A DNA stretch of 60,735 bases, from the IMG/VR virus record IMGVR_UViG_3300042384_000237, positions 1 to 60,735 of that record, one strand, 5' to 3'. The notes below the pieces were generated by a model that saw nothing but the letters and a program-made list of their open reading frames with translations, had not been told where the DNA came from and ran no database searches. Positions 1 to 60,735 of this stretch are shown piece after piece. Each line of letters opens with the position of its first letter. The stretch's first letter is position 1. A program made the position numbers and the translations under genes. The stretch comes from a virus.

Positions 1-520
1 TAATTGGATTCGTGTTGATTAGAATTCCATCATGTATGTTAACAATTTCTAACAATTGTAGATACCGTTTTTCTACAAGCTTTAGAACGACCGCGAGATC
101 GTTAATAATTGTAATTTCTCTAGGATATATAATATTAAGCAATTCTACTTCTTTCTCAGTTAAGCATTGCAGTCTAATTTCATAAATCTCTTGTGGTACT
201 GGTGGGGCTCCTTCGACTTCATAAAGTTCTAAGCCTTTAGTTAATGCCATCCCTAGATAAGAATTGAAAGAGCCTTTTACTCTGAAGCTCTCAGGCAATC
301 TATCTTTCAATGCTTGTCTTTCTTCTAAAGATACATTAGCAAGCTGTGTTTGAGTTTCTTTTGACATCTTGGGGTAGTCATCATTTGTTATTGATGGTAG
401 CCCTTTATTTATTAACTCGAGCGCGAGAATGGGGTGATACTGATGACGTCTAGCCGCAAGACCTACAAACTTTTCTTTAGCTTCATTTGAGATATAAATA
501 GCTACGCTTACTGTTTTCAT
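1..520 (-). CDS. Hypothetical protein, 3' end cut by the window edge
   Basis: An open frame of 173 codons starts at the ATG at 520 (MKTVSVAIYIS...) and runs off the left edge without a stop. I do not recognise a family. The N-terminus alternates beta-like and helical stretches, and residues around 80-105 (GSFNSYLGMALTKGLELYE) look like an amphipathic helix, as in small DNA-binding or regulatory proteins; this is only an impression. It is the last gene of the minus-strand series visible here and is separated from the previous gene by a strong terminator, so it probably has its own promoter or depends on read-through. Confidence 0.75.
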   Translation of the reverse strand, partial: MKTVSVAIYISNEAKEKFVGLAARRHQYHPILALELINKGLPSITNDDYPKMSKETQTQLANVSLEERQALKDRLPESFRVKGSFNSYLGMALTKGLELYEVEGAPPVPQEIYEIRLQCLTEKEVELLNIIYPREITIINDLAVVLKLVEKRYLQLLEIVNIHDGILINTNPI

Positions 521-545
521 TTGTTTTTCCTATTAGATTTCAATT

Positions 546-577
546 AAAAACCCCATCAACCGGAATGGTCAATGGGG
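546..577 (-). terminator. Rho-independent terminator
   Basis: On the minus strand an 11-bp stem (CCCCATTGACC with GGTTGATGGGG, two G-U pairs) and a 5-nt loop are followed directly by TTTTT. It lies just after the stop codon of the gene at 588-1223 and before the gene starting at 520. Confidence 0.9.
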
Positions 578-587
578 ATTGTGTTAC

Positions 588-1223
588 TTATTTACCTGTT
601 TTTGCTTCACGTTTAAGTCTGTTAGCTTCACGTTTAGCTTCTAATGCTTCTACAGCTTCAGGGCCTTGAGCCGCTGCTTCTGCATCTTCACGAGCACGTT
701 TATCAGCTTGGTATTGCGCCAAGCCTTGAGTTGCTTTCTCACTAATTTCGCGTTTTTCAATACCTGCGCTATATGCTTCAAGTACAGCTGATTGATTCTC
801 AACGACCCAAGCCGCTAAGTCTTTATTTTCAGATGCATTAAATAATACAGTAGTAGCTTCAATAGCTTTTTCTTCAGGTGTCATACGTTTAACTGCTGGC
901 CATCTAAATGACTCACGTACTGCAGTTAAGTTATCAATAATGAATGCGAACGCTGGATCATTAGATTCTTTAATAGCATCTAATGCTTTATCCAATTTCA
1001 CATAATCACTTTTCGTTACACGACGAATATTAGAAGATTCGAATGCTGATTCAACTGTTTCTTGGTTTTCTGTCAACCATGTAGCCAAAGACTCTTGATC
1101 ACCTGTAGCAGCCATCATAGCAGCTAGGATCAAAGGACGACGAATAAATGACATTGCTTCTGCTTTAGTTGCGAAAGCTTGACCGTTTACCATGAAAGCT
1201 TGTTGAATAGTTAATTGTGACAT
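588..1223 (-). CDS. Hypothetical protein, helical, charged C-terminus
   Basis: The 211-residue protein starts at MSQLTIQQAF; the ATG at 1223 has a good GGAG ribosome site, whereas the longer frame upstream has none. It is predominantly helical, with two similar-looking segments (LATWLTENQETVESAF and LAAWVVENQSAVLEAY) suggesting an internal duplication. The C-terminal 50 residues are a charged Ala/Glu/Lys/Arg-rich helix that could form a coiled coil. No family was recognised. It is a monocistronic unit: a 200-nt leader holding repeat R1 lies upstream and a terminator lies downstream, the layout expected for an abundant product. A DNA-binding or virion role is possible but unproven. Confidence 0.85.
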   Translation of the reverse strand: MSQLTIQQAFMVNGQAFATKAEAMSFIRRPLILAAMMAATGDQESLATWLTENQETVESAFESSNIRRVTKSDYVKLDKALDAIKESNDPAFAFIIDNLTAVRESFRWPAVKRMTPEEKAIEATTVLFNASENKDLAAWVVENQSAVLEAYSAGIEKREISEKATQGLAQYQADKRAREDAEAAAQGPEAVEALEAKREANRLKREAKTGK

Positions 1224-1353
1224 GTGATACTCCAAATAATATAAATAATTAGTTGGTATATACATTACGATCTATTGCTTGCGGCACTTGTCGATATACA
1301 GAAATGTTAGCGTTTGTTTTCTTGAGACACCCTAGTTTCATTTTAAGATAATA

Positions 1354-1369
1354 GGGTTAATTTAACGGG
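1354..1369 (-). repeat. Intergenic repeat R1, copy 1
   Basis: The minus strand reads CCCGTTAAATTAACCC, one of five near-identical copies found only between genes. The core GTTAAATTAAC is a palindrome that can fold as a 4-bp stem with a 3-nt loop. This copy lies about 130 nt before the ATG at 1223. A short inverted repeat (GTTAACGGGTTA against TAACCCCGTTAA) just upstream could form a larger hairpin with it. The rest of the 1224-1426 gap holds nothing else I can support. Candidate phage-polymerase promoter or operator. Confidence 0.7.
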
Positions 1370-1426
1370 GTTAGACACTCGCAATGAAACTGTAACCCGT
1401 TAACGGTACTTTTTTCGGGCGCTGGC

Positions 1427-1723
1427 TTACGCAGGTGACGCGTGGTTCTCGTGCCACGGGTGTTGCACTCCCGCCGCCCAGTCGAGCTGTGTGGGCCTCC
1501 CCTCGCCCAAAATTTGGGCGTTTTCCACCAAATCTTCAGGCTGTTCTTCAAACGCCAAATCCACCCTGCCAGTAAATGTCCAGCAGTCGAATACCCACTC
1601 TTTATAATCTTCGCAGAAGTACTTACCGATAATAGGGTATTCATTAGCAATAAGCTTAGCTCCCAATAAAATTACTCGGTCACCTTTGCGAGTCTTATAA
1701 GTCTTTTTTAAATCTACTTCCAT
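1427..1723 (-). CDS. Small SH3-like-domain protein
   Basis: The 98-residue protein starts at MEVDLKKTYK (GGAG 8 nt upstream), five codons inside the longest frame. Residues 1-55 match the pattern K-x-Y-x-T-R-x-G-(D/E)-x-V found four times in the 271-residue protein at 3633-4448 and once at the N-terminus of the kinase-like protein at 2931-3593, so all three share one small beta-rich domain. The last 35 residues are encoded by an unusually GC-rich stretch with strong hairpin potential and resemble no known domain. That tail may be an addition to an originally shorter gene. Function unknown. Confidence 0.75.
   Translation of the reverse strand: MEVDLKKTYKTRKGDRVILLGAKLIANEYPIIGKYFCEDYKEWVFDCWTFTGRVDLAFEEQPEDLVENAQILGEGRPTQLDWAAGVQHPWHENHASPA
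1431..1535 (-). other. GC-rich, hairpin-rich segment
   Basis: In a genome of about 37% GC this stretch is strongly GC-rich. Read on the minus strand it offers a nested fold: an outer GGGCG/CGCCC stem enclosing GTGG/CCAC and ACGC/GCGT hairpins, followed by GAAAAAAG. It overlaps the 3' end of the 98-residue gene and precedes R1 copy 1. A comparable GC-rich block precedes R1 copy 3 at 24360-24606. It may be a structured RNA or an imported element; no known RNA family was recognised. Confidence 0.4.
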
Positions 1724-1751
1724 AATATTCTCCACGAAAAAAATAAGAATT

Positions 1752-1799
1752 AAAACCCCTCACCCAAACTCTCCCGTAGGATTGTTTGAATAAGGGGTT
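1752..1799 (-). terminator. Rho-independent terminator
   Basis: The minus strand shows AACCCCT pairing with AGGGGTT, an inner TCAAAC/GTTTGG stem and a TCC/GGA tip, followed by TTTTAATT. It lies directly after the gene ending at 1807. Confidence 0.8.
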
Positions 1800-1806
1800 A
1801 TTTTGT

Positions 1807-2010
1807 TTACTTTGTTCTGACACGACCCTGGTCAGGGTCACTCAATTCTACTAACTCATAAATCTGCTTTCCGTCTATGACGATACCGCCTATATTAGTC
1901 TGTCTTACTTCCTGATACCCATGATAGTGTGCCTTAGCTGACACGAATGAGACTACCACGGCGATTACAAAGCCAATCATAAAACTGGCTAAATTAAAAT
2001 TGAATTTCAT
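1807..2010 (-). CDS. Small membrane-anchored protein
   Basis: The 67-residue protein starts at MKFNFNLASF. A longer frame begins upstream, but its first 32 codons are simply translated repeat R2, so the ATG at 2010 is preferred; its ribosome site (GAGAA) is modest. Residues 8-24 (ASFMIGFVIAVVVSFVS) form one membrane helix or signal anchor, followed by a 40-residue polar domain predicted outside the membrane. No homologue recognised. It is the last gene before a terminator and is probably driven by the R2 element 25 nt upstream. Confidence 0.75.
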   Translation of the reverse strand: MKFNFNLASFMIGFVIAVVVSFVSAKAHYHGYQEVRQTNIGGIVIDGKQIYELVELSDPDQGRVRTK

Positions 2011-2034
2011 TTTGAGGTTCTCGATTAAGTTATG

Positions 2035-2080
2035 ATATACCTTTATTGGTACTTCATATAAGATACCCTCTTTCTCGCGA
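2035..2080 (-). promoter_or_regulatory. Intergenic repeat R2, copy a (candidate phage promoter)
   Basis: The minus strand contains GGGTATCTTATATGAAGTAC followed by CAATAAAGG. The same 20-nt core occurs at 23103-23144 and 24201-24245, each time ending 18-38 nt before a start codon. The length, the AT-rich centre and the AATAAGG end resemble a promoter for a T7-type RNA polymerase with start at the first G, but this is inferred. An operator or RNA element is the alternative. Confidence 0.6.
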
Positions 2081-2206
2081 TTATATCGCCCATTGAAATC
2101 CGACATATACTGCCCCTATGAAGATACCTAAGGTTATTCCACCAAATAATGATGACAAAAGAATAATAAGTGTTTTCATAACATCGTTAAATGATTCTTC
2201 AGTCAT
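2081..2206 (-). CDS. Small single-helix membrane protein
   Basis: A 41-residue frame (MTEESFNDVMK...) starts at 2206, overlapping the end of the gene upstream. Residues 12-36 (TLIILLSSLFGGITLGIFIGAVYVG) are one membrane helix with a glycine pattern GGxxxGxxxG that favours helix packing. It ends exactly where repeat R2a begins. No family recognised; small phage membrane proteins of this sort can be holin-like or act against the host. Confidence 0.65.
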   Translation of the reverse strand: MTEESFNDVMKTLIILLSSLFGGITLGIFIGAVYVGFQWAI

Positions 2207-2354
2207 CTTCGTCTTCCTCGAGTAATTCTAAGGCATACTCATAGCCGCTCCAGTTATCCACTCCTGCTCTTTTTAAACAATTCAAGAAACTTTGATCTTT
2301 CAATAGTACCATATACTCTGACACCCCTATTGTTATTACCGCTTCACCTGTCAT
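2199..2354 (-). CDS. Hypothetical small acidic-tailed protein
   Basis: The 51-residue protein starts at MTGEAVITIG, six nt after the stop of the previous gene. The longer frame would overlap that gene fully and lacks a ribosome site. The C-terminus is strongly acidic (ELLEEDEDD). No family recognised. It belongs to a run of five tiny, translationally coupled genes. Confidence 0.65.
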   Translation of the reverse strand: MTGEAVITIGVSEYMVLLKDQSFLNCLKRAGVDNWSGYEYALELLEEDEDD

Positions 2355-2359
2355 ATTTT

Positions 2360-2509
2360 CTATCCCGGCGGATTGCATGAATAGCACATGCAGTTTCTGT
2401 TATAGCCGTGTGGGCCCCTGATTACATCGTCATCTTCTTCAGACAATGATTCCTCTTCTTCGGGAGAATACTCCAATTCTTGTTCTTCAGTAAGTGTACC
2501 TAATATCAT
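2360..2509 (-). CDS. Small acidic protein with Cys cluster
   Basis: The 49-residue frame (MILGTLTEEQ...) has an acidic middle (SPEEEESLSEEDDD) and ends in NRNCMCYSCNPPG. The three cysteines in CxCxxC spacing suggest metal binding, possibly a half zinc-finger that needs a partner. The start codon overlaps the stop of the acidic gene upstream, so translation is probably coupled. Function unknown. Confidence 0.65.
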   Translation of the reverse strand: MILGTLTEEQELEYSPEEEESLSEEDDDVIRGPHGYNRNCMCYSCNPPG

Positions 2510-2706
2510 TCTTCATCCTCGTCGTCCCAATCAAATTCATCATCAAGTTCGTCTTCATCATCGTCAATCCACTCTTCATCATCTTCGAATTTTAATGGTA
2601 CATAATTTTCTTCTTCGTCTAGTAAACCGCCCCACTCTTCTAGCCAGGCTTCATAATGTTCTTGTTCTTTATCTCTTTTTTGTTCTTCAGTCAATTTGTC
2701 TAACAT
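2506..2706 (-). CDS. Extremely acidic small protein, possible DNA mimic
   Basis: The 66-residue protein has a GGAG ribosome site. From residue 40 on, nearly every position is Asp or Glu, with regularly placed Trp/Phe (EEWIDDDEDELDDEFDWDD). Small proteins with such charge are often DNA mimics that block nucleases or DNA-binding host proteins, T7 Ocr being the best known; that role is inferred from composition only. It sits in the accessory cluster next to the end-repair genes. Confidence 0.7.
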   Translation of the reverse strand: MLDKLTEEQKRDKEQEHYEAWLEEWGGLLDEEENYVPLKFEDDEEWIDDDEDELDDEFDWDDEDEE

Positions 2707-2731
2707 TCTTTAGCTCTCCACTCTAGTTCTA

Positions 2732-2941
2732 TCATAACCCATTTCCTTTAACAAATTTTCTTAGGGCTCTCCAACGAGATTGTTGGAACTTAACTTCAAC
2801 TCTTAACTCATAGATACTGGATTTCGAATCTCTCAACATGAGTGTGGCGTGATGCAACAATTCAGAAAGTTCTATAATATCCGAAATACCTAACTCGTCT
2901 TTTAACTCATTGTAGGACAATCTTAAGTTATCAGCTTCCAT
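2732..2941 (-). CDS. Hypothetical helical protein
   Basis: The 69-residue protein starts at MEADNLRLSY, where a GGAG site lies 9 nt upstream, and overlaps the end of the kinase-like gene by 11 nt. Two long amphipathic helices with a basic C-terminus (RWRALRKFVKGNGL) are visible. No family recognised. Confidence 0.65.
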   Translation of the reverse strand: MEADNLRLSYNELKDELGISDIIELSELLHHATLMLRDSKSSIYELRVEVKFQQSRWRALRKFVKGNGL

Positions 2942-3593
2942 ATTCTTTCTCCAATTTAGCATAAGCAACAATTTGATTTTCTATCACATGTGGACTAACG
3001 GCATGAGTTCTAAGACTATTCCTACGTTGAGCTTCCTCCAAAGCAATTGGGAACTTCTTATATTTAACACGATAATCTCTAAAGAGTAACTCTTGGATAA
3101 TAGGACATGTATCTTCTACATAAGGTAGTTTAAGATTGGTGTCACAAAAGATAATGTTACGTCCGGCACCCACATACTCTTTAAACATCATTTCTCTCAA
3201 TATCTGACATTCCGATTCCATAGTATCAAAATCCCAGAAGTGCCACATGTTTTGAGTCTCTGGATTAAAATCACAATGCGCCATCAAAAGCTCACGTCTG
3301 ATAACATCTCTATCAATTACCTTATAAGCTGCTTGTTGTTTTGCCCAAGTACTTTTACCGCTTGCACTAATACCGATTGTAAATATTGCTTTCTTCACTT
3401 TTCCAGCCTCACTTAATAAGTCTCTGCCTGTTATTGTCATATCGCCAAGATCTCTGCCATTCTTATCGACATAATACGAATCACCACTAGGTAATAAAAC
3501 CTTATAAGGATATTTACTTATTGCTTTCTTTTCTACTATCTCTACTATAGCGTCATTACGATTATAATAGAATTCACCTACTTTAAGTTTCAT
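2931..3593 (-). CDS. Polynucleotide kinase-like P-loop protein with N-terminal SH3-like domain
   Basis: The 220-residue protein starts at MKLKVGEFYY (GGAG site); the longer frame adds 11 unlikely residues. Residues 1-60 are the small beta domain shared with its neighbours. Residues 70-220 form a P-loop kinase of the AAA_33/T4 PNK N-domain type: Walker A GISASGKST at 74-82, then VIDRDVIRREL, which resembles the RD...R substrate segment of T4 PNK. No phosphatase domain follows, unlike full-length T4 PseT. The expected activity is phosphate transfer to 5'-OH nucleic-acid ends; a nucleotide kinase or zeta-like kinase is the alternative. It lies two genes downstream of DNA ligase, so the pair may heal and seal nicks. 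Confidence 0.8.
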   Translation of the reverse strand: MKLKVGEFYYNRNDAIVEIVEKKAISKYPYKVLLPSGDSYYVDKNGRDLGDMTITGRDLLSEAGKVKKAIFTIGISASGKSTWAKQQAAYKVIDRDVIRRELLMAHCDFNPETQNMWHFWDFDTMESECQILREMMFKEYVGAGRNIIFCDTNLKLPYVEDTCPIIQELLFRDYRVKYKKFPIALEEAQRRNSLRTHAVSPHVIENQIVAYAKLEKEYGS

Positions 3594-3632
3594 ACAGTTC
3601 TCCAAAGTGCGGCCATCCTTGGCCATGTTAAA

Positions 3633-4448
3633 TTAAGCTACAAATTCAATAAGATCAAACTTTGATATACGGTCTGAATAATACTCGCCGTTTAAAGCAT
3701 ATTGGTTCATATCGTAGCTATTACCATCTTCAACGACCCCCACAATGGGCGGATCTTCAGAGTCGCCAGTCTTGATATAAATAATCTTGACTAAAGTCCC
3801 GGCCCCGTCACGGTAAGTACTACCAATCTTTATATCAGCCAATCCTTCGAAGAGAGCTGATATGTCATACTCACTAACTTTGTCTTCATAGATTTGACCG
3901 TTTCGTCCATAACCAAACTCAGCACCCGACGGTGTAGTGCCTTTGATTACATAAAAACCAATAGCATTAGGGTCGGAATCTACACGAGTTACTGTAAGCA
4001 CTACGCCATTCTTCAATAAGTATCGCTTACCTTCAGTGATTACAAGTGTATTAGAAACCAACTCAACAAGATCGTTAGCATGTTCACCCATAGTTGTACA
4101 CCATTTACCTTTCTTGGTGTATGTACGGTCAGGCTCAGTATCAGTTGTATAGAAACAATACTTATTATCAACCGTCGAATCTTTCATAACCTTAATGATT
4201 GCCAATCCATCACGAGTCTTATAAGATTTTCCATGTTCCAATCTAAAACCTTTATCAAAACGTTTCACTAAATCATACTCATCTGCGGCATTAAAATTAA
4301 ATCGAAACCCTTCATCATCAACTGTATAAATGCCTGCAAAAGAGGCTGATTCAACAGTATAAGGGTAAGACTCGGTCCCGTCTTCTCTAACTACAGATAC
4401 TACTTCGCCAGCACGTGTTATATATTTTTTTCCGAGTTTAATCTTCAT
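3633..4448 (-). CDS. Protein of four tandem SH3-like repeats
   Basis: The 271-residue protein consists of four repeats of about 65 residues, beginning near 1, 68, 135 and 208. Each opens with (K/E)xGKxYxxRxGxxVxV and closes with an SxxDLVE-type segment. The same unit is the N-terminal domain of the kinase-like protein downstream and the body of the 98-residue protein at 1427-1723. The fold is probably a small beta barrel used for binding. It starts inside the ligase stop (ATGA-type overlap), so it is coupled to ligase. Function unknown. Confidence 0.8.
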   Translation of the reverse strand: MKIKLGKKYITRAGEVVSVVREDGTESYPYTVESASFAGIYTVDDEGFRFNFNAADEYDLVKRFDKGFRLEHGKSYKTRDGLAIIKVMKDSTVDNKYCFYTTDTEPDRTYTKKGKWCTTMGEHANDLVELVSNTLVITEGKRYLLKNGVVLTVTRVDSDPNAIGFYVIKGTTPSGAEFGYGRNGQIYEDKVSEYDISALFEGLADIKIGSTYRDGAGTLVKIIYIKTGDSEDPPIVGVVEDGNSYDMNQYALNGEYYSDRISKFDLIEFVA

Positions 4449-5758
4449 TTTGAATCTCCAGTTAGTAAATCACTTAAATAGTTAGCTTCATCGAGATCAT
4501 ATCTTCTCTCAACAAATTTTGGTTCGAACAATGAATATCTTCCTTTCTTATCTTGTATAACTGTCGAGTACGTGACAGCTATAATTGCAAATCTCCAATC
4601 CTCTTTATTGGCATTAATTTCAAATGTTAAAGCATCTGTTAGATTACCTACATTTACAGCAAGCTCCCCACACTCTGTTGTACAAGCCAATGAGCCAAAT
4701 GTAAACTCATTAGCACCAGTTCCAGCTACAAAGTCTATAATTCTCAGTTCACATTCGTGTTCTTGTTTAAGTTTAACTATCTGCGTAGATTTACCATCTT
4801 TCCAAATAGCTTGCATATCTTTAAGTACTGAACCTTCTTTACCTCTTTTAACTAAAGCATCAAAGTGTATCCGAGCTTCAGCGTAACTATATACTACAAC
4901 TGTTTGAATTATCTGCCAATCATATGGTAGTGTTTCTTCGAGCATTAGGAATCGCTCAACATAAGGTATTTCACACAAACCATTTTTAATATCTTTAACA
5001 GGTACCATATCCCATGCAATAAAGATTGGAACTTCAGTGGGCCCGAAATCTCCTCCTTTATTTACTCTATTTAAGATACCATTACTTATTTTACGAGAGA
5101 CAACCTTACCTCCAACTTCAACTAATAACTCGCCATGGTATTGGTAACCATCAACCATCTCATTAGTGTCTAATAACCTTGAGTATTTATCAATAGGCAT
5201 TGGCTGATATGTTCTAGACAACATTGTTAACGAATCATCAACAAGTGTTATATTGACAAACAGTCCATCTGCCTTTTCCTGAGAATAAGCAGGGTACTTA
5301 AAGTTCTCCATTTTTACATCTTTCGGTAAACTGCATCTCATATAGCTTGCCACGGGGATTAAACCCTTACAAGCGTTATTGATGGTCTTAACATCAAATC
5401 CACCACGTAGATCTTTCTTTAAAATTCTACGGAATAGCTCTTCAGAGTCGCCATTGAGATTCATTAAATGATTCCTGACTGCTTCTAAAGCTCTTCCACC
5501 TGTCAATAATCTCTCAGATAATGCATCCAATAACTTATACGTGTCTAGACTAAAGTCACTACCTTCTTCAGTGCTACGCATTAACGCAAGGACGTTTCGA
5601 AGATTATACATCAAGAATGGGTTATATGCATAAATCAAAACAGCTCTGAAGCCTTGTATATTCTGTATAGCCCATTCTAGCATTAACGTCTTAGCAATCT
5701 TACTAGGCTCATCAGCGATTCTTTCGATTGCATCATAAATTTCTTTACTATTTATCAT
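4445..5758 (-). CDS. ATP-dependent DNA ligase
   Basis: The 437-residue protein starts at MINSKEIYDA (GGAG site), not at the longer frame. The nucleotidyltransferase lysine lies in EKADG (Lys162), motif I of the DNA ligase superfamily. Later motifs include YHGELLV (motif III region), GKEGSVLKD (motif IV) and QIVKLKQ (motif V), followed by an OB-fold-like end. An N-terminal helical domain of about 150 residues precedes the core, as in larger phage and eukaryal-type ligases; T7 ligase is shorter. It seals nicks at replication and recombination. It is the last replication gene of the block and is preceded by a terminator. Confidence 0.93.
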   Translation of the reverse strand: MINSKEIYDAIERIADEPSKIAKTLMLEWAIQNIQGFRAVLIYAYNPFLMYNLRNVLALMRSTEEGSDFSLDTYKLLDALSERLLTGGRALEAVRNHLMNLNGDSEELFRRILKKDLRGGFDVKTINNACKGLIPVASYMRCSLPKDVKMENFKYPAYSQEKADGLFVNITLVDDSLTMLSRTYQPMPIDKYSRLLDTNEMVDGYQYHGELLVEVGGKVVSRKISNGILNRVNKGGDFGPTEVPIFIAWDMVPVKDIKNGLCEIPYVERFLMLEETLPYDWQIIQTVVVYSYAEARIHFDALVKRGKEGSVLKDMQAIWKDGKSTQIVKLKQEHECELRIIDFVAGTGANEFTFGSLACTTECGELAVNVGNLTDALTFEINANKEDWRFAIIAVTYSTVIQDKKGRYSLFEPKFVERRYDLDEANYLSDLLTGDSK

Positions 5759-5772
5759 CCTATTCTCCAAAT

Positions 5773-5801
5773 AAAAAGGGAATGACGTTAGTGTCATTCC
5801 C
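5773..5801 (-). terminator. Rho-independent terminator
   Basis: A near-perfect minus-strand stem (GGGAATGAC/GTCATTCCC) is followed by TTTTTAT. It lies between the 109-residue gene and ligase, so ligase expression relies on read-through or an unseen promoter. Confidence 0.92.
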
Positions 5802-5808
5802 TGGGTTG

Positions 5809-6138
5809 TTACTTAGTCGCCAACTGAGCTTTAGTGTCTTTTATCGCTCTTTTGAATTCAGCTATACTCTCAAACTCAAGGCAATATGTATTTGCCATCT
5901 CGTGATATAAAGGTTCTGAATATAAAAGCTTTTGATAACTATTTAACTCTTGTTCAGTTAACGCATCTCTATATGGACTCATAGTGATTATTAACCTTTT
6001 ATCAGCTGTTTTATACGCGCGAACATGGTCATATATCGCGCCAAAAGCTCTACGCATTACTTGTTCATCTTTGAATAAAATAGTGTACTGCGTCTTAATA
6101 TCTTGTTCCTTACGAAATCTTGCAAGAGGTTCGCTCAT
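5809..6138 (-). CDS. Hypothetical protein
   Basis: The 109-residue protein starts at MSEPLARFRK with a GGGA ribosome site; four extra codons are possible upstream. The body is mixed helix/strand and ends in a Lys-rich helix (FKRAIKDTKAQLATK). No family recognised. It is the last gene before a terminator in the RNR-containing unit. Confidence 0.7.
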   Translation of the reverse strand: MSEPLARFRKEQDIKTQYTILFKDEQVMRRAFGAIYDHVRAYKTADKRLIITMSPYRDALTEQELNSYQKLLYSEPLYHEMANTYCLEFESIAEFKRAIKDTKAQLATK

Positions 6139-6140
6139 AA

Positions 6141-6284
6141 TTAATCCCAACCTGAGTATTTATTAACACAATAACCAGTAGTTCCCCACTGATATGCTTC
6201 AACATATTTATACTTACGTTTAAATGCACGTAATTGCTTACGTCTTTGACTACTATTACCTTTCAAAACTATTGTATTAACCAT
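6141..6284 (-). CDS. Small basic protein
   Basis: A 47-residue frame starts at 6284, overlapping the 3' end of the HNH gene. Its first half is strongly basic (SSQRRKQLRAFKRKYKY) and could bind nucleic acid. The stop lies 2 nt before the next start, consistent with coupling. No family recognised. Confidence 0.6.
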   Translation of the reverse strand: MVNTIVLKGNSSQRRKQLRAFKRKYKYVEAYQWGTTGYCVNKYSGWD

Positions 6285-6795
6285 TATTATCCCCAAAGTT
6301 CAGATACGCAAATTCACCATAGTGGTACAAGGCCGCCTCATCGTAAGCCTTTGCGCATCGGACCCTATTTTCAGGTGTGTCATATAAATCTAATAAGTTT
6401 AAGTAATACTTGTCGATACAGATTTGAGCGGTCACTCTTCCTCTCTTTGCATTGACACAGACGCCTTTATAGCCAGATGTATTTCGAGAAGAAGGGCCGC
6501 GATTCATTGCATTGTTACTTAATGTCGCCAATCTTAAATTTTCTAGCCTGTTATCCACCCTATTGCGATTGATATGGTCTAGAATATACCCTTTGGGAAT
6601 GGTATTTCCTGCCATTATCCAAATAATGCGATGTAACTTAATATTACGATCGTTAAGCCTAACCTTTAGATAACCTTGCCCATCACATGAGGTTATCTCA
6701 GCACCCTCTTTAATACTGACGTTAGTAGTTTCATTCCACCAGAGTTGGCCCGTCTTAAAGTCAACTGTAAAATGCTTATCAAATAATGTTTTCAT
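6277..6795 (-). CDS. Free-standing HNH homing endonuclease with AP2-type domain
   Basis: The 172-residue protein holds the HNH core around residues 55-100 (LHRIIW, then GYILDHINRNRVDNRLENLRL, where the DH and the N residues supply the catalytic and metal-binding set). An AP2/NUMOD-like DNA-binding segment follows (TSGYKGV...). It begins 9 nt after the nrdA stop and is not inside an intron that I can detect, so it is a free-standing homing endonuclease. It is related to the intron-encoded HNH at 18793-19248: same order and same LENLRLAT and GYKGV motifs. Adjacent nrdA is a common homing target. Confidence 0.9.
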   Translation of the reverse strand: MKTLFDKHFTVDFKTGQLWWNETTNVSIKEGAEITSCDGQGYLKVRLNDRNIKLHRIIWIMAGNTIPKGYILDHINRNRVDNRLENLRLATLSNNAMNRGPSSRNTSGYKGVCVNAKRGRVTAQICIDKYYLNLLDLYDTPENRVRCAKAYDEAALYHYGEFAYLNFGDNNG

Positions 6796-6804
6796 TTGTT
6801 AACC

Positions 6805-8520
6805 TCACCCGTGACAACTCAGACACTCGCCCGTTGTATTCGACTTGACGCCATTCTCCGTGCGAATGTAATACAACGATTTAATGTTTTCATTTAAAAA
6901 AGCCTCCTGATGTATCTCTGAAATATATTCTTCACTAGTATCAGAATCAAAGAATAAGTTAATACTCTGTGCTTGATCAATAAACGGTTGTCTAGCAGAA
7001 GCTAGCCTCAAGATAGCTTTCTGATCAATCTCGAATGCCGTCTTAAACACTTCTTTCTCATGCTGTGTCAACCAGTCTACATGCTGTACAGAGCCTTTAT
7101 GCGCCACAATATCATCGAGAGTTTCTTTTTCATCTAAGCCTTCTCTTTTGATTATCTTCATCAATGCGGGACTCGATCGTTTCATCTTACCTCCTGCACT
7201 ATTCTGAACAAATACGTTCTTATAGATAGGCTCGATACCTTGACTTGCGCCACCGGCAATCAATGCTGAAGAAAGATTAGGAGCTATTGCCATTAAATGA
7301 GTATTGCGTAAGCCTGTACCTTTACACCATTCAGGTTCACCCCATTCTTTTGCCATCCATTTAGAAGCCTCAATAGTCTTTGCTTGCATATCTTTAAATA
7401 GGTTCTGATTAAAGAGATGAGCATCAAATGATTCAAATGGAATATTGTGATCTTGTAAGTACGTATGAAAACCTAATAATCCTAATCCTAACGCTCTACT
7501 ATCTCTCGCGAATCGAGCAATTCTTTCAAGACCTGGAATCTTCTCGGTGATACGTATCTGATCCTCGTTGACACAATCGAGAAACACTGTAGCCACAAAG
7601 ATAGCATCTGTGTCTTTCCATTCGTCATACTTAGTTGCATTCATACTGCTTAACACACAAGAGTATGTATAGTCTTCGCCAGTTGTATAATCGGTGCCAC
7701 TAAATAAAGTAATTTCTGTGCACAAATTAGAAGCCTTTACCTTTAAGCCTCTTTCTTTATACATAGAGGGACTGGCTCTATTTACTTTATCAACAAAGAA
7801 GCAATAGCCTCTTCCGAACATTCTCAGTTTCATTATCTCTGTGAATCTTCTGTTTGCTTCTTCATCACCGGCTTCTAGTGCATCAACAAAGTCATCTGTT
7901 ATAATCCACCCTAAATTAGCATCTTCTGGACTCTTTGTCACATGAATAACAATCTCATCAAAGTCGTCATGCGTAGCTTCTATATAGCCTGCCCATGCTC
8001 CACGTCTTTGTGAGCCTTGACTGATGTCCTGAGCTACACGCACAAACCCCTTAAACACAGGCAATACGCCACTAGCACTACCAGCGACGCCAGTGATATC
8101 GCTGCCACGAGCACGGATGTCACCCAAGTAACTTGATGTCCCATAACCTTCCTTCGACAGTAAAGCTGCCTCTTTTTGTTTCTCGTAGAAATCGAATACT
8201 GTGTCACCAACGTAACTGCCGGAACAACTTACTGGTGCTCCGAACCCTGTTCCCATATTTGCGCAGACCGGTGTTGATGGAATGAGCCATCCCCTCCAAA
8301 GTAATTGAAAGAATTTATCACTCCAGTAAGCTGGATGTTCAGTATATGTAGCAGCGTGATTTGCAATACGGCGATACACAGTATATAGATCAGGATATCT
8401 CTCTGAAACATATTTTTCCTTAAGAATTTGCCAGCTGTTAGTGATTACCCAATCAGGAAGTTTACCTTCATCTTGGAGTTGTTTTCTTTCCGCAGATAAG
8501 TCTCTATAAATGCTCGTCAT
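6805..8520 (-). CDS. nrdA: Class I ribonucleotide reductase large subunit
   Basis: The 571-residue protein carries the full catalytic set: Cys99 in SCSG and Cys288 in YSC (the redox pair at the active site), Cys267 and Glu269 in NLCTEI (thiyl radical and general base), and the C-terminal ECLSC pair (Cys566, Cys569) that re-reduces the site. It is about 190 residues shorter than E. coli NrdA because the N-terminal ATP-cone is absent, so dATP feedback inhibition is probably lost, as in other phage enzymes. It reduces ribonucleotides for DNA synthesis with NrdB, whose stop overlaps its start by one nt. No glutaredoxin or NrdI is visible, so host reductants are needed. Confidence 0.96.
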   Translation of the reverse strand: MTSIYRDLSAERKQLQDEGKLPDWVITNSWQILKEKYVSERYPDLYTVYRRIANHAATYTEHPAYWSDKFFQLLWRGWLIPSTPVCANMGTGFGAPVSCSGSYVGDTVFDFYEKQKEAALLSKEGYGTSSYLGDIRARGSDITGVAGSASGVLPVFKGFVRVAQDISQGSQRRGAWAGYIEATHDDFDEIVIHVTKSPEDANLGWIITDDFVDALEAGDEEANRRFTEIMKLRMFGRGYCFFVDKVNRASPSMYKERGLKVKASNLCTEITLFSGTDYTTGEDYTYSCVLSSMNATKYDEWKDTDAIFVATVFLDCVNEDQIRITEKIPGLERIARFARDSRALGLGLLGFHTYLQDHNIPFESFDAHLFNQNLFKDMQAKTIEASKWMAKEWGEPEWCKGTGLRNTHLMAIAPNLSSALIAGGASQGIEPIYKNVFVQNSAGGKMKRSSPALMKIIKREGLDEKETLDDIVAHKGSVQHVDWLTQHEKEVFKTAFEIDQKAILRLASARQPFIDQAQSINLFFDSDTSEEYISEIHQEAFLNENIKSLYYIRTENGVKSNTTGECLSCHG

Positions 8521-9515
8521 TATACCTTCCAGCTAAATTTACTTTTATTCCAATCACGTTTATAATCATTGCCGATAGCAATGAATGTATCATGTAATGT
8601 TGATGAATCAATATCCAAGTAGAACCAGTCTTTAATAGGGTTGTATTCAGGCTCAAATACAGGTGGATAGCCCATTTGTTCTAAACACGTATCCAATCTA
8701 TGTTGTACAAACGCTTCCAACATTCTAGCATTAATACCGGGGATTGGCCCTTTCTCAAATATCTTATGAATGATTTGACGCTCGTGTTCAAATAGAATCC
8801 AAGCTGTTACTTCTAACTCATTTGCAAGTTTGTCTAAAGGGATCGGATCAGTGCCATCTTCCAACGTCTCATGTAGTAGTGTATTAAAGATCCACGCTCC
8901 TGCCTTGGAGTGCATGTTTTCATCAATAGCAGAAAAATTAATTCCCGCATTGATATTCTGGAATTTATTTTTACCGTCATTGTTAAAATGCTTCAGGAAG
9001 GCGAATGAGGAATACAAAATAGCACCTTCGATCATACTAAAGATGCCTACCGATTTGAGCTTATCATAAGTTGTTTCAGATGATGTAGCTCTCTTTTCTA
9101 ACCATTCCATTCTGTCTTTCAAGATGGGATCATCTAGATAAGAGTTATAGAATTCTTCGTTATCAAGACCTAACAGCTCATTGATCTTGTTATAGAAGGG
9201 TGCGTGGACATTCAGCTCAAACATGGCAAATACTGATGCCATTCTTTGAATATCGGGTCGGGGGAAATGTTTAGAAACGTACCCTTGCCAATAATTTAAA
9301 CCAACGTGTAACTCATAATGTGTGAAAAGTTTCAGAGTACTGATGATTCCATGATATTCTGCTTCGGTGCAGTTCGTCTTTAATTCATGGATATCCTTTT
9401 CAACCTCCACCTCTTCTGCAAACCATATAACACTTGTCTGTTCTTCTGCGAACTTTATAGCGGCTAGATAATCCGTACCATAGCTGGTTCTGGGGGTTAG
9501 TATTTGTGCAGCCAT
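8520..9515 (-). CDS. nrdB: Class I ribonucleotide reductase small subunit
   Basis: The 331-residue R2 protein carries metal-ligand candidates Glu68 (YELHVG), Glu100/His104 (FELNVH), Glu163 (IEGAILYSSF) and Glu199/His202 (DENMH). The radical tyrosine is Tyr108 (His+4, as E. coli Tyr122). In E. coli R2 the helix-B ligands are spaced i,i+3 (Glu115, His118); here the only nearby Glu is at i-4 and Leu101 occupies the i-3 place. The first ligand is Glu rather than Asp. It is still likely a dimetal, tyrosyl-radical enzyme of the phage lineage. It is coupled to nrdA downstream and starts 9 nt after the primase-helicase stop. Confidence 0.95.
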   Translation of the reverse strand: MAAQILTPRTSYGTDYLAAIKFAEEQTSVIWFAEEVEVEKDIHELKTNCTEAEYHGIISTLKLFTHYELHVGLNYWQGYVSKHFPRPDIQRMASVFAMFELNVHAPFYNKINELLGLDNEEFYNSYLDDPILKDRMEWLEKRATSSETTYDKLKSVGIFSMIEGAILYSSFAFLKHFNNDGKNKFQNINAGINFSAIDENMHSKAGAWIFNTLLHETLEDGTDPIPLDKLANELEVTAWILFEHERQIIHKIFEKGPIPGINARMLEAFVQHRLDTCLEQMGYPPVFEPEYNPIKDWFYLDIDSSTLHDTFIAIGNDYKRDWNKSKFSWKV

Positions 9516-9524
9516 TTTCTATCC

Positions 9525-11153
9525 TTAAATTACTGAAAATTCGTCTGTGGGGTCTACTTCTGAAGGCATTAATCTACCTGTTTGATAGATGTAATTAGCA
9601 CCTTTGACAACCCCTGTTAAACCTGTATAGCGTGATTTTAATACACGCATCTTAATATGATTCCTGTCGGATTCAAATTGTGCTGTCGAATCTCTTGCGA
9701 ATGATATAATATCAAAAGAGACTTGCTTAATAGAGCCGGAACCCCTAATGTCATCGATAGAAGGCAGTTTACCTTCTTCAAATGATTTACCACCTGTTGG
9801 TGCCTTTCTCAGGTGACTCACAAGACCTATCCACACGGGATGCCTTTGGCAGAGCCTTAATAAGTCATTCATTGTTTTATCTACAGCTTCATTACCCGTT
9901 AAGCCATCTACCCCTTCAGAAACCAGGATAGTTATATGATCAATAAACAGATACTCACAACCTGATAAGGCCATGAACTCTAATTTCTCGACTATAGATG
10001 TATCATTCATAGAGCCTTGGTGATCTAACAGTAATATTCTGTCTTCACCAAATACTTCATCATAGCCAATTTTTAAAGCCTCAATAGGTAATTCTTCTGC
10101 TGCAGGATTTCTATCGATAGCTAACCCGCATAATTTTCTAGTAGTTTCAGCAGGACTTTCTTCTAAAGAGACGATGCCTATTTTACTATTAGTTGTTCTT
10201 ATGAGATGTAATATAATCTCTCTAAGAATTGAGCTCTTGCCAGATCCCGTTCCTGAGATAAATAGTGCTATCTCAGAAGGCCGCATGCCTTTTGTTTTCT
10301 CATTTACGCCTTTTAAACAGTCTGGGTAGGGTACAGATGGTATTGAATTGTAATTTACCATTGCATCCCAAAGCTGTTCTTTCCTCAAGATGCCAGCGGG
10401 AATATACTTAGTTGCTTCAAAGATTGCTGTCATTAACTCTTGGCTGGATTTTTCTACAAGAACAGCATTAGCATCTTTCAGAGATAGCTTTACAATCTTT
10501 ACTTTATCAAAGCCAATAATTTTAATTGCTTCTTTCGTTGCCTTATCACCGGCTTCATCGTGATCTAAGCATAATACCACTTCATTAAAAGATCTCACCC
10601 AATCTCTATTCTCTAAAATAGTCTTTGTCATACTAGCAGATGCCAAACTAACAACCGGATAAATCTTTTTATACTTGTCAAAGGAGGCTTGCGCTACGCT
10701 CAAAGCATCTAGTTCCCCCTCTGTGATGATTAACTTCTTTCCACCGCCATTGAATTTACTCATGCCGAAGAGTTCTGTCGATTTCTTAATCCACGTAAAT
10801 GTCTTAGGCAATGCTCTTACCTTATATGCACCTTCTTTACCGTAAGGATAATAGTGTGTATCAATTTCACCACCTTCATTGAAAGCTACTTTTACACCAA
10901 AGAACTCACAAACCTCTTTGCTGATCTTCCTATCCTTCAGAGCACTTGAGGGAAATTTAGAAACATCTAAGTTGAATGCTTGCTTATTGGTTTTGATCGG
11001 TGCAAAGTCTGCCATACTCTCATACTCCTTATCCGGCGAAAAAGATGTTCTACAGCTGAAGCAATGTGATTTAAAATCCTCATATACTTGTACGGCATCT
11101 GAAGAACCACATTTTTTACAAGGTTGATTCCTACTTATAATTGCCTTACTCAT
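9525..11153 (-). CDS. T7 gp4-like primase-helicase
   Basis: The 542-residue protein has three modules. An N-terminal zinc ribbon (Cys12, Cys15, Cys31, Cys34) reads the priming site. A TOPRIM primase domain has Glu145 in TEGELDA and the LDHDEAGD acidic cluster near 196-203. A RecA/DnaB-type helicase domain has Walker A GTGSGKSS at 301-308, a Walker B-like YLFIDH and a C-terminal SRYTG loop. The length matches T7 gp4 (566). It unwinds DNA at the fork and primes the lagging strand with the family A polymerase encoded upstream. Its start overlaps the GIY-YIG gene by 8 nt. Confidence 0.95.
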   Translation of the reverse strand: MSKAIISRNQPCKKCGSSDAVQVYEDFKSHCFSCRTSFSPDKEYESMADFAPIKTNKQAFNLDVSKFPSSALKDRKISKEVCEFFGVKVAFNEGGEIDTHYYPYGKEGAYKVRALPKTFTWIKKSTELFGMSKFNGGGKKLIITEGELDALSVAQASFDKYKKIYPVVSLASASMTKTILENRDWVRSFNEVVLCLDHDEAGDKATKEAIKIIGFDKVKIVKLSLKDANAVLVEKSSQELMTAIFEATKYIPAGILRKEQLWDAMVNYNSIPSVPYPDCLKGVNEKTKGMRPSEIALFISGTGSGKSSILREIILHLIRTTNSKIGIVSLEESPAETTRKLCGLAIDRNPAAEELPIEALKIGYDEVFGEDRILLLDHQGSMNDTSIVEKLEFMALSGCEYLFIDHITILVSEGVDGLTGNEAVDKTMNDLLRLCQRHPVWIGLVSHLRKAPTGGKSFEEGKLPSIDDIRGSGSIKQVSFDIISFARDSTAQFESDRNHIKMRVLKSRYTGLTGVVKGANYIYQTGRLMPSEVDPTDEFSVI

Positions 11154-11631
11154 CTGGAATAGTACCTCCTATCGTGAGATGTAATCTATCTTTATGCTTG
11201 GTTGTCACAGGTTCTGTAACGTTCCAAGAGATCGGCTCAATCCTTTTATTATACCAGACATCAGTCGTTGGTGCTTCTACATAGCATAAAGACCATGTTT
11301 CTGCCCAAGCTAATGAACCTTTCTTTTTATATTCTTCTATACAGATGAAGAGGAACTCTTCTTTTGGCCTTTCCGCGAAGTGAGCTTTAAGGCATGCAGA
11401 GCTACTCTTGTATCTTTTCCAGTCCGACTCAACCCCGCGATTGAGCTTACCAGCACCTCGATAATTTTTCTTCCCGAGATAATATTTCTTAAGTATTGTA
11501 TCGAATATAATATATATGAATCCCACATATTCTTTTGCTCCCATTTGTTTATCAAAATTCCAATGGCCATTCTTAAACCGACTTACTGATTTAGTGGCTA
11601 TCTGTAATACACTTCCTGTGAATTTAGTCAT
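11146..11631 (-). CDS. GIY-YIG-type endonuclease (SegE-like)
   Basis: The 161-residue protein has the GIY-YIG signature at about residues 37-56: GFIYII...KKYYLGKK. It continues with ESDWKRYKSSS and a downstream Glu (AWAETWSLCY), the arrangement of the T4 SegE family. No separate DNA-binding domain follows. It overlaps both neighbours by 8 nt in the replication operon, between exonuclease and primase-helicase. T7 keeps its junction-resolving endonuclease I (gp3) in a comparable place, and no gp3 or endonuclease VII homologue was seen. It may be a homing enzyme or may have been recruited as the phage's structure-specific nuclease. Confidence 0.8.
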   Translation of the reverse strand: MTKFTGSVLQIATKSVSRFKNGHWNFDKQMGAKEYVGFIYIIFDTILKKYYLGKKNYRGAGKLNRGVESDWKRYKSSSACLKAHFAERPKEEFLFICIEEYKKKGSLAWAETWSLCYVEAPTTDVWYNKRIEPISWNVTEPVTTKHKDRLHLTIGGTIPDE

Positions 11632-12424
11632 AGATTAAATCCCATGCCGAAGGCCAATTATCAAATGAGAAGTAATCATTTAAAGTCTCTTGAAGGTGTA
11701 TCATCTTACCATTAGATAATAAGAACGATGCCCAATCCTCTCCGAAGGCTTTTACATATTGTGTTATAACTTCATTCTGGAATTCGAGTTCAGTTTTGCA
11801 ATCCGCCAATATCTTCTTAGCTTTTACATTACCTAGATTGTAAATACCTGGAATATTATCTGTACTATCACCTTTGAGTAATTGTTCATAATAATTTCTC
11901 ATGCCCATTTCTTCTGTAACAACACTTACTTCTCCACTCTTTATATTATAATGCTTCCCAGGAATCATTAAGAGATCCTTGTCTATTGAGCATATAATAA
12001 AGTCTACCCCTGCGCCTCTACACTCTTCCGCCCAGATTCTTAATAAATCATCAGCCTCTCTGCCGTGAGCAGGTACCACTAATTCTTCAAATATTGCCAG
12101 ATCTCTCACCGCAGGTACAAACTCATTGCGAGCCACGCCTGCTTTGATACGATTCGCTTTATACTCAGAATAGATATCATCTCTGAAATTCCAATCGCCT
12201 TTTACTGCAGCACAGTAATCTGTGGCAAAAGTATTTTCAATTACTTGTTCCAATTCTGATTGAAAGATTCTCCATATCGATTCCATATACTTTCTGTCTT
12301 GCTCTATAGTATACGTGGGAAGAATTTTATTACCGTCCATATCTAACTCAATTCTACTTCTATCATCCCTGTTGTAGCAACATTTATGACATAAAATATC
12401 TGCGTCTATTAATGCAATCGTCAT
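11624..12424 (-). CDS. 5'-3' exonuclease (T7 gp6 / FEN-like)
   Basis: The 266-residue protein starts at MTIALIDADI, where AGGA lies 8 nt upstream; the longer frame begins inside the polymerase gene. PIN/FEN-type acidic residues are seen in ALIDADI, AHGREADDLLR, CSIDKDLL and KGDSTDNIPGI, the last being the helix-hairpin-helix segment with the metal-binding Asp pair. The enzyme removes RNA primers and makes 3' overhangs in recombination. It lies 8 nt after the polymerase stop in the T7-like replication operon. Confidence 0.93.
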   Translation of the reverse strand: MTIALIDADILCHKCCYNRDDRSRIELDMDGNKILPTYTIEQDRKYMESIWRIFQSELEQVIENTFATDYCAAVKGDWNFRDDIYSEYKANRIKAGVARNEFVPAVRDLAIFEELVVPAHGREADDLLRIWAEECRGAGVDFIICSIDKDLLMIPGKHYNIKSGEVSVVTEEMGMRNYYEQLLKGDSTDNIPGIYNLGNVKAKKILADCKTELEFQNEVITQYVKAFGEDWASFLLSNGKMIHLQETLNDYFSFDNWPSAWDLIYD

Positions 12425-12432
12425 CTTATTTC

Positions 12433-14301
12433 CTAGTGAGTATCGAGCCAAGTATCACCGAATGATCCACTGCCATCCATGATTGTAATACCAAATAATT
12501 TTGGACCTTCTCCAAAAGCTTTTATTCCTAATTCTACAGCTCTTGCCGCATGTTCTTCCGGAACCATTACCTGAAACTCATCATGATAAAGAATCAAGGG
12601 TTGATATGGAATCTTTTCAGCTTTCAGATATTCTTGCATCAACATACAAGCAGCTCCACAAGTTATCTTCTCTGCAGACTGTAATAGGTATACTAAGAGC
12701 TTATGAAAGCTGTCTACATATACTCTGTTACCTGCAATAGAAGGGATATACCCATCTCCATTCTGTTTTGTTTTACCATATATATTCTCAAGCTTTCCTA
12801 AGAGATCTGCGAACCCAGGAACAGCTTTAATAAAGCCAGCTTTTAACTTCTTACCTTTCTCATCATTCATCTCACCGTTGAAGATATATGACCATAGTTT
12901 GCCTCCACTTGCTCCGAATAAGAAGGCATATAAAACTCTCTTAGCAGCTGTTCGTGGGACTATATGTGATACTTTCATCTTCTTAAGAATACTTGTTAAG
13001 ATATCTGCATTATACTGATGAATATCACCGTTGAGCAGTGTGTCAATAAATGTTTCATCTCCTAAGTAGTGTGCTAAACCTCTAGCTTGGTTACCCGCAG
13101 AATCACAGCCAACTATCTTCCAACCTTCTTTACATTTAAACAAACTTCTCATTTGTTTGCCGTAAGCTGAATCAGGGCTTGGTACATTTACGATAATAGA
13201 ATGTCTACTACGCATGCTTGGTGTTCCAATGACCATACAATCACCGTGTAATCTGCCCTTATCGTCTACGTTAGCTAGCCATGTTTTTACAATACTCTGT
13301 CTAGCCTTTACAGTCAAGAAATCTTTATAGAGCTTACCATCACCACCCAAGAACTCTAAAGAATCCTCAGTAATCTTTGGTGTTGTCTTGTTTCTTTTAC
13401 GAGTCCCTTCATCCATTTTGTAGTTCCAATCTGTTGGAACCCAACCCTGTCGATATAGAAAGATCTTTACATCTGTTACAGAGTCTAAGCTTAGTGGTTC
13501 AATAGTAATTCTACTATACGGACCGTCTACGATTCTATCTTCTACTTCTACACCACTCCAAGGGTTTACATCAAACCATCTGGCTGTATGAGCATCATAC
13601 TTCCCTTCTTTGGTCCACTTAGGTTTCTTAGGCTCAACAATACCTAATTTCTTATCTACAGCCACGATCTTTAAACCTAATTTAGAGTTTAGAGCTTGAT
13701 AAGTTTTGTTCATCTCTCTTTGCAATTCTTCAAATAGCTCTTGAGCTTTATCTACATTGAAGGGCCAGCCAGCTGTGTTAGCTTCTGCACACCATTTACT
13801 TACGGCATGTTCTGCTTGCACATATGTAGTTATTAAAGGTGTTGTTTCTTTAGCTTCTTGTAACTCTCTACGAAGAATTTCAAATACCTTATGATTTAAA
13901 CCAACATCGCGTTCACAGTATGTAGCCATTTCTTCGCTATACTGTGACCAATCTTCAAATTCACCTTTAGGGTAATCCAGAGACTCGCCCCATACTTTTA
14001 AGCTATGCCCTTTATCCCCAAACCTTCTATAATCTAGAATTTGAGATAGAAGTAGTGTATCTACTATCTTAACATTTTCAGGTACTTTATAATCGAATAA
14101 TTTAGAAAGAACTGATATATCATAATTTATAATATTATGGCCTATAAGAGTCTTTGCAGTATTAAATACTTTCATCCAACGCATATCTCCCTCGAGATAC
14201 CTTTTGTACTCACCCTTGTCTATGTCATAAGTAATCAAGATCCACATATTACTTACATCTTTTAAGAGACCATTTGTCTCAATATCAAACACGTAGTTCA
14301 T
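12433..14301 (-). CDS. Family A DNA polymerase (T7 gp5-like)
   Basis: The 622-residue protein has an N-terminal 3'-5' exonuclease (Exo I FDIETNG with Asp6/Glu8, Exo II GHNIINYD, Exo III region ATYCERDVGLN). Polymerase motif A has Asp400, motif B Arg450/Lys454/Tyr458 and motif C His573-Asp574. The T7 steric-gate glutamate (Glu480) is Gln405 here, and its partner Tyr530 is Phe462, a paired substitution. Tyr458 occupies the T7 Tyr526 position that governs dideoxynucleotide discrimination. The T7 thioredoxin-binding loop is not obvious. It is the main replicase; a terminator lies just upstream of the start. Confidence 0.96.
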   Translation of the reverse strand: MNYVFDIETNGLLKDVSNMWILITYDIDKGEYKRYLEGDMRWMKVFNTAKTLIGHNIINYDISVLSKLFDYKVPENVKIVDTLLLSQILDYRRFGDKGHSLKVWGESLDYPKGEFEDWSQYSEEMATYCERDVGLNHKVFEILRRELQEAKETTPLITTYVQAEHAVSKWCAEANTAGWPFNVDKAQELFEELQREMNKTYQALNSKLGLKIVAVDKKLGIVEPKKPKWTKEGKYDAHTARWFDVNPWSGVEVEDRIVDGPYSRITIEPLSLDSVTDVKIFLYRQGWVPTDWNYKMDEGTRKRNKTTPKITEDSLEFLGGDGKLYKDFLTVKARQSIVKTWLANVDDKGRLHGDCMVIGTPSMRSRHSIIVNVPSPDSAYGKQMRSLFKCKEGWKIVGCDSAGNQARGLAHYLGDETFIDTLLNGDIHQYNADILTSILKKMKVSHIVPRTAAKRVLYAFLFGASGGKLWSYIFNGEMNDEKGKKLKAGFIKAVPGFADLLGKLENIYGKTKQNGDGYIPSIAGNRVYVDSFHKLLVYLLQSAEKITCGAACMLMQEYLKAEKIPYQPLILYHDEFQVMVPEEHAARAVELGIKAFGEGPKLFGITIMDGSGSFGDTWLDTH

Positions 14302-14311
14302 AAAATCTCCG

Positions 14312-14348
14312 AAATAAAGGCGCTCCGATTATTAGTCAGAACGCCTTT
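14312..14348 (-). terminator. Terminator-like hairpin
   Basis: The minus strand has AAAGGCG pairing with CGCCTTT and a loop of about 20 nt, followed by ATTTC. It lies between the DUF3310-like gene and the DNA polymerase. The U-run is broken, so it may be a partial terminator that lowers polymerase expression relative to SSB. Confidence 0.7.
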
Positions 14349-14355
14349 GTACAAC

Positions 14356-14862
14356 TTACGATGCTAAAATTGCATCCACTTCACTGACCTTAATCGGTCT
14401 GCCTGCTTTCTTGTATGCTATCAAATAAGATAGATACCATCTTGCTTTTTCTAATTCTTGGATAGAGTCGTCTTTTTGACCGTTTCTATCTAAATATTTT
14501 CTAATTTGCATTTCAACAGCTGCTTCAAATTTAGCTGGATCTCTCAGTGTGGGTATACGACTCATTGCGTCTAACCATTGATAGTCTTCTAAATAACCTT
14601 TATAATGTTTTGGATCTACTGCAGACTTAACTCTATCGGGACCTTTCATACCAGGACTTGAAGCCCAATGTGATCTCTCTATTGTTGCCATCCAACCTTC
14701 GCATTGGTCTATTGTATGTAATCCTCCAACATATTGAGAATCTTTTGATATTCTAATGTAATCTGAATTGTCTTGTACAAATTTCTCAAATGCTATTTGG
14801 AAATCCGTATAAGTATTAATGATTGCATTATTATCTTGCATAACTAGATCATAGACGTACAT
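14356..14862 (-). CDS. DUF3310-like protein
   Basis: The 168-residue protein contains a DUF3310-type core at residues 82-155: DPKHYKG..., then EDYQWLDAM, then a helix ending in IRKYLDR..., DSIQELEKARWYLSYLI. DUF3310 proteins are common in phage replication regions, sometimes annotated as nucleotide kinases without proof. The N-terminal 75 residues are specific to this protein. It is coupled to the SSB gene (one-nt overlap) and precedes the polymerase, so a replication role is likely, but the activity is unknown. Confidence 0.7.
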   Translation of the reverse strand: MYVYDLVMQDNNAIINTYTDFQIAFEKFVQDNSDYIRISKDSQYVGGLHTIDQCEGWMATIERSHWASSPGMKGPDRVKSAVDPKHYKGYLEDYQWLDAMSRIPTLRDPAKFEAAVEMQIRKYLDRNGQKDDSIQELEKARWYLSYLIAYKKAGRPIKVSEVDAILAS

Positions 14863-15347
14863 TAAAATAAGTCCTCTGCTTCTTCATTACTAACTCTTTC
14901 ATAATCTGCTTCTTCAAAATCCTCACGAGGTTTTGAAATATATACTATATGCTTAGTTACTTGAACAGCCATTAATACATGGCCGACCCCGGCACCTTTT
15001 GTTGGATGTGTGTAGTTGTATTCGAATAACCTAATATTCGCCACAGAGCCGTTACCTAATGTTCTAGGGTCTAAAGGATTCAACGCACCGTCTACTAATT
15101 TGACTGGTTCTTTAGCTTCCCCCGCCGAACCGATCGATTTCTTTTTAAGATTGGCTCTCCAGTAAGGAGTGCTTTCATCTTCTGGTGCAATTCGCTTAAC
15201 AGCCAAACCTGCAGCCAACCATTCATTCTTTTGTTCTGGATTGGTTGTGCGTATTTGCACTTCCCATGTTGGTTGATCTTTATTAAATCTACCGTTTGGA
15301 CGATCCAATTTAGCAAACCACAATTCACAATCTTTTAATACGGCCAT
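14862..15347 (-). CDS. Single-stranded DNA-binding protein (T7 gp2.5-like)
   Basis: The 161-residue protein has an OB-fold-like beta-rich body (CELWFAKLDRP..., WEVQIRTT, IRLFEYNY, GHVLMAVQVTKHIVYI). The acidic C-terminus ends in EEAEDLF, and a terminal aromatic after an acidic tail is the hallmark of SSBs that recruit polymerase and helicase, as in T7 gp2.5. It is the first gene of the replication operon, and repeat R1 lies 34 nt before its start, as expected for an abundant product. Confidence 0.87.
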   Translation of the reverse strand: MAVLKDCELWFAKLDRPNGRFNKDQPTWEVQIRTTNPEQKNEWLAAGLAVKRIAPEDESTPYWRANLKKKSIGSAGEAKEPVKLVDGALNPLDPRTLGNGSVANIRLFEYNYTHPTKGAGVGHVLMAVQVTKHIVYISKPREDFEEADYERVSNEEAEDLF

Positions 15348-15381
15348 TGCTTTCTCTCTCTTTTCGAATAAAATTAAAATA

Positions 15382-15397
15382 GGGTTAATTTAACGGG
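15382..15397 (-). repeat. Intergenic repeat R1, copy 2 (candidate promoter for the replication operon)
   Basis: CCCGTTAAATTAACCC on the minus strand lies 34 nt upstream of the SSB start. An AT-rich leader and the ribosome site follow. It is preceded by the hairpin at 15400-15428, giving a terminator-then-promoter layout at an operon boundary. Confidence 0.7.
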
Positions 15398-15399
15398 TT

Positions 15400-15428
15400 C
15401 TGCCTTGCAACCCTATGGAACAAGGCAG
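15400..15428 (-). terminator. Hairpin before R1 copy 2
   Basis: An 8-bp perfect stem (CTGCCTTG/CAAGGCAG) with a 13-nt loop lies after the stop of the 124-residue gene. No U-run follows, so it may act as a phage-polymerase terminator, an RNA-processing site or a protective 3' end rather than a standard rho-independent terminator. Confidence 0.55.
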
Positions 15429-15438
15429 CCCTATTACT

Positions 15439-15813
15439 TTAGTTAGATTCTTTAATCGATAATGCTACAAACGGATTCATATCAGCATAATAGTTGGGGA
15501 TGTAATATATCGCACCCCCTGTATCGCTTGTGATAGTACAAAATTTAAAGTACCGTACATGCGTGCCAGGTACTCTTTCAGCTATATCGAATACCCCATA
15601 ATCTACCATAAGATTTGTTTCCCTTTCACCATAGATCGGGATGAGGGCAAAATCGAGGAAGTTCTGAACAATATGAACATACCCTCCGATGTGTTCCATA
15701 AAGTCCACATCATCTTTACGCTCTTCAAACAATGGATGAAGATCTGTGATTATATCTTCGGTGACAGTGTTTCTAAAATTCAACAATTCATACAGACTTT
15801 TGAACACGAGCAT
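15439..15813 (-). CDS. Hypothetical protein
   Basis: The 124-residue protein starts at MLVFKSLYEL with a strong GGAGG site inside the previous gene, which it overlaps by 26 nt. It has a helical first half and a beta-rich second half. No family recognised. It ends the small-gene operon just before the R1/SSB boundary. Confidence 0.75.
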   Translation of the reverse strand: MLVFKSLYELLNFRNTVTEDIITDLHPLFEERKDDVDFMEHIGGYVHIVQNFLDFALIPIYGERETNLMVDYGVFDIAERVPGTHVRYFKFCTITSDTGGAIYYIPNYYADMNPFVALSIKESN

Positions 15814-15967
15814 TTGCTTCCTCCAATTGGTTTACTGCATTTCTCAAACAATTAATGAGACTTTCTTTTGACATGAGTGCTTCGCCTTCTGTTATGCGAT
15901 ATTTGTCGCCTACTTGAAGTACGCCAAATATTTTATGTCTGTCTGGCGATAAAAATGTAATCTTCAT
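15788..15967 (-). CDS. Small hypothetical protein
   Basis: A 59-residue frame (MKITFLSPDRHKIFGVLQVG...) ends in a helix, ESLINCLRNAVNQLEEANARVQ. The pattern of a short beta N-terminus and a coiled-coil-like end is common among small phage proteins. It overlaps both neighbours, so translation is coupled. Function unknown. Confidence 0.6.
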   Translation of the reverse strand: MKITFLSPDRHKIFGVLQVGDKYRITEGEALMSKESLINCLRNAVNQLEEANARVQKSV

Positions 15968-16167
15968 TCTTTAAATCCATCCTCTAGGTTTAATAACCAT
16001 TCTTTCAATGTAATAGACATCGGGTAATAATTGTCATTCTTAGCTAGCACAGACGGGTTGCCAATAAACACCTGTAACAGCTTTAGAATGTCCGTAAGTT
16101 CCGCCACCTGTGCCGGACTTAATGAAATCTGCATGTGGTTCTTCTTTAACTCTAGGTCTTCTTGCAT
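15964..16167 (-). CDS. Small hypothetical protein overlapping the HTH gene
   Basis: The chosen ATG at 16167 has a GGAGAG site and gives 67 residues; an inner start at 16134 is possible. The core (LSPAQVAELTDILKLLQVFIG) reads like a genuine amphipathic helix. It overlaps the upstream HTH gene by about 130 nt in a different frame, which is long for this compact genome, so one of the two may be shorter in reality. Confidence 0.55.
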   Translation of the reverse strand: MQEDLELKKNHMQISLSPAQVAELTDILKLLQVFIGNPSVLAKNDNYYPMSITLKEWLLNLEDGFKE

Positions 16168-16324
16168 CAATAACTCTCTCCCAATTTTCCAAATAAGGCA
16201 GTACTCTTGAATTTTCCCACTCACCATCTTCATTAGGCGGAGGTAACCTCCCTGAGTAGATTGCCATCTCTAAAGCCATTGGTGATAAGTCTAGTCTTTC
16301 AATTATATCAGTTGAGCTTATCAT
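16040..16324 (-). CDS. Putative small HTH DNA-binding protein
   Basis: The 94-residue protein starts at MISSTDIIERLDL. Residues 3-30 (STDIIERLDLSPMALEMAIYSGRLPPP) resemble a winged-helix/excisionase-type helix-turn-helix in which a helix pair leads to a GRLPPP wing. The C-terminal 35 residues are low in complexity and overlap another frame. It may be a small transcription regulator; there is no direct evidence for its target. Confidence 0.6.
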   Translation of the reverse strand: MISSTDIIERLDLSPMALEMAIYSGRLPPPNEDGEWENSRVLPYLENWERVIDARRPRVKEEPHADFIKSGTGGGTYGHSKAVTGVYWQPVCAS

Positions 16325-16481
16325 CTTTTCTCGGTCTCCCACGTTTAGGGCTTAAAGAAGTTATAATCAAACGAGCTTCCAGATCTGCATTTGCTTGCAT
16401 TGCACCTTGCCACTTGTTGTATAATTGAACTACACGCAACGTAGCAATCATTGCATAGCCTGCTAAAATATATTCAAACAT
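16308..16481 (-). CDS. Membrane-anchored protein with AT-hook
   Basis: The 57-residue protein starts at MFEYILAGYAM (GGGAG site). Residues 3-22 form a membrane or strongly hydrophobic helix. The C-terminus has KRGRPRKDD, a textbook AT-hook (RGRP core) that binds the minor groove of AT-rich DNA. Joining the two would tether AT-rich DNA to the membrane. No family recognised. Confidence 0.65.
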   Translation of the reverse strand: MFEYILAGYAMIATLRVVQLYNKWQGAMQANADLEARLIITSLSPKRGRPRKDDKLN

Positions 16482-16499
16482 ATTTTCTCCCACGCTTCA

Positions 16500-16751
16500 T
16501 CATAGTACGTTGAAACCATCATCGATAAATTCTGGATTGTTTTGAGCATCACGAACCTCTCTTAAGGCTAATATAGCGTCTTTATAAATATGATCTACAT
16601 TGTCATCTATGAGAGCATTCTCTAACATCGATGGTATTGCCAATGTAAAATCGTCTATCTGCCATGCAGCATCCATATATTCCTCGAAGTCATTTGCTTC
16701 TAAATCCAATACATACAAAATAACCGCTTCAGCATACTGCATCTTTTTCAT
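16500..16751 (-). CDS. Hypothetical acidic helical protein
   Basis: The 83-residue protein is all-helical and acidic (YVLDLEANDFEEYMDAAWQIDD). The start at 16751 has an AAGGA site. No family recognised. It sits between the SleB-like hydrolase and the AT-hook gene. Confidence 0.65.
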   Translation of the reverse strand: MKKMQYAEAVILYVLDLEANDFEEYMDAAWQIDDFTLAIPSMLENALIDDNVDHIYKDAILALREVRDAQNNPEFIDDGFNVL

Positions 16752-16760
16752 TCTCTTTCC

Positions 16761-17132
16761 TTAATAAAATACTAGATCGCCGATCCTGACCAGTCTGACT
16801 GGAGTGGGATACCTGCGACCAAGTTTGTAATCGTTGAAGTATGTATACTTGCCTTTAAGCTTTGTACATCTCAACTTTGAAAATAATATTTGATGTGCCA
16901 ACTTAAGTTGACGCTCGAATACTTCCACATCAGCTTTACTCTTAGGGTTAGGCATTTTAACACCTTGCTTAGTCCAAGAGAAGAGCCCCTTCTTGCGCAA
17001 TGTAGCACACACGTCGTTTCCTTCGGTGAGTTCCATTGTCACTTGACCGACACCTAACATGGTATCTGATGTCTGGTTTCTTGCCTCAAAGTACATTACA
17101 GCCACGAGGCATAGAGTTGGTGCTATTAACAT
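16761..17132 (-). CDS. SleB/CwlJ-like cell-wall hydrolase
   Basis: The 123-residue protein starts at the ATG at 17132, 5 nt after an AAGGAGG site; the longer GTG start overlaps that site. A hydrophobic N-terminus (MLIAPTLCLVAVMYFEARN) runs straight into the family motif. Glu in YFEARNQ is the expected catalytic residue, and GVGQVTMEL plus FSWTKQG are typical of Hydrolase_2 (SleB). It probably cleaves peptidoglycan glycan strands. It is unusual in lying in the small-gene region rather than the lysis region, where a GH24 endolysin is already present. Confidence 0.78.
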   Translation of the reverse strand: MLIAPTLCLVAVMYFEARNQTSDTMLGVGQVTMELTEGNDVCATLRKKGLFSWTKQGVKMPNPKSKADVEVFERQLKLAHQILFSKLRCTKLKGKYTYFNDYKLGRRYPTPVRLVRIGDLVFY

Positions 17133-17189
17133 AGCCACCTCCTTTCTGCTTGTTGTGAGCAGTTAAAAAGCTTACTCAGGCTTTATAAA

Positions 17190-17561
17190 TTAAATAGGGT
17201 AGTCGGGCGTGGGTTTCCTAATCGAACCCCATTTTTCTTCTGCTTCTATTGCATAGCCAAAATCGCCGCCTGTTAAACTTCTCCAGTAGATTTCTAACGC
17301 ATCCGGTTCATATTGGTAAGCATCGTAATAATCACCATAAGAGTCATCCTCACCATACGTCAACGTAGTCCCGTCTTTACGAAATGTAAACATCATTGCC
17401 GGGTAATCCTCTTCAAACTCTTTAAGGTCTTTTGGATCTGACTCTAATGTATAGCCTGAATGGTATAGAAATTCAGGAAGTAAACCCAACTTTTCATGAG
17501 TAATTTCCCAGTTGTTTTTAACTGCTAACTTTATAAGTTCAACAATAACTTCAGTTTTCAT
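17190..17561 (-). CDS. Hypothetical protein
   Basis: The 123-residue acidic protein has a Tyr/Asp-rich centre (GEDDSYGDYYDAYQYEPDALEIYW). No family recognised. AAGG ribosome site; 2 nt after the previous stop. Confidence 0.7.
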   Translation of the reverse strand: MKTEVIVELIKLAVKNNWEITHEKLGLLPEFLYHSGYTLESDPKDLKEFEEDYPAMMFTFRKDGTTLTYGEDDSYGDYYDAYQYEPDALEIYWRSLTGGDFGYAIEAEEKWGSIRKPTPDYPI

Positions 17562-17563
17562 GA

Positions 17564-17770
17564 TTACGCCTTATATAGAATGAATGTGGTTTCCGCATGG
17601 TGTAAATCTTCTACACCATCAACAATAATTACTTCTACTATTTCCCAGTCATCATTAAGTAGCGCAGCTAAATCTGCGTAGTCACCAGAGCCCTGAGACC
17701 CTGCCACAATGTTAAGAACCTTATACTTAACTTTCTTTTCTGGTTTTTCGAATATACTTAGATTACTCAT
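17564..17770 (-). CDS. Hypothetical protein
   Basis: The 68-residue protein starts at MSNLSIFEKP, whose ATG overlaps the previous stop (ATGA). The sequence KYKVLNIVAGSQGSGDYADLAALLNDDWEIVEVIIVDG, followed by TTFILYKA, resembles small DUF1737/DUF4177-type phage proteins in which a W-E-(I/V)-V core forms a beta sheet. Function unknown. Confidence 0.65.
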   Translation of the reverse strand: MSNLSIFEKPEKKVKYKVLNIVAGSQGSGDYADLAALLNDDWEIVEVIIVDGVEDLHHAETTFILYKA

Positions 17771-18045
17771 GCGTTGAACCCATACCATCTATGTACAGGC
17801 GTGAGAGGCACGCTAAGAAATGAGCGCATAATCTTTATGATGGGCGCTGGGTTACGTTTCTTACGTTTCCCTACAGGAGTCTTAAATGCTCTTTCCAAGT
17901 CAAGAAGTGAATACACTCTTATACGTCCACCGAGTGGAGATATAGTATATCTAATAGGCTTAATCCCAGTCTTTTTCACTCTATGTCGCATAACTTCATA
18001 ACTCACATCTTTACTCTTTGCAAATCCTATTATCGTATTTATCAT
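17767..18045 (-). CDS. Putative small DNA-binding protein
   Basis: The 92-residue protein has an HTH-like start (FAKSKDVSYEVMRHRVKKTGIKPIRY) followed by a short wing and a basic patch (GKRKKRNPAP). This resembles small winged-helix regulators, but the assignment rests on pattern only. It follows the RNA polymerase gene by 11 nt and is coupled to the next gene. Confidence 0.6.
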   Translation of the reverse strand: MINTIIGFAKSKDVSYEVMRHRVKKTGIKPIRYTISPLGGRIRVYSLLDLERAFKTPVGKRKKRNPAPIIKIMRSFLSVPLTPVHRWYGFNA

Positions 18046-18056
18046 TGTAATCTCTC

Positions 18057-21017
18057 TTAAGCGAAAGCGTACTCGCTCTCTAATATTAAATTAACATCTA
18101 AAGTGCCCATATCGACACCAGTTAAGTTGCCCTCAATTTCATCCATTATTGGGTATAGAGGATTTTCAGTATAAAGCTCCACGAAGGTTTCTCGGACGAT
18201 CCTGTAGAGCTTTGGCATGTCAGCTAAGAGACATCCATAGCTGTCATGAATTGTTGTAATAGGGAAATCACAACGGTATGTAGTTAAAGCTAAATGCGCT
18301 GCATCTAAACTGTGGATAACATTTGGAGCCGCACCTTGTGCTTGTTTGCCCTTACTAGGTGAAACATCTTCAATAAAACATATTGCTAACTGAAGAGTAT
18401 TGATATAATATCCTGTCGAGACTCTTTCGCCTTTTGGCGGGCCGTATTGAATATATACTCTTTTTACTTTGCCTTCTGTATAATTTTGTATGACTGGAAA
18501 ATTTACAATTGGTACATTCCACTGTAAAAATTCCTCACGCTTCTCAGCATCTCTGCCTGCTCTTTCAAATATAGATAGTAACTGCATAGGTCTTTCTAAT
18601 GATGCCTTACAGTCTTCAAATACAAGCCGGCCCATCCAAGCGCCCCACTTGTGTTCCATATTAATTAATAACTCTATACCATGTTTCTTTGCATCTAAGA
18701 TTTGCTGTTCACCTAATCCATAACTACTACCGCCATCATTATCTTCAGTAAAGATCGTTAAGCTTCACCCGTAAATTTAGTTTTACTATAGATTAGATTG
18801 TAAATTCGCCATACAATTCTAATGATTTTTGTCTTACACATTCCGCAGCTTCTTCTGCAGTTTTAAATAGCCCTAAATACAATTTCTTGCCTTGATACCC
18901 AAGTCTCGCTTGAAACTTACCGTTAGGCGTTGTTAGAACACCTTTATAGCCTGTTGTATTATTTTTAGGAACTTTTGTATTAATTGAATTCTGAGATTGT
19001 GTTGCTAATCTTAAATTTTCAATCCTATTGTTTAAAGGGTCTATACCAATATGATCGATAGTTAAACCCGCTGGAATCGAACCATTATGCCATTCCCAAA
19101 TAACCCTGTGAACCATGTATGTTTTCTGCTTATGTTCAAATTGCAAATATCCTGAACTATTAACAGAGCCTACGTGATTGTGTTGATTGTTACTATAAAG
19201 TCTAATTAATATACCATCTTCGTACTCGTAATATTCTTTCCAATTCATTACTTACTCCTAATAACTAAATTTACTGCTGCATATCACTATGCAGATGAGA
19301 CTATCTCATCACCTCTCTAAGAGGGTGGAATGCGCTTCCCAGGGACTTCCCCAGTACATAATAGTCGTTACACCTTCATCTGAACCATATCTCCCGACAG
19401 TATTCAGTAGCTTGGCTCGGTATTGTCTATGGCGAATAGAGTTTCACCGAATTCACATTCTTTTATTTCCGCTAAGCTTAACGGAAGTGTCATTGTATTA
19501 CGCTTGACAATCTTTCTTCTTTGTTTAATATCTTTAATTCTGTTCCAGAATACAGGTGCAGCATGCGCTCCTATATTCGCCCACTTCAATTTATATGCTC
19601 GAATCTGAGCTACCAATTGATTTCTTACTTCTGATTTTGGTTCTGAAGCTCCAATTCTTTTCTTAAGAGATATCAAACCATCTATAAAGTCTTCGCATTC
19701 CAAGACCATCAATGCCGGCATCTTCTCCATCTCTTGTGTAATCTTCTGCCAGACATGCACTGCTACATAAGAATACAAATCTCCGGGCAACTCTAAAGGC
19801 ACCAAGTTTACATATGGCGCTGTAATCTCATCTCGCGTCAATGCGGACAGATGTTGTGAGCCATTTGTCGAACCATCGATGAAACATTCTAATTGTGATT
19901 GATACTCTAAGTACCTAGTGCCCATCGAGAGTGCATTCCTGAACTCAACACAAGCAGCTAAGAATTGCCACGGCTTATCCGCAGACATCCAGCCTTGATT
20001 CACTTTGGGAGATAGCGCGTAGGACAGTATAATCTCTTCATTATCCATAACCCAATGATACCTATCTTTCATAGGGATCTTGTCTGTCTTAGCTCCATCT
20101 TCACGTCCTGAATTGCCCGACCAGTTGCTAGCAATACTGACGCATAACCAGAAGAAACCTTCTTCACCAATTGCTTTCTTATCTTTTCTTAATAGCAAAC
20201 CCTTAGCGATATCAGAACTTTGTTCATGTAGGTAAGCTGTTGTTGGATATTTACGCCCCCTAAAATCAAGATAATACATATGGTAAAATGGTATATCTAT
20301 AAACTTATCTGCTATTGATAGAATAGCTTTTGTCTCCCGAAGCTTTGTTGTCTTTGCTTGCGGATTTACTTGTTCCCAAATATCTGAGAATGCATCTGTA
20401 TGATTGTTTAATGCCCATTTAGCTAGTGCATATACTTCTGAATTAATACACCATGCTGTCTCTTGAGATTTATTAATTGATCCAAATATTATTGGATGTG
20501 TTTCAGGCGTGAGAAGTGTCGGTATTATCTTACTACCAGTCTTTACCAAGACAGCCCCTGTGTCATGCTTAAATGAAGTCCAGGGCGCATAAGGGGTTTC
20601 AGAAGGGAGCTTGCCCTTTCCGCCTGTCCTAGAGATACTCTCCCAGAGGCCTTGAATAGCGGCATCATCTAATATCTCTATTATATAAGTAGCATGCCCA
20701 TTAGTTGCGGCACCGAGCTTAGCTTCTAACATACCCAGTTCTTGAAAACTATACAGAATAAAAGCTCCAGCTTTTGCGGCTATTGATGAATCTTTCTTTG
20801 AACCTTTTCTAATTGAATGACCAATGACTGAGATAATCTCGGCCATTAGAATTGCCTTATCAGGGCCTCTCTTAGGGCGTGTATAAAGATACACATTAGC
20901 AATTATGTCTTCAATTACTTCAGCAAGCACTATTGTCTTCAAGAATTTTAGAGGAGACTGCGGTGCGATCTCTGCTTGTATTCTTGCTTTTAGTGACTTC
21001 ATCAAAAGTGTTTTCAT
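18057..21017 (-). CDS. T7-like single-subunit RNA polymerase, split by a group I intron
   Basis: Two frames encode one enzyme. Exon 1 is 21017-19481 and exon 2 is 18736-18057, together 738 residues (T7 has 883). Splicing joins CCG-T to AT-GGC and restores MTLPYGG. Key residues: DFRGRKY near 251, Asp381 in FIDGSTNGSQH (T7 Asp537), Arg501/Lys505 (T7 Arg627/Lys631), Tyr513-Gly514 (T7 Tyr639-Gly640), HSLDA, and His676-Asp677 (T7 Asp812). The C-terminus ESEYAFA matches T7's ESDFAFA. The N-terminal domain is short. It should transcribe phage middle/late genes from its own promoters. The start has an AAGGA site and lies after a strong terminator. Without splicing, exon 1 would end 25 residues later without the catalytic Tyr. 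Confidence 0.95.
18737..19480 (-). ncRNA. Group I (td-like, IA2) self-splicing intron
   Basis: The 744-nt intron lies in the RNA polymerase gene. P1 is visible: exon end UUCCGU pairs with GCGGAA across a UAAGCUUA loop, placing the canonical U-G pair at the 5' splice site. The intron ends in G after AACGAUCUUUACUGAAG and AUAAUG, close to the T4 td intron end. UAACGACUA and GAUAGUC form P7, and CUGCAUAGUGAUAUGCAG matches the td hairpin downstream of P7. The HNH gene at 18793-19248 sits in a peripheral loop near the 3' end. Splice coordinates were deduced from restored reading frame, P1 and polymerase conservation, all of which agree. Confidence 0.93.
18793..19248 (-). CDS. Intron-encoded HNH homing endonuclease
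   Basis: The 151-residue protein has an AGGAG ribosome site inside the group I intron. The HNH core is at residues 46-85 (MVHRVIWEWH, then GLTIDHIGIDPLNNRIENLRLAT). An AP2-type DNA-binding domain follows (TGYKGV..., KKLYLGLFKTAEEAAE). It should cut intron-less RNA polymerase genes and spread the intron by homing. It resembles the free-standing HNH at 6277-6795. Confidence 0.93.
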   Translation of the reverse strand: MNWKEYYEYEDGILIRLYSNNQHNHVGSVNSSGYLQFEHKQKTYMVHRVIWEWHNGSIPAGLTIDHIGIDPLNNRIENLRLATQSQNSINTKVPKNNTTGYKGVLTTPNGKFQARLGYQGKKLYLGLFKTAEEAAECVRQKSLELYGEFTI

Positions 21018-21076
21018 TAGATTCCTTTTTAATACTTGTATTTAAAGCACATGAAAAAAGATATAGTAGAAACAAA

Positions 21077-21205
21077 TTAAGTATTGGCATTTTCCCCACT
21101 ATTTACTAAATGTAATGCAGTGGCCATTAAAACGACTGGCAGGGTCATTCCGAATAAGAGTGTTGCTACATATACTGTTAACGAATAATTAATTGTATTG
21201 TTCAT
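21077..21205 (-). CDS. Small membrane protein
   Basis: The 42-residue protein (MNNTINYSLTVYVATLLFGM...) has one long membrane helix. A longer frame reaches back through the terminator hairpin and is unlikely. The ribosome site is poor, so confidence is limited. It lies between the terminator and the RNA polymerase gene. Confidence 0.45.
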   Translation of the reverse strand: MNNTINYSLTVYVATLLFGMTLPVVLMATALHLVNSGENANT

Positions 21206-21211
21206 AAGATG

Positions 21212-21284
21212 AAAAAAATAAGAGGTTAATCCTCCCCAACCTCCTATACACCCCGTTAGGAGCATATAGAAGGTTGAGGAGGAT
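21212..21284 (-). terminator. Very strong terminator hairpin upstream of the RNA polymerase gene
   Basis: A 20-bp stem with two G-U pairs (ATCCTCCTCAACCTTCTATA with TATAGGAGGTTGGGGAGGAT) and a 16-nt loop is followed by TAACCTCTTATTTTTTT on the minus strand. It is the strongest terminator in the window and separates the membrane-protein cassette from the RNA polymerase gene. Confidence 0.9.
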
Positions 21285-21296
21285 AGATTCTTACTT

Positions 21297-21314
21297 TTGA
21301 GCCCGAAGGCTCAA
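21297..21314 (-). other. UUCG-tetraloop hairpin
   Basis: TTGAGCC-TTCG-GGCTCAA: a 7-bp stem capped by a UUCG tetraloop, just after the stop of the gene at 21327-21716 and before the large terminator. No U-run follows. It may stabilise the mRNA 3' end. Confidence 0.7.
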
Positions 21315-21326
21315 CTCTCTTATGAA

Positions 21327-21716
21327 TTAAAAACTTCGGATCTCTTTAAGTAAGGCATAGTCCTTTTTGTCAATATAGATCGGGTGGAGGGACCCACTTA
21401 ACTCTACAATGGGATAAACTGTAATCCCATCTTCTGTGTAACTCTTTAATAAATACAAATCATCAATCTCAAACCTTTTCGCGCCAAACGCATACTCTAC
21501 AGGTTTGTCTTTTCTTTCTTGAGGGAATTGGCCTCTCAATACAATCTCGCCTTTCGACTTAATAAATACTGCTTTCTTTCTAAGATTTTTCTTTATATTC
21601 TTTTCCTCTTCCTCCTTTTCTTTTACAAGAGCTTCATTTGAGCCTTTCATAAATTCTTGAAAGTCATCTGTGAAAAATAAACAAGCAATACCTACAACAA
21701 TTAATAAAGGATTCAT
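21327..21716 (-). CDS. Membrane-anchored hypothetical protein
   Basis: The 129-residue protein starts at MNPLLIVVGI (ATGA overlap with the previous gene). Residues 2-16 form a short membrane anchor, then comes a charged coiled-coil segment (ALVKEKEEEEKNIKKNLRKK), then an 80-residue beta-rich domain. No family recognised. It is the third gene of the membrane cassette headed by the hammerhead ribozyme; the coiled-coil spanin-like layout is suggestive, but there is no lipobox. Confidence 0.7.
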   Translation of the reverse strand: MNPLLIVVGIACLFFTDDFQEFMKGSNEALVKEKEEEEKNIKKNLRKKAVFIKSKGEIVLRGQFPQERKDKPVEYAFGAKRFEIDDLYLLKSYTEDGITVYPIVELSGSLHPIYIDKKDYALLKEIRSF

Positions 21717-21982
21717 GCGAACATCACCCATATTAATAGCAGTGGAAAACCCACCAGCAGATCGAAGGCGATACTCACCAAATTGATCACTGTACCGATT
21801 GCGGAATAATTTAAAGGTATTGCTGCAAACAATAGCAAGCCTACTGCTGCTGTTGTAACAGCTACAGCTGTGGTTACTTGCAAGATCTCAGCTTCTACCT
21901 GCTTCTCTGCAGCTGTTCTTTGATCTTGAAGCTTTTCTAAAACATACGCAACTGCACCTGCTGCTAAAATTAAAGGAATCAT
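21713..21982 (-). CDS. Membrane protein, holin-like topology
   Basis: The 89-residue protein has an N-terminal hydrophobic helix (IPLILAAGAVAYVL), a charged linker (EKLQDQRTAAEKQVEAE), and two further membrane helices (VTTAVAVTTAAVGLLLFAAI and VINLVSIAFDLLVGFPLLLI). GGAG site; coupled at both ends. The small size and helix count fit a holin or other membrane-active protein, but no family was recognised. Confidence 0.7.
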   Translation of the reverse strand: MIPLILAAGAVAYVLEKLQDQRTAAEKQVEAEILQVTTAVAVTTAAVGLLLFAAIPLNYSAIGTVINLVSIAFDLLVGFPLLLIWVMFA

Positions 21983-22266
21983 TTTGAATCTCCAAATAAA
22001 ACGTTCATTAGGTTGAATACTGCAAGACCGACTATTACACCAGCCACTACAGGATTAAGAAGTATAACTGTGCCTGCCACACTAGCAGAGGCAACCGGTG
22101 TAGCGATGGCTGTTGCGCCAACTTGTAAAGCTACACGTGAAACCACTACTGTGGCTACTTCTGCAATTACTATTGCAGGTTGTGATGCAACATACGCACC
22201 AGCTAAGTAACCAGCTGAAGCTGGAACAACCGCGTCTACTACTGTCATCAATTCACTTCTACTCAT
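21979..22266 (-). CDS. Ala/Val-rich membrane protein
   Basis: The 95-residue protein starts at MSRSELMTVV, where AAGGGTGA precedes the ATG; the longer frame is translated ribozyme and is rejected. Most of residues 15-88 is Ala/Val/Gly-rich hydrophobic sequence, enough for two or three membrane helices. It is the first gene after the hammerhead ribozyme, and its mRNA leader begins in the ribozyme. No family recognised. Confidence 0.72.
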   Translation of the reverse strand: MSRSELMTVVDAVVPASAGYLAGAYVASQPAIVIAEVATVVVSRVALQVGATAIATPVASASVAGTVILLNPVVAGVIVGLAVFNLMNVLFGDSK

Positions 22267-22280
22267 TTTGTTCACCCTTG

Positions 22281-22348
22281 TGTGGTTAGTGTTTCGTCCT
22301 GGATTGGACTCATCAGTATGGGATTTACCCGTATACACTTAAGCACTT
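22281..22348 (-). ncRNA. Type III hammerhead ribozyme in a 5' UTR
   Basis: On the minus strand the RNA holds the complete conserved core. Stem III is AGUGU (22339-22335) with ACACU (22292-22288). The cleavage triplet is GUA, with the cut after A22334. Stem I is UACGGG/CCCAUA with a UAAAU loop and one C-A mismatch. CUGAUGA is at 22316-22310. Stem II is GUCC/GGAC with an AAUCCA loop, and GAAA is at 22295-22292. Stem III is the open end, hence type III. An outer GUG/CAC may extend it. The ribosome site of the next gene follows within 10 nt of stem III, so cutting would reset that gene's mRNA 5' end. Confidence 0.93.
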
Positions 22349-22351
22349 TAT

Positions 22352-22367
22352 AGACCTACTCAGGTCT
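22352..22367 (-). other. Hairpin preceding the hammerhead ribozyme
   Basis: A 6-bp stem AGACCT/AGGTCT with a GAGT loop lies 12 nt before ribozyme stem III and just after the stop of the gene at 22382. There is no U-run. It would form the stable 3' end of the upstream transcript after ribozyme cleavage. Confidence 0.6.
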
Positions 22368-22381
22368 TTACAGCTGTTACT

Positions 22382-22627
22382 TTAAAGTTTGAAACTGAAT
22401 GAATACATGTCTTCTGAATCCTTACATAAGTCATGACCGCTGTGTTGGACCATCATGTAGCCTATCGCCCCAAGGTCTCTCGAGCTTACAGATGCCCGAG
22501 GCATGTCGTCGAGCACAACTGTAACGTCAGCATCATGTCTTCTACCTTTATAAACATTACCATATACTTCAGATTCACTGGTAAGAGTTAATTCTACTAC
22601 TACGCTTGCGATTGTAATTGATTTCAT
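22382..22627 (-). CDS. Small protein, paralogue B of a tandem pair
   Basis: The 81-residue protein shares MKSI-I-A-VVVELTL, EV-G-VY-G-R, A-VSS-D-G and YSF with the next gene upstream, so the two arose by tandem duplication. It is beta-rich. Function unknown. Confidence 0.75.
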   Translation of the reverse strand: MKSITIASVVVELTLTSESEVYGNVYKGRRHDADVTVVLDDMPRASVSSRDLGAIGYMMVQHSGHDLCKDSEDMYSFSFKL

Positions 22628-22648
22628 TTGATTTACCTTTTAGTTATA

Positions 22649-22900
22649 TTAAAGTTCGATTTTGAATGAATAAACGCCTTTTTCAGATATACGTAGAGCT
22701 GAGCCTTCATGCATCCACATTATATAGCTGGCTTCCCCTGCATCTGTTGAGCTTACTACTGCCCAAGGGCTTTGATCTGGTGGGCATATTACTGTTATTT
22801 CGGAATTGTTTCTCGTCCCTGCATAGACTTGACCTGTTACTTCAGAGTCATTAAGAAGAGTTAATTCTACTACTACACATGCGATTTTAATTGATTTCAT
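22649..22900 (-). CDS. Small protein, paralogue A of a tandem pair
   Basis: The 83-residue protein is a beta-rich homologue of the gene downstream (22382-22627); even the leader before each ATG is alike (GGTAAATCAAATGAAATCAA). Function unknown. Confidence 0.75.
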   Translation of the reverse strand: MKSIKIACVVVELTLLNDSEVTGQVYAGTRNNSEITVICPPDQSPWAVVSSTDAGEASYIMWMHEGSALRISEKGVYSFKIEL

Positions 22901-22911
22901 TTGATTTACCC

Positions 22912-23064
22912 TTAGTTAGATTTCATTGCGGCTAACATAGCCTGTACTTTTGCCATCATATCTTCTTGGCCATTATCCATAGCTTTGATGCTTTCATCAT
23001 GTGCAATTCTCATTGCTTCTAATTGTGCATCTACCTTTGCTTGTGCTTGTTCAATAGTGTTCAT
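22912..23064 (-). CDS. Small helical protein
   Basis: The 50-residue frame (MNTIEQAQAKVDAQLEAMR...) is one long Ala/Met-rich amphipathic helix, suited to a coiled coil. AAGG ribosome site; first gene after repeat R2b. Function unknown. Confidence 0.65.
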   Translation of the reverse strand: MNTIEQAQAKVDAQLEAMRIAHDESIKAMDNGQEDMMAKVQAMLAAMKSN

Positions 23065-23102
23065 TGTGATTTACCTTTATAATTAAATTAAGTTAATTGG
23101 GA

Positions 23103-23144
23103 GTACCTTATTTGTACTTCATATAAGATACCCCCTTTTCCGCG
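23103..23144 (-). promoter_or_regulatory. Intergenic repeat R2, copy b (candidate phage promoter)
   Basis: The minus strand contains GGGTATCTTATATGAAGTAC followed by AAATAAGG, ending 38 nt before the ATG at 23064. It begins just after the stop of the gene at 23146. Confidence 0.6.
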
Positions 23145-23145
23145 T

Positions 23146-23361
23146 TTATTTTCTACCCGAACTCAGCTTAGAGTCAAGCATATATTGTGCCATCTTGTTA
23201 TCGAAGTCGCTCAAATCTGGCGCCATATCTTCGTGTGTCTGCTTGATTAAAGCCAACTGATTAACCACACGAGTTTGTGCCACAAGCACATCATCATTAA
23301 TCTCTGTAATGATCTGTAGCCAGTGTAGATACTCTACATAGCTCTTTGTGTAAGGTTTCAT
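23146..23361 (-). CDS. Hypothetical helical protein
   Basis: The 71-residue protein starts at MKPYTKSYVE (CGGAG site, ATGA overlap with the previous stop). It is all-helical. No family recognised. Confidence 0.65.
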   Translation of the reverse strand: MKPYTKSYVEYLHWLQIITEINDDVLVAQTRVVNQLALIKQTHEDMAPDLSDFDNKMAQYMLDSKLSSGRK

Positions 23362-23519
23362 TTGTAACTCCGTTGCGATAACGGTTTCCAACCTTTAACT
23401 CTATTATATTCTTTTCTTTCGAGCAAAATATCACGAACGATTTGATAACCAAACGCCACCATAGCAAATAATATCGCATCTGCCGCCAACCCCAATCTCA
23501 CAAATTCTTCTGTACTCAT
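23358..23519 (-). CDS. Small single-helix membrane protein
   Basis: The 53-residue frame (MSTEEFVRLGLAADAILFAMVAFG...) has one membrane helix, then a basic cytoplasmic-type tail. It overlaps both neighbours (ATGA). No family recognised. Confidence 0.62.
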   Translation of the reverse strand: MSTEEFVRLGLAADAILFAMVAFGYQIVRDILLERKEYNRVKGWKPLSQRSYK

Positions 23520-23680
23520 TTGTATTCCCCTTCTTTAGGATAACATTCTGCATAATCTGCAGCTTTAATTTGTTTTAACATATGTGACACTGTCGAACAT
23601 TCTTCAATGGATCCAAACTCATAAGTATGAATCTTCGTCCCATTAGGTAAAAATAAAGCAAACACTAATATAAAGCTCAT
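23516..23680 (-). CDS. Small protein with hydrophobic N-terminus
   Basis: The 54-residue frame (MSFILVFALFLPNG...) begins with a signal-peptide-like hydrophobic stretch and has two cysteines in its mature part. It is coupled to both neighbours. Function unknown. Confidence 0.6.
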   Translation of the reverse strand: MSFILVFALFLPNGTKIHTYEFGSIEECSTVSHMLKQIKAADYAECYPKEGEYK

Positions 23681-23973
23681 TTCTTCCAATCTCCTTCTTG
23701 GTAAGACACAATCGGATCGACATAGAGTATCAGCTTATACCAATCTTTATCTAGATGAGGTCTCAAAGCACTCCACGAAGACGCGATCTGACCGCCCCAA
23801 TGAAAGGCATCCCAGTCATAAATAGTCTCCAAACCATCACGGCTTCTGGTATTAGCTGCATCTAAGAATTCAATGATTGTGTTGTAATCATCGGACTCTA
23901 ACTGATCGTATGGAACTAGCGCGTGTCTGCGAATTAAACTGTCTACTAATGTGTTAATTGTTAAATGTATCAT
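23677..23973 (-). CDS. Hypothetical protein
   Basis: The 98-residue protein starts at MIHLTINTLVD, whose ATG overlaps the previous stop; the longer frame is unlikely. It contains a Trp-rich centre (TIYDWDAFHWGGQIASSW). No family recognised. Confidence 0.65.
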   Translation of the reverse strand: MIHLTINTLVDSLIRRHALVPYDQLESDDYNTIIEFLDAANTRSRDGLETIYDWDAFHWGGQIASSWSALRPHLDKDWYKLILYVDPIVSYQEGDWKK

Positions 23974-24182
23974 GATCTTCCTACCCATAGTTCTTTGACA
24001 ACAGCGGCTAATTCTTCGGTTGTGTATACTCTTATGCACAATCCAGTGCCCCTTTTAACTACGAATGCCCTCATATTCTCAGGCATGGTGTTCACTATAT
24101 TAGTACTTAAAGCGTCTGCTGTTCCCCGGCCGCCTCTGAATTTACCCTGATCATCATAAAAATGAACTAAATACGTATTCAT
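23970..24182 (-). CDS. Hypothetical protein, first gene of the early-type block
   Basis: The 70-residue protein has an AAGGA site and follows repeat R2c by 18 nt. It opens with MNTYLVHFYDDQGKFRGGRG, a beta hairpin-like pattern. No family recognised. As the first gene after the regulatory gap it may be among the first expressed. Confidence 0.68.
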   Translation of the reverse strand: MNTYLVHFYDDQGKFRGGRGTADALSTNIVNTMPENMRAFVVKRGTGLCIRVYTTEELAAVVKELWVGRS

Positions 24183-24200
24183 GGTGTTTCCTTAAATTGT

Positions 24201-24245
24201 GAGATACCCTTATTGGTACTTCATATAAGATACCCTCTTTCCCGC
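24201..24245 (-). promoter_or_regulatory. Intergenic repeat R2, copy c (candidate early promoter)
   Basis: The minus strand contains GGGTATCTTATATGAAGTAC followed by CAATAAGGG, 18 nt before the ATG at 24182. A 6-bp hairpin (AATCCT/AGGATT at 24246-24265) lies immediately upstream, then R3. It heads the early-type gene block that includes the RNA polymerase. Confidence 0.62.
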
Positions 24246-24264
24246 AATCCTCTTTAGATAGGAT

Positions 24265-24301
24265 TATTAGAGAGGGGATAAAGAGAGGGACTAACTACTA
24301 A
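24265..24301 (-). repeat. Intergenic repeat R3, copy a
   Basis: The minus strand reads TTAGTAGTTAGTCCCTCTC then TTTATCCCCTCTCT, 33 nt identical to the copy at 52231-52266. It contains two direct CCCTCTC units. It is followed by the AATCCT/AGGATT hairpin and R2c. Together with R1 copy 3 it forms a composite module of about 95 bp. Confidence 0.75.
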
Positions 24302-24342
24302 CGACTATAGCTTAGGGGTTAATTGGGGGGGGGAGGTCGGAA

Positions 24343-24358
24343 GGGTTAATTCAACGGG
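24343..24358 (-). repeat. Intergenic repeat R1, copy 3
   Basis: The minus strand reads CCCGTTGAATTAACCC, one base different from the other copies. It is followed by a C-rich tract and R3a, in the same order as at 52231-52309. Confidence 0.7.
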
Positions 24359-24359
24359 T

Positions 24360-24606
24360 TCAGACTCAGCCGTTTCACCGTGAGCCAGATTTTCACCGAC
24401 AGTCACCATTGTGGAACCAGAAACCGGGGTACACGGCATTTTTAGCGGTGCCTGACCCGACAGTGATGCCCCACTTTTCCGTGCCGCAGAGTGCCAGATT
24501 TGACCCCGTCCCGCAGCCCACGAACGGCGAGGACTCCCGGAATCTCTCCAGAAACATACCCACACGCCACGCAAAATCTGACCCATTACTCTCGTATGGC
24601 CTGCGT
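24360..24606 (-). other. GC-rich segment in the 459-nt gap 24183-24641
   Basis: This stretch is far richer in GC than the rest of the window. Two overlapping minus-strand frames cross it, but neither has a convincing start or protein-like composition. It begins right after the holin-region terminator and ends at R1 copy 3. Short inverted repeats are scattered through it, but I could not fold one convincing structure. It may be a non-coding RNA, a packaging or replication site, or imported DNA. Confidence 0.4.
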
Positions 24607-24636
24607 AAAAAACGCCCCAACATTGCTGTCAGGGCG
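24607..24636 (-). terminator. Rho-independent terminator of the late operon
   Basis: CGCCC pairs with GGGCG around a TGACAGCAATGTTGG-type loop and is followed by TTTTTTACG, 5 nt after the stop of the holin-like gene. It closes the structural gene block. Confidence 0.88.
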
Positions 24637-24641
24637 GTATA

Positions 24642-24824
24642 CTACTGTGGATCTTTGGATGTGATACTACCGCCGCCCAAAACGGCAACTGATAACGCGA
24701 GTAAGCTATCCATTTCTTCGGGTGTCAATACCAACACTTTAAATGAACTTAAAATAGCTAATGTAGCTGAGATGATACCGAACCATGTAGATGGCTCTTT
24801 TAATCTGGATGTGATATAACTCAT
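24642..24824 (-). CDS. Holin-like small membrane protein
   Basis: The 60-residue protein opens with a polar segment (MSYITSRLKEPSTWFGI), typical of small phage holin-like or lysis-associated proteins. It has two hydrophobic stretches (about 14-30 and 42-56) separated by TPEEMD. It is coupled to the gene upstream and is the last gene before the late terminator. The holin call rests on size, topology and the KEPSTW motif; the endolysin is far away at 59957. Confidence 0.6.
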   Translation of the reverse strand: MSYITSRLKEPSTWFGIISATLAILSSFKVLVLTPEEMDSLLALSVAVLGGGSITSKDPQ

Positions 24825-25009
24825 AATAGAATAACTCCTGGGTTTTCTGGATATTTAAAAAATGATGGTCCGGGTGCTAATACATATTTAATTTCCGGAT
24901 TGGGATCTTTGATTTCGAAATTTGCAATATTAGGAGGCTCTTCTGAAACACCATCCCATTCTTGAATGAACTGCCCACCCACTCCGTCTGTGAAATATAA
25001 TTTATACAT
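24821..25009 (-). CDS. Small virion-region protein
   Basis: The 62-residue protein starts at MYKLYFTDGV with an AAGGA site; the upstream extension overlaps the fibre gene and is rejected. The motif KYVLAPGPSFFKYPENPGV is Pro/aromatic rich. It may be a fibre accessory protein. No family recognised. Confidence 0.6.
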   Translation of the reverse strand: MYKLYFTDGVGGQFIQEWDGVSEEPPNIANFEIKDPNPEIKYVLAPGPSFFKYPENPGVILL

Positions 25010-25017
25010 AATTTTCC

Positions 25018-27354
25018 TTATGTTATTGAGAATGATAAAGTACCACCACCAGTACCATAGGCACGGACATAAATCGTAACCTGTTGACCGGCTGTCCAAT
25101 TTTTCCCTACTTGTTCACCGTTACCGGGTTGGTTGTCAGAATCCACTTGTGTCGCAAATCCATCAAATGAAACTTGACTGTCAAATCCTGTAGCTGTAAT
25201 TGTATACTGCCGAGTAACAGGTGCAGTATATGAATAAGTATACCAATTAGAGTTTGTGATACCGCTCGCTGATGTAGAGATAGGCGTGAATGTAGCCGCC
25301 GCTGCATTAGTCGTAACACTGAACGTAGTTGTAGCACCTGTGCCTCCAGCATTAACTGCATAAGCGCTGTATGATTGTGTGCTACTCGGAGATTTTCCGG
25401 AAACCTGGAATACACCATTCGGTGTAGAGCCTAGACTTGTAAATCCACCTCCAGTCGTTTCGTTCAGATAATAATAAGTCGCAGTTGCGGCACTCAATGT
25501 AATCGTATACGTATTGGCTGTTTTATTAGATATGGCGTACGATGGTGCAGCTGGAACTGCTACTGCGGGAGCAGGTGTGTCCACAACAAGGTCGGAAGAC
25601 CAAGATAAGGAAGTACCACTGGCGTTACCTGCGTAACCTCTAAATATATAATGTCCTGGATATGCAATACCTATTCCTGAGAACACACCAGTACTATTAG
25701 AGCTGTATAATGTATTCACACCATTTGAAGCTTGATAATATAAGTAATAAGTAGAAGGTTCTCCGCCCGAGCCTTTAGTAAGGGTGATTGTAACACTGGT
25801 AGACGTCAGACTAGAAGCCGCCAAAGTCACGGTACCCGGAAGCGGTATGGCCGGAGTTATTCTTAATATATTAGAATAAGTTCCACTAGTCCCTGCGGCA
25901 TTACCCGCGTAACTACGGAAATCATAATAATTTGGGTAAGCAATACCTATATTAGTGAATACGCCTGTAGCGTTATTTTGGAATGCAATCCATGAACTTC
26001 CATTACTATATTGCAAATAATACATAGATGGCTCGCCACCCGAGCCTTTGGTCACTGTAATATCCACACTTGTATATGTTAGATTTGAGTAACTATTTGT
26101 GGTTTGTCCTGGATTTGTCAAGACTGTAACAGTCACCGCCGGTGATGTCGCGCTCGCAGAGCTGGTCTCAGCAGGTGATTTTGCAACTACAGTTAATGCA
26201 TAATTGCCCGCAGTAGCAACTGAAGTCGTGAACGAGGTAGATGTTTGATTAGTTGTACTACCGTTGAACGTAACATCATAATTAGTTGCGAGTGGAACAG
26301 CACCCCATGTAAATGATGCAGTATTCATACCACCGCTTGCGCTTGTGAAGACAGGTGTGGCCAGTGTAATTGCTGCTCTGTAAGCTCTAATAGTATAAGT
26401 CCCGGAAGAATTATGGCTAAGACTTTGAGCGTATACAATATATGTAGTACCAACCGTAGGCGTAAATGTGAGCAACGAATTTAAATTACCAGCGCCATCA
26501 TCATCAGCCGAAATATATGTACCATCCTGTTTATAAAGATATAGATACGGATCTAATGAAGTGCCATCTCTCACCATTGTTATGTAATGTGTTACGCCAT
26601 ATCCGGGTGTGAAAGAATAGAAATTAGTCGTGGCATTAGTATTTATATTGCCTGCTATGGCTGCGGCACCTATCGTCAATGCTGTTGCAGTTTGAGCCAC
26701 GCCAATAATGCTTGTACTTACAGGACTATAACCTGATTGGGCAGCAGTCAAATCGAAAGTATGAGCACCCGAGATTCCTGAATACGTTACGGGACTCGTA
26801 ACATTTACTTTTGTGTTGCCATCTATTGCACCTGTGTATGTAACGCCCGATGCAGCGGTCCAACTGAATGTAATTGCATTAAATCCACCTGTTGCTGTTA
26901 ACCCTGCTGGTACAGCCAATTGCGAGAATGATGTTCCACTGACGGGACTACTGACAGGGGAGTTTGCATAACCCGTGGCTGTAGCATAAACTACCATTGA
27001 AACCGAAGTGGCGTATGTAACGGCTTTGTTAACAGTAGTTGATGCGCCCGAGGCTAGTGAAACAGAAGTATAGCTTGTTCCGCTATTCGTACTATAGTAG
27101 GCGGTCACAGCAAAGGAACTGTTATTAGTTATTACAAATCTAACATTTAAGTGTTCTCCGTATGCAACTATACTCGGAATAGAAACGCCTCTAGATTTGC
27201 CCCATCCATCACTCATTGATATTGTACCTGATGCTTTTCCAAATAAAGCTCTAACAGCCGTATCATTCATACTGATAGTAATATTACTTGTAAAGCTTAA
27301 TTCAGTATTAACTTGCGATAATGAGATACTATTTGGAGAGACGGGTAATGTCAT
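25018..27354 (-). CDS. Tail/virion surface protein with FN3- or Ig-like repeats
   Basis: The 778-residue protein opens with a phage tail N-terminal segment (LSQVNTELSF...ISMNDTAVRALFGKASGTISMSDGWGKS) and continues with many beta-sandwich repeats of about 85-100 residues. Two are near-identical (VTKGSGGEPSMYYLQYSNG and LTKGSGGEPSTYYLYYQA, residues about 430-600). A pre-peptidase-type domain is seen near 230-330 (YSFTPGYGVTHYI...DPYLYLY). Thr/Ser richness is typical of adhesive surface proteins. It probably binds host or cell-surface glycan. It overlaps the S74 fibre gene by 26 nt. Confidence 0.82.
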   Translation of the reverse strand: MTLPVSPNSISLSQVNTELSFTSNITISMNDTAVRALFGKASGTISMSDGWGKSRGVSIPSIVAYGEHLNVRFVITNNSSFAVTAYYSTNSGTSYTSVSLASGASTTVNKAVTYATSVSMVVYATATGYANSPVSSPVSGTSFSQLAVPAGLTATGGFNAITFSWTAASGVTYTGAIDGNTKVNVTSPVTYSGISGAHTFDLTAAQSGYSPVSTSIIGVAQTATALTIGAAAIAGNINTNATTNFYSFTPGYGVTHYITMVRDGTSLDPYLYLYKQDGTYISADDDGAGNLNSLLTFTPTVGTTYIVYAQSLSHNSSGTYTIRAYRAAITLATPVFTSASGGMNTASFTWGAVPLATNYDVTFNGSTTNQTSTSFTTSVATAGNYALTVVAKSPAETSSASATSPAVTVTVLTNPGQTTNSYSNLTYTSVDITVTKGSGGEPSMYYLQYSNGSSWIAFQNNATGVFTNIGIAYPNYYDFRSYAGNAAGTSGTYSNILRITPAIPLPGTVTLAASSLTSTSVTITLTKGSGGEPSTYYLYYQASNGVNTLYSSNSTGVFSGIGIAYPGHYIFRGYAGNASGTSLSWSSDLVVDTPAPAVAVPAAPSYAISNKTANTYTITLSAATATYYYLNETTGGGFTSLGSTPNGVFQVSGKSPSSTQSYSAYAVNAGGTGATTTFSVTTNAAAATFTPISTSASGITNSNWYTYSYTAPVTRQYTITATGFDSQVSFDGFATQVDSDNQPGNGEQVGKNWTAGQQVTIYVRAYGTGGGTLSFSIT

Positions 27355-29467
27355 TTCGTAACTCCTCTATTTGAACTTGTTGTTCTTTAATAGCTTCAAT
27401 TAATAATGGAATGATTTTTACATAATTGACTGCTAATACGCCATCTGATCTTTCAAGCACTGCTTCCGGTAATACTGCCTCTATTTCCTGAGCAATAACA
27501 CCTACATCATGTTCTTTGAATAAATCTTTATCTTGCTTATCATAATATGATTTGATCCATTTAAATGTATTGCCGGATAGCTTTTGTAATTTAGATAAGG
27601 CATTCTGAATAGGTTTAATATCTTCTTTAATGCGTTTATCTGAACCATCATAAGCTGTTATATTACCTGAAACAGAAATACTGCCTGTCAACTTGAAATC
27701 ACCGATAGCTTGTATTGCGTATGTGCTGTTAAAAAATAATAATTCGAGCGAGTTAAATGAAAATAAGCACTTAGCGCCTGTAGTCTTTATGGCATAATTT
27801 ACATCGCATAAAACAACGTCTCTTTGAGAAGTGCTAGTGTAATATGTAAACTTACCCGCTCCTACAGAATTGGGCGGGTCATTATGGTCATAAGTTAATG
27901 TGGCATCAACGTAACCTCCACCAGGTACTGTCATATAACTTGACACACCCATTCGCGCATTGACTGTTCCGTCACCTGTACCTGAATATCTTCCAAAAGT
28001 TCCTAGAGTTACTTCCAAACCTCCATCTAACCCCAGACTATTACTAAAACGAGAACCCGTTGTAAGTGCGGTTATCCATTGGCCGTTAGGGAATACTGTA
28101 CTTACTGGCGGAAGCAACACATCTAGACCTATGCTCTTTGTGTTAGTTCTTGATATAGACGTAGACGCTGCAAGGTTAGCATAGAATAGAGATTCCCAGC
28201 TACCCTCTCCTGTATCACCCATCGAAGTTACAATACCGTTCAGTAAGCTGGCATTAGCACTATATGTTCTAAATTCATTTGAATTAGCTTCATTAATAGA
28301 TAGTCTTTGTCCGGATGTCGTATTAGAATATAAGCTACCTGTTTTAAGAGTAAATGCATCTAACGTATCTACTTTGAAATAACTAAGGTATGGTGTCCCC
28401 CAAGTAATATAACCCGAAATAGCATTCTTGATGCCATCACATTGATACTGCTTATACCCCGGAGTAACACTTTGAGTCGTTGTGTACCATGTAGCTGGAG
28501 GGTATGTTGTTCCGTTGTCGGGTGCACCAAGATCCGCTGTACTTGTGGTGACTACCCTATATATTCTTACAGACGAGTCGCCTGTATCTCCTTTTATACT
28601 TACACCGTCAACGCCTTTCTCACCTTTTATCTTTACTATATTAGTTGTATTTGTTCCATCTTTATTTATAGTTGTGCGAAGATATACATCATTAGTAGTT
28701 GCAACATCATGCCAGCTTGAGCTATCTACACTAAATTCAAATTTAGTTGTGGTGTTGGACGTCAACTGTGTTGGTGTTGACCAAGCCGATTCTTGGTTAT
28801 CACTAGTGAATTTCCTGACTGACATCCAAACAGGATAATTATTTGTATCATTGGCAGGTATCCCATCAGCCCAGCCTGAAGGCACAGGAGCGCTAAATGT
28901 ACCGCCTGTAGGCGCAGTAGGTTGTGTTTGATATCTTTTGAACACATTGCTCACAAACGCTAATGAAGGCGCTTGAGAATAAGGGATTACAATCGTATCC
29001 GTCACTCTAAGGTTAGTTCCATTAGTTACATATACAGTCACAGTTAATTCATTGTCAAATGTATTTATTGTCAATGAATTGCCGGTTTGGGTTTTAATAA
29101 CGCCATTAACAATCCATTTGTGAACGCCTGCAGTGACACTTGTAGTAAAAGTTATTGTAGTTGGTGCTAATACACCGGCTTCGTCTTTGACAAGTTCAGA
29201 AGCACTTGCTGTAATAATTGATGATTTTGTTTCAGTTAAATATACTGAATCGCTTTCAGTTATATCTGAGTACTCTCCATTGGCTCTATACCCTCGTACT
29301 GCAAATACAGTATTTTGCAAAGGTAAGTCAGGAATATCATAACTAGTCGTCTTAATATCCGATGCTAATAATTCATAGTAAACTTCTGTTGGTGTATATT
29401 TTAAATAGTAGACACTATACGAAACAATCGTACTATCTACATTTGACCATCTTAACGTACCTAACAT
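27329..29467 (-). CDS. Tail fibre with S74 intramolecular chaperone
   Basis: The 712-residue protein starts with FN3-like sequence, has a collagen-like short stretch (IKGEKGVDGVSIKGDTGD near 290), a long beta-rich fibre body, and a C-terminal peptidase S74 domain of about 110 residues (SDKRIKEDIKPI..., HDVGVIAQEIEAVLPEAV...). Ser in SDKR is the expected self-cleavage position. The chaperone folds the trimeric fibre and is then released. The final coiled coil (IKEQQVQIEELRNDITRL) fits trimerisation. It acts in host recognition at the tail tip. Confidence 0.9.
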   Translation of the reverse strand: MLGTLRWSNVDSTIVSYSVYYLKYTPTEVYYELLASDIKTTSYDIPDLPLQNTVFAVRGYRANGEYSDITESDSVYLTETKSSIITASASELVKDEAGVLAPTTITFTTSVTAGVHKWIVNGVIKTQTGNSLTINTFDNELTVTVYVTNGTNLRVTDTIVIPYSQAPSLAFVSNVFKRYQTQPTAPTGGTFSAPVPSGWADGIPANDTNNYPVWMSVRKFTSDNQESAWSTPTQLTSNTTTKFEFSVDSSSWHDVATTNDVYLRTTINKDGTNTTNIVKIKGEKGVDGVSIKGDTGDSSVRIYRVVTTSTADLGAPDNGTTYPPATWYTTTQSVTPGYKQYQCDGIKNAISGYITWGTPYLSYFKVDTLDAFTLKTGSLYSNTTSGQRLSINEANSNEFRTYSANASLLNGIVTSMGDTGEGSWESLFYANLAASTSISRTNTKSIGLDVLLPPVSTVFPNGQWITALTTGSRFSNSLGLDGGLEVTLGTFGRYSGTGDGTVNARMGVSSYMTVPGGGYVDATLTYDHNDPPNSVGAGKFTYYTSTSQRDVVLCDVNYAIKTTGAKCLFSFNSLELLFFNSTYAIQAIGDFKLTGSISVSGNITAYDGSDKRIKEDIKPIQNALSKLQKLSGNTFKWIKSYYDKQDKDLFKEHDVGVIAQEIEAVLPEAVLERSDGVLAVNYVKIIPLLIEAIKEQQVQIEELRNDITRLSK

Positions 29468-31650
29468 TAAATACCTCCCGCTAATGTAAATACTGGTTTC
29501 CCTGGTGCAATAGGCATTACGCTTGTCACAGGCAAGTTGACAGTTGATGCAAGAAATTCATCAATACTTGTATTCATAATAGGCGCATACACTGCACTGA
29601 CTTTGCAGATATTATTCAAATCTAAATCGACTTGTAGTATTCTCAAGCGTAAGGGCGCAGTAGTATTCAATGTATCACTATCAAGTGTTATAATATCACC
29701 TGGTTCTAATAAATTATTTTTAGCAATATAACTAAATGTTATGGCAAAAGTACTTCTACTCTTCTCCACTGTGTATTTGGCCAGTAGTGCAGCTTGGTAA
29801 TAATTTGTGATACCAGAAGAATTTACTTCTGTTGAAGACAGTATCTGACCGTCTGCCGCTAACAAACTATTATACATACCTGTGTTAGTGGGTACGGCTA
29901 GGAAGTCACTATAAGTCTGATCAGTGGTGGTCCAAATCTGAACTCCACTATTCTGCTTAACTAACACACCCGCGATACCTTTGCTTGCGGCACCCGTAAT
30001 ATTTAATGTAATTGAATACCTACCAGAAGTTAAATTTACAGCTGTTGATGGGTTGTATAAGAAATTACTGGCACGACTATTTATCAACTGTATATTTGTT
30101 TCCAAATTAGTTAATATAATATCAAAAGCGGAACCTCCGGCAGCAACTTTTAAGAAGTAATTACCAGCATTCGCAGCTGTTATATATAATTTAAAAGTGA
30201 AAATATACCCGGCGGATTCGCCTGACCATATAGCATAATTATTCAATAGAGTAGGTCCAACATTGGCACCATTATTTTCATCACCCCAGTTTGTCTTTGT
30301 CGATCTACTGTATGTAAACGGACCTACACCTCTGTATGGCGCAGAATCAGTTATCTTGGGCGGCCATGAAACTTTCTCTTCGGCAAATTCTGATGATTCA
30401 TTTTTAAAAGTAACTGTACAGTAATTATATTTACTTGAAGATGGTGTATAAGTTCTTTCTATTTCTTGTGATAAGATTAAATCTTCATCAGTAATTGTAA
30501 GACCTGTAGTATTGTCCATTAGTAACTTATACTTACCGCCTGACCATATTAAAGAAGCTTCAGGCATAGATAACAGAATTGATTTGATATTTTCTGAGAT
30601 AGATTTAGAAGTATCCAAAACAATATTACATTCGTATTTCTTTAGTGGAGCAGTATTAGATGGCGGGGTCACGCCTGTCGAAGTGGGGTTGTAAAACTTA
30701 CCTGTACGCGCGTACTTAACTTTATCCCCTGTTGCAATAACAACATCACAACTTTCAGCAGTGTTTTTAAAAGATAGTAAATCGATCATATCTTCTGTTA
30801 TACGAAGAGAATTATCAATAGTGCCAACATCTAATAAATAGTCTAACAAAACCCATGCAGGATTGTTTGAATACTCACGTGTCGAAAGTAATGTGGTATT
30901 CGCTGTGTTTAAAGCTGTACGTATCTTCTTCCCTTCAATCATAAATTTAATATCGGGGACTTTGGAGAATTGTGGATTTACGGCGTCTATTTTAAATACG
31001 CAGGAAGCGTAAGCTATCCCTGTAAATAATGCCGTATTCCTACTTGGCTGATTTTGAGACATTACTGTATCAGCACCGCCATTCATATGTGTGTCTATTC
31101 TTAGAGCTGCTTGTGTAGATCTATTTACATCCCACTTCTTATACTCATGGTTGCCTAAGGCTGGTGAAGATAAGTATTGGTCATCAACAATACATTCAAT
31201 AACGCGATTAATTTCGCCTTTAGCGATCGTATATTGAGCATATAATAAATCAGAGGAATCAGTAGCAGGATACGTGTGGTCCAACTTCAAAGCCGTCTGA
31301 GCCGGGATTATTAAAGTCTGCTGTATCAGCGGTGCCGTAGCGTCCACTGGATCTTGTTTAGTAATTATAATACTAGATTCCGGTATGGCTGATGGACCGG
31401 CATGGAACTCCTGCTGACCGTTGGCTGAACCGCTGGTCATATTAAATTTCTTGTTCGTATCAGCAAAGACCAACTGCCCATTTACCAAACCTCTCCCGTA
31501 TACTACAGGTAGATACCCCGTGCTTGTTTTTAATTCTGTTCGTATTCCTGTTGTAGATATATTTTCAGGTGTGTCGGGTTTATTGAACTCTTCCCATATT
31601 GCCCACCCTACTAAACCTACCTTTACAATATCGGATAATGTTATACTCAT
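29467..31650 (-). CDS. Tail tip / central fibre protein (gpJ-like)
   Basis: The 727-residue protein has the early ITLSDIVKVGLVGWAIW helix, then RTELKTSTGYLPVVYGRGLVNGQLVF, and central motifs such as SLIWSGGKYKLLMDN and ISYIAKNNLLEPGDIITL. These occur in the phage tail tip and host-specificity proteins of siphoviruses. An extra jelly-roll-like insert (about 430-560) probably binds carbohydrate. Its start overlaps the stop of the previous gene. It forms the cell-contacting tip. Confidence 0.8.
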   Translation of the reverse strand: MSITLSDIVKVGLVGWAIWEEFNKPDTPENISTTGIRTELKTSTGYLPVVYGRGLVNGQLVFADTNKKFNMTSGSANGQQEFHAGPSAIPESSIIITKQDPVDATAPLIQQTLIIPAQTALKLDHTYPATDSSDLLYAQYTIAKGEINRVIECIVDDQYLSSPALGNHEYKKWDVNRSTQAALRIDTHMNGGADTVMSQNQPSRNTALFTGIAYASCVFKIDAVNPQFSKVPDIKFMIEGKKIRTALNTANTTLLSTREYSNNPAWVLLDYLLDVGTIDNSLRITEDMIDLLSFKNTAESCDVVIATGDKVKYARTGKFYNPTSTGVTPPSNTAPLKKYECNIVLDTSKSISENIKSILLSMPEASLIWSGGKYKLLMDNTTGLTITDEDLILSQEIERTYTPSSSKYNYCTVTFKNESSEFAEEKVSWPPKITDSAPYRGVGPFTYSRSTKTNWGDENNGANVGPTLLNNYAIWSGESAGYIFTFKLYITAANAGNYFLKVAAGGSAFDIILTNLETNIQLINSRASNFLYNPSTAVNLTSGRYSITLNITGAASKGIAGVLVKQNSGVQIWTTTDQTYSDFLAVPTNTGMYNSLLAADGQILSSTEVNSSGITNYYQAALLAKYTVEKSRSTFAITFSYIAKNNLLEPGDIITLDSDTLNTTAPLRLRILQVDLDLNNICKVSAVYAPIMNTSIDEFLASTVNLPVTSVMPIAPGKPVFTLAGGI

Positions 31651-32144
31651 TTCTTACCCCAATTTAATAATACTTTGGATGTATCGTCTTGTGCTTTCTC
31701 AAAACACGTATCTCCAGTTGCGGGTGGATAGTCTTTGTGTACGTGCCAACCTGCTATAGTGTCCAAAACATACATGGGACTGGAACAAGACACCTTGATT
31801 ATAGACTCACCAATAGCATCTGTTTTTAATAATGAATTCAATTGCGAGATAACACCCTTATACGCTATTAAAGAATTATAACCGGCACTTGTTCTGTACA
31901 CATTCTTAACAGTAACTGCCTGACCGTTGGTTAATGATGTTACATTTACATTTGTTAATACAAGCTCGTATGTCACTTGCTTAATATCTGAGATGACAAT
32001 AGGTGATACTGAAATTAATCTATCATCGGATAAATATGTCACTCCATCAACTATCTCATCTTTATAACTAGATGTTGTATTGATACTACCTATTGTAGCA
32101 ACTACAAACATGTCTTCTATATTCCCTGTTACAAATGTTCTCAT
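31647..32144 (-). CDS. Tail tip assembly protein
   Basis: The 165-residue protein has the C-terminal segment CSSPMYVLDTIAGWHVHKDYPPATGDTCFEKA, which resembles tail-tip proteins of siphoviruses (lambda gpL/DUF1833 neighbourhood). The two Cys could bind a metal. It is coupled to both neighbours and lies between the distal tail protein and gpJ-like gene. The exact family is uncertain. Confidence 0.6.
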   Translation of the reverse strand: MRTFVTGNIEDMFVVATIGSINTTSSYKDEIVDGVTYLSDDRLISVSPIVISDIKQVTYELVLTNVNVTSLTNGQAVTVKNVYRTSAGYNSLIAYKGVISQLNSLLKTDAIGESIIKVSCSSPMYVLDTIAGWHVHKDYPPATGDTCFEKAQDDTSKVLLNWGKK

Positions 32145-32743
32145 AAAGCCTCAATCAGTTTAACCTGCCCTGTAGACATCATGATACCGTCACTGTATAC
32201 CATTCCTGAAATAACATCAGTATCGTATTTAACTTTCATTTTTACATCTCTGAAATTTACAGAGGTATCTTCTATCGTTGGAAGTCTTAATTCTGGAAAA
32301 ATATTTAATACAGTTGTGTGACTCATCACCATATATACTTTGGGATCAACACCTATCGTTATAAAAGTACCCGAAGGTAATTTAATAAGCATGTCAGTAA
32401 ATATGGACAGTGAAGTTGAACCTGCCGTATTAACAGCCACTGTTAGTTTCTTATTTAAAGCTATTTCTTCTAATTTTAATTGTGCCCCATAGTTCTGAGG
32501 CATTGTTATATTAAATCCTTCGGAAGACCCTTTGGTTACTAAGTGTACAAATAGCTCATTAGCAGTCTCAACGAGGGGTGCTAGATTGGTATCCAGTTCC
32601 CATCGTTGAGCATTACGTTTTATTGCGACCCTAGATAACGCAAGGGTATCCGAACTGAATACTGGTTGATTGCTTTTTACAGTTAATGGAGCTGTAAATG
32701 TCGCAATCTGAGTATTTGTATCGTTCAGGATACCGTATGTCAT
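32141..32743 (-). CDS. Distal tail / minor tail protein
   Basis: The 200-residue protein starts at MTYGILNDTN with a GAGG site. It is beta-rich, and its position immediately after the tape measure gene is that of a distal tail or tail-tip adaptor. No specific motif was recognised, so the role comes from gene order. Confidence 0.6.
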   Translation of the reverse strand: MTYGILNDTNTQIATFTAPLTVKSNQPVFSSDTLALSRVAIKRNAQRWELDTNLAPLVETANELFVHLVTKGSSEGFNITMPQNYGAQLKLEEIALNKKLTVAVNTAGSTSLSIFTDMLIKLPSGTFITIGVDPKVYMVMSHTTVLNIFPELRLPTIEDTSVNFRDVKMKVKYDTDVISGMVYSDGIMMSTGQVKLIEAL

Positions 32744-32744
32744 T

Positions 32745-35700
32745 TTAACCTCTATAGTTACGTTCACGATTGTACTGATTCACACCCGCCGCAATCTGCG
32801 GTAGCATTTGTGAGATCTCAGCACGTGTTTGGCGAGAAATATCGCCTGTTATATTCATATTGATGACACTGTTATTGGTCACCGAATTGGCCCCGTCAGC
32901 AGATTTAGAAGCTGTTGGTATCGCCATTATTGGAGAAGCCGCAGATGAAATAGTTGCACCTGAATTGATTGCCTCAAGTAACTCTCTGTTTCGTGATGTT
33001 GCCGCTGCATTAATAACGTATTCACCATTAGATAACATCGTCGGAATTGAATCAGAAGTTCCTGTACCCGCCCCTGTTATTAAACCACCTGTTGCGGCAC
33101 CAAGCCCAAAGTTACCACCAATCGTTATACCATAAATAGTATCTTGTACTCTTTTGCCATTATCGTCAATATAGTCGACTTGTTGGATTGATGGCGCAAA
33201 ATGTAAATCTTTAAAAGCAAGACCTAACGAGTCCCAAGCTGTTTTAGGAATTTGTACTTTACTCAATCCAATCTTACCAGATTCAGATATAATTAACTTA
33301 GTCCAATCAACAGGAGCTAGCTGAGTCGCCAGTGTACCAAAGGCATTGAAGTCACCTGCCAAAGCAGATTTGGTTGTTCCAAAACCTTTTTCAGGGGTAT
33401 ACTTGCCCTGAGAGCCAAGGAAGTTACTGGGAATTATTTCTATATCGGTCATAGGGCCAATATCAACAGAGGCTTCGCCTTTTGATAATGGTGTTATTTT
33501 CTCTCCAAAGATATTTGAAAAGTCACCTTTTAATATTTTAGAAATACTGGAATACAAACTACCCATGTGCTCTCTTAAATACAACCAAGCACTTGTGCTA
33601 CCTGTGGAAATAAGATTTTGAAGACCACTTAACGCTTTACCGCCGCTGGTTTTATCATCTATTTTAAATCCAGGAACATTAAGATTATCAGTGGCCGTAT
33701 TAACAACATCAACCCAAGTCTTTCCTTTATCAAAACTGAGTTGCTCACCTTTCTGAATCACAGTAAGATTCTGAGATTCTGCAGGCATAGCTGAGTCTAA
33801 TTTAAAACCTAATAATTCATTAACATTAACACCACTTTTAGCCAAGTTATCAATATTTGTTTTATTAGCTATATTAGTTTTAATCTTTTGAACTGACTCC
33901 CCCAGCACATCTTTAGTGGCACCGAATAAACTATCGGGAGTGGCTACTGCACCTAAGCTTGGTTGCCATGAGATGCCTTTATCGTTACTGATCAACTGAT
34001 CGGCTAATAAAGCTTGTGTGGCTTCCGAAGTCTTCTTATCATTGTAATCATAAGAACCAAAACCATCCGACATCCAGCTGCCAACATCCATTGCTCCGCC
34101 GGCCAATAATGATTTGAATTCATTAGGAGGAATTGTAATTCCATTATAAGATAATGCTTTTGTGGTATCCAAAATGCCTTGAATATTCTTTCCCACCATT
34201 TGATCTTGTAATAATTTGGAAGATGTTGCTAAGAGCTTATTGTATTCACCTTCGGCTGCCTTACTGCCATAAGTTTTACCCAATGCCCATGCCGTAAAAT
34301 CTGGTCCGGAGGCTAAAGTCTCTGCCGTTATTTTGCTTGGATTTTCTACTGATGCCTGGAACTTTTCATTGAAACCACCCATTGGAGTATTAGCAGGTAT
34401 TTTTCGAAGACCATAGTAACCCTTACCTGCCGCTGAAGTAGTGTTAACATAATAATCAGGGGCAGGAATCAAGCCCTCTTTATACATTTTATTAACTTGT
34501 TGGTTATGTAAACCAAATTCTATTTGCATCGGCGAGAGTGCATCAAATCCACTACTGGTTGGCGGTCCAAGAATATAATCATAAAATTCCGCTAAATCCT
34601 TAGGTATACTACTAATTATAGATCCTTTCGGTGCACTCTTTTCGCCTTGCTTATACTCAGCAGACGTATTCCATACCTTACCCCCTTCAAATACACCATT
34701 TAAGTACGGACTCGTATATCCAAAAGGCTTATCAACAGAGATGGGTTTATAATTTAAATTAGGAAATAAAGATTTACCGTCAGTATTCTTAATATTTAAA
34801 AATGCTTCTTTTAATTTATCTGAATCATAATTAGCACTGCCTTTTATTTTAGTAATATATGCGTCTAGATCATTAAGATCTTTAACGCTACCTGTAGGGT
34901 ACTCTCCAGATCTCATAGCATCGAGAACAGGTGCATACTGACGTGTCATATCTGCAGGTACAATATACTCACCATTAGATAGCATGACAGGAATCGAATC
35001 AGATGTTCCAGTACCTTGACCACGTAGCACACCTGCAGCACTTTTCAGAAATCCCGTAGCAGAACCACCGGTACCGGCCATACCGCCCTCTTTCTGGCCA
35101 AACAGCATATCACCAATACCCTGTGTAACGCCCGTGATAAACTTCCAAACGCTAGTACCTACTTTTCCTGTAATGCCTGACCAGTCAATATTAGTATTTG
35201 CAAGTGCTGTAATACCGTTGTCAATCCAACCCCAAAGTGTTTTACCAACATCTAAAATACCGTTTCCGCTGGCTTTTATAATATCTAATGACGTTTCACC
35301 AATTGATTTAAAATTAATAACTTCAGACCAATTTATTTTTGCTAATTGCTCTCCAATGAACGCAAAAGGTTTTAGTATAGTTGCGGAAATCCCTTTTATA
35401 TTCTCTATTGAAATATAATCAGAGAATGGAATTTTCATTATTTGAGAGCCAATCCATGTGAATGGTTTTATTATATTTTTACCAATTGCTGCGGCTGTGT
35501 CTAAAGATAAATATTGACCCGGATCCATTGCAGCCACTTTACTGGCTATCCATGTAAATGGTGTCAAAAGAGTCTTAAAGCCCTTGCCAACAGTTTCTAT
35601 ACTAAAGAATTTACTATAATCAACACCCTTAAGTGTTTCGTACATATATGCGAAAGGCTTTAATACAATTGCCCCGCCTACAGCTTCCATATTGTCAACA

Positions 35701-38700
35701 GTAAATACACCTGTTACGCCTTTCCATGCTTCTCCAATCAAGTTGCCTGCAGAATCTGTCCAACCGTTGAAGGTTGCAGAGATAGTATCTAGGTTGATGC
35801 CTTTTAAAGTACCTTTTACGGCTTTCCAGCCTTCCCCAATTAAATTCCCAGCATCATCATACCACTCGGAAATTGTTGCTACAACAAAATCTTTAGCAAG
35901 TTTCACTTTCCCTACAAGACCATTCCAAACATCGCCAATAGCATTCCCGGCTGAATCGACCCATTTAGATATTGTAGCCGTTACAGAGGGTGCATTGCCC
36001 GAATTCACCGTGCCCGTGACTGATTGATTACCACCGCCCATCCAAGTCACAACGGCAGACATTGAAGGTAGATTGCTTGAAATTATTCCTGCAACATTGA
36101 CGACACCATCCCAGACAAAGTTACCTGCTTTGTTTAATAATGCAGCTGTTTTATCGTAAACATTTATAACACCGCTCCATACCCATTTGCCAGTATCTGC
36201 AAAGAATTTTCCCACTTCTTTGGCTACATCTATAACGCCTGTGCCGATACTTGTTGTAGTATCATTATACATATTAGCAATTTGCTGCCACAGACTTGTG
36301 CCGATTCCCGCAGACATACTCAAATCATCACTTGCTCTCGTTAAGTCTTTAGCGGAGTCTATTAAGTCCTCGCCACCGATGACAGTTACGTCTGTCTGAA
36401 TTGGTGTAGATAATACGGGCGCATTTGAGAAGATAGGTGCTTGATTACTGAATGCGTTGGTGTTACCCAATAGACCGCCTTTAGCAAATTTGGGCATCTT
36501 ATCTTGATTGATCGCATCAATCAGAGTACCATATTTGGCGGTAGATTTAGCATTGATAACGAATTCACCGTTAGACAATCTTGCCATGATAGAATCGGAT
36601 GTACCAGTTCCAGGACCAGATATCGGCCCGCCTTCAGCTTTGCCACCAAAGAAGTTACCGACATCTTCTCGGAAGAAAGTGCCGACATCGCCAAAGAACC
36701 CACTAGTGGCTTTAGAAGCAGTAGGAACGCCAGGGATAGCGTTTAAGCCTTTCCCGAACATATTAAAGATGCCTTCGCCAAGACCCGATGCCATATTCTC
36801 AATGGCACCACCTTTGCCCATGCCTAATGAATTAGTTATCCCTGTAGAGAAAGAGTTAATAGTAGAATCAATTAAATTCTGTTTCAGCTTTCCTGCAAAT
36901 GTTTGGAATACTGACTCACCCTTATTTTTCTCGCCATGCATCAAACCTTTTAGCGCATCGTTGAAACCACCAGTTAACCCGGTTGCGAATGACATGCCAA
37001 CATCTTTAGCAACCTTTGCTGCAGCCATTGCTTTATCACCCATCTCCGAAATCTTATCACCGAGATCCAGGATCTTAAGTGAAGACTCGGTAGTAGATTT
37101 TCCAGCCTTAGCATCGGCTGCCATTTGATACTCTAAGTTAGCTTTCTCGTGTACCATTTTTGAAGCACTAGCTTTCTCTTCATTAGAGAGAAGTCCGATA
37201 TTTTCGGCGCTCATTCCACTATATGTTTGTAAGAATGCTGTTACGTTACCAGAAGCAGCTTCTTCAAACTTTTGCATCTCTGCTAAAGTGGTAGGTAGTG
37301 TACTTGCAGCCAAGCCTTTATTGGTACCTTCAATACCTGCAGCTATATTCAGCTTATCTTGAACTGATTGTTTTGTGGGTTGCCCTGTATTGATTGCAGC
37401 ACTCAAATTCAGCTTATCTTGAGCTATCTTAGCAGCTACTGATAATGCATAATTTTTAAGTTCTTCTGACATGGCATTAAATGCATCTTCAGTATAACCA
37501 GCCTCTAATATCATAGCTTTACGTTTTTGAAAACCTGTTACATCTTTGGTTTCCGCCAACGTCATGTCTGCTCTGTTTAGTGAAGCTTGATTTGTTCCAG
37601 CAGCTTTAACATTATTTAACCAGATTTCGAAAGATGAAGCAACTTCTGAACTGACAGTATTAACCTTCTGTGCAATATTGGGGAGTGTAGTCGATACGGC
37701 TTTTTCTGTTGCTGGTTGCGCAACACTAACTTTGTCAGCGATACTGATTCCTGGTTTAGCAGCCAAGATGCTACGTATATCCCAACCGCCTTCTTGCTCC
37801 GCAATCCCGATAGCCATTTGCTCATTAAGCTTTGGCTCTGCAAAATTAACCTTATCAGCAATACCAATCCCTATTTTGGAAGCTAAAGTTGCTGCATAAA
37901 GCACTGGATCATTGTGGTCACTCTTAGGTGCAAACTTAGCCGTAAATGCAGATAGCGTGTCTATACCGTGTCGCGTAGTATACCACCCAATTTGCTTTTT
38001 TAATTTTTCAACACCAGCTTCTATAGAGTCAAACTTTTGAAAACCTGGAGTACCGTCATAATTTTTGAGATTACCTACATTGCCACTGGCAGGGAATGGT
38101 TTACCTGCGCCAATCTTACTTGTTGAATCTGTAGCAGTAGCAGTGGTAGTAGGCGCACCAGTAACCGCATTCTTAAACTCTTCTACACTACTTTTAAATG
38201 TTTCATTAGATGTAGCAAACATTTCAAATGGTGTTGTAGCAGGTTTTAATTTGTCAGCTATATTAAGCTTGGCAAACTCGTCGCTGAATCTAGACTGCAT
38301 ACCGATAAGAATCTCATTTACAGGCATTCCTTGCTTTACGCTAGATGTTGCAAATTGATACATATCCCCTGACATTGAATTCAACTTCTGCAATTCTTCA
38401 GAGAAACGAATTGTCTCTGCACTACTTTGCAAAGCAGCTTTATCACCGGCAGACATTGCTGCATACTGTGTAGATGTGATGGACAGATCAGGTAATGCAG
38501 ATTTAATCTTATCGAAAGTAGAAGTAAACCCATCCGTCAAAGTTTCTCTTAATCTGGTTTTCATATCACCAAAGAAACCTAAGAAAGACGCATGAGATTT
38601 TAAATTCTCAAAGCTGGCAGCTAATGCTTCAGTTGCAGGAGTCATATCAGACTCTTTCATAGCTTCTTCTAACGCCGATTTATACTGAGTAGCTGTTGTT

Positions 38701-41700
38701 GATAGTTGTGACCAAAGTTTAGAAGGCAATCCAGCTAACACTGCTGTTGATAAGTTAATACCATAAGCTTCATTAACAGTAGAAATTTTCGTTGTAAGGT
38801 CGGCTAAACTTGCTTTGATTGCATCTCTGCGTTTCTCAGCGTCAGCTAATTGAGTATTCAAAGATTTTAATTGAATAGGATCTTTGTTAGCTAACTTAAT
38901 ATCAGACTGTAGTTTAAAGATGTTTGCATCAATAGAGTTGATTTCACTGATTAGCTCAGTACTTACTCTTTTAAACTTACGAGGAGCATCTAATCCAAAC
39001 TCAGGGAATGCAATATCTCTGTGCGCTATTGCGGCTTCAGCTTTGTCAAGTTCTTTTTCTAAAGCAGGTAACCATTCGGATTGAACTAAACCGCTATCGC
39101 CAGCTTTAACCATTTCGATTGCATCTTTTAGTCCTGAGATCTTTTTGATTGCAGCATCAGCCGAACCTTTGCCATAGTCTTCAAATACTTTAGCATAATC
39201 AAAACCAGCCCTTCCTAATTCAGCAGCAGATTGCTTAATAGATGCAAAAGGATCTGCACCGATTAATCTGTTAGTCATGACTCCAATGTCCGTTTCCATC
39301 TCTTGGATATGCGCTATTGCAAACTCACGCTGATTAACTAATTCGTTAAAGTGCTCTTGAGCTTCGGAATTTTCCCGTAAGATTCTGATATCCTCAGCCG
39401 AACCCGTCATCGAAGGTCTTGCTTTCAATGTCGGTAAAGGAATTGGCGTATCAATTAGTGCTCTTGCAGCCTTCGCTTTTATCAGATATGTATCTAAATC
39501 TCTTAAGCTTGCACCTATTTCTACATTAAATTGCTTAGGTATAATAGGAACTGCTAACGGCTTAATATTTGGTGTCAAGCCCTCGGAAACAAGAGGACTG
39601 ATTGGGATAATCGGTGAGAGCTCCTGTTGGAAAGGGTCTCCTACAGGTCTAATCATTTGAAAAGGATTGGTCGAGAGTCGAGGGCCTTTTGCATTAGGCG
39701 GAAGCGGTTTTGTCAAATACGGCGTGGCATTTACCATTGCCCCCATGCTTTGTTTTGAAAGCTCTAACCTTAAATTATTATCGACATATTTAAGAGCTTC
39801 TACATTTTTAAGACCAAACGCTTCTGCATTTTTAACAACTGTTGATGATGCATTTACATAAGCATCTGCAGCAACATCCTGTGCCATCTGAGCTTGTTTA
39901 CCAATAATAGATAACTGAGCGATAATTCTATTTCTCTCTTCAGCACTCCCTATTTTATCTAATTGATCCTTCAATCTTTTTGCTTCAAGACCTAAATCCT
40001 TCATACGCGCTAAAGCTATATTACCTTCAGATTCAGGTAACAGATCATCAGCTTTAATTGTTACATTAGCGTCTTTAAGATTGCCGATTAGAGAACTAAC
40101 CATTGTTTGATACAAATCGCTCTTTTCTAAACTTGCTTTAAGTTCTGCACCGCGTGCCACAAGTGCTTTTAACACCTGTTCAGCTTTCGTTAAATTCGCT
40201 GCATCGAGAATTGTCTGAGGATTATTTTTACCAAAGAATGTATCATTGAGTAAATTGGTTACAGTCTTCCCGCTTAAATCATGACTGACTTTTTCAGTAA
40301 AGTCCACTAAGTCATCGCTGGCTACTGAAAGGCTTGTTTTAATTGCGTCGTCTAGACCGGTTACATTACTTAGTGCTAGCGCGTCTTCTTCTAATTTCTT
40401 GAACGATAAGATACGCGCCTTAACCCCTTCTTGTGCCGGTGTTAAAAATGCGCCAGATTTGCTAACGTCGTCAGGTTTAATACGTGCAACATTTCCCATT
40501 TCAGTAGGGAGTGTTAATGCCTTGAATGCATCCTGAGCATTCATTCTTCCTCTAAATTTATTCATTTCGAAGCTACTAAAGAAATCGACGCCTTTTTGAA
40601 TATCAAATTTAGATGCCCTCGTCGCGGCTGCAGCATTCTTATTTAATATCTCAACTGCTTTCTCTGCATCTTTTTGTAGATTAGAAGTATCACCATATGA
40701 ACTGCCACGTTCTTTAGCAGTCTCTAATGCATCAAATGCTTTCTTAGCTTCTTCTATAGATTTAGTATATTTTTCATAAATACGTGGATCTTGGATATTG
40801 CTTTCTTTGATTTTGGTTGCATCATACTGTAACTTTAAACCGTGCTCTCTAGCTAAAGTAACTTCTCTCGCAAGCATTCCAGATTTAACATCTTTAACTT
40901 CTGAGTGAATACCAATGATCTTTTTGACCCAATCATAAACCTCTATCAAGGAGTCGACTAGACTGCCTGTACTACCCATTAAGAAGGATGCTAGCAGACC
41001 GCCTGCCAGTATTGCGCCGCCGAATGTAGCAAAGACTGCCGGCCCGATAAGTGCTGACAAGGACATTAACCAGCCTGTTACCATCGGAATAAGCATCATA
41101 CTGAACATAGAAGCTAAGCCTGCGCCGATACCTGCACCGACTTCTCCGCCAAATTTGTTACCGATTGCAGCACCGCCTACAGCGGCTAGCCCCATTACAG
41201 CAGTACCTGCGCCCACACCCGCAAAACCTTTTGCCAGTGAGCCAGACATACCAATGTTTGCTCTATTTGGATTCGCTTGATAATAGCCTAAGTAACCTTC
41301 TCTTGTTCTAGGGAAAGCATCCATTCCAGGCATTGTGCGATACTCTTTACCTCTTTGAGCACCCGTTAGCGAATCATATCTTTTAAGAACGTCTTCTTTG
41401 AGGATCTTATCACGAACTATTTGTGGAGTTACATGATCAGCAAGTTTCGCTCCAGGTGGTAATAAACCGCCTGCAACTTTAGCATTGAATGCAGCGGTTG
41501 CTTCTTGTGTTACAGCTGCCACTCTTGATTGACTTCTTTTCAAAGCAGTTGTCATTAACGCAGGAACACCCAGTCCAACAACCCAAGAAGCTACATCGAT
41601 AGTTTTACCGAAAGATTCAAAAGAACCCATGAAAGCTCTGGCATGATTTTTACCGGCTGCTTTTGATTCGTCTGTATCTTGTAAGAATGGAATTTTTAAT

Positions 41701-44700
41701 ACAATACCAACTGCGAGAGTTGCAAATAAAGCTTTCCAATTCCATAAGAATTTAGTCATTGACATTAAGCCAGCTAATACTTTACCCATTAAACTTAATC
41801 TAAAGGTTAAGCCATTTACACCAGTAATTGCGGCTGCAAGGTCACCAATCCAACGTCCTAAGAATTTGCCTGGAAGCGATTGCATAACACCTGCGGCACG
41901 CCCCATTGCCCACAACTCTTGTGTCATTAATCTTAATTTAGGTACAAAGTTTGCAACACCCCCATTAGCTAATTCTTTCCCTTTCTGTTGAACCACTTCA
42001 AGAGTCTTGAGCAGGTTCGGATACATCATGGTGCCTTTTTGTAAAGCAGTCGGCGGTCCCATGAATGTAGCTGAAGGTGGCTGTAACTTTTGTATTAAAT
42101 TCTCAAACCGAGAAGGTTTAAGTGCTGCCGAACGACCTCTTGCTGCATCCGCATTTAAAGCTGAAATAGCTGCTCTGTCTGCTAATACCTGTTTAATCTT
42201 GCTGGACGCGCCGGAAGCTATTGGTCCAAAAACTTCTGACAACTTAGTTGCAATACCGGCGACCAAAGGTGACATTTGTTTTAATGTAAGAAATAATTCT
42301 CTGACAATAATCCCCAAGTAACTCTTCATATTTAAACCAAGAGCACCTGCACCCGAAGACGCGGCAACACCTTGGAAAGCCATGAGTTGATTACCTAAGC
42401 CACTCAATAAGACCATAAAGAGACGCATAGGGCTTGCTAATGTTAGTAACTTAGCCAGCGGCACAACGAAAGCGGCAAATGCTGCAGCAACTGCAGTAAT
42501 ACCAAGGAATAAAGATTGACTTGGAGATAGATTCTCCCAGAAACTTTTAAGACCATTCGGTAGTGCGCCTAAAGCTGTTTCTTTTATATTTAAAATTCCA
42601 GATCTAACTCTTTCAGAAACATTATCATAAGCATACGCTGTCTTGTTAACAATCTCTTGTAAAACAGTTGTTCCTTCAGTTTTCCCAATAAAAGGAATAT
42701 TAGCTGAGAGACGCGGTATTGGCATTCTTTGATACGTACGAGTCCCGCCTGTTTTTGCAACTTCAGCTACTTCTTGTTTTTGCTGGATACCTTGGTAAAC
42801 ATCACCACCCATTAAATCTGGTGTCTCGGTACTTGCGCTTGCAGTATTAGAGTAGATTAAAGCAGCGGCAACCAATGTAGCAATTAATCTTCCAGGGGTT
42901 ATCACACTTGTTAAAGCACTAACAACACCAGGTGCAACTAACATTGCTCTGGCTTTTACCCATACAAAGAATGATTCAAAAGAATTGTAAGCCATCCCTA
43001 ACGCTGTTGCTGGAATACCTGTAGGACCAAATAAGAATCTGGACATAAACGAAGTAGTTCCCACGGGTGTCAATGCTGTAGTAAACCTTTCTCTTAATCC
43101 ACTAAATACACCGGCTAGTATTGAAGGATCTCTAATCATACTTCCAAGAGTCCCAAACATACGTGCCAAATTACCACGTATAGTGTTATCTGGAATTAAC
43201 GTGCTTAATGAATTCAATACAGGTCTAATAACAGACTCATTAATACGTGAGATACCTTCCGGTCCCATTAATGCTAAGGCAATCAAACCGCCTTGCATAT
43301 ACGCATGCCCTAGTGGGCTGTCATAAAAGACTTGATCAAACATTCCTAATTGATCGGCCATGAGGCCTACCATTGCACCAGAACTTACAGCATTACCGGG
43401 ACTAAAGAAAGATGAAGAAGCTCTGCTAGCGGCAGATTGTGGACGTGCTTGATAACCCATACCAGGAGGTAACGGCGGTCCCATTCCCACATTAGATGGA
43501 TTGGACATTAAGCGTGTCATATTATGACCAGCTACAGCTGTGTTAGCTAATGTGCCTGAGAAGAATGACCCTACTGCGCCTGCAATTTTAAAGACTCTCG
43601 AGATTTGTTTCTCAAAGATACCTAATGTGGATAACATTTTAAGCGCAGGGCCTCCGAAGAGTAATGCACCTAATAAACCACCAGCTGTACTGAATTGGAA
43701 TAAATCTAGAATACCATATACGATACTGGCAACAGTTCCAACAATCGGAATGCTCTTTAAAAAGCCTTCGATAGCTCCGCCAATAAAGCCTAAGAGATTC
43801 GAGATAATACCTGGCAGATCCGCTAGCAACCCGAGAAGAACTGTTCCAGCGACATTACCTGCAACTTTACCAGCTTCAACTGCAAAGCTAACACCAAATC
43901 TTAAATCAGCAAATACATTTGCAAAAGCCATACCAGCTAGTAAAGCCGCTCGTAAGAACACTCCACCAAGAAGAGATGTTATTCTGTTCTCTGGTAATAG
44001 TAAACTAACGAAAGCTAACCCGAACACATTTGCAAAAGCTTTTAAAGCATGCTGTAATTCTTCTGGTAACTTATCAAATAGCCCGCCAACAAAATCCTTT
44101 GCAATAGTGAAAGCTTTCTTAAAGTTACCTGTAGAGATATTAATTACGAAATCACTTTTCAATACATCAGCTACAACACTCTTGATCTTTGCAAAACTCT
44201 TAGCAACACCATCACCGATATCTGAGAGGATATTAGCTGCCATTGGCGAAATAGTTCTGATTGAACCCAGCATCTTTTGCAAATTGGTTGTTATATCTAC
44301 ATTTGAAATTCTATCAAAGATATTAACAATGACTTTATAAACGCCTTCAAAGACTCTGATAACATTGCCGGCAAATTGTTTCAAACCGCCATCAGTATTA
44401 TTTTTCAAATTCTTAGATGTATCAACTACAGTCTCAACCGTATCTGTCCACCATGAATTACCAATTACAGCGTCATATATCTTAAAGAATACTTCGATTA
44501 CATTCTTACCGAAATCAGCAATTGCTTCAAATGCGCTTTCTAGTTTACGAGTCTTTGCTTCAACACCATCAAATATTTTATTTATACTGTTGGCTAAATC
44601 TTTAACAGAGAAACTAATGTTAGTAGCCGCTTCAATCCCTTTGAATTTTTCACGAATATTACGCGCAAAGCTGGAGAATAAATTCTCAACATACTTAAGA

Positions 44701-46973
44701 CCATTTGCCAATCTATTATAAACACCTGCCGATTGGAAAGCTGAATCTAATGCAAGTAGTGTATCTCTTATTGTAAAGAAAGTTTTATATAAGAATGTAG
44801 CAACATTACGAAGAGACGTTCCTGCAGCTTTTAGACTAACTAAGATAGACGCTAAACCTTTGGCAAGCTTATCACCATCAAACTTTATTACTATTCCTTT
44901 TTCTAACGACTTGAAATAATTTTTGATTGTAGAAACAGCTTTAGCCATATCCTTCGAAATACCATCAAAGATCTTTGTGAACTTAGTGCTAATACCGAAC
45001 TTATTAAAACCTTTTTGTATCTTACTGAAGTTCTCTGTAACTTTTATGGCGAAATTATCTAACTCGATAACGACAGTATTAAATACTTTTCTAAAAGAGA
45101 ACGAGCCTGCCTTCATTGAGAATAATGAAGTGAAACTATTTTTAAGTCTACCGCTGACAGATTGTGACTTATCTGTGATATAGTCTAGGAACGACCAGTC
45201 TGTTAATCTTTTTGTTTCAGTAGCTAAATAATCAAAACCATTCGCTAAAGCTTTCGCAATATAAGAAAATGTCTTTGTTAAGATTTGCGTAACCTTTCTG
45301 TTATCAGAAGCTCTAGCCGCGAAGTTTCCAAAGATATCCATAACGTTTACGGCTTTACCTAGCCTCGAAAACATTGAAGATAGAGCATCAAAGAGGTATA
45401 CACCCATACGTCCTATAATTCTTGGAACGTCAGCCCGAAGATCGAACATATCCTCAAAGTATTCTTTCATTAAGCGGACTGTCTTTGTTACAAAGAAACT
45501 GCCAATCAATGCAGGAATTGCACTCCATACAGCTTTAATATTTTCGCGTAGTACTTGTCCAGAAGCAGTTATACGTGTACCTAATACATTTACTTGTGCT
45601 AAATAAATACTACCTATCTTTTTAAAACTATTGATAATTACAGGCATATCGTCGAATGACCAGATACCTGTTCCTCTACCACGTTTAGTTGCACTACGTA
45701 AAGCTTTACCATAAGCCTCATATGACCGTACGCCTGTCATAATGTAAGCATCAAATAAGTATTTTATTTCACCTATTTCTTTCTTTACAAATGTCGTGAT
45801 ACCTAATGCGCCAAGTAGAAGTCTTAACTTTAAAACTACTTTCTCAAAGCCAAATATAATCGGTTCTGCAAAATCCTTAAGTCTCTCTTTTAAATCGTTG
45901 AAGACTCTCCAAGTGTTGACACCCATTTCAAAGGCACTTTTAGAGAGTTCTCCTAAAGCTTTAACACCGTTATATAGAAATTCGCTAAAGAAGTCTGATA
46001 AACCTAAACCCTTTTCGAATTCGGATGCTACTGATTTTAACATCTCCGCGAGTTTGCTGACACCTTGTGCCATTGTTGGCTTCATTAAGGCAAACTCTTT
46101 ATTGATTTGCTTAGCTTGGTCCACAAGAGCTTTCATTACTACATTAGTAGTTATTTGACCTGTGGAAGCTAACTCTCTCATTTTACCGAGACTGACACCC
46201 AAGTTGTCTGCAATAGCTTTGGCTATACGCGGTGTTTGCTCCATTACTGAATTGAGCTCTTCCCCTCTGAGTGCACCGGCAGACAAGCCTTGATTAAGCT
46301 GGAACAGTGCGGCATTGGCACTCTCTGCGGAAGCTCCTGAGACCGCTACAGCTTTCTGAATAGTCTCTGTAACACCCAACAACGTATCCATAGATGTCTT
46401 TGCATCTTTCATGGCTCTTCCGAAACCAGTGAATACGGTCGTGGTTGAAGCATAAAGCGTACGTGTACGTAGTGCTACATCATTAAGACCAATCATTGTA
46501 GCTGTTAGCTGTTCTGATCTGCCTACAACGTTAGCAATCTGATTTTCTAAATCTTGGAAATCAGAAGAGATCTTTGTTAATCCTGCAAATGCACCACCGA
46601 AAGCTACAGCACCAAAGGCTGATTTTAAACTTCCTGCCAGATTAATTGCTAAATCATTAATTCCTTTTAATGAGTCATGTGTCTTCTCTAAGGCTTTATT
46701 TGCTTTTAGATCACTACCTTTATTCAGGAAAGATCCAGAAAAGGTACGATCTGCTTTAGACATTGTATCATTAAGACTGTTAGATTCTCTATTTAGCTTA
46801 GTAATACCTTCAGTAGGCTTCTTACCAAGGTCTTTAGATAACGCGCCTGTGTTTAACGTTTTTTCTATATTTGAAGTGTTCTGAGATATCTTGGCCAGAG
46901 ATCTTGCTAGAGCATCAATACTACCTTGTGCCTTATCGACTTTAGCTTCGATATCAATTACGATACCTGTCAT
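32745..46973 (-). CDS. Giant tail tape measure protein (4,742 residues)
   Basis: This single gene fills 23% of the window. Residues about 120-330 match the tape-measure N-terminal domain (FQDLENQIANVVGRSEQL..., LNQGLSAGALRGEELNSVMEQTPRIAKAI). Long helical and Ala/Gly-rich hydrophobic stretches follow. A PRD1 P5/transglycosylase-like segment is near 2960-3070 (GNVGNLKNYDG..., FAPKSDHNDPVLYAATL). Tandem repeats lie at about 3650-3900. Three GTGTSDSI..LSNGEY modules are near 3450, 3990 and 4640. At about 0.15 nm per residue the tail would be near 700 nm. It sets tail length and helps DNA and proteins cross the envelope. GGAG site; a terminator lies immediately upstream. Confidence 0.96.
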   Translation of the reverse strand: MTGIVIDIEAKVDKAQGSIDALARSLAKISQNTSNIEKTLNTGALSKDLGKKPTEGITKLNRESNSLNDTMSKADRTFSGSFLNKGSDLKANKALEKTHDSLKGINDLAINLAGSLKSAFGAVAFGGAFAGLTKISSDFQDLENQIANVVGRSEQLTATMIGLNDVALRTRTLYASTTTVFTGFGRAMKDAKTSMDTLLGVTETIQKAVAVSGASAESANAALFQLNQGLSAGALRGEELNSVMEQTPRIAKAIADNLGVSLGKMRELASTGQITTNVVMKALVDQAKQINKEFALMKPTMAQGVSKLAEMLKSVASEFEKGLGLSDFFSEFLYNGVKALGELSKSAFEMGVNTWRVFNDLKERLKDFAEPIIFGFEKVVLKLRLLLGALGITTFVKKEIGEIKYLFDAYIMTGVRSYEAYGKALRSATKRGRGTGIWSFDDMPVIINSFKKIGSIYLAQVNVLGTRITASGQVLRENIKAVWSAIPALIGSFFVTKTVRLMKEYFEDMFDLRADVPRIIGRMGVYLFDALSSMFSRLGKAVNVMDIFGNFAARASDNRKVTQILTKTFSYIAKALANGFDYLATETKRLTDWSFLDYITDKSQSVSGRLKNSFTSLFSMKAGSFSFRKVFNTVVIELDNFAIKVTENFSKIQKGFNKFGISTKFTKIFDGISKDMAKAVSTIKNYFKSLEKGIVIKFDGDKLAKGLASILVSLKAAGTSLRNVATFLYKTFFTIRDTLLALDSAFQSAGVYNRLANGLKYVENLFSSFARNIREKFKGIEAATNISFSVKDLANSINKIFDGVEAKTRKLESAFEAIADFGKNVIEVFFKIYDAVIGNSWWTDTVETVVDTSKNLKNNTDGGLKQFAGNVIRVFEGVYKVIVNIFDRISNVDITTNLQKMLGSIRTISPMAANILSDIGDGVAKSFAKIKSVVADVLKSDFVINISTGNFKKAFTIAKDFVGGLFDKLPEELQHALKAFANVFGLAFVSLLLPENRITSLLGGVFLRAALLAGMAFANVFADLRFGVSFAVEAGKVAGNVAGTVLLGLLADLPGIISNLLGFIGGAIEGFLKSIPIVGTVASIVYGILDLFQFSTAGGLLGALLFGGPALKMLSTLGIFEKQISRVFKIAGAVGSFFSGTLANTAVAGHNMTRLMSNPSNVGMGPPLPPGMGYQARPQSAASRASSSFFSPGNAVSSGAMVGLMADQLGMFDQVFYDSPLGHAYMQGGLIALALMGPEGISRINESVIRPVLNSLSTLIPDNTIRGNLARMFGTLGSMIRDPSILAGVFSGLRERFTTALTPVGTTSFMSRFLFGPTGIPATALGMAYNSFESFFVWVKARAMLVAPGVVSALTSVITPGRLIATLVAAALIYSNTASASTETPDLMGGDVYQGIQQKQEVAEVAKTGGTRTYQRMPIPRLSANIPFIGKTEGTTVLQEIVNKTAYAYDNVSERVRSGILNIKETALGALPNGLKSFWENLSPSQSLFLGITAVAAAFAAFVVPLAKLLTLASPMRLFMVLLSGLGNQLMAFQGVAASSGAGALGLNMKSYLGIIVRELFLTLKQMSPLVAGIATKLSEVFGPIASGASSKIKQVLADRAAISALNADAARGRSAALKPSRFENLIQKLQPPSATFMGPPTALQKGTMMYPNLLKTLEVVQQKGKELANGGVANFVPKLRLMTQELWAMGRAAGVMQSLPGKFLGRWIGDLAAAITGVNGLTFRLSLMGKVLAGLMSMTKFLWNWKALFATLAVGIVLKIPFLQDTDESKAAGKNHARAFMGSFESFGKTIDVASWVVGLGVPALMTTALKRSQSRVAAVTQEATAAFNAKVAGGLLPPGAKLADHVTPQIVRDKILKEDVLKRYDSLTGAQRGKEYRTMPGMDAFPRTREGYLGYYQANPNRANIGMSGSLAKGFAGVGAGTAVMGLAAVGGAAIGNKFGGEVGAGIGAGLASMFSMMLIPMVTGWLMSLSALIGPAVFATFGGAILAGGLLASFLMGSTGSLVDSLIEVYDWVKKIIGIHSEVKDVKSGMLAREVTLAREHGLKLQYDATKIKESNIQDPRIYEKYTKSIEEAKKAFDALETAKERGSSYGDTSNLQKDAEKAVEILNKNAAAATRASKFDIQKGVDFFSSFEMNKFRGRMNAQDAFKALTLPTEMGNVARIKPDDVSKSGAFLTPAQEGVKARILSFKKLEEDALALSNVTGLDDAIKTSLSVASDDLVDFTEKVSHDLSGKTVTNLLNDTFFGKNNPQTILDAANLTKAEQVLKALVARGAELKASLEKSDLYQTMVSSLIGNLKDANVTIKADDLLPESEGNIALARMKDLGLEAKRLKDQLDKIGSAEERNRIIAQLSIIGKQAQMAQDVAADAYVNASSTVVKNAEAFGLKNVEALKYVDNNLRLELSKQSMGAMVNATPYLTKPLPPNAKGPRLSTNPFQMIRPVGDPFQQELSPIIPISPLVSEGLTPNIKPLAVPIIPKQFNVEIGASLRDLDTYLIKAKAARALIDTPIPLPTLKARPSMTGSAEDIRILRENSEAQEHFNELVNQREFAIAHIQEMETDIGVMTNRLIGADPFASIKQSAAELGRAGFDYAKVFEDYGKGSADAAIKKISGLKDAIEMVKAGDSGLVQSEWLPALEKELDKAEAAIAHRDIAFPEFGLDAPRKFKRVSTELISEINSIDANIFKLQSDIKLANKDPIQLKSLNTQLADAEKRRDAIKASLADLTTKISTVNEAYGINLSTAVLAGLPSKLWSQLSTTATQYKSALEEAMKESDMTPATEALAASFENLKSHASFLGFFGDMKTRLRETLTDGFTSTFDKIKSALPDLSITSTQYAAMSAGDKAALQSSAETIRFSEELQKLNSMSGDMYQFATSSVKQGMPVNEILIGMQSRFSDEFAKLNIADKLKPATTPFEMFATSNETFKSSVEEFKNAVTGAPTTTATATDSTSKIGAGKPFPASGNVGNLKNYDGTPGFQKFDSIEAGVEKLKKQIGWYTTRHGIDTLSAFTAKFAPKSDHNDPVLYAATLASKIGIGIADKVNFAEPKLNEQMAIGIAEQEGGWDIRSILAAKPGISIADKVSVAQPATEKAVSTTLPNIAQKVNTVSSEVASSFEIWLNNVKAAGTNQASLNRADMTLAETKDVTGFQKRKAMILEAGYTEDAFNAMSEELKNYALSVAAKIAQDKLNLSAAINTGQPTKQSVQDKLNIAAGIEGTNKGLAASTLPTTLAEMQKFEEAASGNVTAFLQTYSGMSAENIGLLSNEEKASASKMVHEKANLEYQMAADAKAGKSTTESSLKILDLGDKISEMGDKAMAAAKVAKDVGMSFATGLTGGFNDALKGLMHGEKNKGESVFQTFAGKLKQNLIDSTINSFSTGITNSLGMGKGGAIENMASGLGEGIFNMFGKGLNAIPGVPTASKATSGFFGDVGTFFREDVGNFFGGKAEGGPISGPGTGTSDSIMARLSNGEFVINAKSTAKYGTLIDAINQDKMPKFAKGGLLGNTNAFSNQAPIFSNAPVLSTPIQTDVTVIGGEDLIDSAKDLTRASDDLSMSAGIGTSLWQQIANMYNDTTTSIGTGVIDVAKEVGKFFADTGKWVWSGVINVYDKTAALLNKAGNFVWDGVVNVAGIISSNLPSMSAVVTWMGGGNQSVTGTVNSGNAPSVTATISKWVDSAGNAIGDVWNGLVGKVKLAKDFVVATISEWYDDAGNLIGEGWKAVKGTLKGINLDTISATFNGWTDSAGNLIGEAWKGVTGVFTVDNMEAVGGAIVLKPFAYMYETLKGVDYSKFFSIETVGKGFKTLLTPFTWIASKVAAMDPGQYLSLDTAAAIGKNIIKPFTWIGSQIMKIPFSDYISIENIKGISATILKPFAFIGEQLAKINWSEVINFKSIGETSLDIIKASGNGILDVGKTLWGWIDNGITALANTNIDWSGITGKVGTSVWKFITGVTQGIGDMLFGQKEGGMAGTGGSATGFLKSAAGVLRGQGTGTSDSIPVMLSNGEYIVPADMTRQYAPVLDAMRSGEYPTGSVKDLNDLDAYITKIKGSANYDSDKLKEAFLNIKNTDGKSLFPNLNYKPISVDKPFGYTSPYLNGVFEGGKVWNTSAEYKQGEKSAPKGSIISSIPKDLAEFYDYILGPPTSSGFDALSPMQIEFGLHNQQVNKMYKEGLIPAPDYYVNTTSAAGKGYYGLRKIPANTPMGGFNEKFQASVENPSKITAETLASGPDFTAWALGKTYGSKAAEGEYNKLLATSSKLLQDQMVGKNIQGILDTTKALSYNGITIPPNEFKSLLAGGAMDVGSWMSDGFGSYDYNDKKTSEATQALLADQLISNDKGISWQPSLGAVATPDSLFGATKDVLGESVQKIKTNIANKTNIDNLAKSGVNVNELLGFKLDSAMPAESQNLTVIQKGEQLSFDKGKTWVDVVNTATDNLNVPGFKIDDKTSGGKALSGLQNLISTGSTSAWLYLREHMGSLYSSISKILKGDFSNIFGEKITPLSKGEASVDIGPMTDIEIIPSNFLGSQGKYTPEKGFGTTKSALAGDFNAFGTLATQLAPVDWTKLIISESGKIGLSKVQIPKTAWDSLGLAFKDLHFAPSIQQVDYIDDNGKRVQDTIYGITIGGNFGLGAATGGLITGAGTGTSDSIPTMLSNGEYVINAAATSRNRELLEAINSGATISSAASPIMAIPTASKSADGANSVTNNSVINMNITGDISRQTRAEISQMLPQIAAGVNQYNRERNYRG

Positions 46974-46986
46974 TTGTTTTCTCCAT

Positions 46987-47030
46987 AAAAAACCCCTCCA
47001 CTAATACCATAAAGGTAATAATAAAGGGGT
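46987..47030 (-). terminator. Terminator directly before the tape measure gene
   Basis: ACCCCT/AGGGGT with an inner TATTACC/GGTATTA stem is followed by TTTTTTAT on the minus strand, ending 13 nt before the tape measure ATG. No promoter was seen after it, so it probably attenuates transcription into the giant gene. Confidence 0.85.
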
Positions 47031-47034
47031 GTTG

Positions 47035-47328
47035 TTAAGTTGGTGTTATGATAACACCGTTTGCGTTAACGTTTTCATTCGCTAACAAAGTTCTCTCAAT
47101 AAAGTGAGAAGGTGCTTGTTTACTAGAGCCAGCATTCAACTCCTCTATATATTCTACTTCATTAACTATTTTATTGTCTTGAAGCTTCCAGCCCTCACGT
47201 GCTCTACCCGTGTCAACTGGTGTAGCTTCTTTTAACGCATCTATTAATTTCAAAGACTCTCGCTCTAAGATTGTTTGTGATCTTTTTGCTAGTTCGGCTT
47301 TAAAATCAATATTGATTTTTACTGTCAT
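47035..47328 (-). CDS. HK97 gp10-like tail completion protein
   Basis: The 97-residue protein contains LKEATPVDTGRAREGWKL and, near the C-terminus, APSHFIERTL, the signature pair of HK97 gp10-like head-tail/tail completion proteins. It lies after the tail chaperones rather than beside the connectors, which is unusual. It overlaps the previous gene (ATGA) and ends before the attenuating terminator. Confidence 0.75.
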   Translation of the reverse strand: MTVKINIDFKAELAKRSQTILERESLKLIDALKEATPVDTGRAREGWKLQDNKIVNEVEYIEELNAGSSKQAPSHFIERTLLANENVNANGVIITPT

Positions 47329-47986
47329 AATTTAAGAGCCTCACCACCAATAGCCGAAGCTATTTTCTGGAAGAATCCAGAGCGTTTAAAGTTCTCAACG
47401 TTGAACTTACCATCCTCTGGTTGATCTTTACTTTTTCGATTATAGATTGCATCCAATGAAGAAAACAGATTCCAAGGCTTTTCTTTGACACCTTGTGCTT
47501 GTATCAGCTTTGCCGCTCTATCGTCAGCTCTCCATTCAAAGGGCCTTTGTTCAAAGTAGTTGAGCCATCCGAGAAACTCATCATAGGGCATCTCATCGAC
47601 CAACTTATAGACAGGCATTCTTAAATGGAAAGCTATTTCGTAAATCGGTAAATCGTTATCGCTTAAGCAGACTTTCCCGCATCAGGCGCTTGACCTAATC
47701 CAGAATATTTCATAATTTCATTTGACAATTTAGATAACTCGTCCATAGGGAAGTTATCAAATTCTGAATCATCAAGATCTGCTCCGCCTTCAACGGCAGA
47801 ACGAATAACAGTCTTTAAGAGTTCTAAACCGGCTGTGTCATCTTTTTCGATGTTAGCAGCTTTGGATTGAATTTCAAGAACTTCCGATACAGTAAGTTTA
47901 GAAATCTTAACATCACTGTTTAAGAATTTAACTGTTTTGGTCATTTTTTGGCCAACTAAATTTTTGATACCTTTTAACTCAGACAT
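47325..47986 (-). CDS. Tail assembly chaperone GT fusion made by -1 frameshift
   Basis: Ribosomes reading the 107-codon G frame meet the heptamer G GGA AAG (47678-47672), shift back one base and continue through VCLSDNDLPIYEIAFHLRM into the T frame to 47325. The product has 105 + 115 = 220 residues. The added part (PYDEFLGWLNYF...RADDRAAKLIQ) is a gpT-type domain and has no ribosome site of its own. The heptamer is identical to that of lambda G/GT. The fusion binds the tape measure protein and recruits tail tube subunits. Confidence 0.9.
47663..47986 (-). CDS. Tail assembly chaperone G
   Basis: The 107-residue zero-frame product starts at MSELKGIKNL (AAGGA site), not at the longer frame. Its helical TAC-like sequence ends 8 nt after the slippery site, so this protein is the major product and the GT fusion the minor one. 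It coats the tape measure protein during tail assembly. Confidence 0.87.
   Translation of the reverse strand: MSELKGIKNLVGQKMTKTVKFLNSDVKISKLTVSEVLEIQSKAANIEKDDTAGLELLKTVIRSAVEGGADLDDSEFDNFPMDELSKLSNEIMKYSGLGQAPDAGKSA
47672..47678 (-). promoter_or_regulatory. Slippery heptamer for programmed -1 frameshift
   Basis: The minus strand reads GGGAAAG in zero frame as G GGA AAG, the lambda G/GT slippery sequence. The zero-frame stop follows two codons later, and the -1 frame stays open for 115 codons. Confidence 0.92.
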
Positions 47987-48212
47987 TTTGATTTCCTTCT
48001 TTATATTGATTAATTTTGCGTTCATCTAATTGCGCTCGCATCTGGTGTAGAACTGACAGGGTTTTAAAAGCTTCTGTATGCTTTTCAGCGGACAAACCAC
48101 CTTCCTGTGTACGTTCAAATGTTTTATTAATACTGACATCAATGCTTTTCAGCATATGTTTAACGGTCACTCCGATAACATAGTCAATACTGAATGGTGT
48201 ATTTTGTGGCAT
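47979..48212 (-). CDS. Hypothetical tail-region protein
   Basis: The 77-residue, mostly helical protein lies between tail tube and chaperone G and overlaps the latter's start by 8 nt. AAGGA site. No family recognised. Confidence 0.65.
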   Translation of the reverse strand: MPQNTPFSIDYVIGVTVKHMLKSIDVSINKTFERTQEGGLSAEKHTEAFKTLSVLHQMRAQLDERKINQYKEGNQNV

Positions 48213-48272
48213 TTCAATTCCTTGATATGGGGGAGTGACGGGGTTTAGAGCCTCCCCGTCAAGGCTTATAGC

Positions 48273-48905
48273 TTATACTGCGTGAGTATATGCGCCTTTA
48301 ACTTCAGATTGAACTGAAATAGTTAATTTAGCTGTTAGTGCATCTGTCAAGCTTGGTGTTACTTCCAGAGCTTCAAATTTTCCGACAAAGTAGAATACTG
48401 AATTCTTAGTTGTACCTAAGTCGGAAGTTGTATATGTTCCCGCTGTAGGTGCAGCACCTAATAAAGCGAAACGGAACAAGTACAAGGTTTGGTCATTAAT
48501 AGCGGGACCTGCAGCTACACCACCCGTTTTACGCAATTTGTTATCTTCCCAAGCAGAAGGAATGTAGTTCAAAGTTAATTCCATGTTTGGAGAATCAGCT
48601 TGACCTTGTACTTGTTTAGATGTTTTAGAACCGTATTCAGGAACTTTAACGATGTTAGCAGGTGTACCAAATGCAGGGAATTCTTTAACGTTTTCAATAC
48701 GTGCGTATTCGCCGTCGATAGCAGGAGAACCTAATGTATAATCAACAGTAGTACCCATTGCGTCAAAGTATTTACCAAGTTTTGTAGCGATAGCCGCAGC
48801 GTCACTACCAGCAGTAGCTGCATTGAATTCAGCAATAGTAACAGCGTGAGCAGTTACAGCCATATCAGAGTACATTACAGTGGTTAAAGAGTTAATATGT
48901 GCCAT
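48273..48905 (-). CDS. Major tail tube protein
   Basis: The 210-residue protein starts at MAHINSLTTV (AAGGA site); the longer frame is rejected. It is beta-rich, with segments such as ELTLNYIPSAW and LYLFRFAL...GKFEALEV, which fit the tail-tube fold with its inter-subunit loop. Its position between the tail terminator and chaperones is canonical. Many copies stack around the tape measure. Confidence 0.85.
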   Translation of the reverse strand: MAHINSLTTVMYSDMAVTAHAVTIAEFNAATAGSDAAAIATKLGKYFDAMGTTVDYTLGSPAIDGEYARIENVKEFPAFGTPANIVKVPEYGSKTSKQVQGQADSPNMELTLNYIPSAWEDNKLRKTGGVAAGPAINDQTLYLFRFALLGAAPTAGTYTTSDLGTTKNSVFYFVGKFEALEVTPSLTDALTAKLTISVQSEVKGAYTHAV

Positions 48906-48921
48906 TTTTGATTCCTTAAAA

Positions 48922-49332
48922 TTAAGTTTGACTTCCGAAGAAGTTGAAAGTGATTGAATAACTACTTTTAAATAATGCCTTATTGTCTTGATCCTCAGCA
49001 CCAATGCCCATAGTACTAAACCCAAATTGAGTTTGAGTATTTGACTGTGATGTTATAGATTTATTAACCAAGTAATTATCTAACTTATCTGCTATTTCTA
49101 AGATACGTCTTGTACCCTTTCCTGCAGCTATAAATATATCGATAATGAGTATTCCTTTTATAGAAGCACGGTTAACACCGGTTCCGCTGGGAATTACAGA
49201 AACACGAATAAATTCGTTACCACTGTTCACTGCTATATAATTTGTCGGGAATGTTTTTATATTTTCATTTATCCAAGCTTGTGAAGCGAAAACGCTAAAC
49301 ACATCTTGTTCCAAGTTAACATACTTACCCAT
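48922..49332 (-). CDS. Tail terminator-like protein
   Basis: The 136-residue protein sits directly before the tail tube gene and is coupled (TAATG) to the previous gene. The alpha/beta pattern (VFASQAWINENI..., ILIIDIFIAAGKGTRRILEIADKLDNYL) matches siphovirus tail terminator/DUF4128-type proteins that cap the tail at the head joint. Confidence 0.7.
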   Translation of the reverse strand: MGKYVNLEQDVFSVFASQAWINENIKTFPTNYIAVNSGNEFIRVSVIPSGTGVNRASIKGILIIDIFIAAGKGTRRILEIADKLDNYLVNKSITSQSNTQTQFGFSTMGIGAEDQDNKALFKSSYSITFNFFGSQT

Positions 49333-49676
49333 TAGAGAGTCCTGCTAAGTTGTAATAATGTCGTATAACTGTTTGAATTGATCGCTGAGACAACTTTCCA
49401 CACTACAAGGTCAATACTGACTTCAGTATAAACATTGAGTGGTCCAGCATCTTGATTCTTTACTAACAATTGCATAGTTTCTGCAGATTGTGTCTTTACA
49501 ATTTTTGAAGGAATTGCTTTCAAAGTAATATTTGAAATAGTGCCGGTGGTTACCACACCTGAACTAAAATCAAATTCTTGTGTATTTGGCTTACTGAATA
49601 TTACATCAATAGCCAAATCTTTACTCATATTAAATGCCAACGTCAATTGTTTTCCGATTAAGGCTTTATAAGACAT
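49332..49676 (-). CDS. Head-tail joining protein
   Basis: The 114-residue protein starts at MSYKALIGKQL (GGAG site). It is beta-rich with an LKAIPSKIVKTQSAETM segment typical of head closure/stopper proteins. The role is taken from gene order; the family is not certain. Confidence 0.6.
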   Translation of the reverse strand: MSYKALIGKQLTLAFNMSKDLAIDVIFSKPNTQEFDFSSGVVTTGTISNITLKAIPSKIVKTQSAETMQLLVKNQDAGPLNVYTEVSIDLVVWKVVSAINSNSYTTLLQLSRTL

Positions 49677-50158
49677 TAGTTTGCTCTCCACCATGAATTC
49701 TTACCACTATTACGTAGTAATGGAGCCAGTGAAGTACGAACACGTTTGGGGAACTTACTTGGAGGTACAATAACATTCAACGCTATTTCACCCACACTTA
49801 AATTCTTTACATGTCCTGCATCATCCAACAAACCATCATTATTTAATAAATGATAAGCTAGTTCAAAAGTTGCGGTTACAATCCTGAGCGGTATTGTAGT
49901 GCTTTCTAATACTACGGGCATTCCTATTTTAGGATCAAAATATTCTGCATCCTTCCGTGGAAACGAAAGAGATTGTGTAGCACTTGTTGCAATACCAATC
50001 CACTCAAATTCGTCTAATAGACTCGTGGCTGTACAAAGAGCTTGATTCTTCTGAATATCAGGAGCATCAGTCCATGCCGCCACATCCAATTTATTTTCGA
50101 AATAAGTATTGGCCTCTGTCATATCAGCATAAGAATTCACACCTTTAACGAGTGCCAT
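49676..50158 (-). CDS. Head-tail adaptor (DnaT-like family)
   Basis: The 160-residue protein opens NSYADMTEANTYFENKLDVAAWTDA and has ALCTATSLLDEFEWIG, the pattern of Pfam DnaT_2, whose phage members are helical head-tail adaptors following the capsid gene. It connects portal and tail completion proteins. Confidence 0.78.
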   Translation of the reverse strand: MALVKGVNSYADMTEANTYFENKLDVAAWTDAPDIQKNQALCTATSLLDEFEWIGIATSATQSLSFPRKDAEYFDPKIGMPVVLESTTIPLRIVTATFELAYHLLNNDGLLDDAGHVKNLSVGEIALNVIVPPSKFPKRVRTSLAPLLRNSGKNSWWRAN

Positions 50159-50168
50159 AACCTACTCC

Positions 50169-51404
50169 TTAAGAATGGAATACTGGTAAGATACCTAATG
50201 ATAAAGCAGAAGATGCTTTACGTTGCCATGTACCACGAACGTTAGCAATGGTGGTCATTGCTGGAATTGACACGCCATTAACTGTGGCTGCAACAAGACC
50301 TTTAGTAGCGCCACCTTCGATAACACCCATATAATCAGCATTGGAAGGGAATGCAGTTGTAGAACCATTCCAGTTATAACCTGCAGGTGCAAGTACATAA
50401 CCCCAACGTGACCAGATAGAAGTGGTACCGCCACCTTTGTATTTGTTAGCATCACGGAAGACTTCAGTCGAATCAGGAACTGTCAACGATTCCATAGCGA
50501 TTGCGCCAGGCAATACGATGAAAGAAGTTTTAGTTGAAGCAGCATTCAGATCAACACCAGCACCTGTATTAAGTGCAGTCAATTCTGTAAGTGCTAATGA
50601 TTGAGCAGCACGTGTAGTGATCAAACGGAATTTACCATTAAAGATAGTGTTAAAAGTAACATTACCATCAACGATAGTTGTTTCATCAACAAAGTTAGCT
50701 GAACGGAAAGAAGCCATAGTTTCAGGAGATACAACTAAGTATGCCCAATCTGGTTCATAGTCTTTGAATGCCATACCGAAAGCGGTTAAGAAACCTTCAG
50801 CACGAGCCGCACCTTGTACAGCTGCAGTTGCAGCAATAACTGGTTTAGCACCTGCAAGATCAACATAGAAACCGTAGCGTGAGCTAGTTGGATCATTATC
50901 AAATGTTTGACCGCCTAAACCTGTTGCACCTGAACCTGTAGCAGCACCGTTAAGTACTTCAGAAATAGCTACACCTTTCAATACAGAAAGAATAGCATCA
51001 TGTTCGTCTTGAGCACGAGTTTCACCGAAATCGCGACCGATCTTAGCAAGACCGTCCATTTGGGTTACTACTTGAGTCATATTAACTTTTTCAGCACCAT
51101 GAGTACGAACAGTTTTAATGTATGTACTGAAGTCTGATTGGAAGTTAGTTTTAGCACCATCAGTCGCATCTGTTAAAGAAGCAACGTTAACGGTTGGGTT
51201 TAGAGGTTTCAACCAACGCATTTGACCGATAAAAGTTTCGGTTGTAGTATCAATTTGTGGATTACTTGAAGTAATACCTGTGCTTGATAATTTCTTTGCA
51301 TTGGTGTAAGCTTCGTCGCTATACGCGCCTAATGCTTCTTGTAATACATAATTGTTAGTACCGCCGGCTTGACCGGAGGTATATGTTGTACTTGTTGCGG
51401 CCAT
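50169..51404 (-). CDS. Major capsid protein
   Basis: The 411-residue protein follows the scaffold gene and precedes the connectors. It has an N-terminal helical arm, the AQDEHDAILSVLKG spine-type helix and an A-domain-like YLVVSPETMASFRSAN segment, consistent with an HK97 fold. Codon regularity and a strong AAGGA site fit high expression. No separate protease gene was seen. Confidence 0.88.
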   Translation of the reverse strand: MAATSTTYTSGQAGGTNNYVLQEALGAYSDEAYTNAKKLSSTGITSSNPQIDTTTETFIGQMRWLKPLNPTVNVASLTDATDGAKTNFQSDFSTYIKTVRTHGAEKVNMTQVVTQMDGLAKIGRDFGETRAQDEHDAILSVLKGVAISEVLNGAATGSGATGLGGQTFDNDPTSSRYGFYVDLAGAKPVIAATAAVQGAARAEGFLTAFGMAFKDYEPDWAYLVVSPETMASFRSANFVDETTIVDGNVTFNTIFNGKFRLITTRAAQSLALTELTALNTGAGVDLNAASTKTSFIVLPGAIAMESLTVPDSTEVFRDANKYKGGGTTSIWSRWGYVLAPAGYNWNGSTTAFPSNADYMGVIEGGATKGLVAATVNGVSIPAMTTIANVRGTWQRKASSALSLGILPVFHS

Positions 51405-51424
51405 TGTTATTCCTTAGAGTTTAT

Positions 51425-52069
51425 TTAGCGCCGAAGAGTCCCCTCGGCTGCACGTTTTAATACTTCTTCCTGTGATAGTTTAAACAATGACTTGTTAGCA
51501 TTATCAGAAGGAGCTGTACTATGGGCGCCTGACGTTCCACCACCGGTTGATACTTTTGGTTTGAAGAGAAATGAATTATCTTCGCTTTCAGAGAATTGTT
51601 TTATAAATGTTCTAAGATCGACACCACTCTTGTGTGTCCAGACACCTAATTCATTTTGAACTAGTTGACTTGCTATATCCATATAGGCCATATCTAAGGC
51701 TTTATCACTTCTAAACACATAACTTGAGAGAGCGGATTTAATCTCGGCATCTCTGGCAAGTTCTAAGTTGCGTTTCACTAGCACCTCCACTTTTGCGTTG
51801 GCTTCTGCTAATTGAAGTTCATAAGCTTCTTTATATTTACCATCATCTTGTAGTCTTTTTAATTCAGCTTCTTTCTCTTTCTGTTCGTACTCAGCGGCTT
51901 TCTTAATCGCGGCATCTCTTTCAGCATAAGCTTTATCTAGATTTGATTTGATAGGTTGAAGAGCATCTTGGATTTTCTTCTCGATCGCATCCACAGGAGG
52001 AGCGGGAATAATAGGATCCGGAGTAGGAGCAGGGGTTTCGATGTTTTCATCTGTGGTTTCTGTAGACAT
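51425..52069 (-). CDS. Capsid scaffolding protein
   Basis: The 214-residue protein has a Pro/Thr-rich N-terminus, a long charged coiled coil (about 35-110: AERDAAIKKAAEYEQKEKEAELKRL...), and a C-terminal helix rich in Lys/Glu, as in phage scaffold proteins just upstream of the capsid gene. It guides prohead assembly. R1 copy 4 lies 80 nt upstream. Confidence 0.83.
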   Translation of the reverse strand: MSTETTDENIETPAPTPDPIIPAPPVDAIEKKIQDALQPIKSNLDKAYAERDAAIKKAAEYEQKEKEAELKRLQDDGKYKEAYELQLAEANAKVEVLVKRNLELARDAEIKSALSSYVFRSDKALDMAYMDIASQLVQNELGVWTHKSGVDLRTFIKQFSESEDNSFLFKPKVSTGGGTSGAHSTAPSDNANKSLFKLSQEEVLKRAAEGTLRR

Positions 52070-52149
52070 TTGTTATTTCCTTTTGAGTACAACTCGTTAT
52101 TGAGTACAGATACAATCTATACCTATGGAATATTTAAAAATTAAATTTA

Positions 52150-52165
52150 GGGTTAATTTAACGGG
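52150..52165 (-). repeat. Intergenic repeat R1, copy 4 (candidate capsid-operon promoter)
   Basis: CCCGTTAAATTAACCC on the minus strand, 80 nt before the scaffold start. An AT-rich leader with a TGTACTCAA direct repeat follows. Confidence 0.7.
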
Positions 52166-52230
52166 TTTAGTAAGGTTAGAAGTATAGTACCCCTTAGGAA
52201 TAGCTTTAAGATATCTCTTAGGTTTAATGA

Positions 52231-52266
52231 TTAAGAGAGGGGATAAAGAGAGGGACTAACTACTAA
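52231..52266 (-). repeat. Intergenic repeat R3, copy b, in the 313-nt gap 52070-52382
   Basis: A 33-nt stretch identical to R3a (TTAGTAGTTAGTCCCTCTC then TTTATCCCCTCTCT). In this gap the minus-strand order is long hairpin, R1 copy 5, C-rich tract, R3b, R1 copy 4, leader, scaffold gene. Nothing protein-coding is visible in the gap. Confidence 0.75.
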
Positions 52267-52293
52267 TAATTATATATTGGGGGGAGGCCGGAG

Positions 52294-52309
52294 GGGTTAA
52301 TTTAACGGG
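52294..52309 (-). repeat. Intergenic repeat R1, copy 5
   Basis: CCCGTTAAATTAACCC on the minus strand, preceded within 6 nt by the long hairpin at 52316-52375 and followed by a C-rich tract and R3b. Confidence 0.7.
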
Positions 52310-52315
52310 GTTAGA

Positions 52316-52375
52316 TCAATGTCAAAGACCAGAGCTTCCAGTTTGGAGTCCAGAAGGCTCTAGCCTTAACATTGA
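52316..52375 (-). terminator. Long imperfect hairpin after the Tad2-like gene
   Basis: TCAATGT/ACATTGA closes a stem that continues as AAGGC/GTCTT and AGAGC/GCTCT around a 20-nt loop. No U-run follows; R1 copy 5 is next. It probably ends or protects the upstream transcript. Confidence 0.6.
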
Positions 52376-52382
52376 AAATTAT

Positions 52383-52604
52383 TTAACTAACCAATATCCA
52401 ATCATCCGCTAGAAGGTCAGATATGGAAGGCACCCACGTATTAAAAGAGTTTTTAACATTCTTAATAACAAAATATGGGCATAACTCTGAAAATTCAAAA
52501 TCGTGTCCTTCAACTAATTTGATATACATGTCTCTTCCGTTCCAACCTTCTCGTGCAATCTTATGATTTGCTTTAAGCATATCTAAAGCGTGACTAAAAT
52601 TCAT
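52383..52604 (-). CDS. tad2: DUF2829 / Tad2-like anti-Thoeris protein
   Basis: The 73-residue protein has the family layout: MNFSHALDMLKANHKIAREGWNG at the start, a beta-rich middle (DMYIKLVEG...), and the closing WVPSISDLLADDWILV. Proteins of DUF2829 include Tad2, which binds the cyclic ADP-ribose-type signal of Thoeris and blocks defence; some relatives also bind other nucleotide signals. It is short relative to many Tad2 proteins because the central loop is reduced, so the ligand could differ. It is coupled to the zinc-ribbon gene (ATGA). Confidence 0.85.
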   Translation of the reverse strand: MNFSHALDMLKANHKIAREGWNGRDMYIKLVEGHDFEFSELCPYFVIKNVKNSFNTWVPSISDLLADDWILVS

Positions 52605-52735
52605 TTGTGTTTAGCTCCACAGACTGTACATGTAAATCCTTTCTTTTGATCCGGATTCATTACACGCATTTGTTTACCGTGTAGTTTATCTTGTGCTTCA
52701 TGTTTGCATGTACAACTTTTAATTTCAGCCGACAT
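52601..52735 (-). CDS. Small zinc-ribbon protein
   Basis: The 44-residue frame (MSAEIKSCTCKHEAQDKLHG...) has CTC near the start and CTVC near the end, a four-cysteine zinc ribbon. It overlaps the start of the Tad2-like gene and the end of the Gp49-like gene. Function unknown; such ribbons often bind nucleic acid or protein. Confidence 0.68.
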   Translation of the reverse strand: MSAEIKSCTCKHEAQDKLHGKQMRVMNPDQKKGFTCTVCGAKHK

Positions 52736-52979
52736 ATAATTGCTCCTTTAATAAATAACCTTCTAATTTCCAAACTTTATCAAGCGCATTTTTATAAGCC
52801 CATTCTTGACCTGTTTGTTCATTGAAGTTCGCAGGGTCTACACATGCAGATTCACCAAGCAATAAGTAACCATTTTGTAATGTCATTAAACATACAGTAG
52901 TCGTAGTTCCAGGAAATACATGATAAGTTACTGATTTAACTTTAGCTTCGATATCAGCTAATTCTAATTTATTTTTCAT
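52725..52979 (-). CDS. N4 Gp49 / Sf6 gp66-like protein
   Basis: The 84-residue protein starts at MKNKLELADI right after the upstream stop. The core TVCLMTLQNGYLLLGESACVDPANF...AYKNALDKVWKLEGYLL is the signature of the phage N4 Gp49/Sf6 gene 66 family. The role of the family is not established; it is widespread in phage accessory regions. Confidence 0.88.
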   Translation of the reverse strand: MKNKLELADIEAKVKSVTYHVFPGTTTTVCLMTLQNGYLLLGESACVDPANFNEQTGQEWAYKNALDKVWKLEGYLLKEQLYVG

Positions 52980-52980
52980 T

Positions 52981-55900
52981 TTATCCAATTCCATAAAAAC
53001 CCCAATCATCTTCAAATTTAGTTGGATCAGGGATAGGTGAGAGTATATCCTTTTTAGTAAGGATATCCGATTTCTTCAATACTTTGCCACCGACAACAGA
53101 TACACCTTCTACAGGTATTAATCCTTTGTCAATAGCTTCTTCTAAGTATTTGTCATATAATTCTTGAGGTAAACCTCTATTCAACATTTCATCCAATGTT
53201 GTTTTAACAGGAGTAGCATCTAATGTGCTTGCATACAAGTTCCTAATACCATCCCGTGCTTCGAGCATATCTGCGGCGTTAGCGAAAAAGGCGTCATGAA
53301 TGGTTGATGTTGCGACATTATTTTTTCTACCCCATAAATGGAAGTTCTTGACAAGCGTAGCATCGTTTGAGTGGTTGCCATTAACAGCGAATGCCGTTCT
53401 TGCCTTGGTTGCGTCTGCAATGTCATTGATCTTACCTTCTGCATTTACTGTTTGTTCCCACCAAGTAGCTTCCGTTTTCTGAGCTATCTGTAGTACGTTA
53501 TTAACCCAATTACCATCTTTATCTTTATACGATAATCGCTCTTCAAAAGATTGGGTAAAGTTCTGTTCAATAATCTTACCATCAAAATTAACCCAAGGCA
53601 CATTAGTCCAAGACTTCGGTAGCTTGTTAGCTGTGAATACTTCAAAACCCTTCGATATAACTAATTTCTCAATCGGCTCAATCTTTAAAACCTTAAAGCC
53701 TGTACGTCTATCATCGGGCGCCTTGACACCATAAATAAGATCGGCTAAATTCCCATCAGGTTTCCAACCATCAAATCTACGTAAGAACTTTTCAGATACA
53801 GCTTCACCAGCTTTTATACCTAAGATTTCACTAACTCTATCTGGTAACGTATAACCCTTGCCACGAGTGCCTAAGACACCTGTTTTAATGACACTAACCC
53901 AATCTAATTTAGATTGTGAAGGTTTAGCATTCTTAAGAAAATCTTCTGCCAATCTGCCAAAGAACTTTGTAAAGTCTTTTAAAATAGGAACTTGTTCACC
54001 TAAGTGTTCAGACATAAGTTTAGCTATAGCTTGGAAATCGGCTGGAGTAACAACTCTATCATATTGATGTGACATCTTCTCGACTAAGTCTTTTGTCTTG
54101 GGATCTAAGAAGTATAATGCTTCCATTATATCATCACCCGGGTCTTGACCTTTGTTGAATACATCACGAACATTTTGTCTAAGTTGCTTCAGTTCTTCAG
54201 CTGTTTCAGGATCAAACTTTTCATATCTTGCTGCTCTAGCTGAGATCTCACTTAACACAGTATCGCGATCACTTGCCTTAACAACTAATGTGTTACCTTG
54301 CTTCTCCAAGATCTTAGCAAGTTTACCTTCTACATTCAAGATTCCGGTTCTTTCGCCAGCTCCGTAGAACGTTACCATGTTCTGAGCTTTAGCGGCTTTA
54401 CGTAAGTCTTTCTCATTTAAACCTAATTTTTCGTTAAGCACTTTAAACCGAGGATCATTATATGTAGAGGCTGCAATCTCATCGTATAGCCTACGTTTCT
54501 GACTTGTTGGCACTACATTCGAGAGTTCTGCTAATTGTTTATTCTTTGTTGTAAGGGCAATGATCTGAGCACCAGAAGACGAAGCATCTTGCTCTAAAGC
54601 TAAAGCTGTCTTATAGTTATCCATTGTTCCGCCAGCCTTCAAGTGATTATCAATCTTAGCGGCTTCCATAGCAAATCTCATAAATTTGCCTAGCTCTTCG
54701 CCTTCGACTAATTGCACTGTCTCGGATTCTAATATTGCACGGATGTCATTAGGCTTTCCACGTAACATTTTATTACCAAGATCTACTAGATCAGGCCAAA
54801 GCTTATCGGCAATTTTCTGTCTACCTGTGAATGATAATGAGTTATATCTACCTTCAAATGTATCATTTAGACCGCCCATAAAGGCACCTATCTGATCTCT
54901 GAAGTTATTATAACCCGCTACTCCAAGTACTTTGGATAGCTCAGTATTAAGGAAGGGTCGAAAAGACTCACCGCTCTGAGGACTGATAAGCCCACGATCA
55001 TAAATACGGGCACGGTGGTCAACAAAAGCGTGATTGCTAAAACTAGAGCCCTTTGATCGGAGCCAGGCCATCGATTTGAATCTCTCATAAGCATCTCCTC
55101 TCGAAGAAATATAATGTTTGTATTCGTTAAGTTCATTATATTTTTTGGCGTTTCCCCTGTCATCTTCAAAGTATAAAAGCTTTTGAGTGAAGTCATAAAA
55201 ATCATCATCTATTTTATATTTAGATTTAGAGGCCCAGTTTAAAGCATCGGCAAGGTTCTTATCAACCAGAGCTTCAGGAAAATCACCGAAACTATTAGTT
55301 GATGTAATAGGCATACGTGTATCTTCTAAACCAAAGATACCATTATCAATAAAATACGTCTTGTAACCTTCGCGGAATACTAACTTATTCTTATCCGTTG
55401 TAACACCGACACGTAGGCCGACATCCACTTTCCTTGTGAGCTGTGCGTATTCTTGTACACGAGGATCAGTAACACGTATATTATATGATAAGGTATCATA
55501 ATAGGGGCCAAAGAGTTGATTACTCAAACGGCTTTTCATACGTCTTTTTTGAACACCAAATGTTTCTACTTCAAAGAATTTACTTACATTCTTTGCTTCT
55601 AATAGTTTCATCCCTGTACTATACCACTCTCTGCGACTGCCGTTAAGGTTAGCAAGATTATGTAAGTCTCTGCCCAACGCAACTGCAAATTGATCTCTAT
55701 CTGGCATATCCGCCATACTAAGTCTGTTAGCAAATTTCAAATAAAATTGCTGTAAGCTGGATTCACTAATACGTGGTTGTCCATTAGGTAATCTTTTTAA
55801 TTTAAGAGGAATCTTATAATCAAATGTATTACGAAGTTCTCTAGCAATCTTAGGGGCTGTCTGATCTTCCCATCTATTCTTAGCTCGTATATTGTCTAAG

Positions 55901-57618
55901 AAGTTATCGTGAAGATCTTGTAGCTGTGTAGGCCCAAGTACAGGATCGATATAATTGTCTTGTTTCAACTTCTTTAAAACATCAGTATCTCGTCTGATCT
56001 GTGTCTCAATAGAATCCGATACGTTCATTACATCAAATTTAATTTGACCTTGTACAACACCTTTAAAGTTACCCCATTGCTCGCCATTCCTTCTAAACCT
56101 AGAGAAGATAATTCTTAAGTTATCCGCAACTACGGCACGTTCATTAGCACCCATCTTCTCATCCAAACTACCAATAAACTCCTCAATATAAATTTTATCC
56201 TTCGGTTTCAAATCCGCACTTTCTCTTACGAGTTTAAGGTTATTATTGAGTACTGATATGTTTGGCTGATAAAGACGGGTATCTTCGTAACGCCCTGTTA
56301 CAGGGTTAAAAACTGTTTGTTCTTCTGTTGGCAATTTAGTCAAGACTCTATTCTTAGTAGCTTTCTTATTGTGTAATAAAGTTCCACGATAATTAGTTAG
56401 ACTTAATGTTCCGTCTAACTCTCCTGCTTGTAGCAAATAGTAATCACGAAGTGTATTCGTTAATTTATTGTCGTTGAGAAAGTCTTCAGGCTTTGTAGCC
56501 GTCAATTGCATAGCGTCTAGTTTGGCTTTCGCATTAGCAAACTTTTGTGTGTCATTAGGTAATGTATACGTTGAGTCAGTCATCTTACGAAGTTCATTAA
56601 TACCTATGGTATTACCTTCTGCATTAGTAAATTTATCTAATGTGACTTGTTGTGTATCGAATATCTGTACTTTCTTATAATCACCTAGATGTCTTAATTT
56701 AACATCTTGCGGTTGTCGCAGCAACCAATCATTATATGATTCTTTCAGCGGGGTGTTACCATCATAGAAAGCTTTTTGATCTTTAGTTAGACCGTCTAGA
56801 TTCCTTCTACGTATTTGTGCAACACCTTCCATCTTGGACATGTCATCCCATGATTTAAAAACAGGGACTGTCGTTGATCGACAATGCCAATGCGCAGGTG
56901 GTAAATGTTCTGTGTCTGTCATCGGATAAAGATGACCATCTCGATGAGCACATAAGCTAGAAGTCCTAGCATCCAAGACAGCTACATACTGCCAACCTTG
57001 TAATGCTTTCTCATTTGCTTGGTAAACTGCATGATCCGCTTGAGCTGTAACAGAGGTAATAGCTGTTATCACAAGTGCTTTTGATTGCATTCTTGTAATA
57101 TCATGTACGTTACCCTTTCTAACTTCTAAGGCTATCTCATCAGAGGATTTACCAGCTGCTATTCCTTTTCGTATAAGAGCTTCTAATCTAATTCTTTCAT
57201 TCTTTGCAATACCACTCCACCCTTGTTCCATTGTTTGATTAGTATGGATAGGGTTTTTCAGCGCAATTTCCTCAGAGACAACATTTTTAGGTCTCTCAGT
57301 ACGCCATATCTTACCCATTGCTGTTTCAACATTCTGGTAAGCGTATGATATCTGATCGGCCGTTAGTGATAGCAAATCCTTTTTAACCGAATTGTTTATA
57401 CTCTTATAAGTGGTTCTTAATTCTTTGTCCACTGCATTTCTTAATCTATCAAACCCTTGTGGAGACAATGCAGCATCTCTCACAAGCTTATCTATATTAA
57501 CTACATGACCGTCAATAATTAAATCAACCTTGCCCGATACCCTTCTTTCATAAAGCCGAATCATTGCTGCACGATCAATTATCTTGTCATATATTTGTGT
57601 ATTACTATTGACGGTCAT
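52981..57618 (-). CDS. MuF-type head protein fused to a single-subunit (virion-type) RNA polymerase
   Basis: The 1,545-residue protein has an N-terminal MuF/SPP1 gp7-like module (about 80-255) with the Cys/His set C223, H225, D227, H243, H245, C246 in SLCAHRDGHLYP...PPAHWHCRS. From about 830 it shows ordered T7/N4 polymerase motifs: HRARIYDRG (868-876), motif A Asp1011 in QDASSSGAQ, motif B Arg1073, Lys1077, Met1081, Tyr1085-Gly1086 with T7 spacing, NHSNDA (1415-1420) and motif C His1441-Asp1442. About 180 extra residues separate B and C compared with T7. The region 255-830 is unassigned. By position next to the portal it should be packaged and injected, giving early transcription. Confidence 0.88.
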   Translation of the reverse strand: MTVNSNTQIYDKIIDRAAMIRLYERRVSGKVDLIIDGHVVNIDKLVRDAALSPQGFDRLRNAVDKELRTTYKSINNSVKKDLLSLTADQISYAYQNVETAMGKIWRTERPKNVVSEEIALKNPIHTNQTMEQGWSGIAKNERIRLEALIRKGIAAGKSSDEIALEVRKGNVHDITRMQSKALVITAITSVTAQADHAVYQANEKALQGWQYVAVLDARTSSLCAHRDGHLYPMTDTEHLPPAHWHCRSTTVPVFKSWDDMSKMEGVAQIRRRNLDGLTKDQKAFYDGNTPLKESYNDWLLRQPQDVKLRHLGDYKKVQIFDTQQVTLDKFTNAEGNTIGINELRKMTDSTYTLPNDTQKFANAKAKLDAMQLTATKPEDFLNDNKLTNTLRDYYLLQAGELDGTLSLTNYRGTLLHNKKATKNRVLTKLPTEEQTVFNPVTGRYEDTRLYQPNISVLNNNLKLVRESADLKPKDKIYIEEFIGSLDEKMGANERAVVADNLRIIFSRFRRNGEQWGNFKGVVQGQIKFDVMNVSDSIETQIRRDTDVLKKLKQDNYIDPVLGPTQLQDLHDNFLDNIRAKNRWEDQTAPKIARELRNTFDYKIPLKLKRLPNGQPRISESSLQQFYLKFANRLSMADMPDRDQFAVALGRDLHNLANLNGSRREWYSTGMKLLEAKNVSKFFEVETFGVQKRRMKSRLSNQLFGPYYDTLSYNIRVTDPRVQEYAQLTRKVDVGLRVGVTTDKNKLVFREGYKTYFIDNGIFGLEDTRMPITSTNSFGDFPEALVDKNLADALNWASKSKYKIDDDFYDFTQKLLYFEDDRGNAKKYNELNEYKHYISSRGDAYERFKSMAWLRSKGSSFSNHAFVDHRARIYDRGLISPQSGESFRPFLNTELSKVLGVAGYNNFRDQIGAFMGGLNDTFEGRYNSLSFTGRQKIADKLWPDLVDLGNKMLRGKPNDIRAILESETVQLVEGEELGKFMRFAMEAAKIDNHLKAGGTMDNYKTALALEQDASSSGAQIIALTTKNKQLAELSNVVPTSQKRRLYDEIAASTYNDPRFKVLNEKLGLNEKDLRKAAKAQNMVTFYGAGERTGILNVEGKLAKILEKQGNTLVVKASDRDTVLSEISARAARYEKFDPETAEELKQLRQNVRDVFNKGQDPGDDIMEALYFLDPKTKDLVEKMSHQYDRVVTPADFQAIAKLMSEHLGEQVPILKDFTKFFGRLAEDFLKNAKPSQSKLDWVSVIKTGVLGTRGKGYTLPDRVSEILGIKAGEAVSEKFLRRFDGWKPDGNLADLIYGVKAPDDRRTGFKVLKIEPIEKLVISKGFEVFTANKLPKSWTNVPWVNFDGKIIEQNFTQSFEERLSYKDKDGNWVNNVLQIAQKTEATWWEQTVNAEGKINDIADATKARTAFAVNGNHSNDATLVKNFHLWGRKNNVATSTIHDAFFANAADMLEARDGIRNLYASTLDATPVKTTLDEMLNRGLPQELYDKYLEEAIDKGLIPVEGVSVVGGKVLKKSDILTKKDILSPIPDPTKFEDDWGFYGIG

Positions 57619-57628
57619 TTGTTATCCT

Positions 57629-58141
57629 TTATTTTTTGTATTTACTTTTACCACTACCAATTGCTCTCGCACCCAATCGTGATGCACCGTAGTTCACAGC
57701 CGCGCCCAAAGCCGCGCCCGCCGCAATGCCTGCCGCACCACCAAAAATGGCACCCCGTGTGCCGCCATAGACCGCGCCGAGCAGTGCGCTATGGGCAGCC
57801 GTGCCTGAGGCTACCGTGCCAAGAGCCCCTGCTACGCCACCAACTACAGCGGACGCTTTTCTGGCTCTGGCAATTACTTTTTCGCCACCAGCTTGGTTTG
57901 CTGTTCCAAATGAAGTATTGGCTTTATTACCGGCAATGGCACCTGCGGCTAGTGAGCCTACCGGCCCAAAGAGAGCACCAATAGTCCCAACCTTAGCGCC
58001 GCCTGTGCTGAATGGACCCGTTATCTTAACAGGAGTAGCTTTATGCGCCTGAGCTAACGCCTTACCACCACCTATGGCGTGATGCGAGCCTTTGGCATTC
58101 TGATTACCTTTCAGAGAAACACTTAATTTAGTATTTTTCAT
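57629..58141 (-). CDS. Glycine-zipper, Ala/Gly-rich virion-region protein
   Basis: The 170-residue protein has a basic N-terminus with KGNQNAKGSHH and two long Gly/Ala zippers (about 48-70 and 95-155, e.g. GALFGPVGSLAAGAIAG and GGAAGIAAGAALGAAV) that can insert into membranes. The C-terminus is basic. Lying between portal and the MuF-polymerase gene, it could be a minor capsid or ejection protein that helps the polymerase cross the membrane. This is inferred from position and composition. Confidence 0.72.
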   Translation of the reverse strand: MKNTKLSVSLKGNQNAKGSHHAIGGGKALAQAHKATPVKITGPFSTGGAKVGTIGALFGPVGSLAAGAIAGNKANTSFGTANQAGGEKVIARARKASAVVGGVAGALGTVASGTAAHSALLGAVYGGTRGAIFGGAAGIAAGAALGAAVNYGASRLGARAIGSGKSKYKK

Positions 58142-59753
58142 TTTGTTTTACCTGTAGTGGAAGGGGTGTTGACGATGCTGCACCAGCGGCAGCTGCCTTG
58201 TCTACCTGCATAGCATAATTATCATTATACTGTGTAGCTGCAGGGACTACTAAATTGTCTTGATTAATCTCTTTCTGAGCTTCTTCGTCATCATATTCTG
58301 GATCTAAGATATCATTACCTTTAAGCATTTGTAACCAAACAGATCTAGGGATTAAACCGCCTTGATACCATGTAGTGATTAGCGTTAACCAATCGGCACC
58401 TAATGGAACTGGGTCAAAATCTGCTGATAATTCAAAATGAATATCACACGCTTCAAAAGCTGTATTGTACCGCCAGTTGAGCATTAAACAAATAATCTGT
58501 TTCATTGTATTAGAGATCTTAGTGCTTAGAACGGCCAACTGTGCCGTCTGTGAAGCATTTCTAATTTCCAAAGCAATACCAGACTGCTCGTTCTCTGTAG
58601 TTAACATTCTGATACCAAGCTTTGCCATCTCATCGATTGTAGATTCAATAGCTCTTTGCATATCTTGTAAAGCTGCTGTGGGCGTTTCTAAGACGGCTGC
58701 TGTATCGCCTTGTCTCAAACGTAACCAAGAACCTAAGCCTGAAGATACAATATCATCAAAGTCTTCATCTCCCATATCAGACATAATAACAGGTGTATAG
58801 GTAGATGCCCCGTATAGCAAGTGATTACGTCTACTAATTTTATTATAGAGACTAACTTCTTTATCTACGATAGGCATTAATACAGGTGTTAACGGAACGA
58901 TGTTACCGTTCAAAGGCCATGCTGGAATATGTGTTAATTTTTCACCATTAGCATAAATACTGTCTAGTGTGTCTACAAGAATAAAAGCACCGGAAGGTAG
59001 TAATTGATTATTCTTATTACCTGCTTCTCCTACACGTAATGTTTGATCACCGTCATCTTGAATAGAGCCTTGATAGATACGGATGCGATATTCACCATTC
59101 TCATCCAGCTCATGCACCCAAACTGTAGGGACACGTCTCGCATGGAATTCATTAATAGTGTAATCGTCGGCAAAGCCTTTAATGATTACTCTTTGTAAAA
59201 TTGTCTTTCCAAACATATCTGTGGAAGTGGACCAGTTAATAACTGTCTCTGCTTTTTGTAAGATAGGGTAAGGTTTAATTTTATCTTTAGTTTCTTTATC
59301 TAAAGCATCAGCATTGGGTACGTTAGGGTAATCTACAAATACCCAAGCTCTTGATGTTTGGATCTCTTCCCAGATAATTTCATCTAAAAATGATATAAGT
59401 GTACAGTCGTCACGACCGATATTATTTATTAGCCAGTCTTTGGCATCTTCGGGAGCACCATCAGGCAATGTAAGAGTAGGTGGCTTTCTTAATAACCCGC
59501 CTACAATCATTTTAGCAAATTGAGAAGTGATGCCCGGTAATTCAGCTTCTGCTCTATAAAAGTCGTATTGGCCCGAAGACATTGAAGGAGAGAAGGGGAT
59601 TAATAAATTTGACAGTCTTACCAAATCAATATGGGCATCTAGCTCCTTTACTGCACGTTCCCCATTACAAACAGCTCGGCTTTTGGCCCATGAGGGTGCT
59701 AAATACATATACGCTTGACAAGGGTCTGCGACTGTTTTAATGGTTCCTGTCAT
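58128..59753 (-). CDS. Portal protein (DUF4055 type)
   Basis: The 541-residue protein matches the DUF4055 portal family: an early YDFYRAEAELPGITSQFAKMIVGGLLRKPP, a central ...HIPAWPLNGN..PLTPVLMPIVDKEVSLYNKISRRNHLLYGAS, and the closing PLGADWLTLITTWYQGGLIPRSVWLQ with an acidic tail. It forms the dodecameric DNA gate of the head. The following MuF gene is its usual partner. The terminase that would normally precede it is not in the window. Confidence 0.9.
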   Translation of the reverse strand: MTGTIKTVADPCQAYMYLAPSWAKSRAVCNGERAVKELDAHIDLVRLSNLLIPFSPSMSSGQYDFYRAEAELPGITSQFAKMIVGGLLRKPPTLTLPDGAPEDAKDWLINNIGRDDCTLISFLDEIIWEEIQTSRAWVFVDYPNVPNADALDKETKDKIKPYPILQKAETVINWSTSTDMFGKTILQRVIIKGFADDYTINEFHARRVPTVWVHELDENGEYRIRIYQGSIQDDGDQTLRVGEAGNKNNQLLPSGAFILVDTLDSIYANGEKLTHIPAWPLNGNIVPLTPVLMPIVDKEVSLYNKISRRNHLLYGASTYTPVIMSDMGDEDFDDIVSSGLGSWLRLRQGDTAAVLETPTAALQDMQRAIESTIDEMAKLGIRMLTTENEQSGIALEIRNASQTAQLAVLSTKISNTMKQIICLMLNWRYNTAFEACDIHFELSADFDPVPLGADWLTLITTWYQGGLIPRSVWLQMLKGNDILDPEYDDEEAQKEINQDNLVVPAATQYNDNYAMQVDKAAAAGAASSTPLPLQVKQNEKY

Positions 59754-59754
59754 T

Positions 59755-59955
59755 TTAATCTCTCATTGCAATATTGAATTCTTCAATAGAGCCTTCAAAT
59801 ACTTGGCCATCAATTCTATTGACTGCACGAATACTCTCATCTTCTTGTTCGATGATATTCCAGTTAGACTGAGTCTTATCATTTAATACAGCAATCTTAA
59901 TTGCAGGTACAGATTTTGGTGTTTCTACTTTTGGTGTTTCTAATACGTCAGCCAT
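59755..59955 (-). CDS. Small hypothetical protein before the portal
   Basis: The 66-residue protein starts MADVLETPKVETPK with a Pro/Val-rich disordered start, then a small domain (QSNWNIIEQEDESIRAVNRIDGQVFEGS). One nt separates it from the portal gene. It may be a minor head protein; no family recognised. Confidence 0.68.
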   Translation of the reverse strand: MADVLETPKVETPKSVPAIKIAVLNDKTQSNWNIIEQEDESIRAVNRIDGQVFEGSIEEFNIAMRD

Positions 59956-59956
59956 T

Positions 59957-60409
59957 TTATTTTCCTAAAAACATATTCATTTCAGCGGTACGGCGATTGG
60001 TTAAACCTTTAACCACCTTACCATTATCTTTATTCCATCTAAGGAATTGTGCGGCTACTTCTTTCTTATCTTTCTTACCATTTAATAATTTCAGCAATGT
60101 GGAGGTTTTAAAACCACCTACACCAATATTATATACAAAAGAAACAAGGGCGTCATACTCATACTGAGTCAGTGGTACTTTAACTGTAGCATTAACTGCC
60201 AATTCAAATTTAGGCAATGTACCTTTTATAAATAATTCTAATGCGCGATCTTTACTAATCTCGCAATCTTTCATGGTAACTCTTTTACCATCTTCATATT
60301 GAATACAACCAATACCGATTGTTGCTACACCGCCACCATCTAAATAAGGCTTTAACTTTAAGCCTTCACTAGTTTCAATAAACAATACACCCTTAGGGCT
60401 GATATCCAT
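59957..60409 (-). CDS. GH24 lysozyme endolysin
   Basis: The 150-residue enzyme has the T4-type catalytic triad with exact spacing: Glu15, Asp24 and Thr30 (T4 Glu11, Asp20, Thr26) in SEGLKLKPYLDGGGVATIGIG. Later it has YDALVSFVYNIGVGGFKTST and GLTNRRTAEMNMF. There is no signal peptide or SAR helix, so it needs a holin. It cleaves peptidoglycan for release. It lies before the portal, far from the holin-like gene at 24642, unless the small membrane-active genes upstream serve. Confidence 0.94.
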   Translation of the reverse strand: MDISPKGVLFIETSEGLKLKPYLDGGGVATIGIGCIQYEDGKRVTMKDCEISKDRALELFIKGTLPKFELAVNATVKVPLTQYEYDALVSFVYNIGVGGFKTSTLLKLLNGKKDKKEVAAQFLRWNKDNGKVVKGLTNRRTAEMNMFLGK

Positions 60410-60423
60410 AAAGTCTCCAAGTT

Positions 60424-60445
60424 AGGCCCCCGATTAAGAGGGCCT
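60424..60445 (-). other. GC-rich hairpin before the endolysin
   Basis: AGGCCC/GGGCCT with a 10-nt loop on the minus strand, between the 55-residue gene and the endolysin ribosome site. No U-run. It may modulate endolysin translation or end the upstream message. Confidence 0.6.
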
Positions 60446-60450
60446 ATAAA

Positions 60451-60618
60451 TTAGACTGCTGTGATAGCTGCAACAGCAACACCAACAGCAATTTCTTTTG
60501 CTACATCTTGTACATCAGGATTGCTCACAACTTCTTCCACAACATGTGCGGCATCGTGAACACCATGATCAATAGCTTTACCTGCGTCTTTAAACGCTTT
60601 TTCTAAAGCATTCTTCAT
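60451..60618 (-). CDS. Small helical protein, possible membrane-active
   Basis: The 55-residue frame (MKNALEKAFKDAGKAIDHGVHDAAHVVEEV...) ends in a hydrophobic helix (AKEIAVGVAVAAITAV). It overlaps the stop of the gene upstream (ATGA) and precedes the endolysin, so a holin-like accessory role is possible but unproven. Confidence 0.65.
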   Translation of the reverse strand: MKNALEKAFKDAGKAIDHGVHDAAHVVEEVVSNPDVQDVAKEIAVGVAVAAITAV

Positions 60619-60735
60619 GATACAGCATCCGCAATAGTGTCGATTGTTACATCAACAACTGTTTCTACGATATCGTGAGGTGCTAAAGGTACAGCTACCT
60701 CTACTACTGTTTCTACTGCATCTTTTAAATCGTCT
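60615..60735 (-). CDS. Partial gene at the right edge (5' end missing)
   Basis: An open frame of 39 codons plus stop enters from the right edge and ends at 60615, overlapping the next start (ATGA). The visible C-terminus is Val/Asp-rich (DAVETVVEVAVPLAPHDIVE...) and similar in style to the 55-residue neighbour, suggesting related small proteins. It does not continue in frame from position 1. Confidence 0.65.
   Translation of the reverse strand, partial: DDLKDAVETVVEVAVPLAPHDIVETVVDVTIDTIADAVS

Follow-up and report, generated by a model that had tools for sequence, protein, structure and literature searches.

A MuF head protein fused to a T7-type RNA polymerase in siphophages, with two candidate promoter motifs

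We analysed an IMG/VR virus record of 60,735 bases (hereafter the window), in which one gene encodes a MuF-type head protein joined to a single-subunit RNA polymerase (MuF-RNAP). Judged from sequence, this fusion is real and conserved, and the scans described below indicate that it is not unique to the window phage, being found in a family of hundreds of contigs that includes the cultured phages DSS3_VP1 and DSS3_PM1. New here are a separate T7-like RNA polymerase (RNAP2) encoded beside MuF-RNAP and two recurrent promoter-like motifs on the coding strand, motif E and motif L. We consider it likely that MuF-RNAP is packaged in the virion, injected and reads motif E, and that RNAP2, made early, then takes over at motif L.

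Domains, conservation and distribution of MuF-RNAP

The MuF-RNAP gene, its domains and its neighbours lie as follows in the window.

52981-57618, minus strand: MuF-RNAP gene, 1545 aa, an open reading frame with full-length homologues in viral contigs
56869-57183, minus strand: MuF domain, residues 146-250, with an invariant C..RDG...PPAH..CRS
53209-55131, minus strand: single-subunit RNAP core, about residues 830-1470 (PF00940, phrog_414, T7 RNAP alignment, predicted fold)
54586-54588, minus strand: motif A, catalytic Asp1011 (EQDASSSGAQII), invariant in every aligned homologue including DSS3_VP1
54361-54402, minus strand: motif B, R1073-K1077-M1081-Y1085-G1086, an intron target in relatives
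53293-53298, minus strand: motif C, His1441-Asp1442, invariant and aligned to the T7 HD motif
58128-59753, minus strand: portal protein (DUF4055; phrog_145, E 1.7e-56)
51425-52069, minus strand: scaffold-like protein (phrog_206, E 2.9e-7)
50169-51404, minus strand: major capsid protein (phrog_247, E 6.6e-20)

Pfam placed Phage_Mu_F (PF04233) at residues 146-250 (E 7.3e-13; 49.7 bits against a cut-off of 29.6) and RNA_pol (PF00940) in two stretches, the best of which, residues 979-1106, exceeded its cut-off with E 8.4e-11. PHROGs assigned residues 2-390 to head morphogenesis (phrog_241, E 3e-55) and residues 863-1096 to RNA polymerase (phrog_414, E 2e-20), and the N-terminal limit of the polymerase falls somewhere within residues 380-830. 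The gene is flanked by the DUF4055 portal gene on one side and by scaffold, capsid, connector and tail genes on the other. This portal-to-capsid placement is shared with DSS3_VP1, and the homologue in EBPR siphovirus 1 also occupies a head-gene position. Because MuF-RNAP sits in a head and tail gene cluster that is followed by a tape measure protein of 4742 aa, the window phage is, on its gene content, a siphophage. The tape measure protein (32745-46973, minus strand; Pfam TMP_3 at residues 132-320, E 2e-47) is unusually long, its tape-measure-annotated counterparts measuring 4968 nt in DSS3_VP1 and 6426 nt in EBPR siphovirus 1. The gene at 49676-50158 (minus strand) was called DnaT_2 by Pfam and head-tail adaptor Ad1 by PHROGs, and the Pfam label looks misleading. 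Since relatives reach 75-81 kb, the window is probably incomplete.

Conservation was assessed on 37 full-length, non-redundant homologues with identities of 57-83%. It peaked in two windows, residues 1001-1100 and 1401-1450, and four blocks were essentially invariant: EQDASSSGAQII (D1011), KAaKaqNMV..YGAG (K1077, M1081, Y1085, G1086), VNgNHSNDA and T.T.HDAFF (H1441-D1442). All named motif residues were invariant except R1073, which was conserved in more than 80% of the homologues, and DSS3_VP1 retains the same catalytic residues at 36% identity across the C-terminal part. The alignment thus points to strong constraint on the polymerase active site. An earlier note on this DNA had proposed a MuF head protein fused to a complete single-subunit RNAP; Pfam, PHROGs, conservation and fold match bear out the fusion, and the residues that it named are found where it placed them, namely a Cys/His module at 223-247, DHRARIY (R869-A-R871-I-Y873), D1011, the five motif B residues and H1441-D1442.

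A search of the PDB with a profile of the C-terminal part found T7 RNAP (E 4e-5), and the alignment runs collinearly through DxxGR, motif A, HSxDG and HD. The DxxGR-like element reads DHRAR in MuF-RNAP, motifs A, B and C follow in order, and the catalytic Asp pair and the motif B Lys and Tyr are present. Profile comparison linked the domain to T7-type RNAPs and to N4 RNAPII, but not to N4 vRNAP. AlphaFold2 modelling of residues 380-1545 from 33 sequences (pLDDT 75, pTM 0.71), followed by a Foldseek search of the PDB, returned single-subunit RNAPs for all of the best 50 matches (human and yeast mitochondrial enzymes and T7; E down to 1.8e-18, probability 1.00), with TM-scores of about 0.4 by query length and 0.5 by target length. 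Against viral structures, the top match was A0A7S5FRK7 (1463 aa, E 8e-62), which is exactly as long as the minor head protein of DSS3_VP1, QGH74596.1; next came phage RNAPs of the T7 type, and N4-like vRNAPs were weaker. The structure prediction that the note had suggested as a check therefore yielded the palm, fingers and thumb fold of T7 and mitochondrial RNAPs, so that the word "complete" is backed, at the level of a predicted model, for the thumb/palm/fingers core.

The MuF-RNAP gene is interrupted in several relatives. Motif B is broken after V1082 in L071 and EBPR siphovirus 1 and after A1078 in L073 and L079, and L012 carries a break at VNG|NHSNDA. In L201, L209, L251 and L252 (G038, G041, G058, G059) the gene lies in three to five pieces, with apparent introns at catalytic motifs, and among such multi-piece genes one break is near motif C. 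Other homologues have in-frame extra domains in the polymerase, of about 228 aa after residue ~1107, that is after motif B (L055, L060, L061), and of about 75 aa at residue ~992, before motif A (L083-L085). Inteins were considered and rejected, and we describe these insertions as inserted domains because their sequences lack obvious intein ends.

In protein scans of IMG/VR, the full-length query found 191 contigs and a profile of the polymerase part at least 582. Among genomes of 84,980 species, one per species, there were two contigs only, both from one MAG, so MuF-RNAP is not a common prophage. Three public phages carry a homologue over 89-100% of its length: EBPR siphovirus 1, where it is annotated "head protein" and the gene is split by an HNH gene, and the cultured dU-DNA roseophages DSS3_VP1 and DSS3_PM1 (Naomviridae), where it is annotated "minor head protein-like". 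No description of the fusion was found in the literature searched, a coverage outside which the original DSS3_VP1 paper (Rihtman 2021) falls. DSS3_VP1 has dU-DNA genes (PMC12697855); none was seen in the window, where neither a dCMP deaminase (PF00383) nor a YfbR-like gene (PF12917) was found, and we rejected a dU-DNA rationale for this (probably incomplete) record.

A second polymerase and two recurrent motifs

The window also encodes a separate T7-like RNAP and carries three copies of motif E and five of motif L.

18057-21017, minus strand: RNAP2, a T7-like RNAP in a split frame (Pfam), with exons at about 19482-21017 and 18057-18734
18793-19248, within RNAP2: HNH gene (HNH_3) in an intron inserted in motif B (MTLP^YGG)
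24221-24246, minus strand: motif E, copy 1, putative early promoter
23119-23144, minus strand: motif E, copy 2
2054-2079, minus strand: motif E, copy 3
52293-52311, minus strand: motif L, before the scaffold/capsid operon
52149-52167, minus strand: motif L, second copy before the scaffold/capsid operon
24342-24360, minus strand: motif L, just upstream of the first motif E
15381-15399, minus strand: motif L, before the replication genes
1353-1371, minus strand: motif L, before the ORF at 588-1265

PF00940 matches were present in 32 of 32 records searched, and each of the 18 records of at least 60 kb (the window, 16 relatives and DSS3_VP1) holds both MuF-RNAP and a separate T7-like RNAP; in the partial record of EBPR siphovirus 1 the matches were confined to the MuF-RNAP gene. 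Where intact, RNAP2 has about 690-775 aa, and it is closest to the DSS3_VP1 "RNA polymerase" (33%), then to T7 (26%). Its intron was called from the split frame and not from an RNA model, because Rfam gave no family match in the window; ARAGORN found no tRNA. Homing endonuclease genes also lie between the replication genes of the window, at 11146-11631 (GIY-YIG) and 6277-6795 (minus strand, HNH_3).

Motif E, YGCGSAAAAnnnGGTATCTTATATGA, is a promoter-like box of about 27 bp, and its three copies in the window, each of them on the coding (minus) strand, compare with 0.04 expected by shuffling. Its core, GTATCTTATATGA, occurs in 24 of 32 records, usually in 1-4 copies each; exact copies are all on the coding strand, and a reversed-pattern control in the 32 records was empty. 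These sites are concentrated about 1-6 kb ahead of the RNAP2 gene, and another one or two copies lie elsewhere. The 44 sites tabulated, many of them from related genomes and hence not independent counts, gave the consensus wAAAwYGCGSAAAAnnnGGTATCTTATATGA with 42.6 bits, and in 37 of them an RBS-like sequence and an ATG follow within 52 nt. Directly after the box comes a stem-loop of variable sequence (perfect arms of at least 5 bp in 18/44 sites of this related set, 2.6 expected), which is probably a feature of the transcript; the box itself is not palindromic and has no hairpin. In the window these stem-loops span 24192-24248, 23090-23146 and 2025-2081 and may belong to the promoter or form a hairpin at the 5' end of the mRNA. 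The early region of the window also holds a duplication of about 123 nt (22518-22640 and 22791-22913, 77% identical, 273 nt apart).

We then took motif E without any protein information and scanned GCGNNAAANNNNGTATCTTATATGA alone against 2.9 million viral contigs, which returned 106 stretches. Among the tested contigs of at least 60 kb, 16 of 17 encode MuF-RNAP, the sole one without it being a contig of 65.9 kb that may be incomplete; at 30 kb or more, 33 of 34 contigs encode a PF00940 RNAP. The 13-mer of motif E was not found in EBPR siphovirus 1, itself a partial record. Given its position and this co-occurrence, motif E in front of the first genes is probably the signal read by MuF-RNAP, and we tentatively assign it to that enzyme and not to the host RNAP.

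Motif L, AMCCCGTTAAATTAACCCT, was found in 24 of 25 relatives, on one strand only within each record. In DSS3_VP1, TAGGnnnCGTTAAAGAnGGGG with up to 3 mismatches occurs at 13 sites on the coding strand and at none on the other, as a putative multi-copy T7-like promoter that differs in sequence and location from the E-like box of that phage, and CGTTAAA is common to this sequence and motif L. The same phage carries an E-like box, GTGAGAAAACTAAGGCATCTATAATGA, in two full copies and one partial; both full copies precede the early operon with RNAP2, and the box contains a perfect TATAAT.

A proposed relay of two polymerases

In the scheme that we favour, the MuF part would anchor the polymerase at the portal inside the procapsid, by analogy with the MuF protein SPP1 gp7 (PMC5576092), and MuF-RNAP is very probably carried in the virion. 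On infection, the 1545-aa protein, presumably in an unfolded state, would travel down the siphophage tail before or together with the DNA, as N4 suggests, and its C-terminal T7-type polymerase would start transcription at motif E before the early operon. That operon contains the RNAP2 gene, whose product may then take over at motif L and serve the replication and capsid genes. Single-subunit RNAPs would thus act in a two-enzyme relay from the start of infection, and the early genes would not need the host RNAP. Several observations count against parts of this scheme. A copy of motif L is also found ahead of the early operon, and the E-like box of DSS3_VP1 contains TATAAT, both of which weigh on the assignment of motif E to MuF-RNAP. 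In the deposited 75-kb record of DSS3_VP1 (whose true ends may differ), moreover, the E-like sites, at 35.8-36.3 kb and at 67.8 kb, are not at one genome end, unlike the early promoters of N4.

That same copy of motif L, together with the TATAAT in the DSS3_VP1 box, favours a different division of labour, in which the host RNAP, perhaps with a non-sigma-70 sigma factor, reads motif E and the injected MuF-RNAP has another early role, such as drawing the genome into the cell by transcription, or reading motif L. We regard this as unlikely. In the main family, the hexamer equivalent to TATAAT is TTATAT in every exact copy of motif E, no -35 box is conserved, and the 44 sites scored no better than shuffles for sigma-70 resemblance; in the early region of the window, sigma-70-like sites numbered 22 against 32.6 in shuffles (sd 5.3), that is, fewer. 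The constraint known for host promoters is far below 42.6 bits, and the scan with motif E alone led back to MuF-RNAP phages.

The polymerase might instead stay bound to the head or act late, in the cell or at the portal during packaging. The portal-bound position of SPP1 gp7 as a head component (PMC5576092) agrees with this, but a separate ordinary RNAP is already encoded for middle and late use, so a copy fused to a head protein is difficult to account for except as an enzyme for use before new synthesis begins; in addition, delivered effectors are the general interpretation of MuF fusions (PMC5512222). We therefore hold a head-bound or late role to be improbable. Still less credence goes to a degenerate, inactive domain kept for purely structural reasons: sequence similarity to RNAPs of solved structure is low away from the motifs, yet those motifs are the most conserved segments of the protein. 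Because mobile introns favour conserved sites, the breaks of relatives in motif B and at VNG|NHSNDA, and the RNAP2 intron likewise in motif B, support working active sites in the two enzymes. The relay from motif E to motif L, begun by an injected MuF-RNAP, thus remains our preferred reading.

Comparison with known systems

As far as we found, N4-like podophages are the only phages for which packaged single-subunit RNAPs have been described. N4's problem now appears to have been solved with a different carrier in hundreds of siphophage contigs, cultured roseophages among them. A MuF protein gains a testable cargo function, early transcription is predicted to be independent of the host RNAP, MuF-RNAP offers a compact cargo for studying how a protein passes through a long tail, and the two enzymes with their motifs form two candidate orthogonal polymerase-promoter pairs.

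N4 gp50 (Schitoviridae) resembles MuF-RNAP in that a T7-type RNAP forms part of a bigger structural protein made late, while the phage makes another T7-like RNAP early; in N4, the vRNAP serves the early genes and the T7-like RNAPII follows (PMC4496689). However, N4 gp50 has about 3500 aa, lacks MuF, belongs to podophages and uses hairpin promoters, which are inverted repeats with a 3-nt loop, whereas the carrier here is MuF and the phages are siphophages; the second RNAP of N4 is a heterodimer and RNAP2 is one chain. The earlier note had drawn this analogy for packaging and injection, both of which we hold to be probable. Homology to N4 vRNAP was rejected by profile comparison: in hhalign, the polymerase profile reached a probability of 0.4-0.7 against N4 mini-vRNAP and 92 against T7. 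With no close homology between the virion enzyme of N4 and MuF-RNAP, the packaging strategy seems to have arisen twice, by convergence. On balance, we lean towards a second origin, separate from that in N4, for the delivery of a single-subunit RNAP in the virion, one reached by MuF fusion in siphophages, with motif E as a new promoter class and a two-RNAP relay largely independent of the host RNAP.

MuF effector fusions and polymorphic toxins (Iyer 2017; Jamet 2017) likewise join MuF to an enzymatic C-terminal module. Those named in the available part of PMC5512222 are RNases, 2H, RelA/SpoT and toxins, RNA polymerase not being among them, and Jamet 2017 does not mention "polymerase" (PMC5576092). 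MuF toxins belong to temperate phages, whereas MuF-RNAP was found in only one MAG in the one-genome-per-species scan. With T7 RNAP and the Autographiviridae, the domain shares its catalytic core and the motifs with their order and spacing. T7 makes its own RNAP after infection, from host-read promoters; here, a head protein carries the RNAP as a fused domain, and the phage has another T7-like RNAP besides. The virion RNAP of phiKZ and AR9 (Chimallinviridae and relatives) also serves early genes, but these enzymes are multisubunit, belong to jumbo phages (PMC12390700) and are not known to be homologous to MuF-RNAP. The nearest known systems are DSS3_VP1, DSS3_PM1 and EBPR siphovirus 1, which carry homologues of the same protein under annotations of minor head or head protein only.
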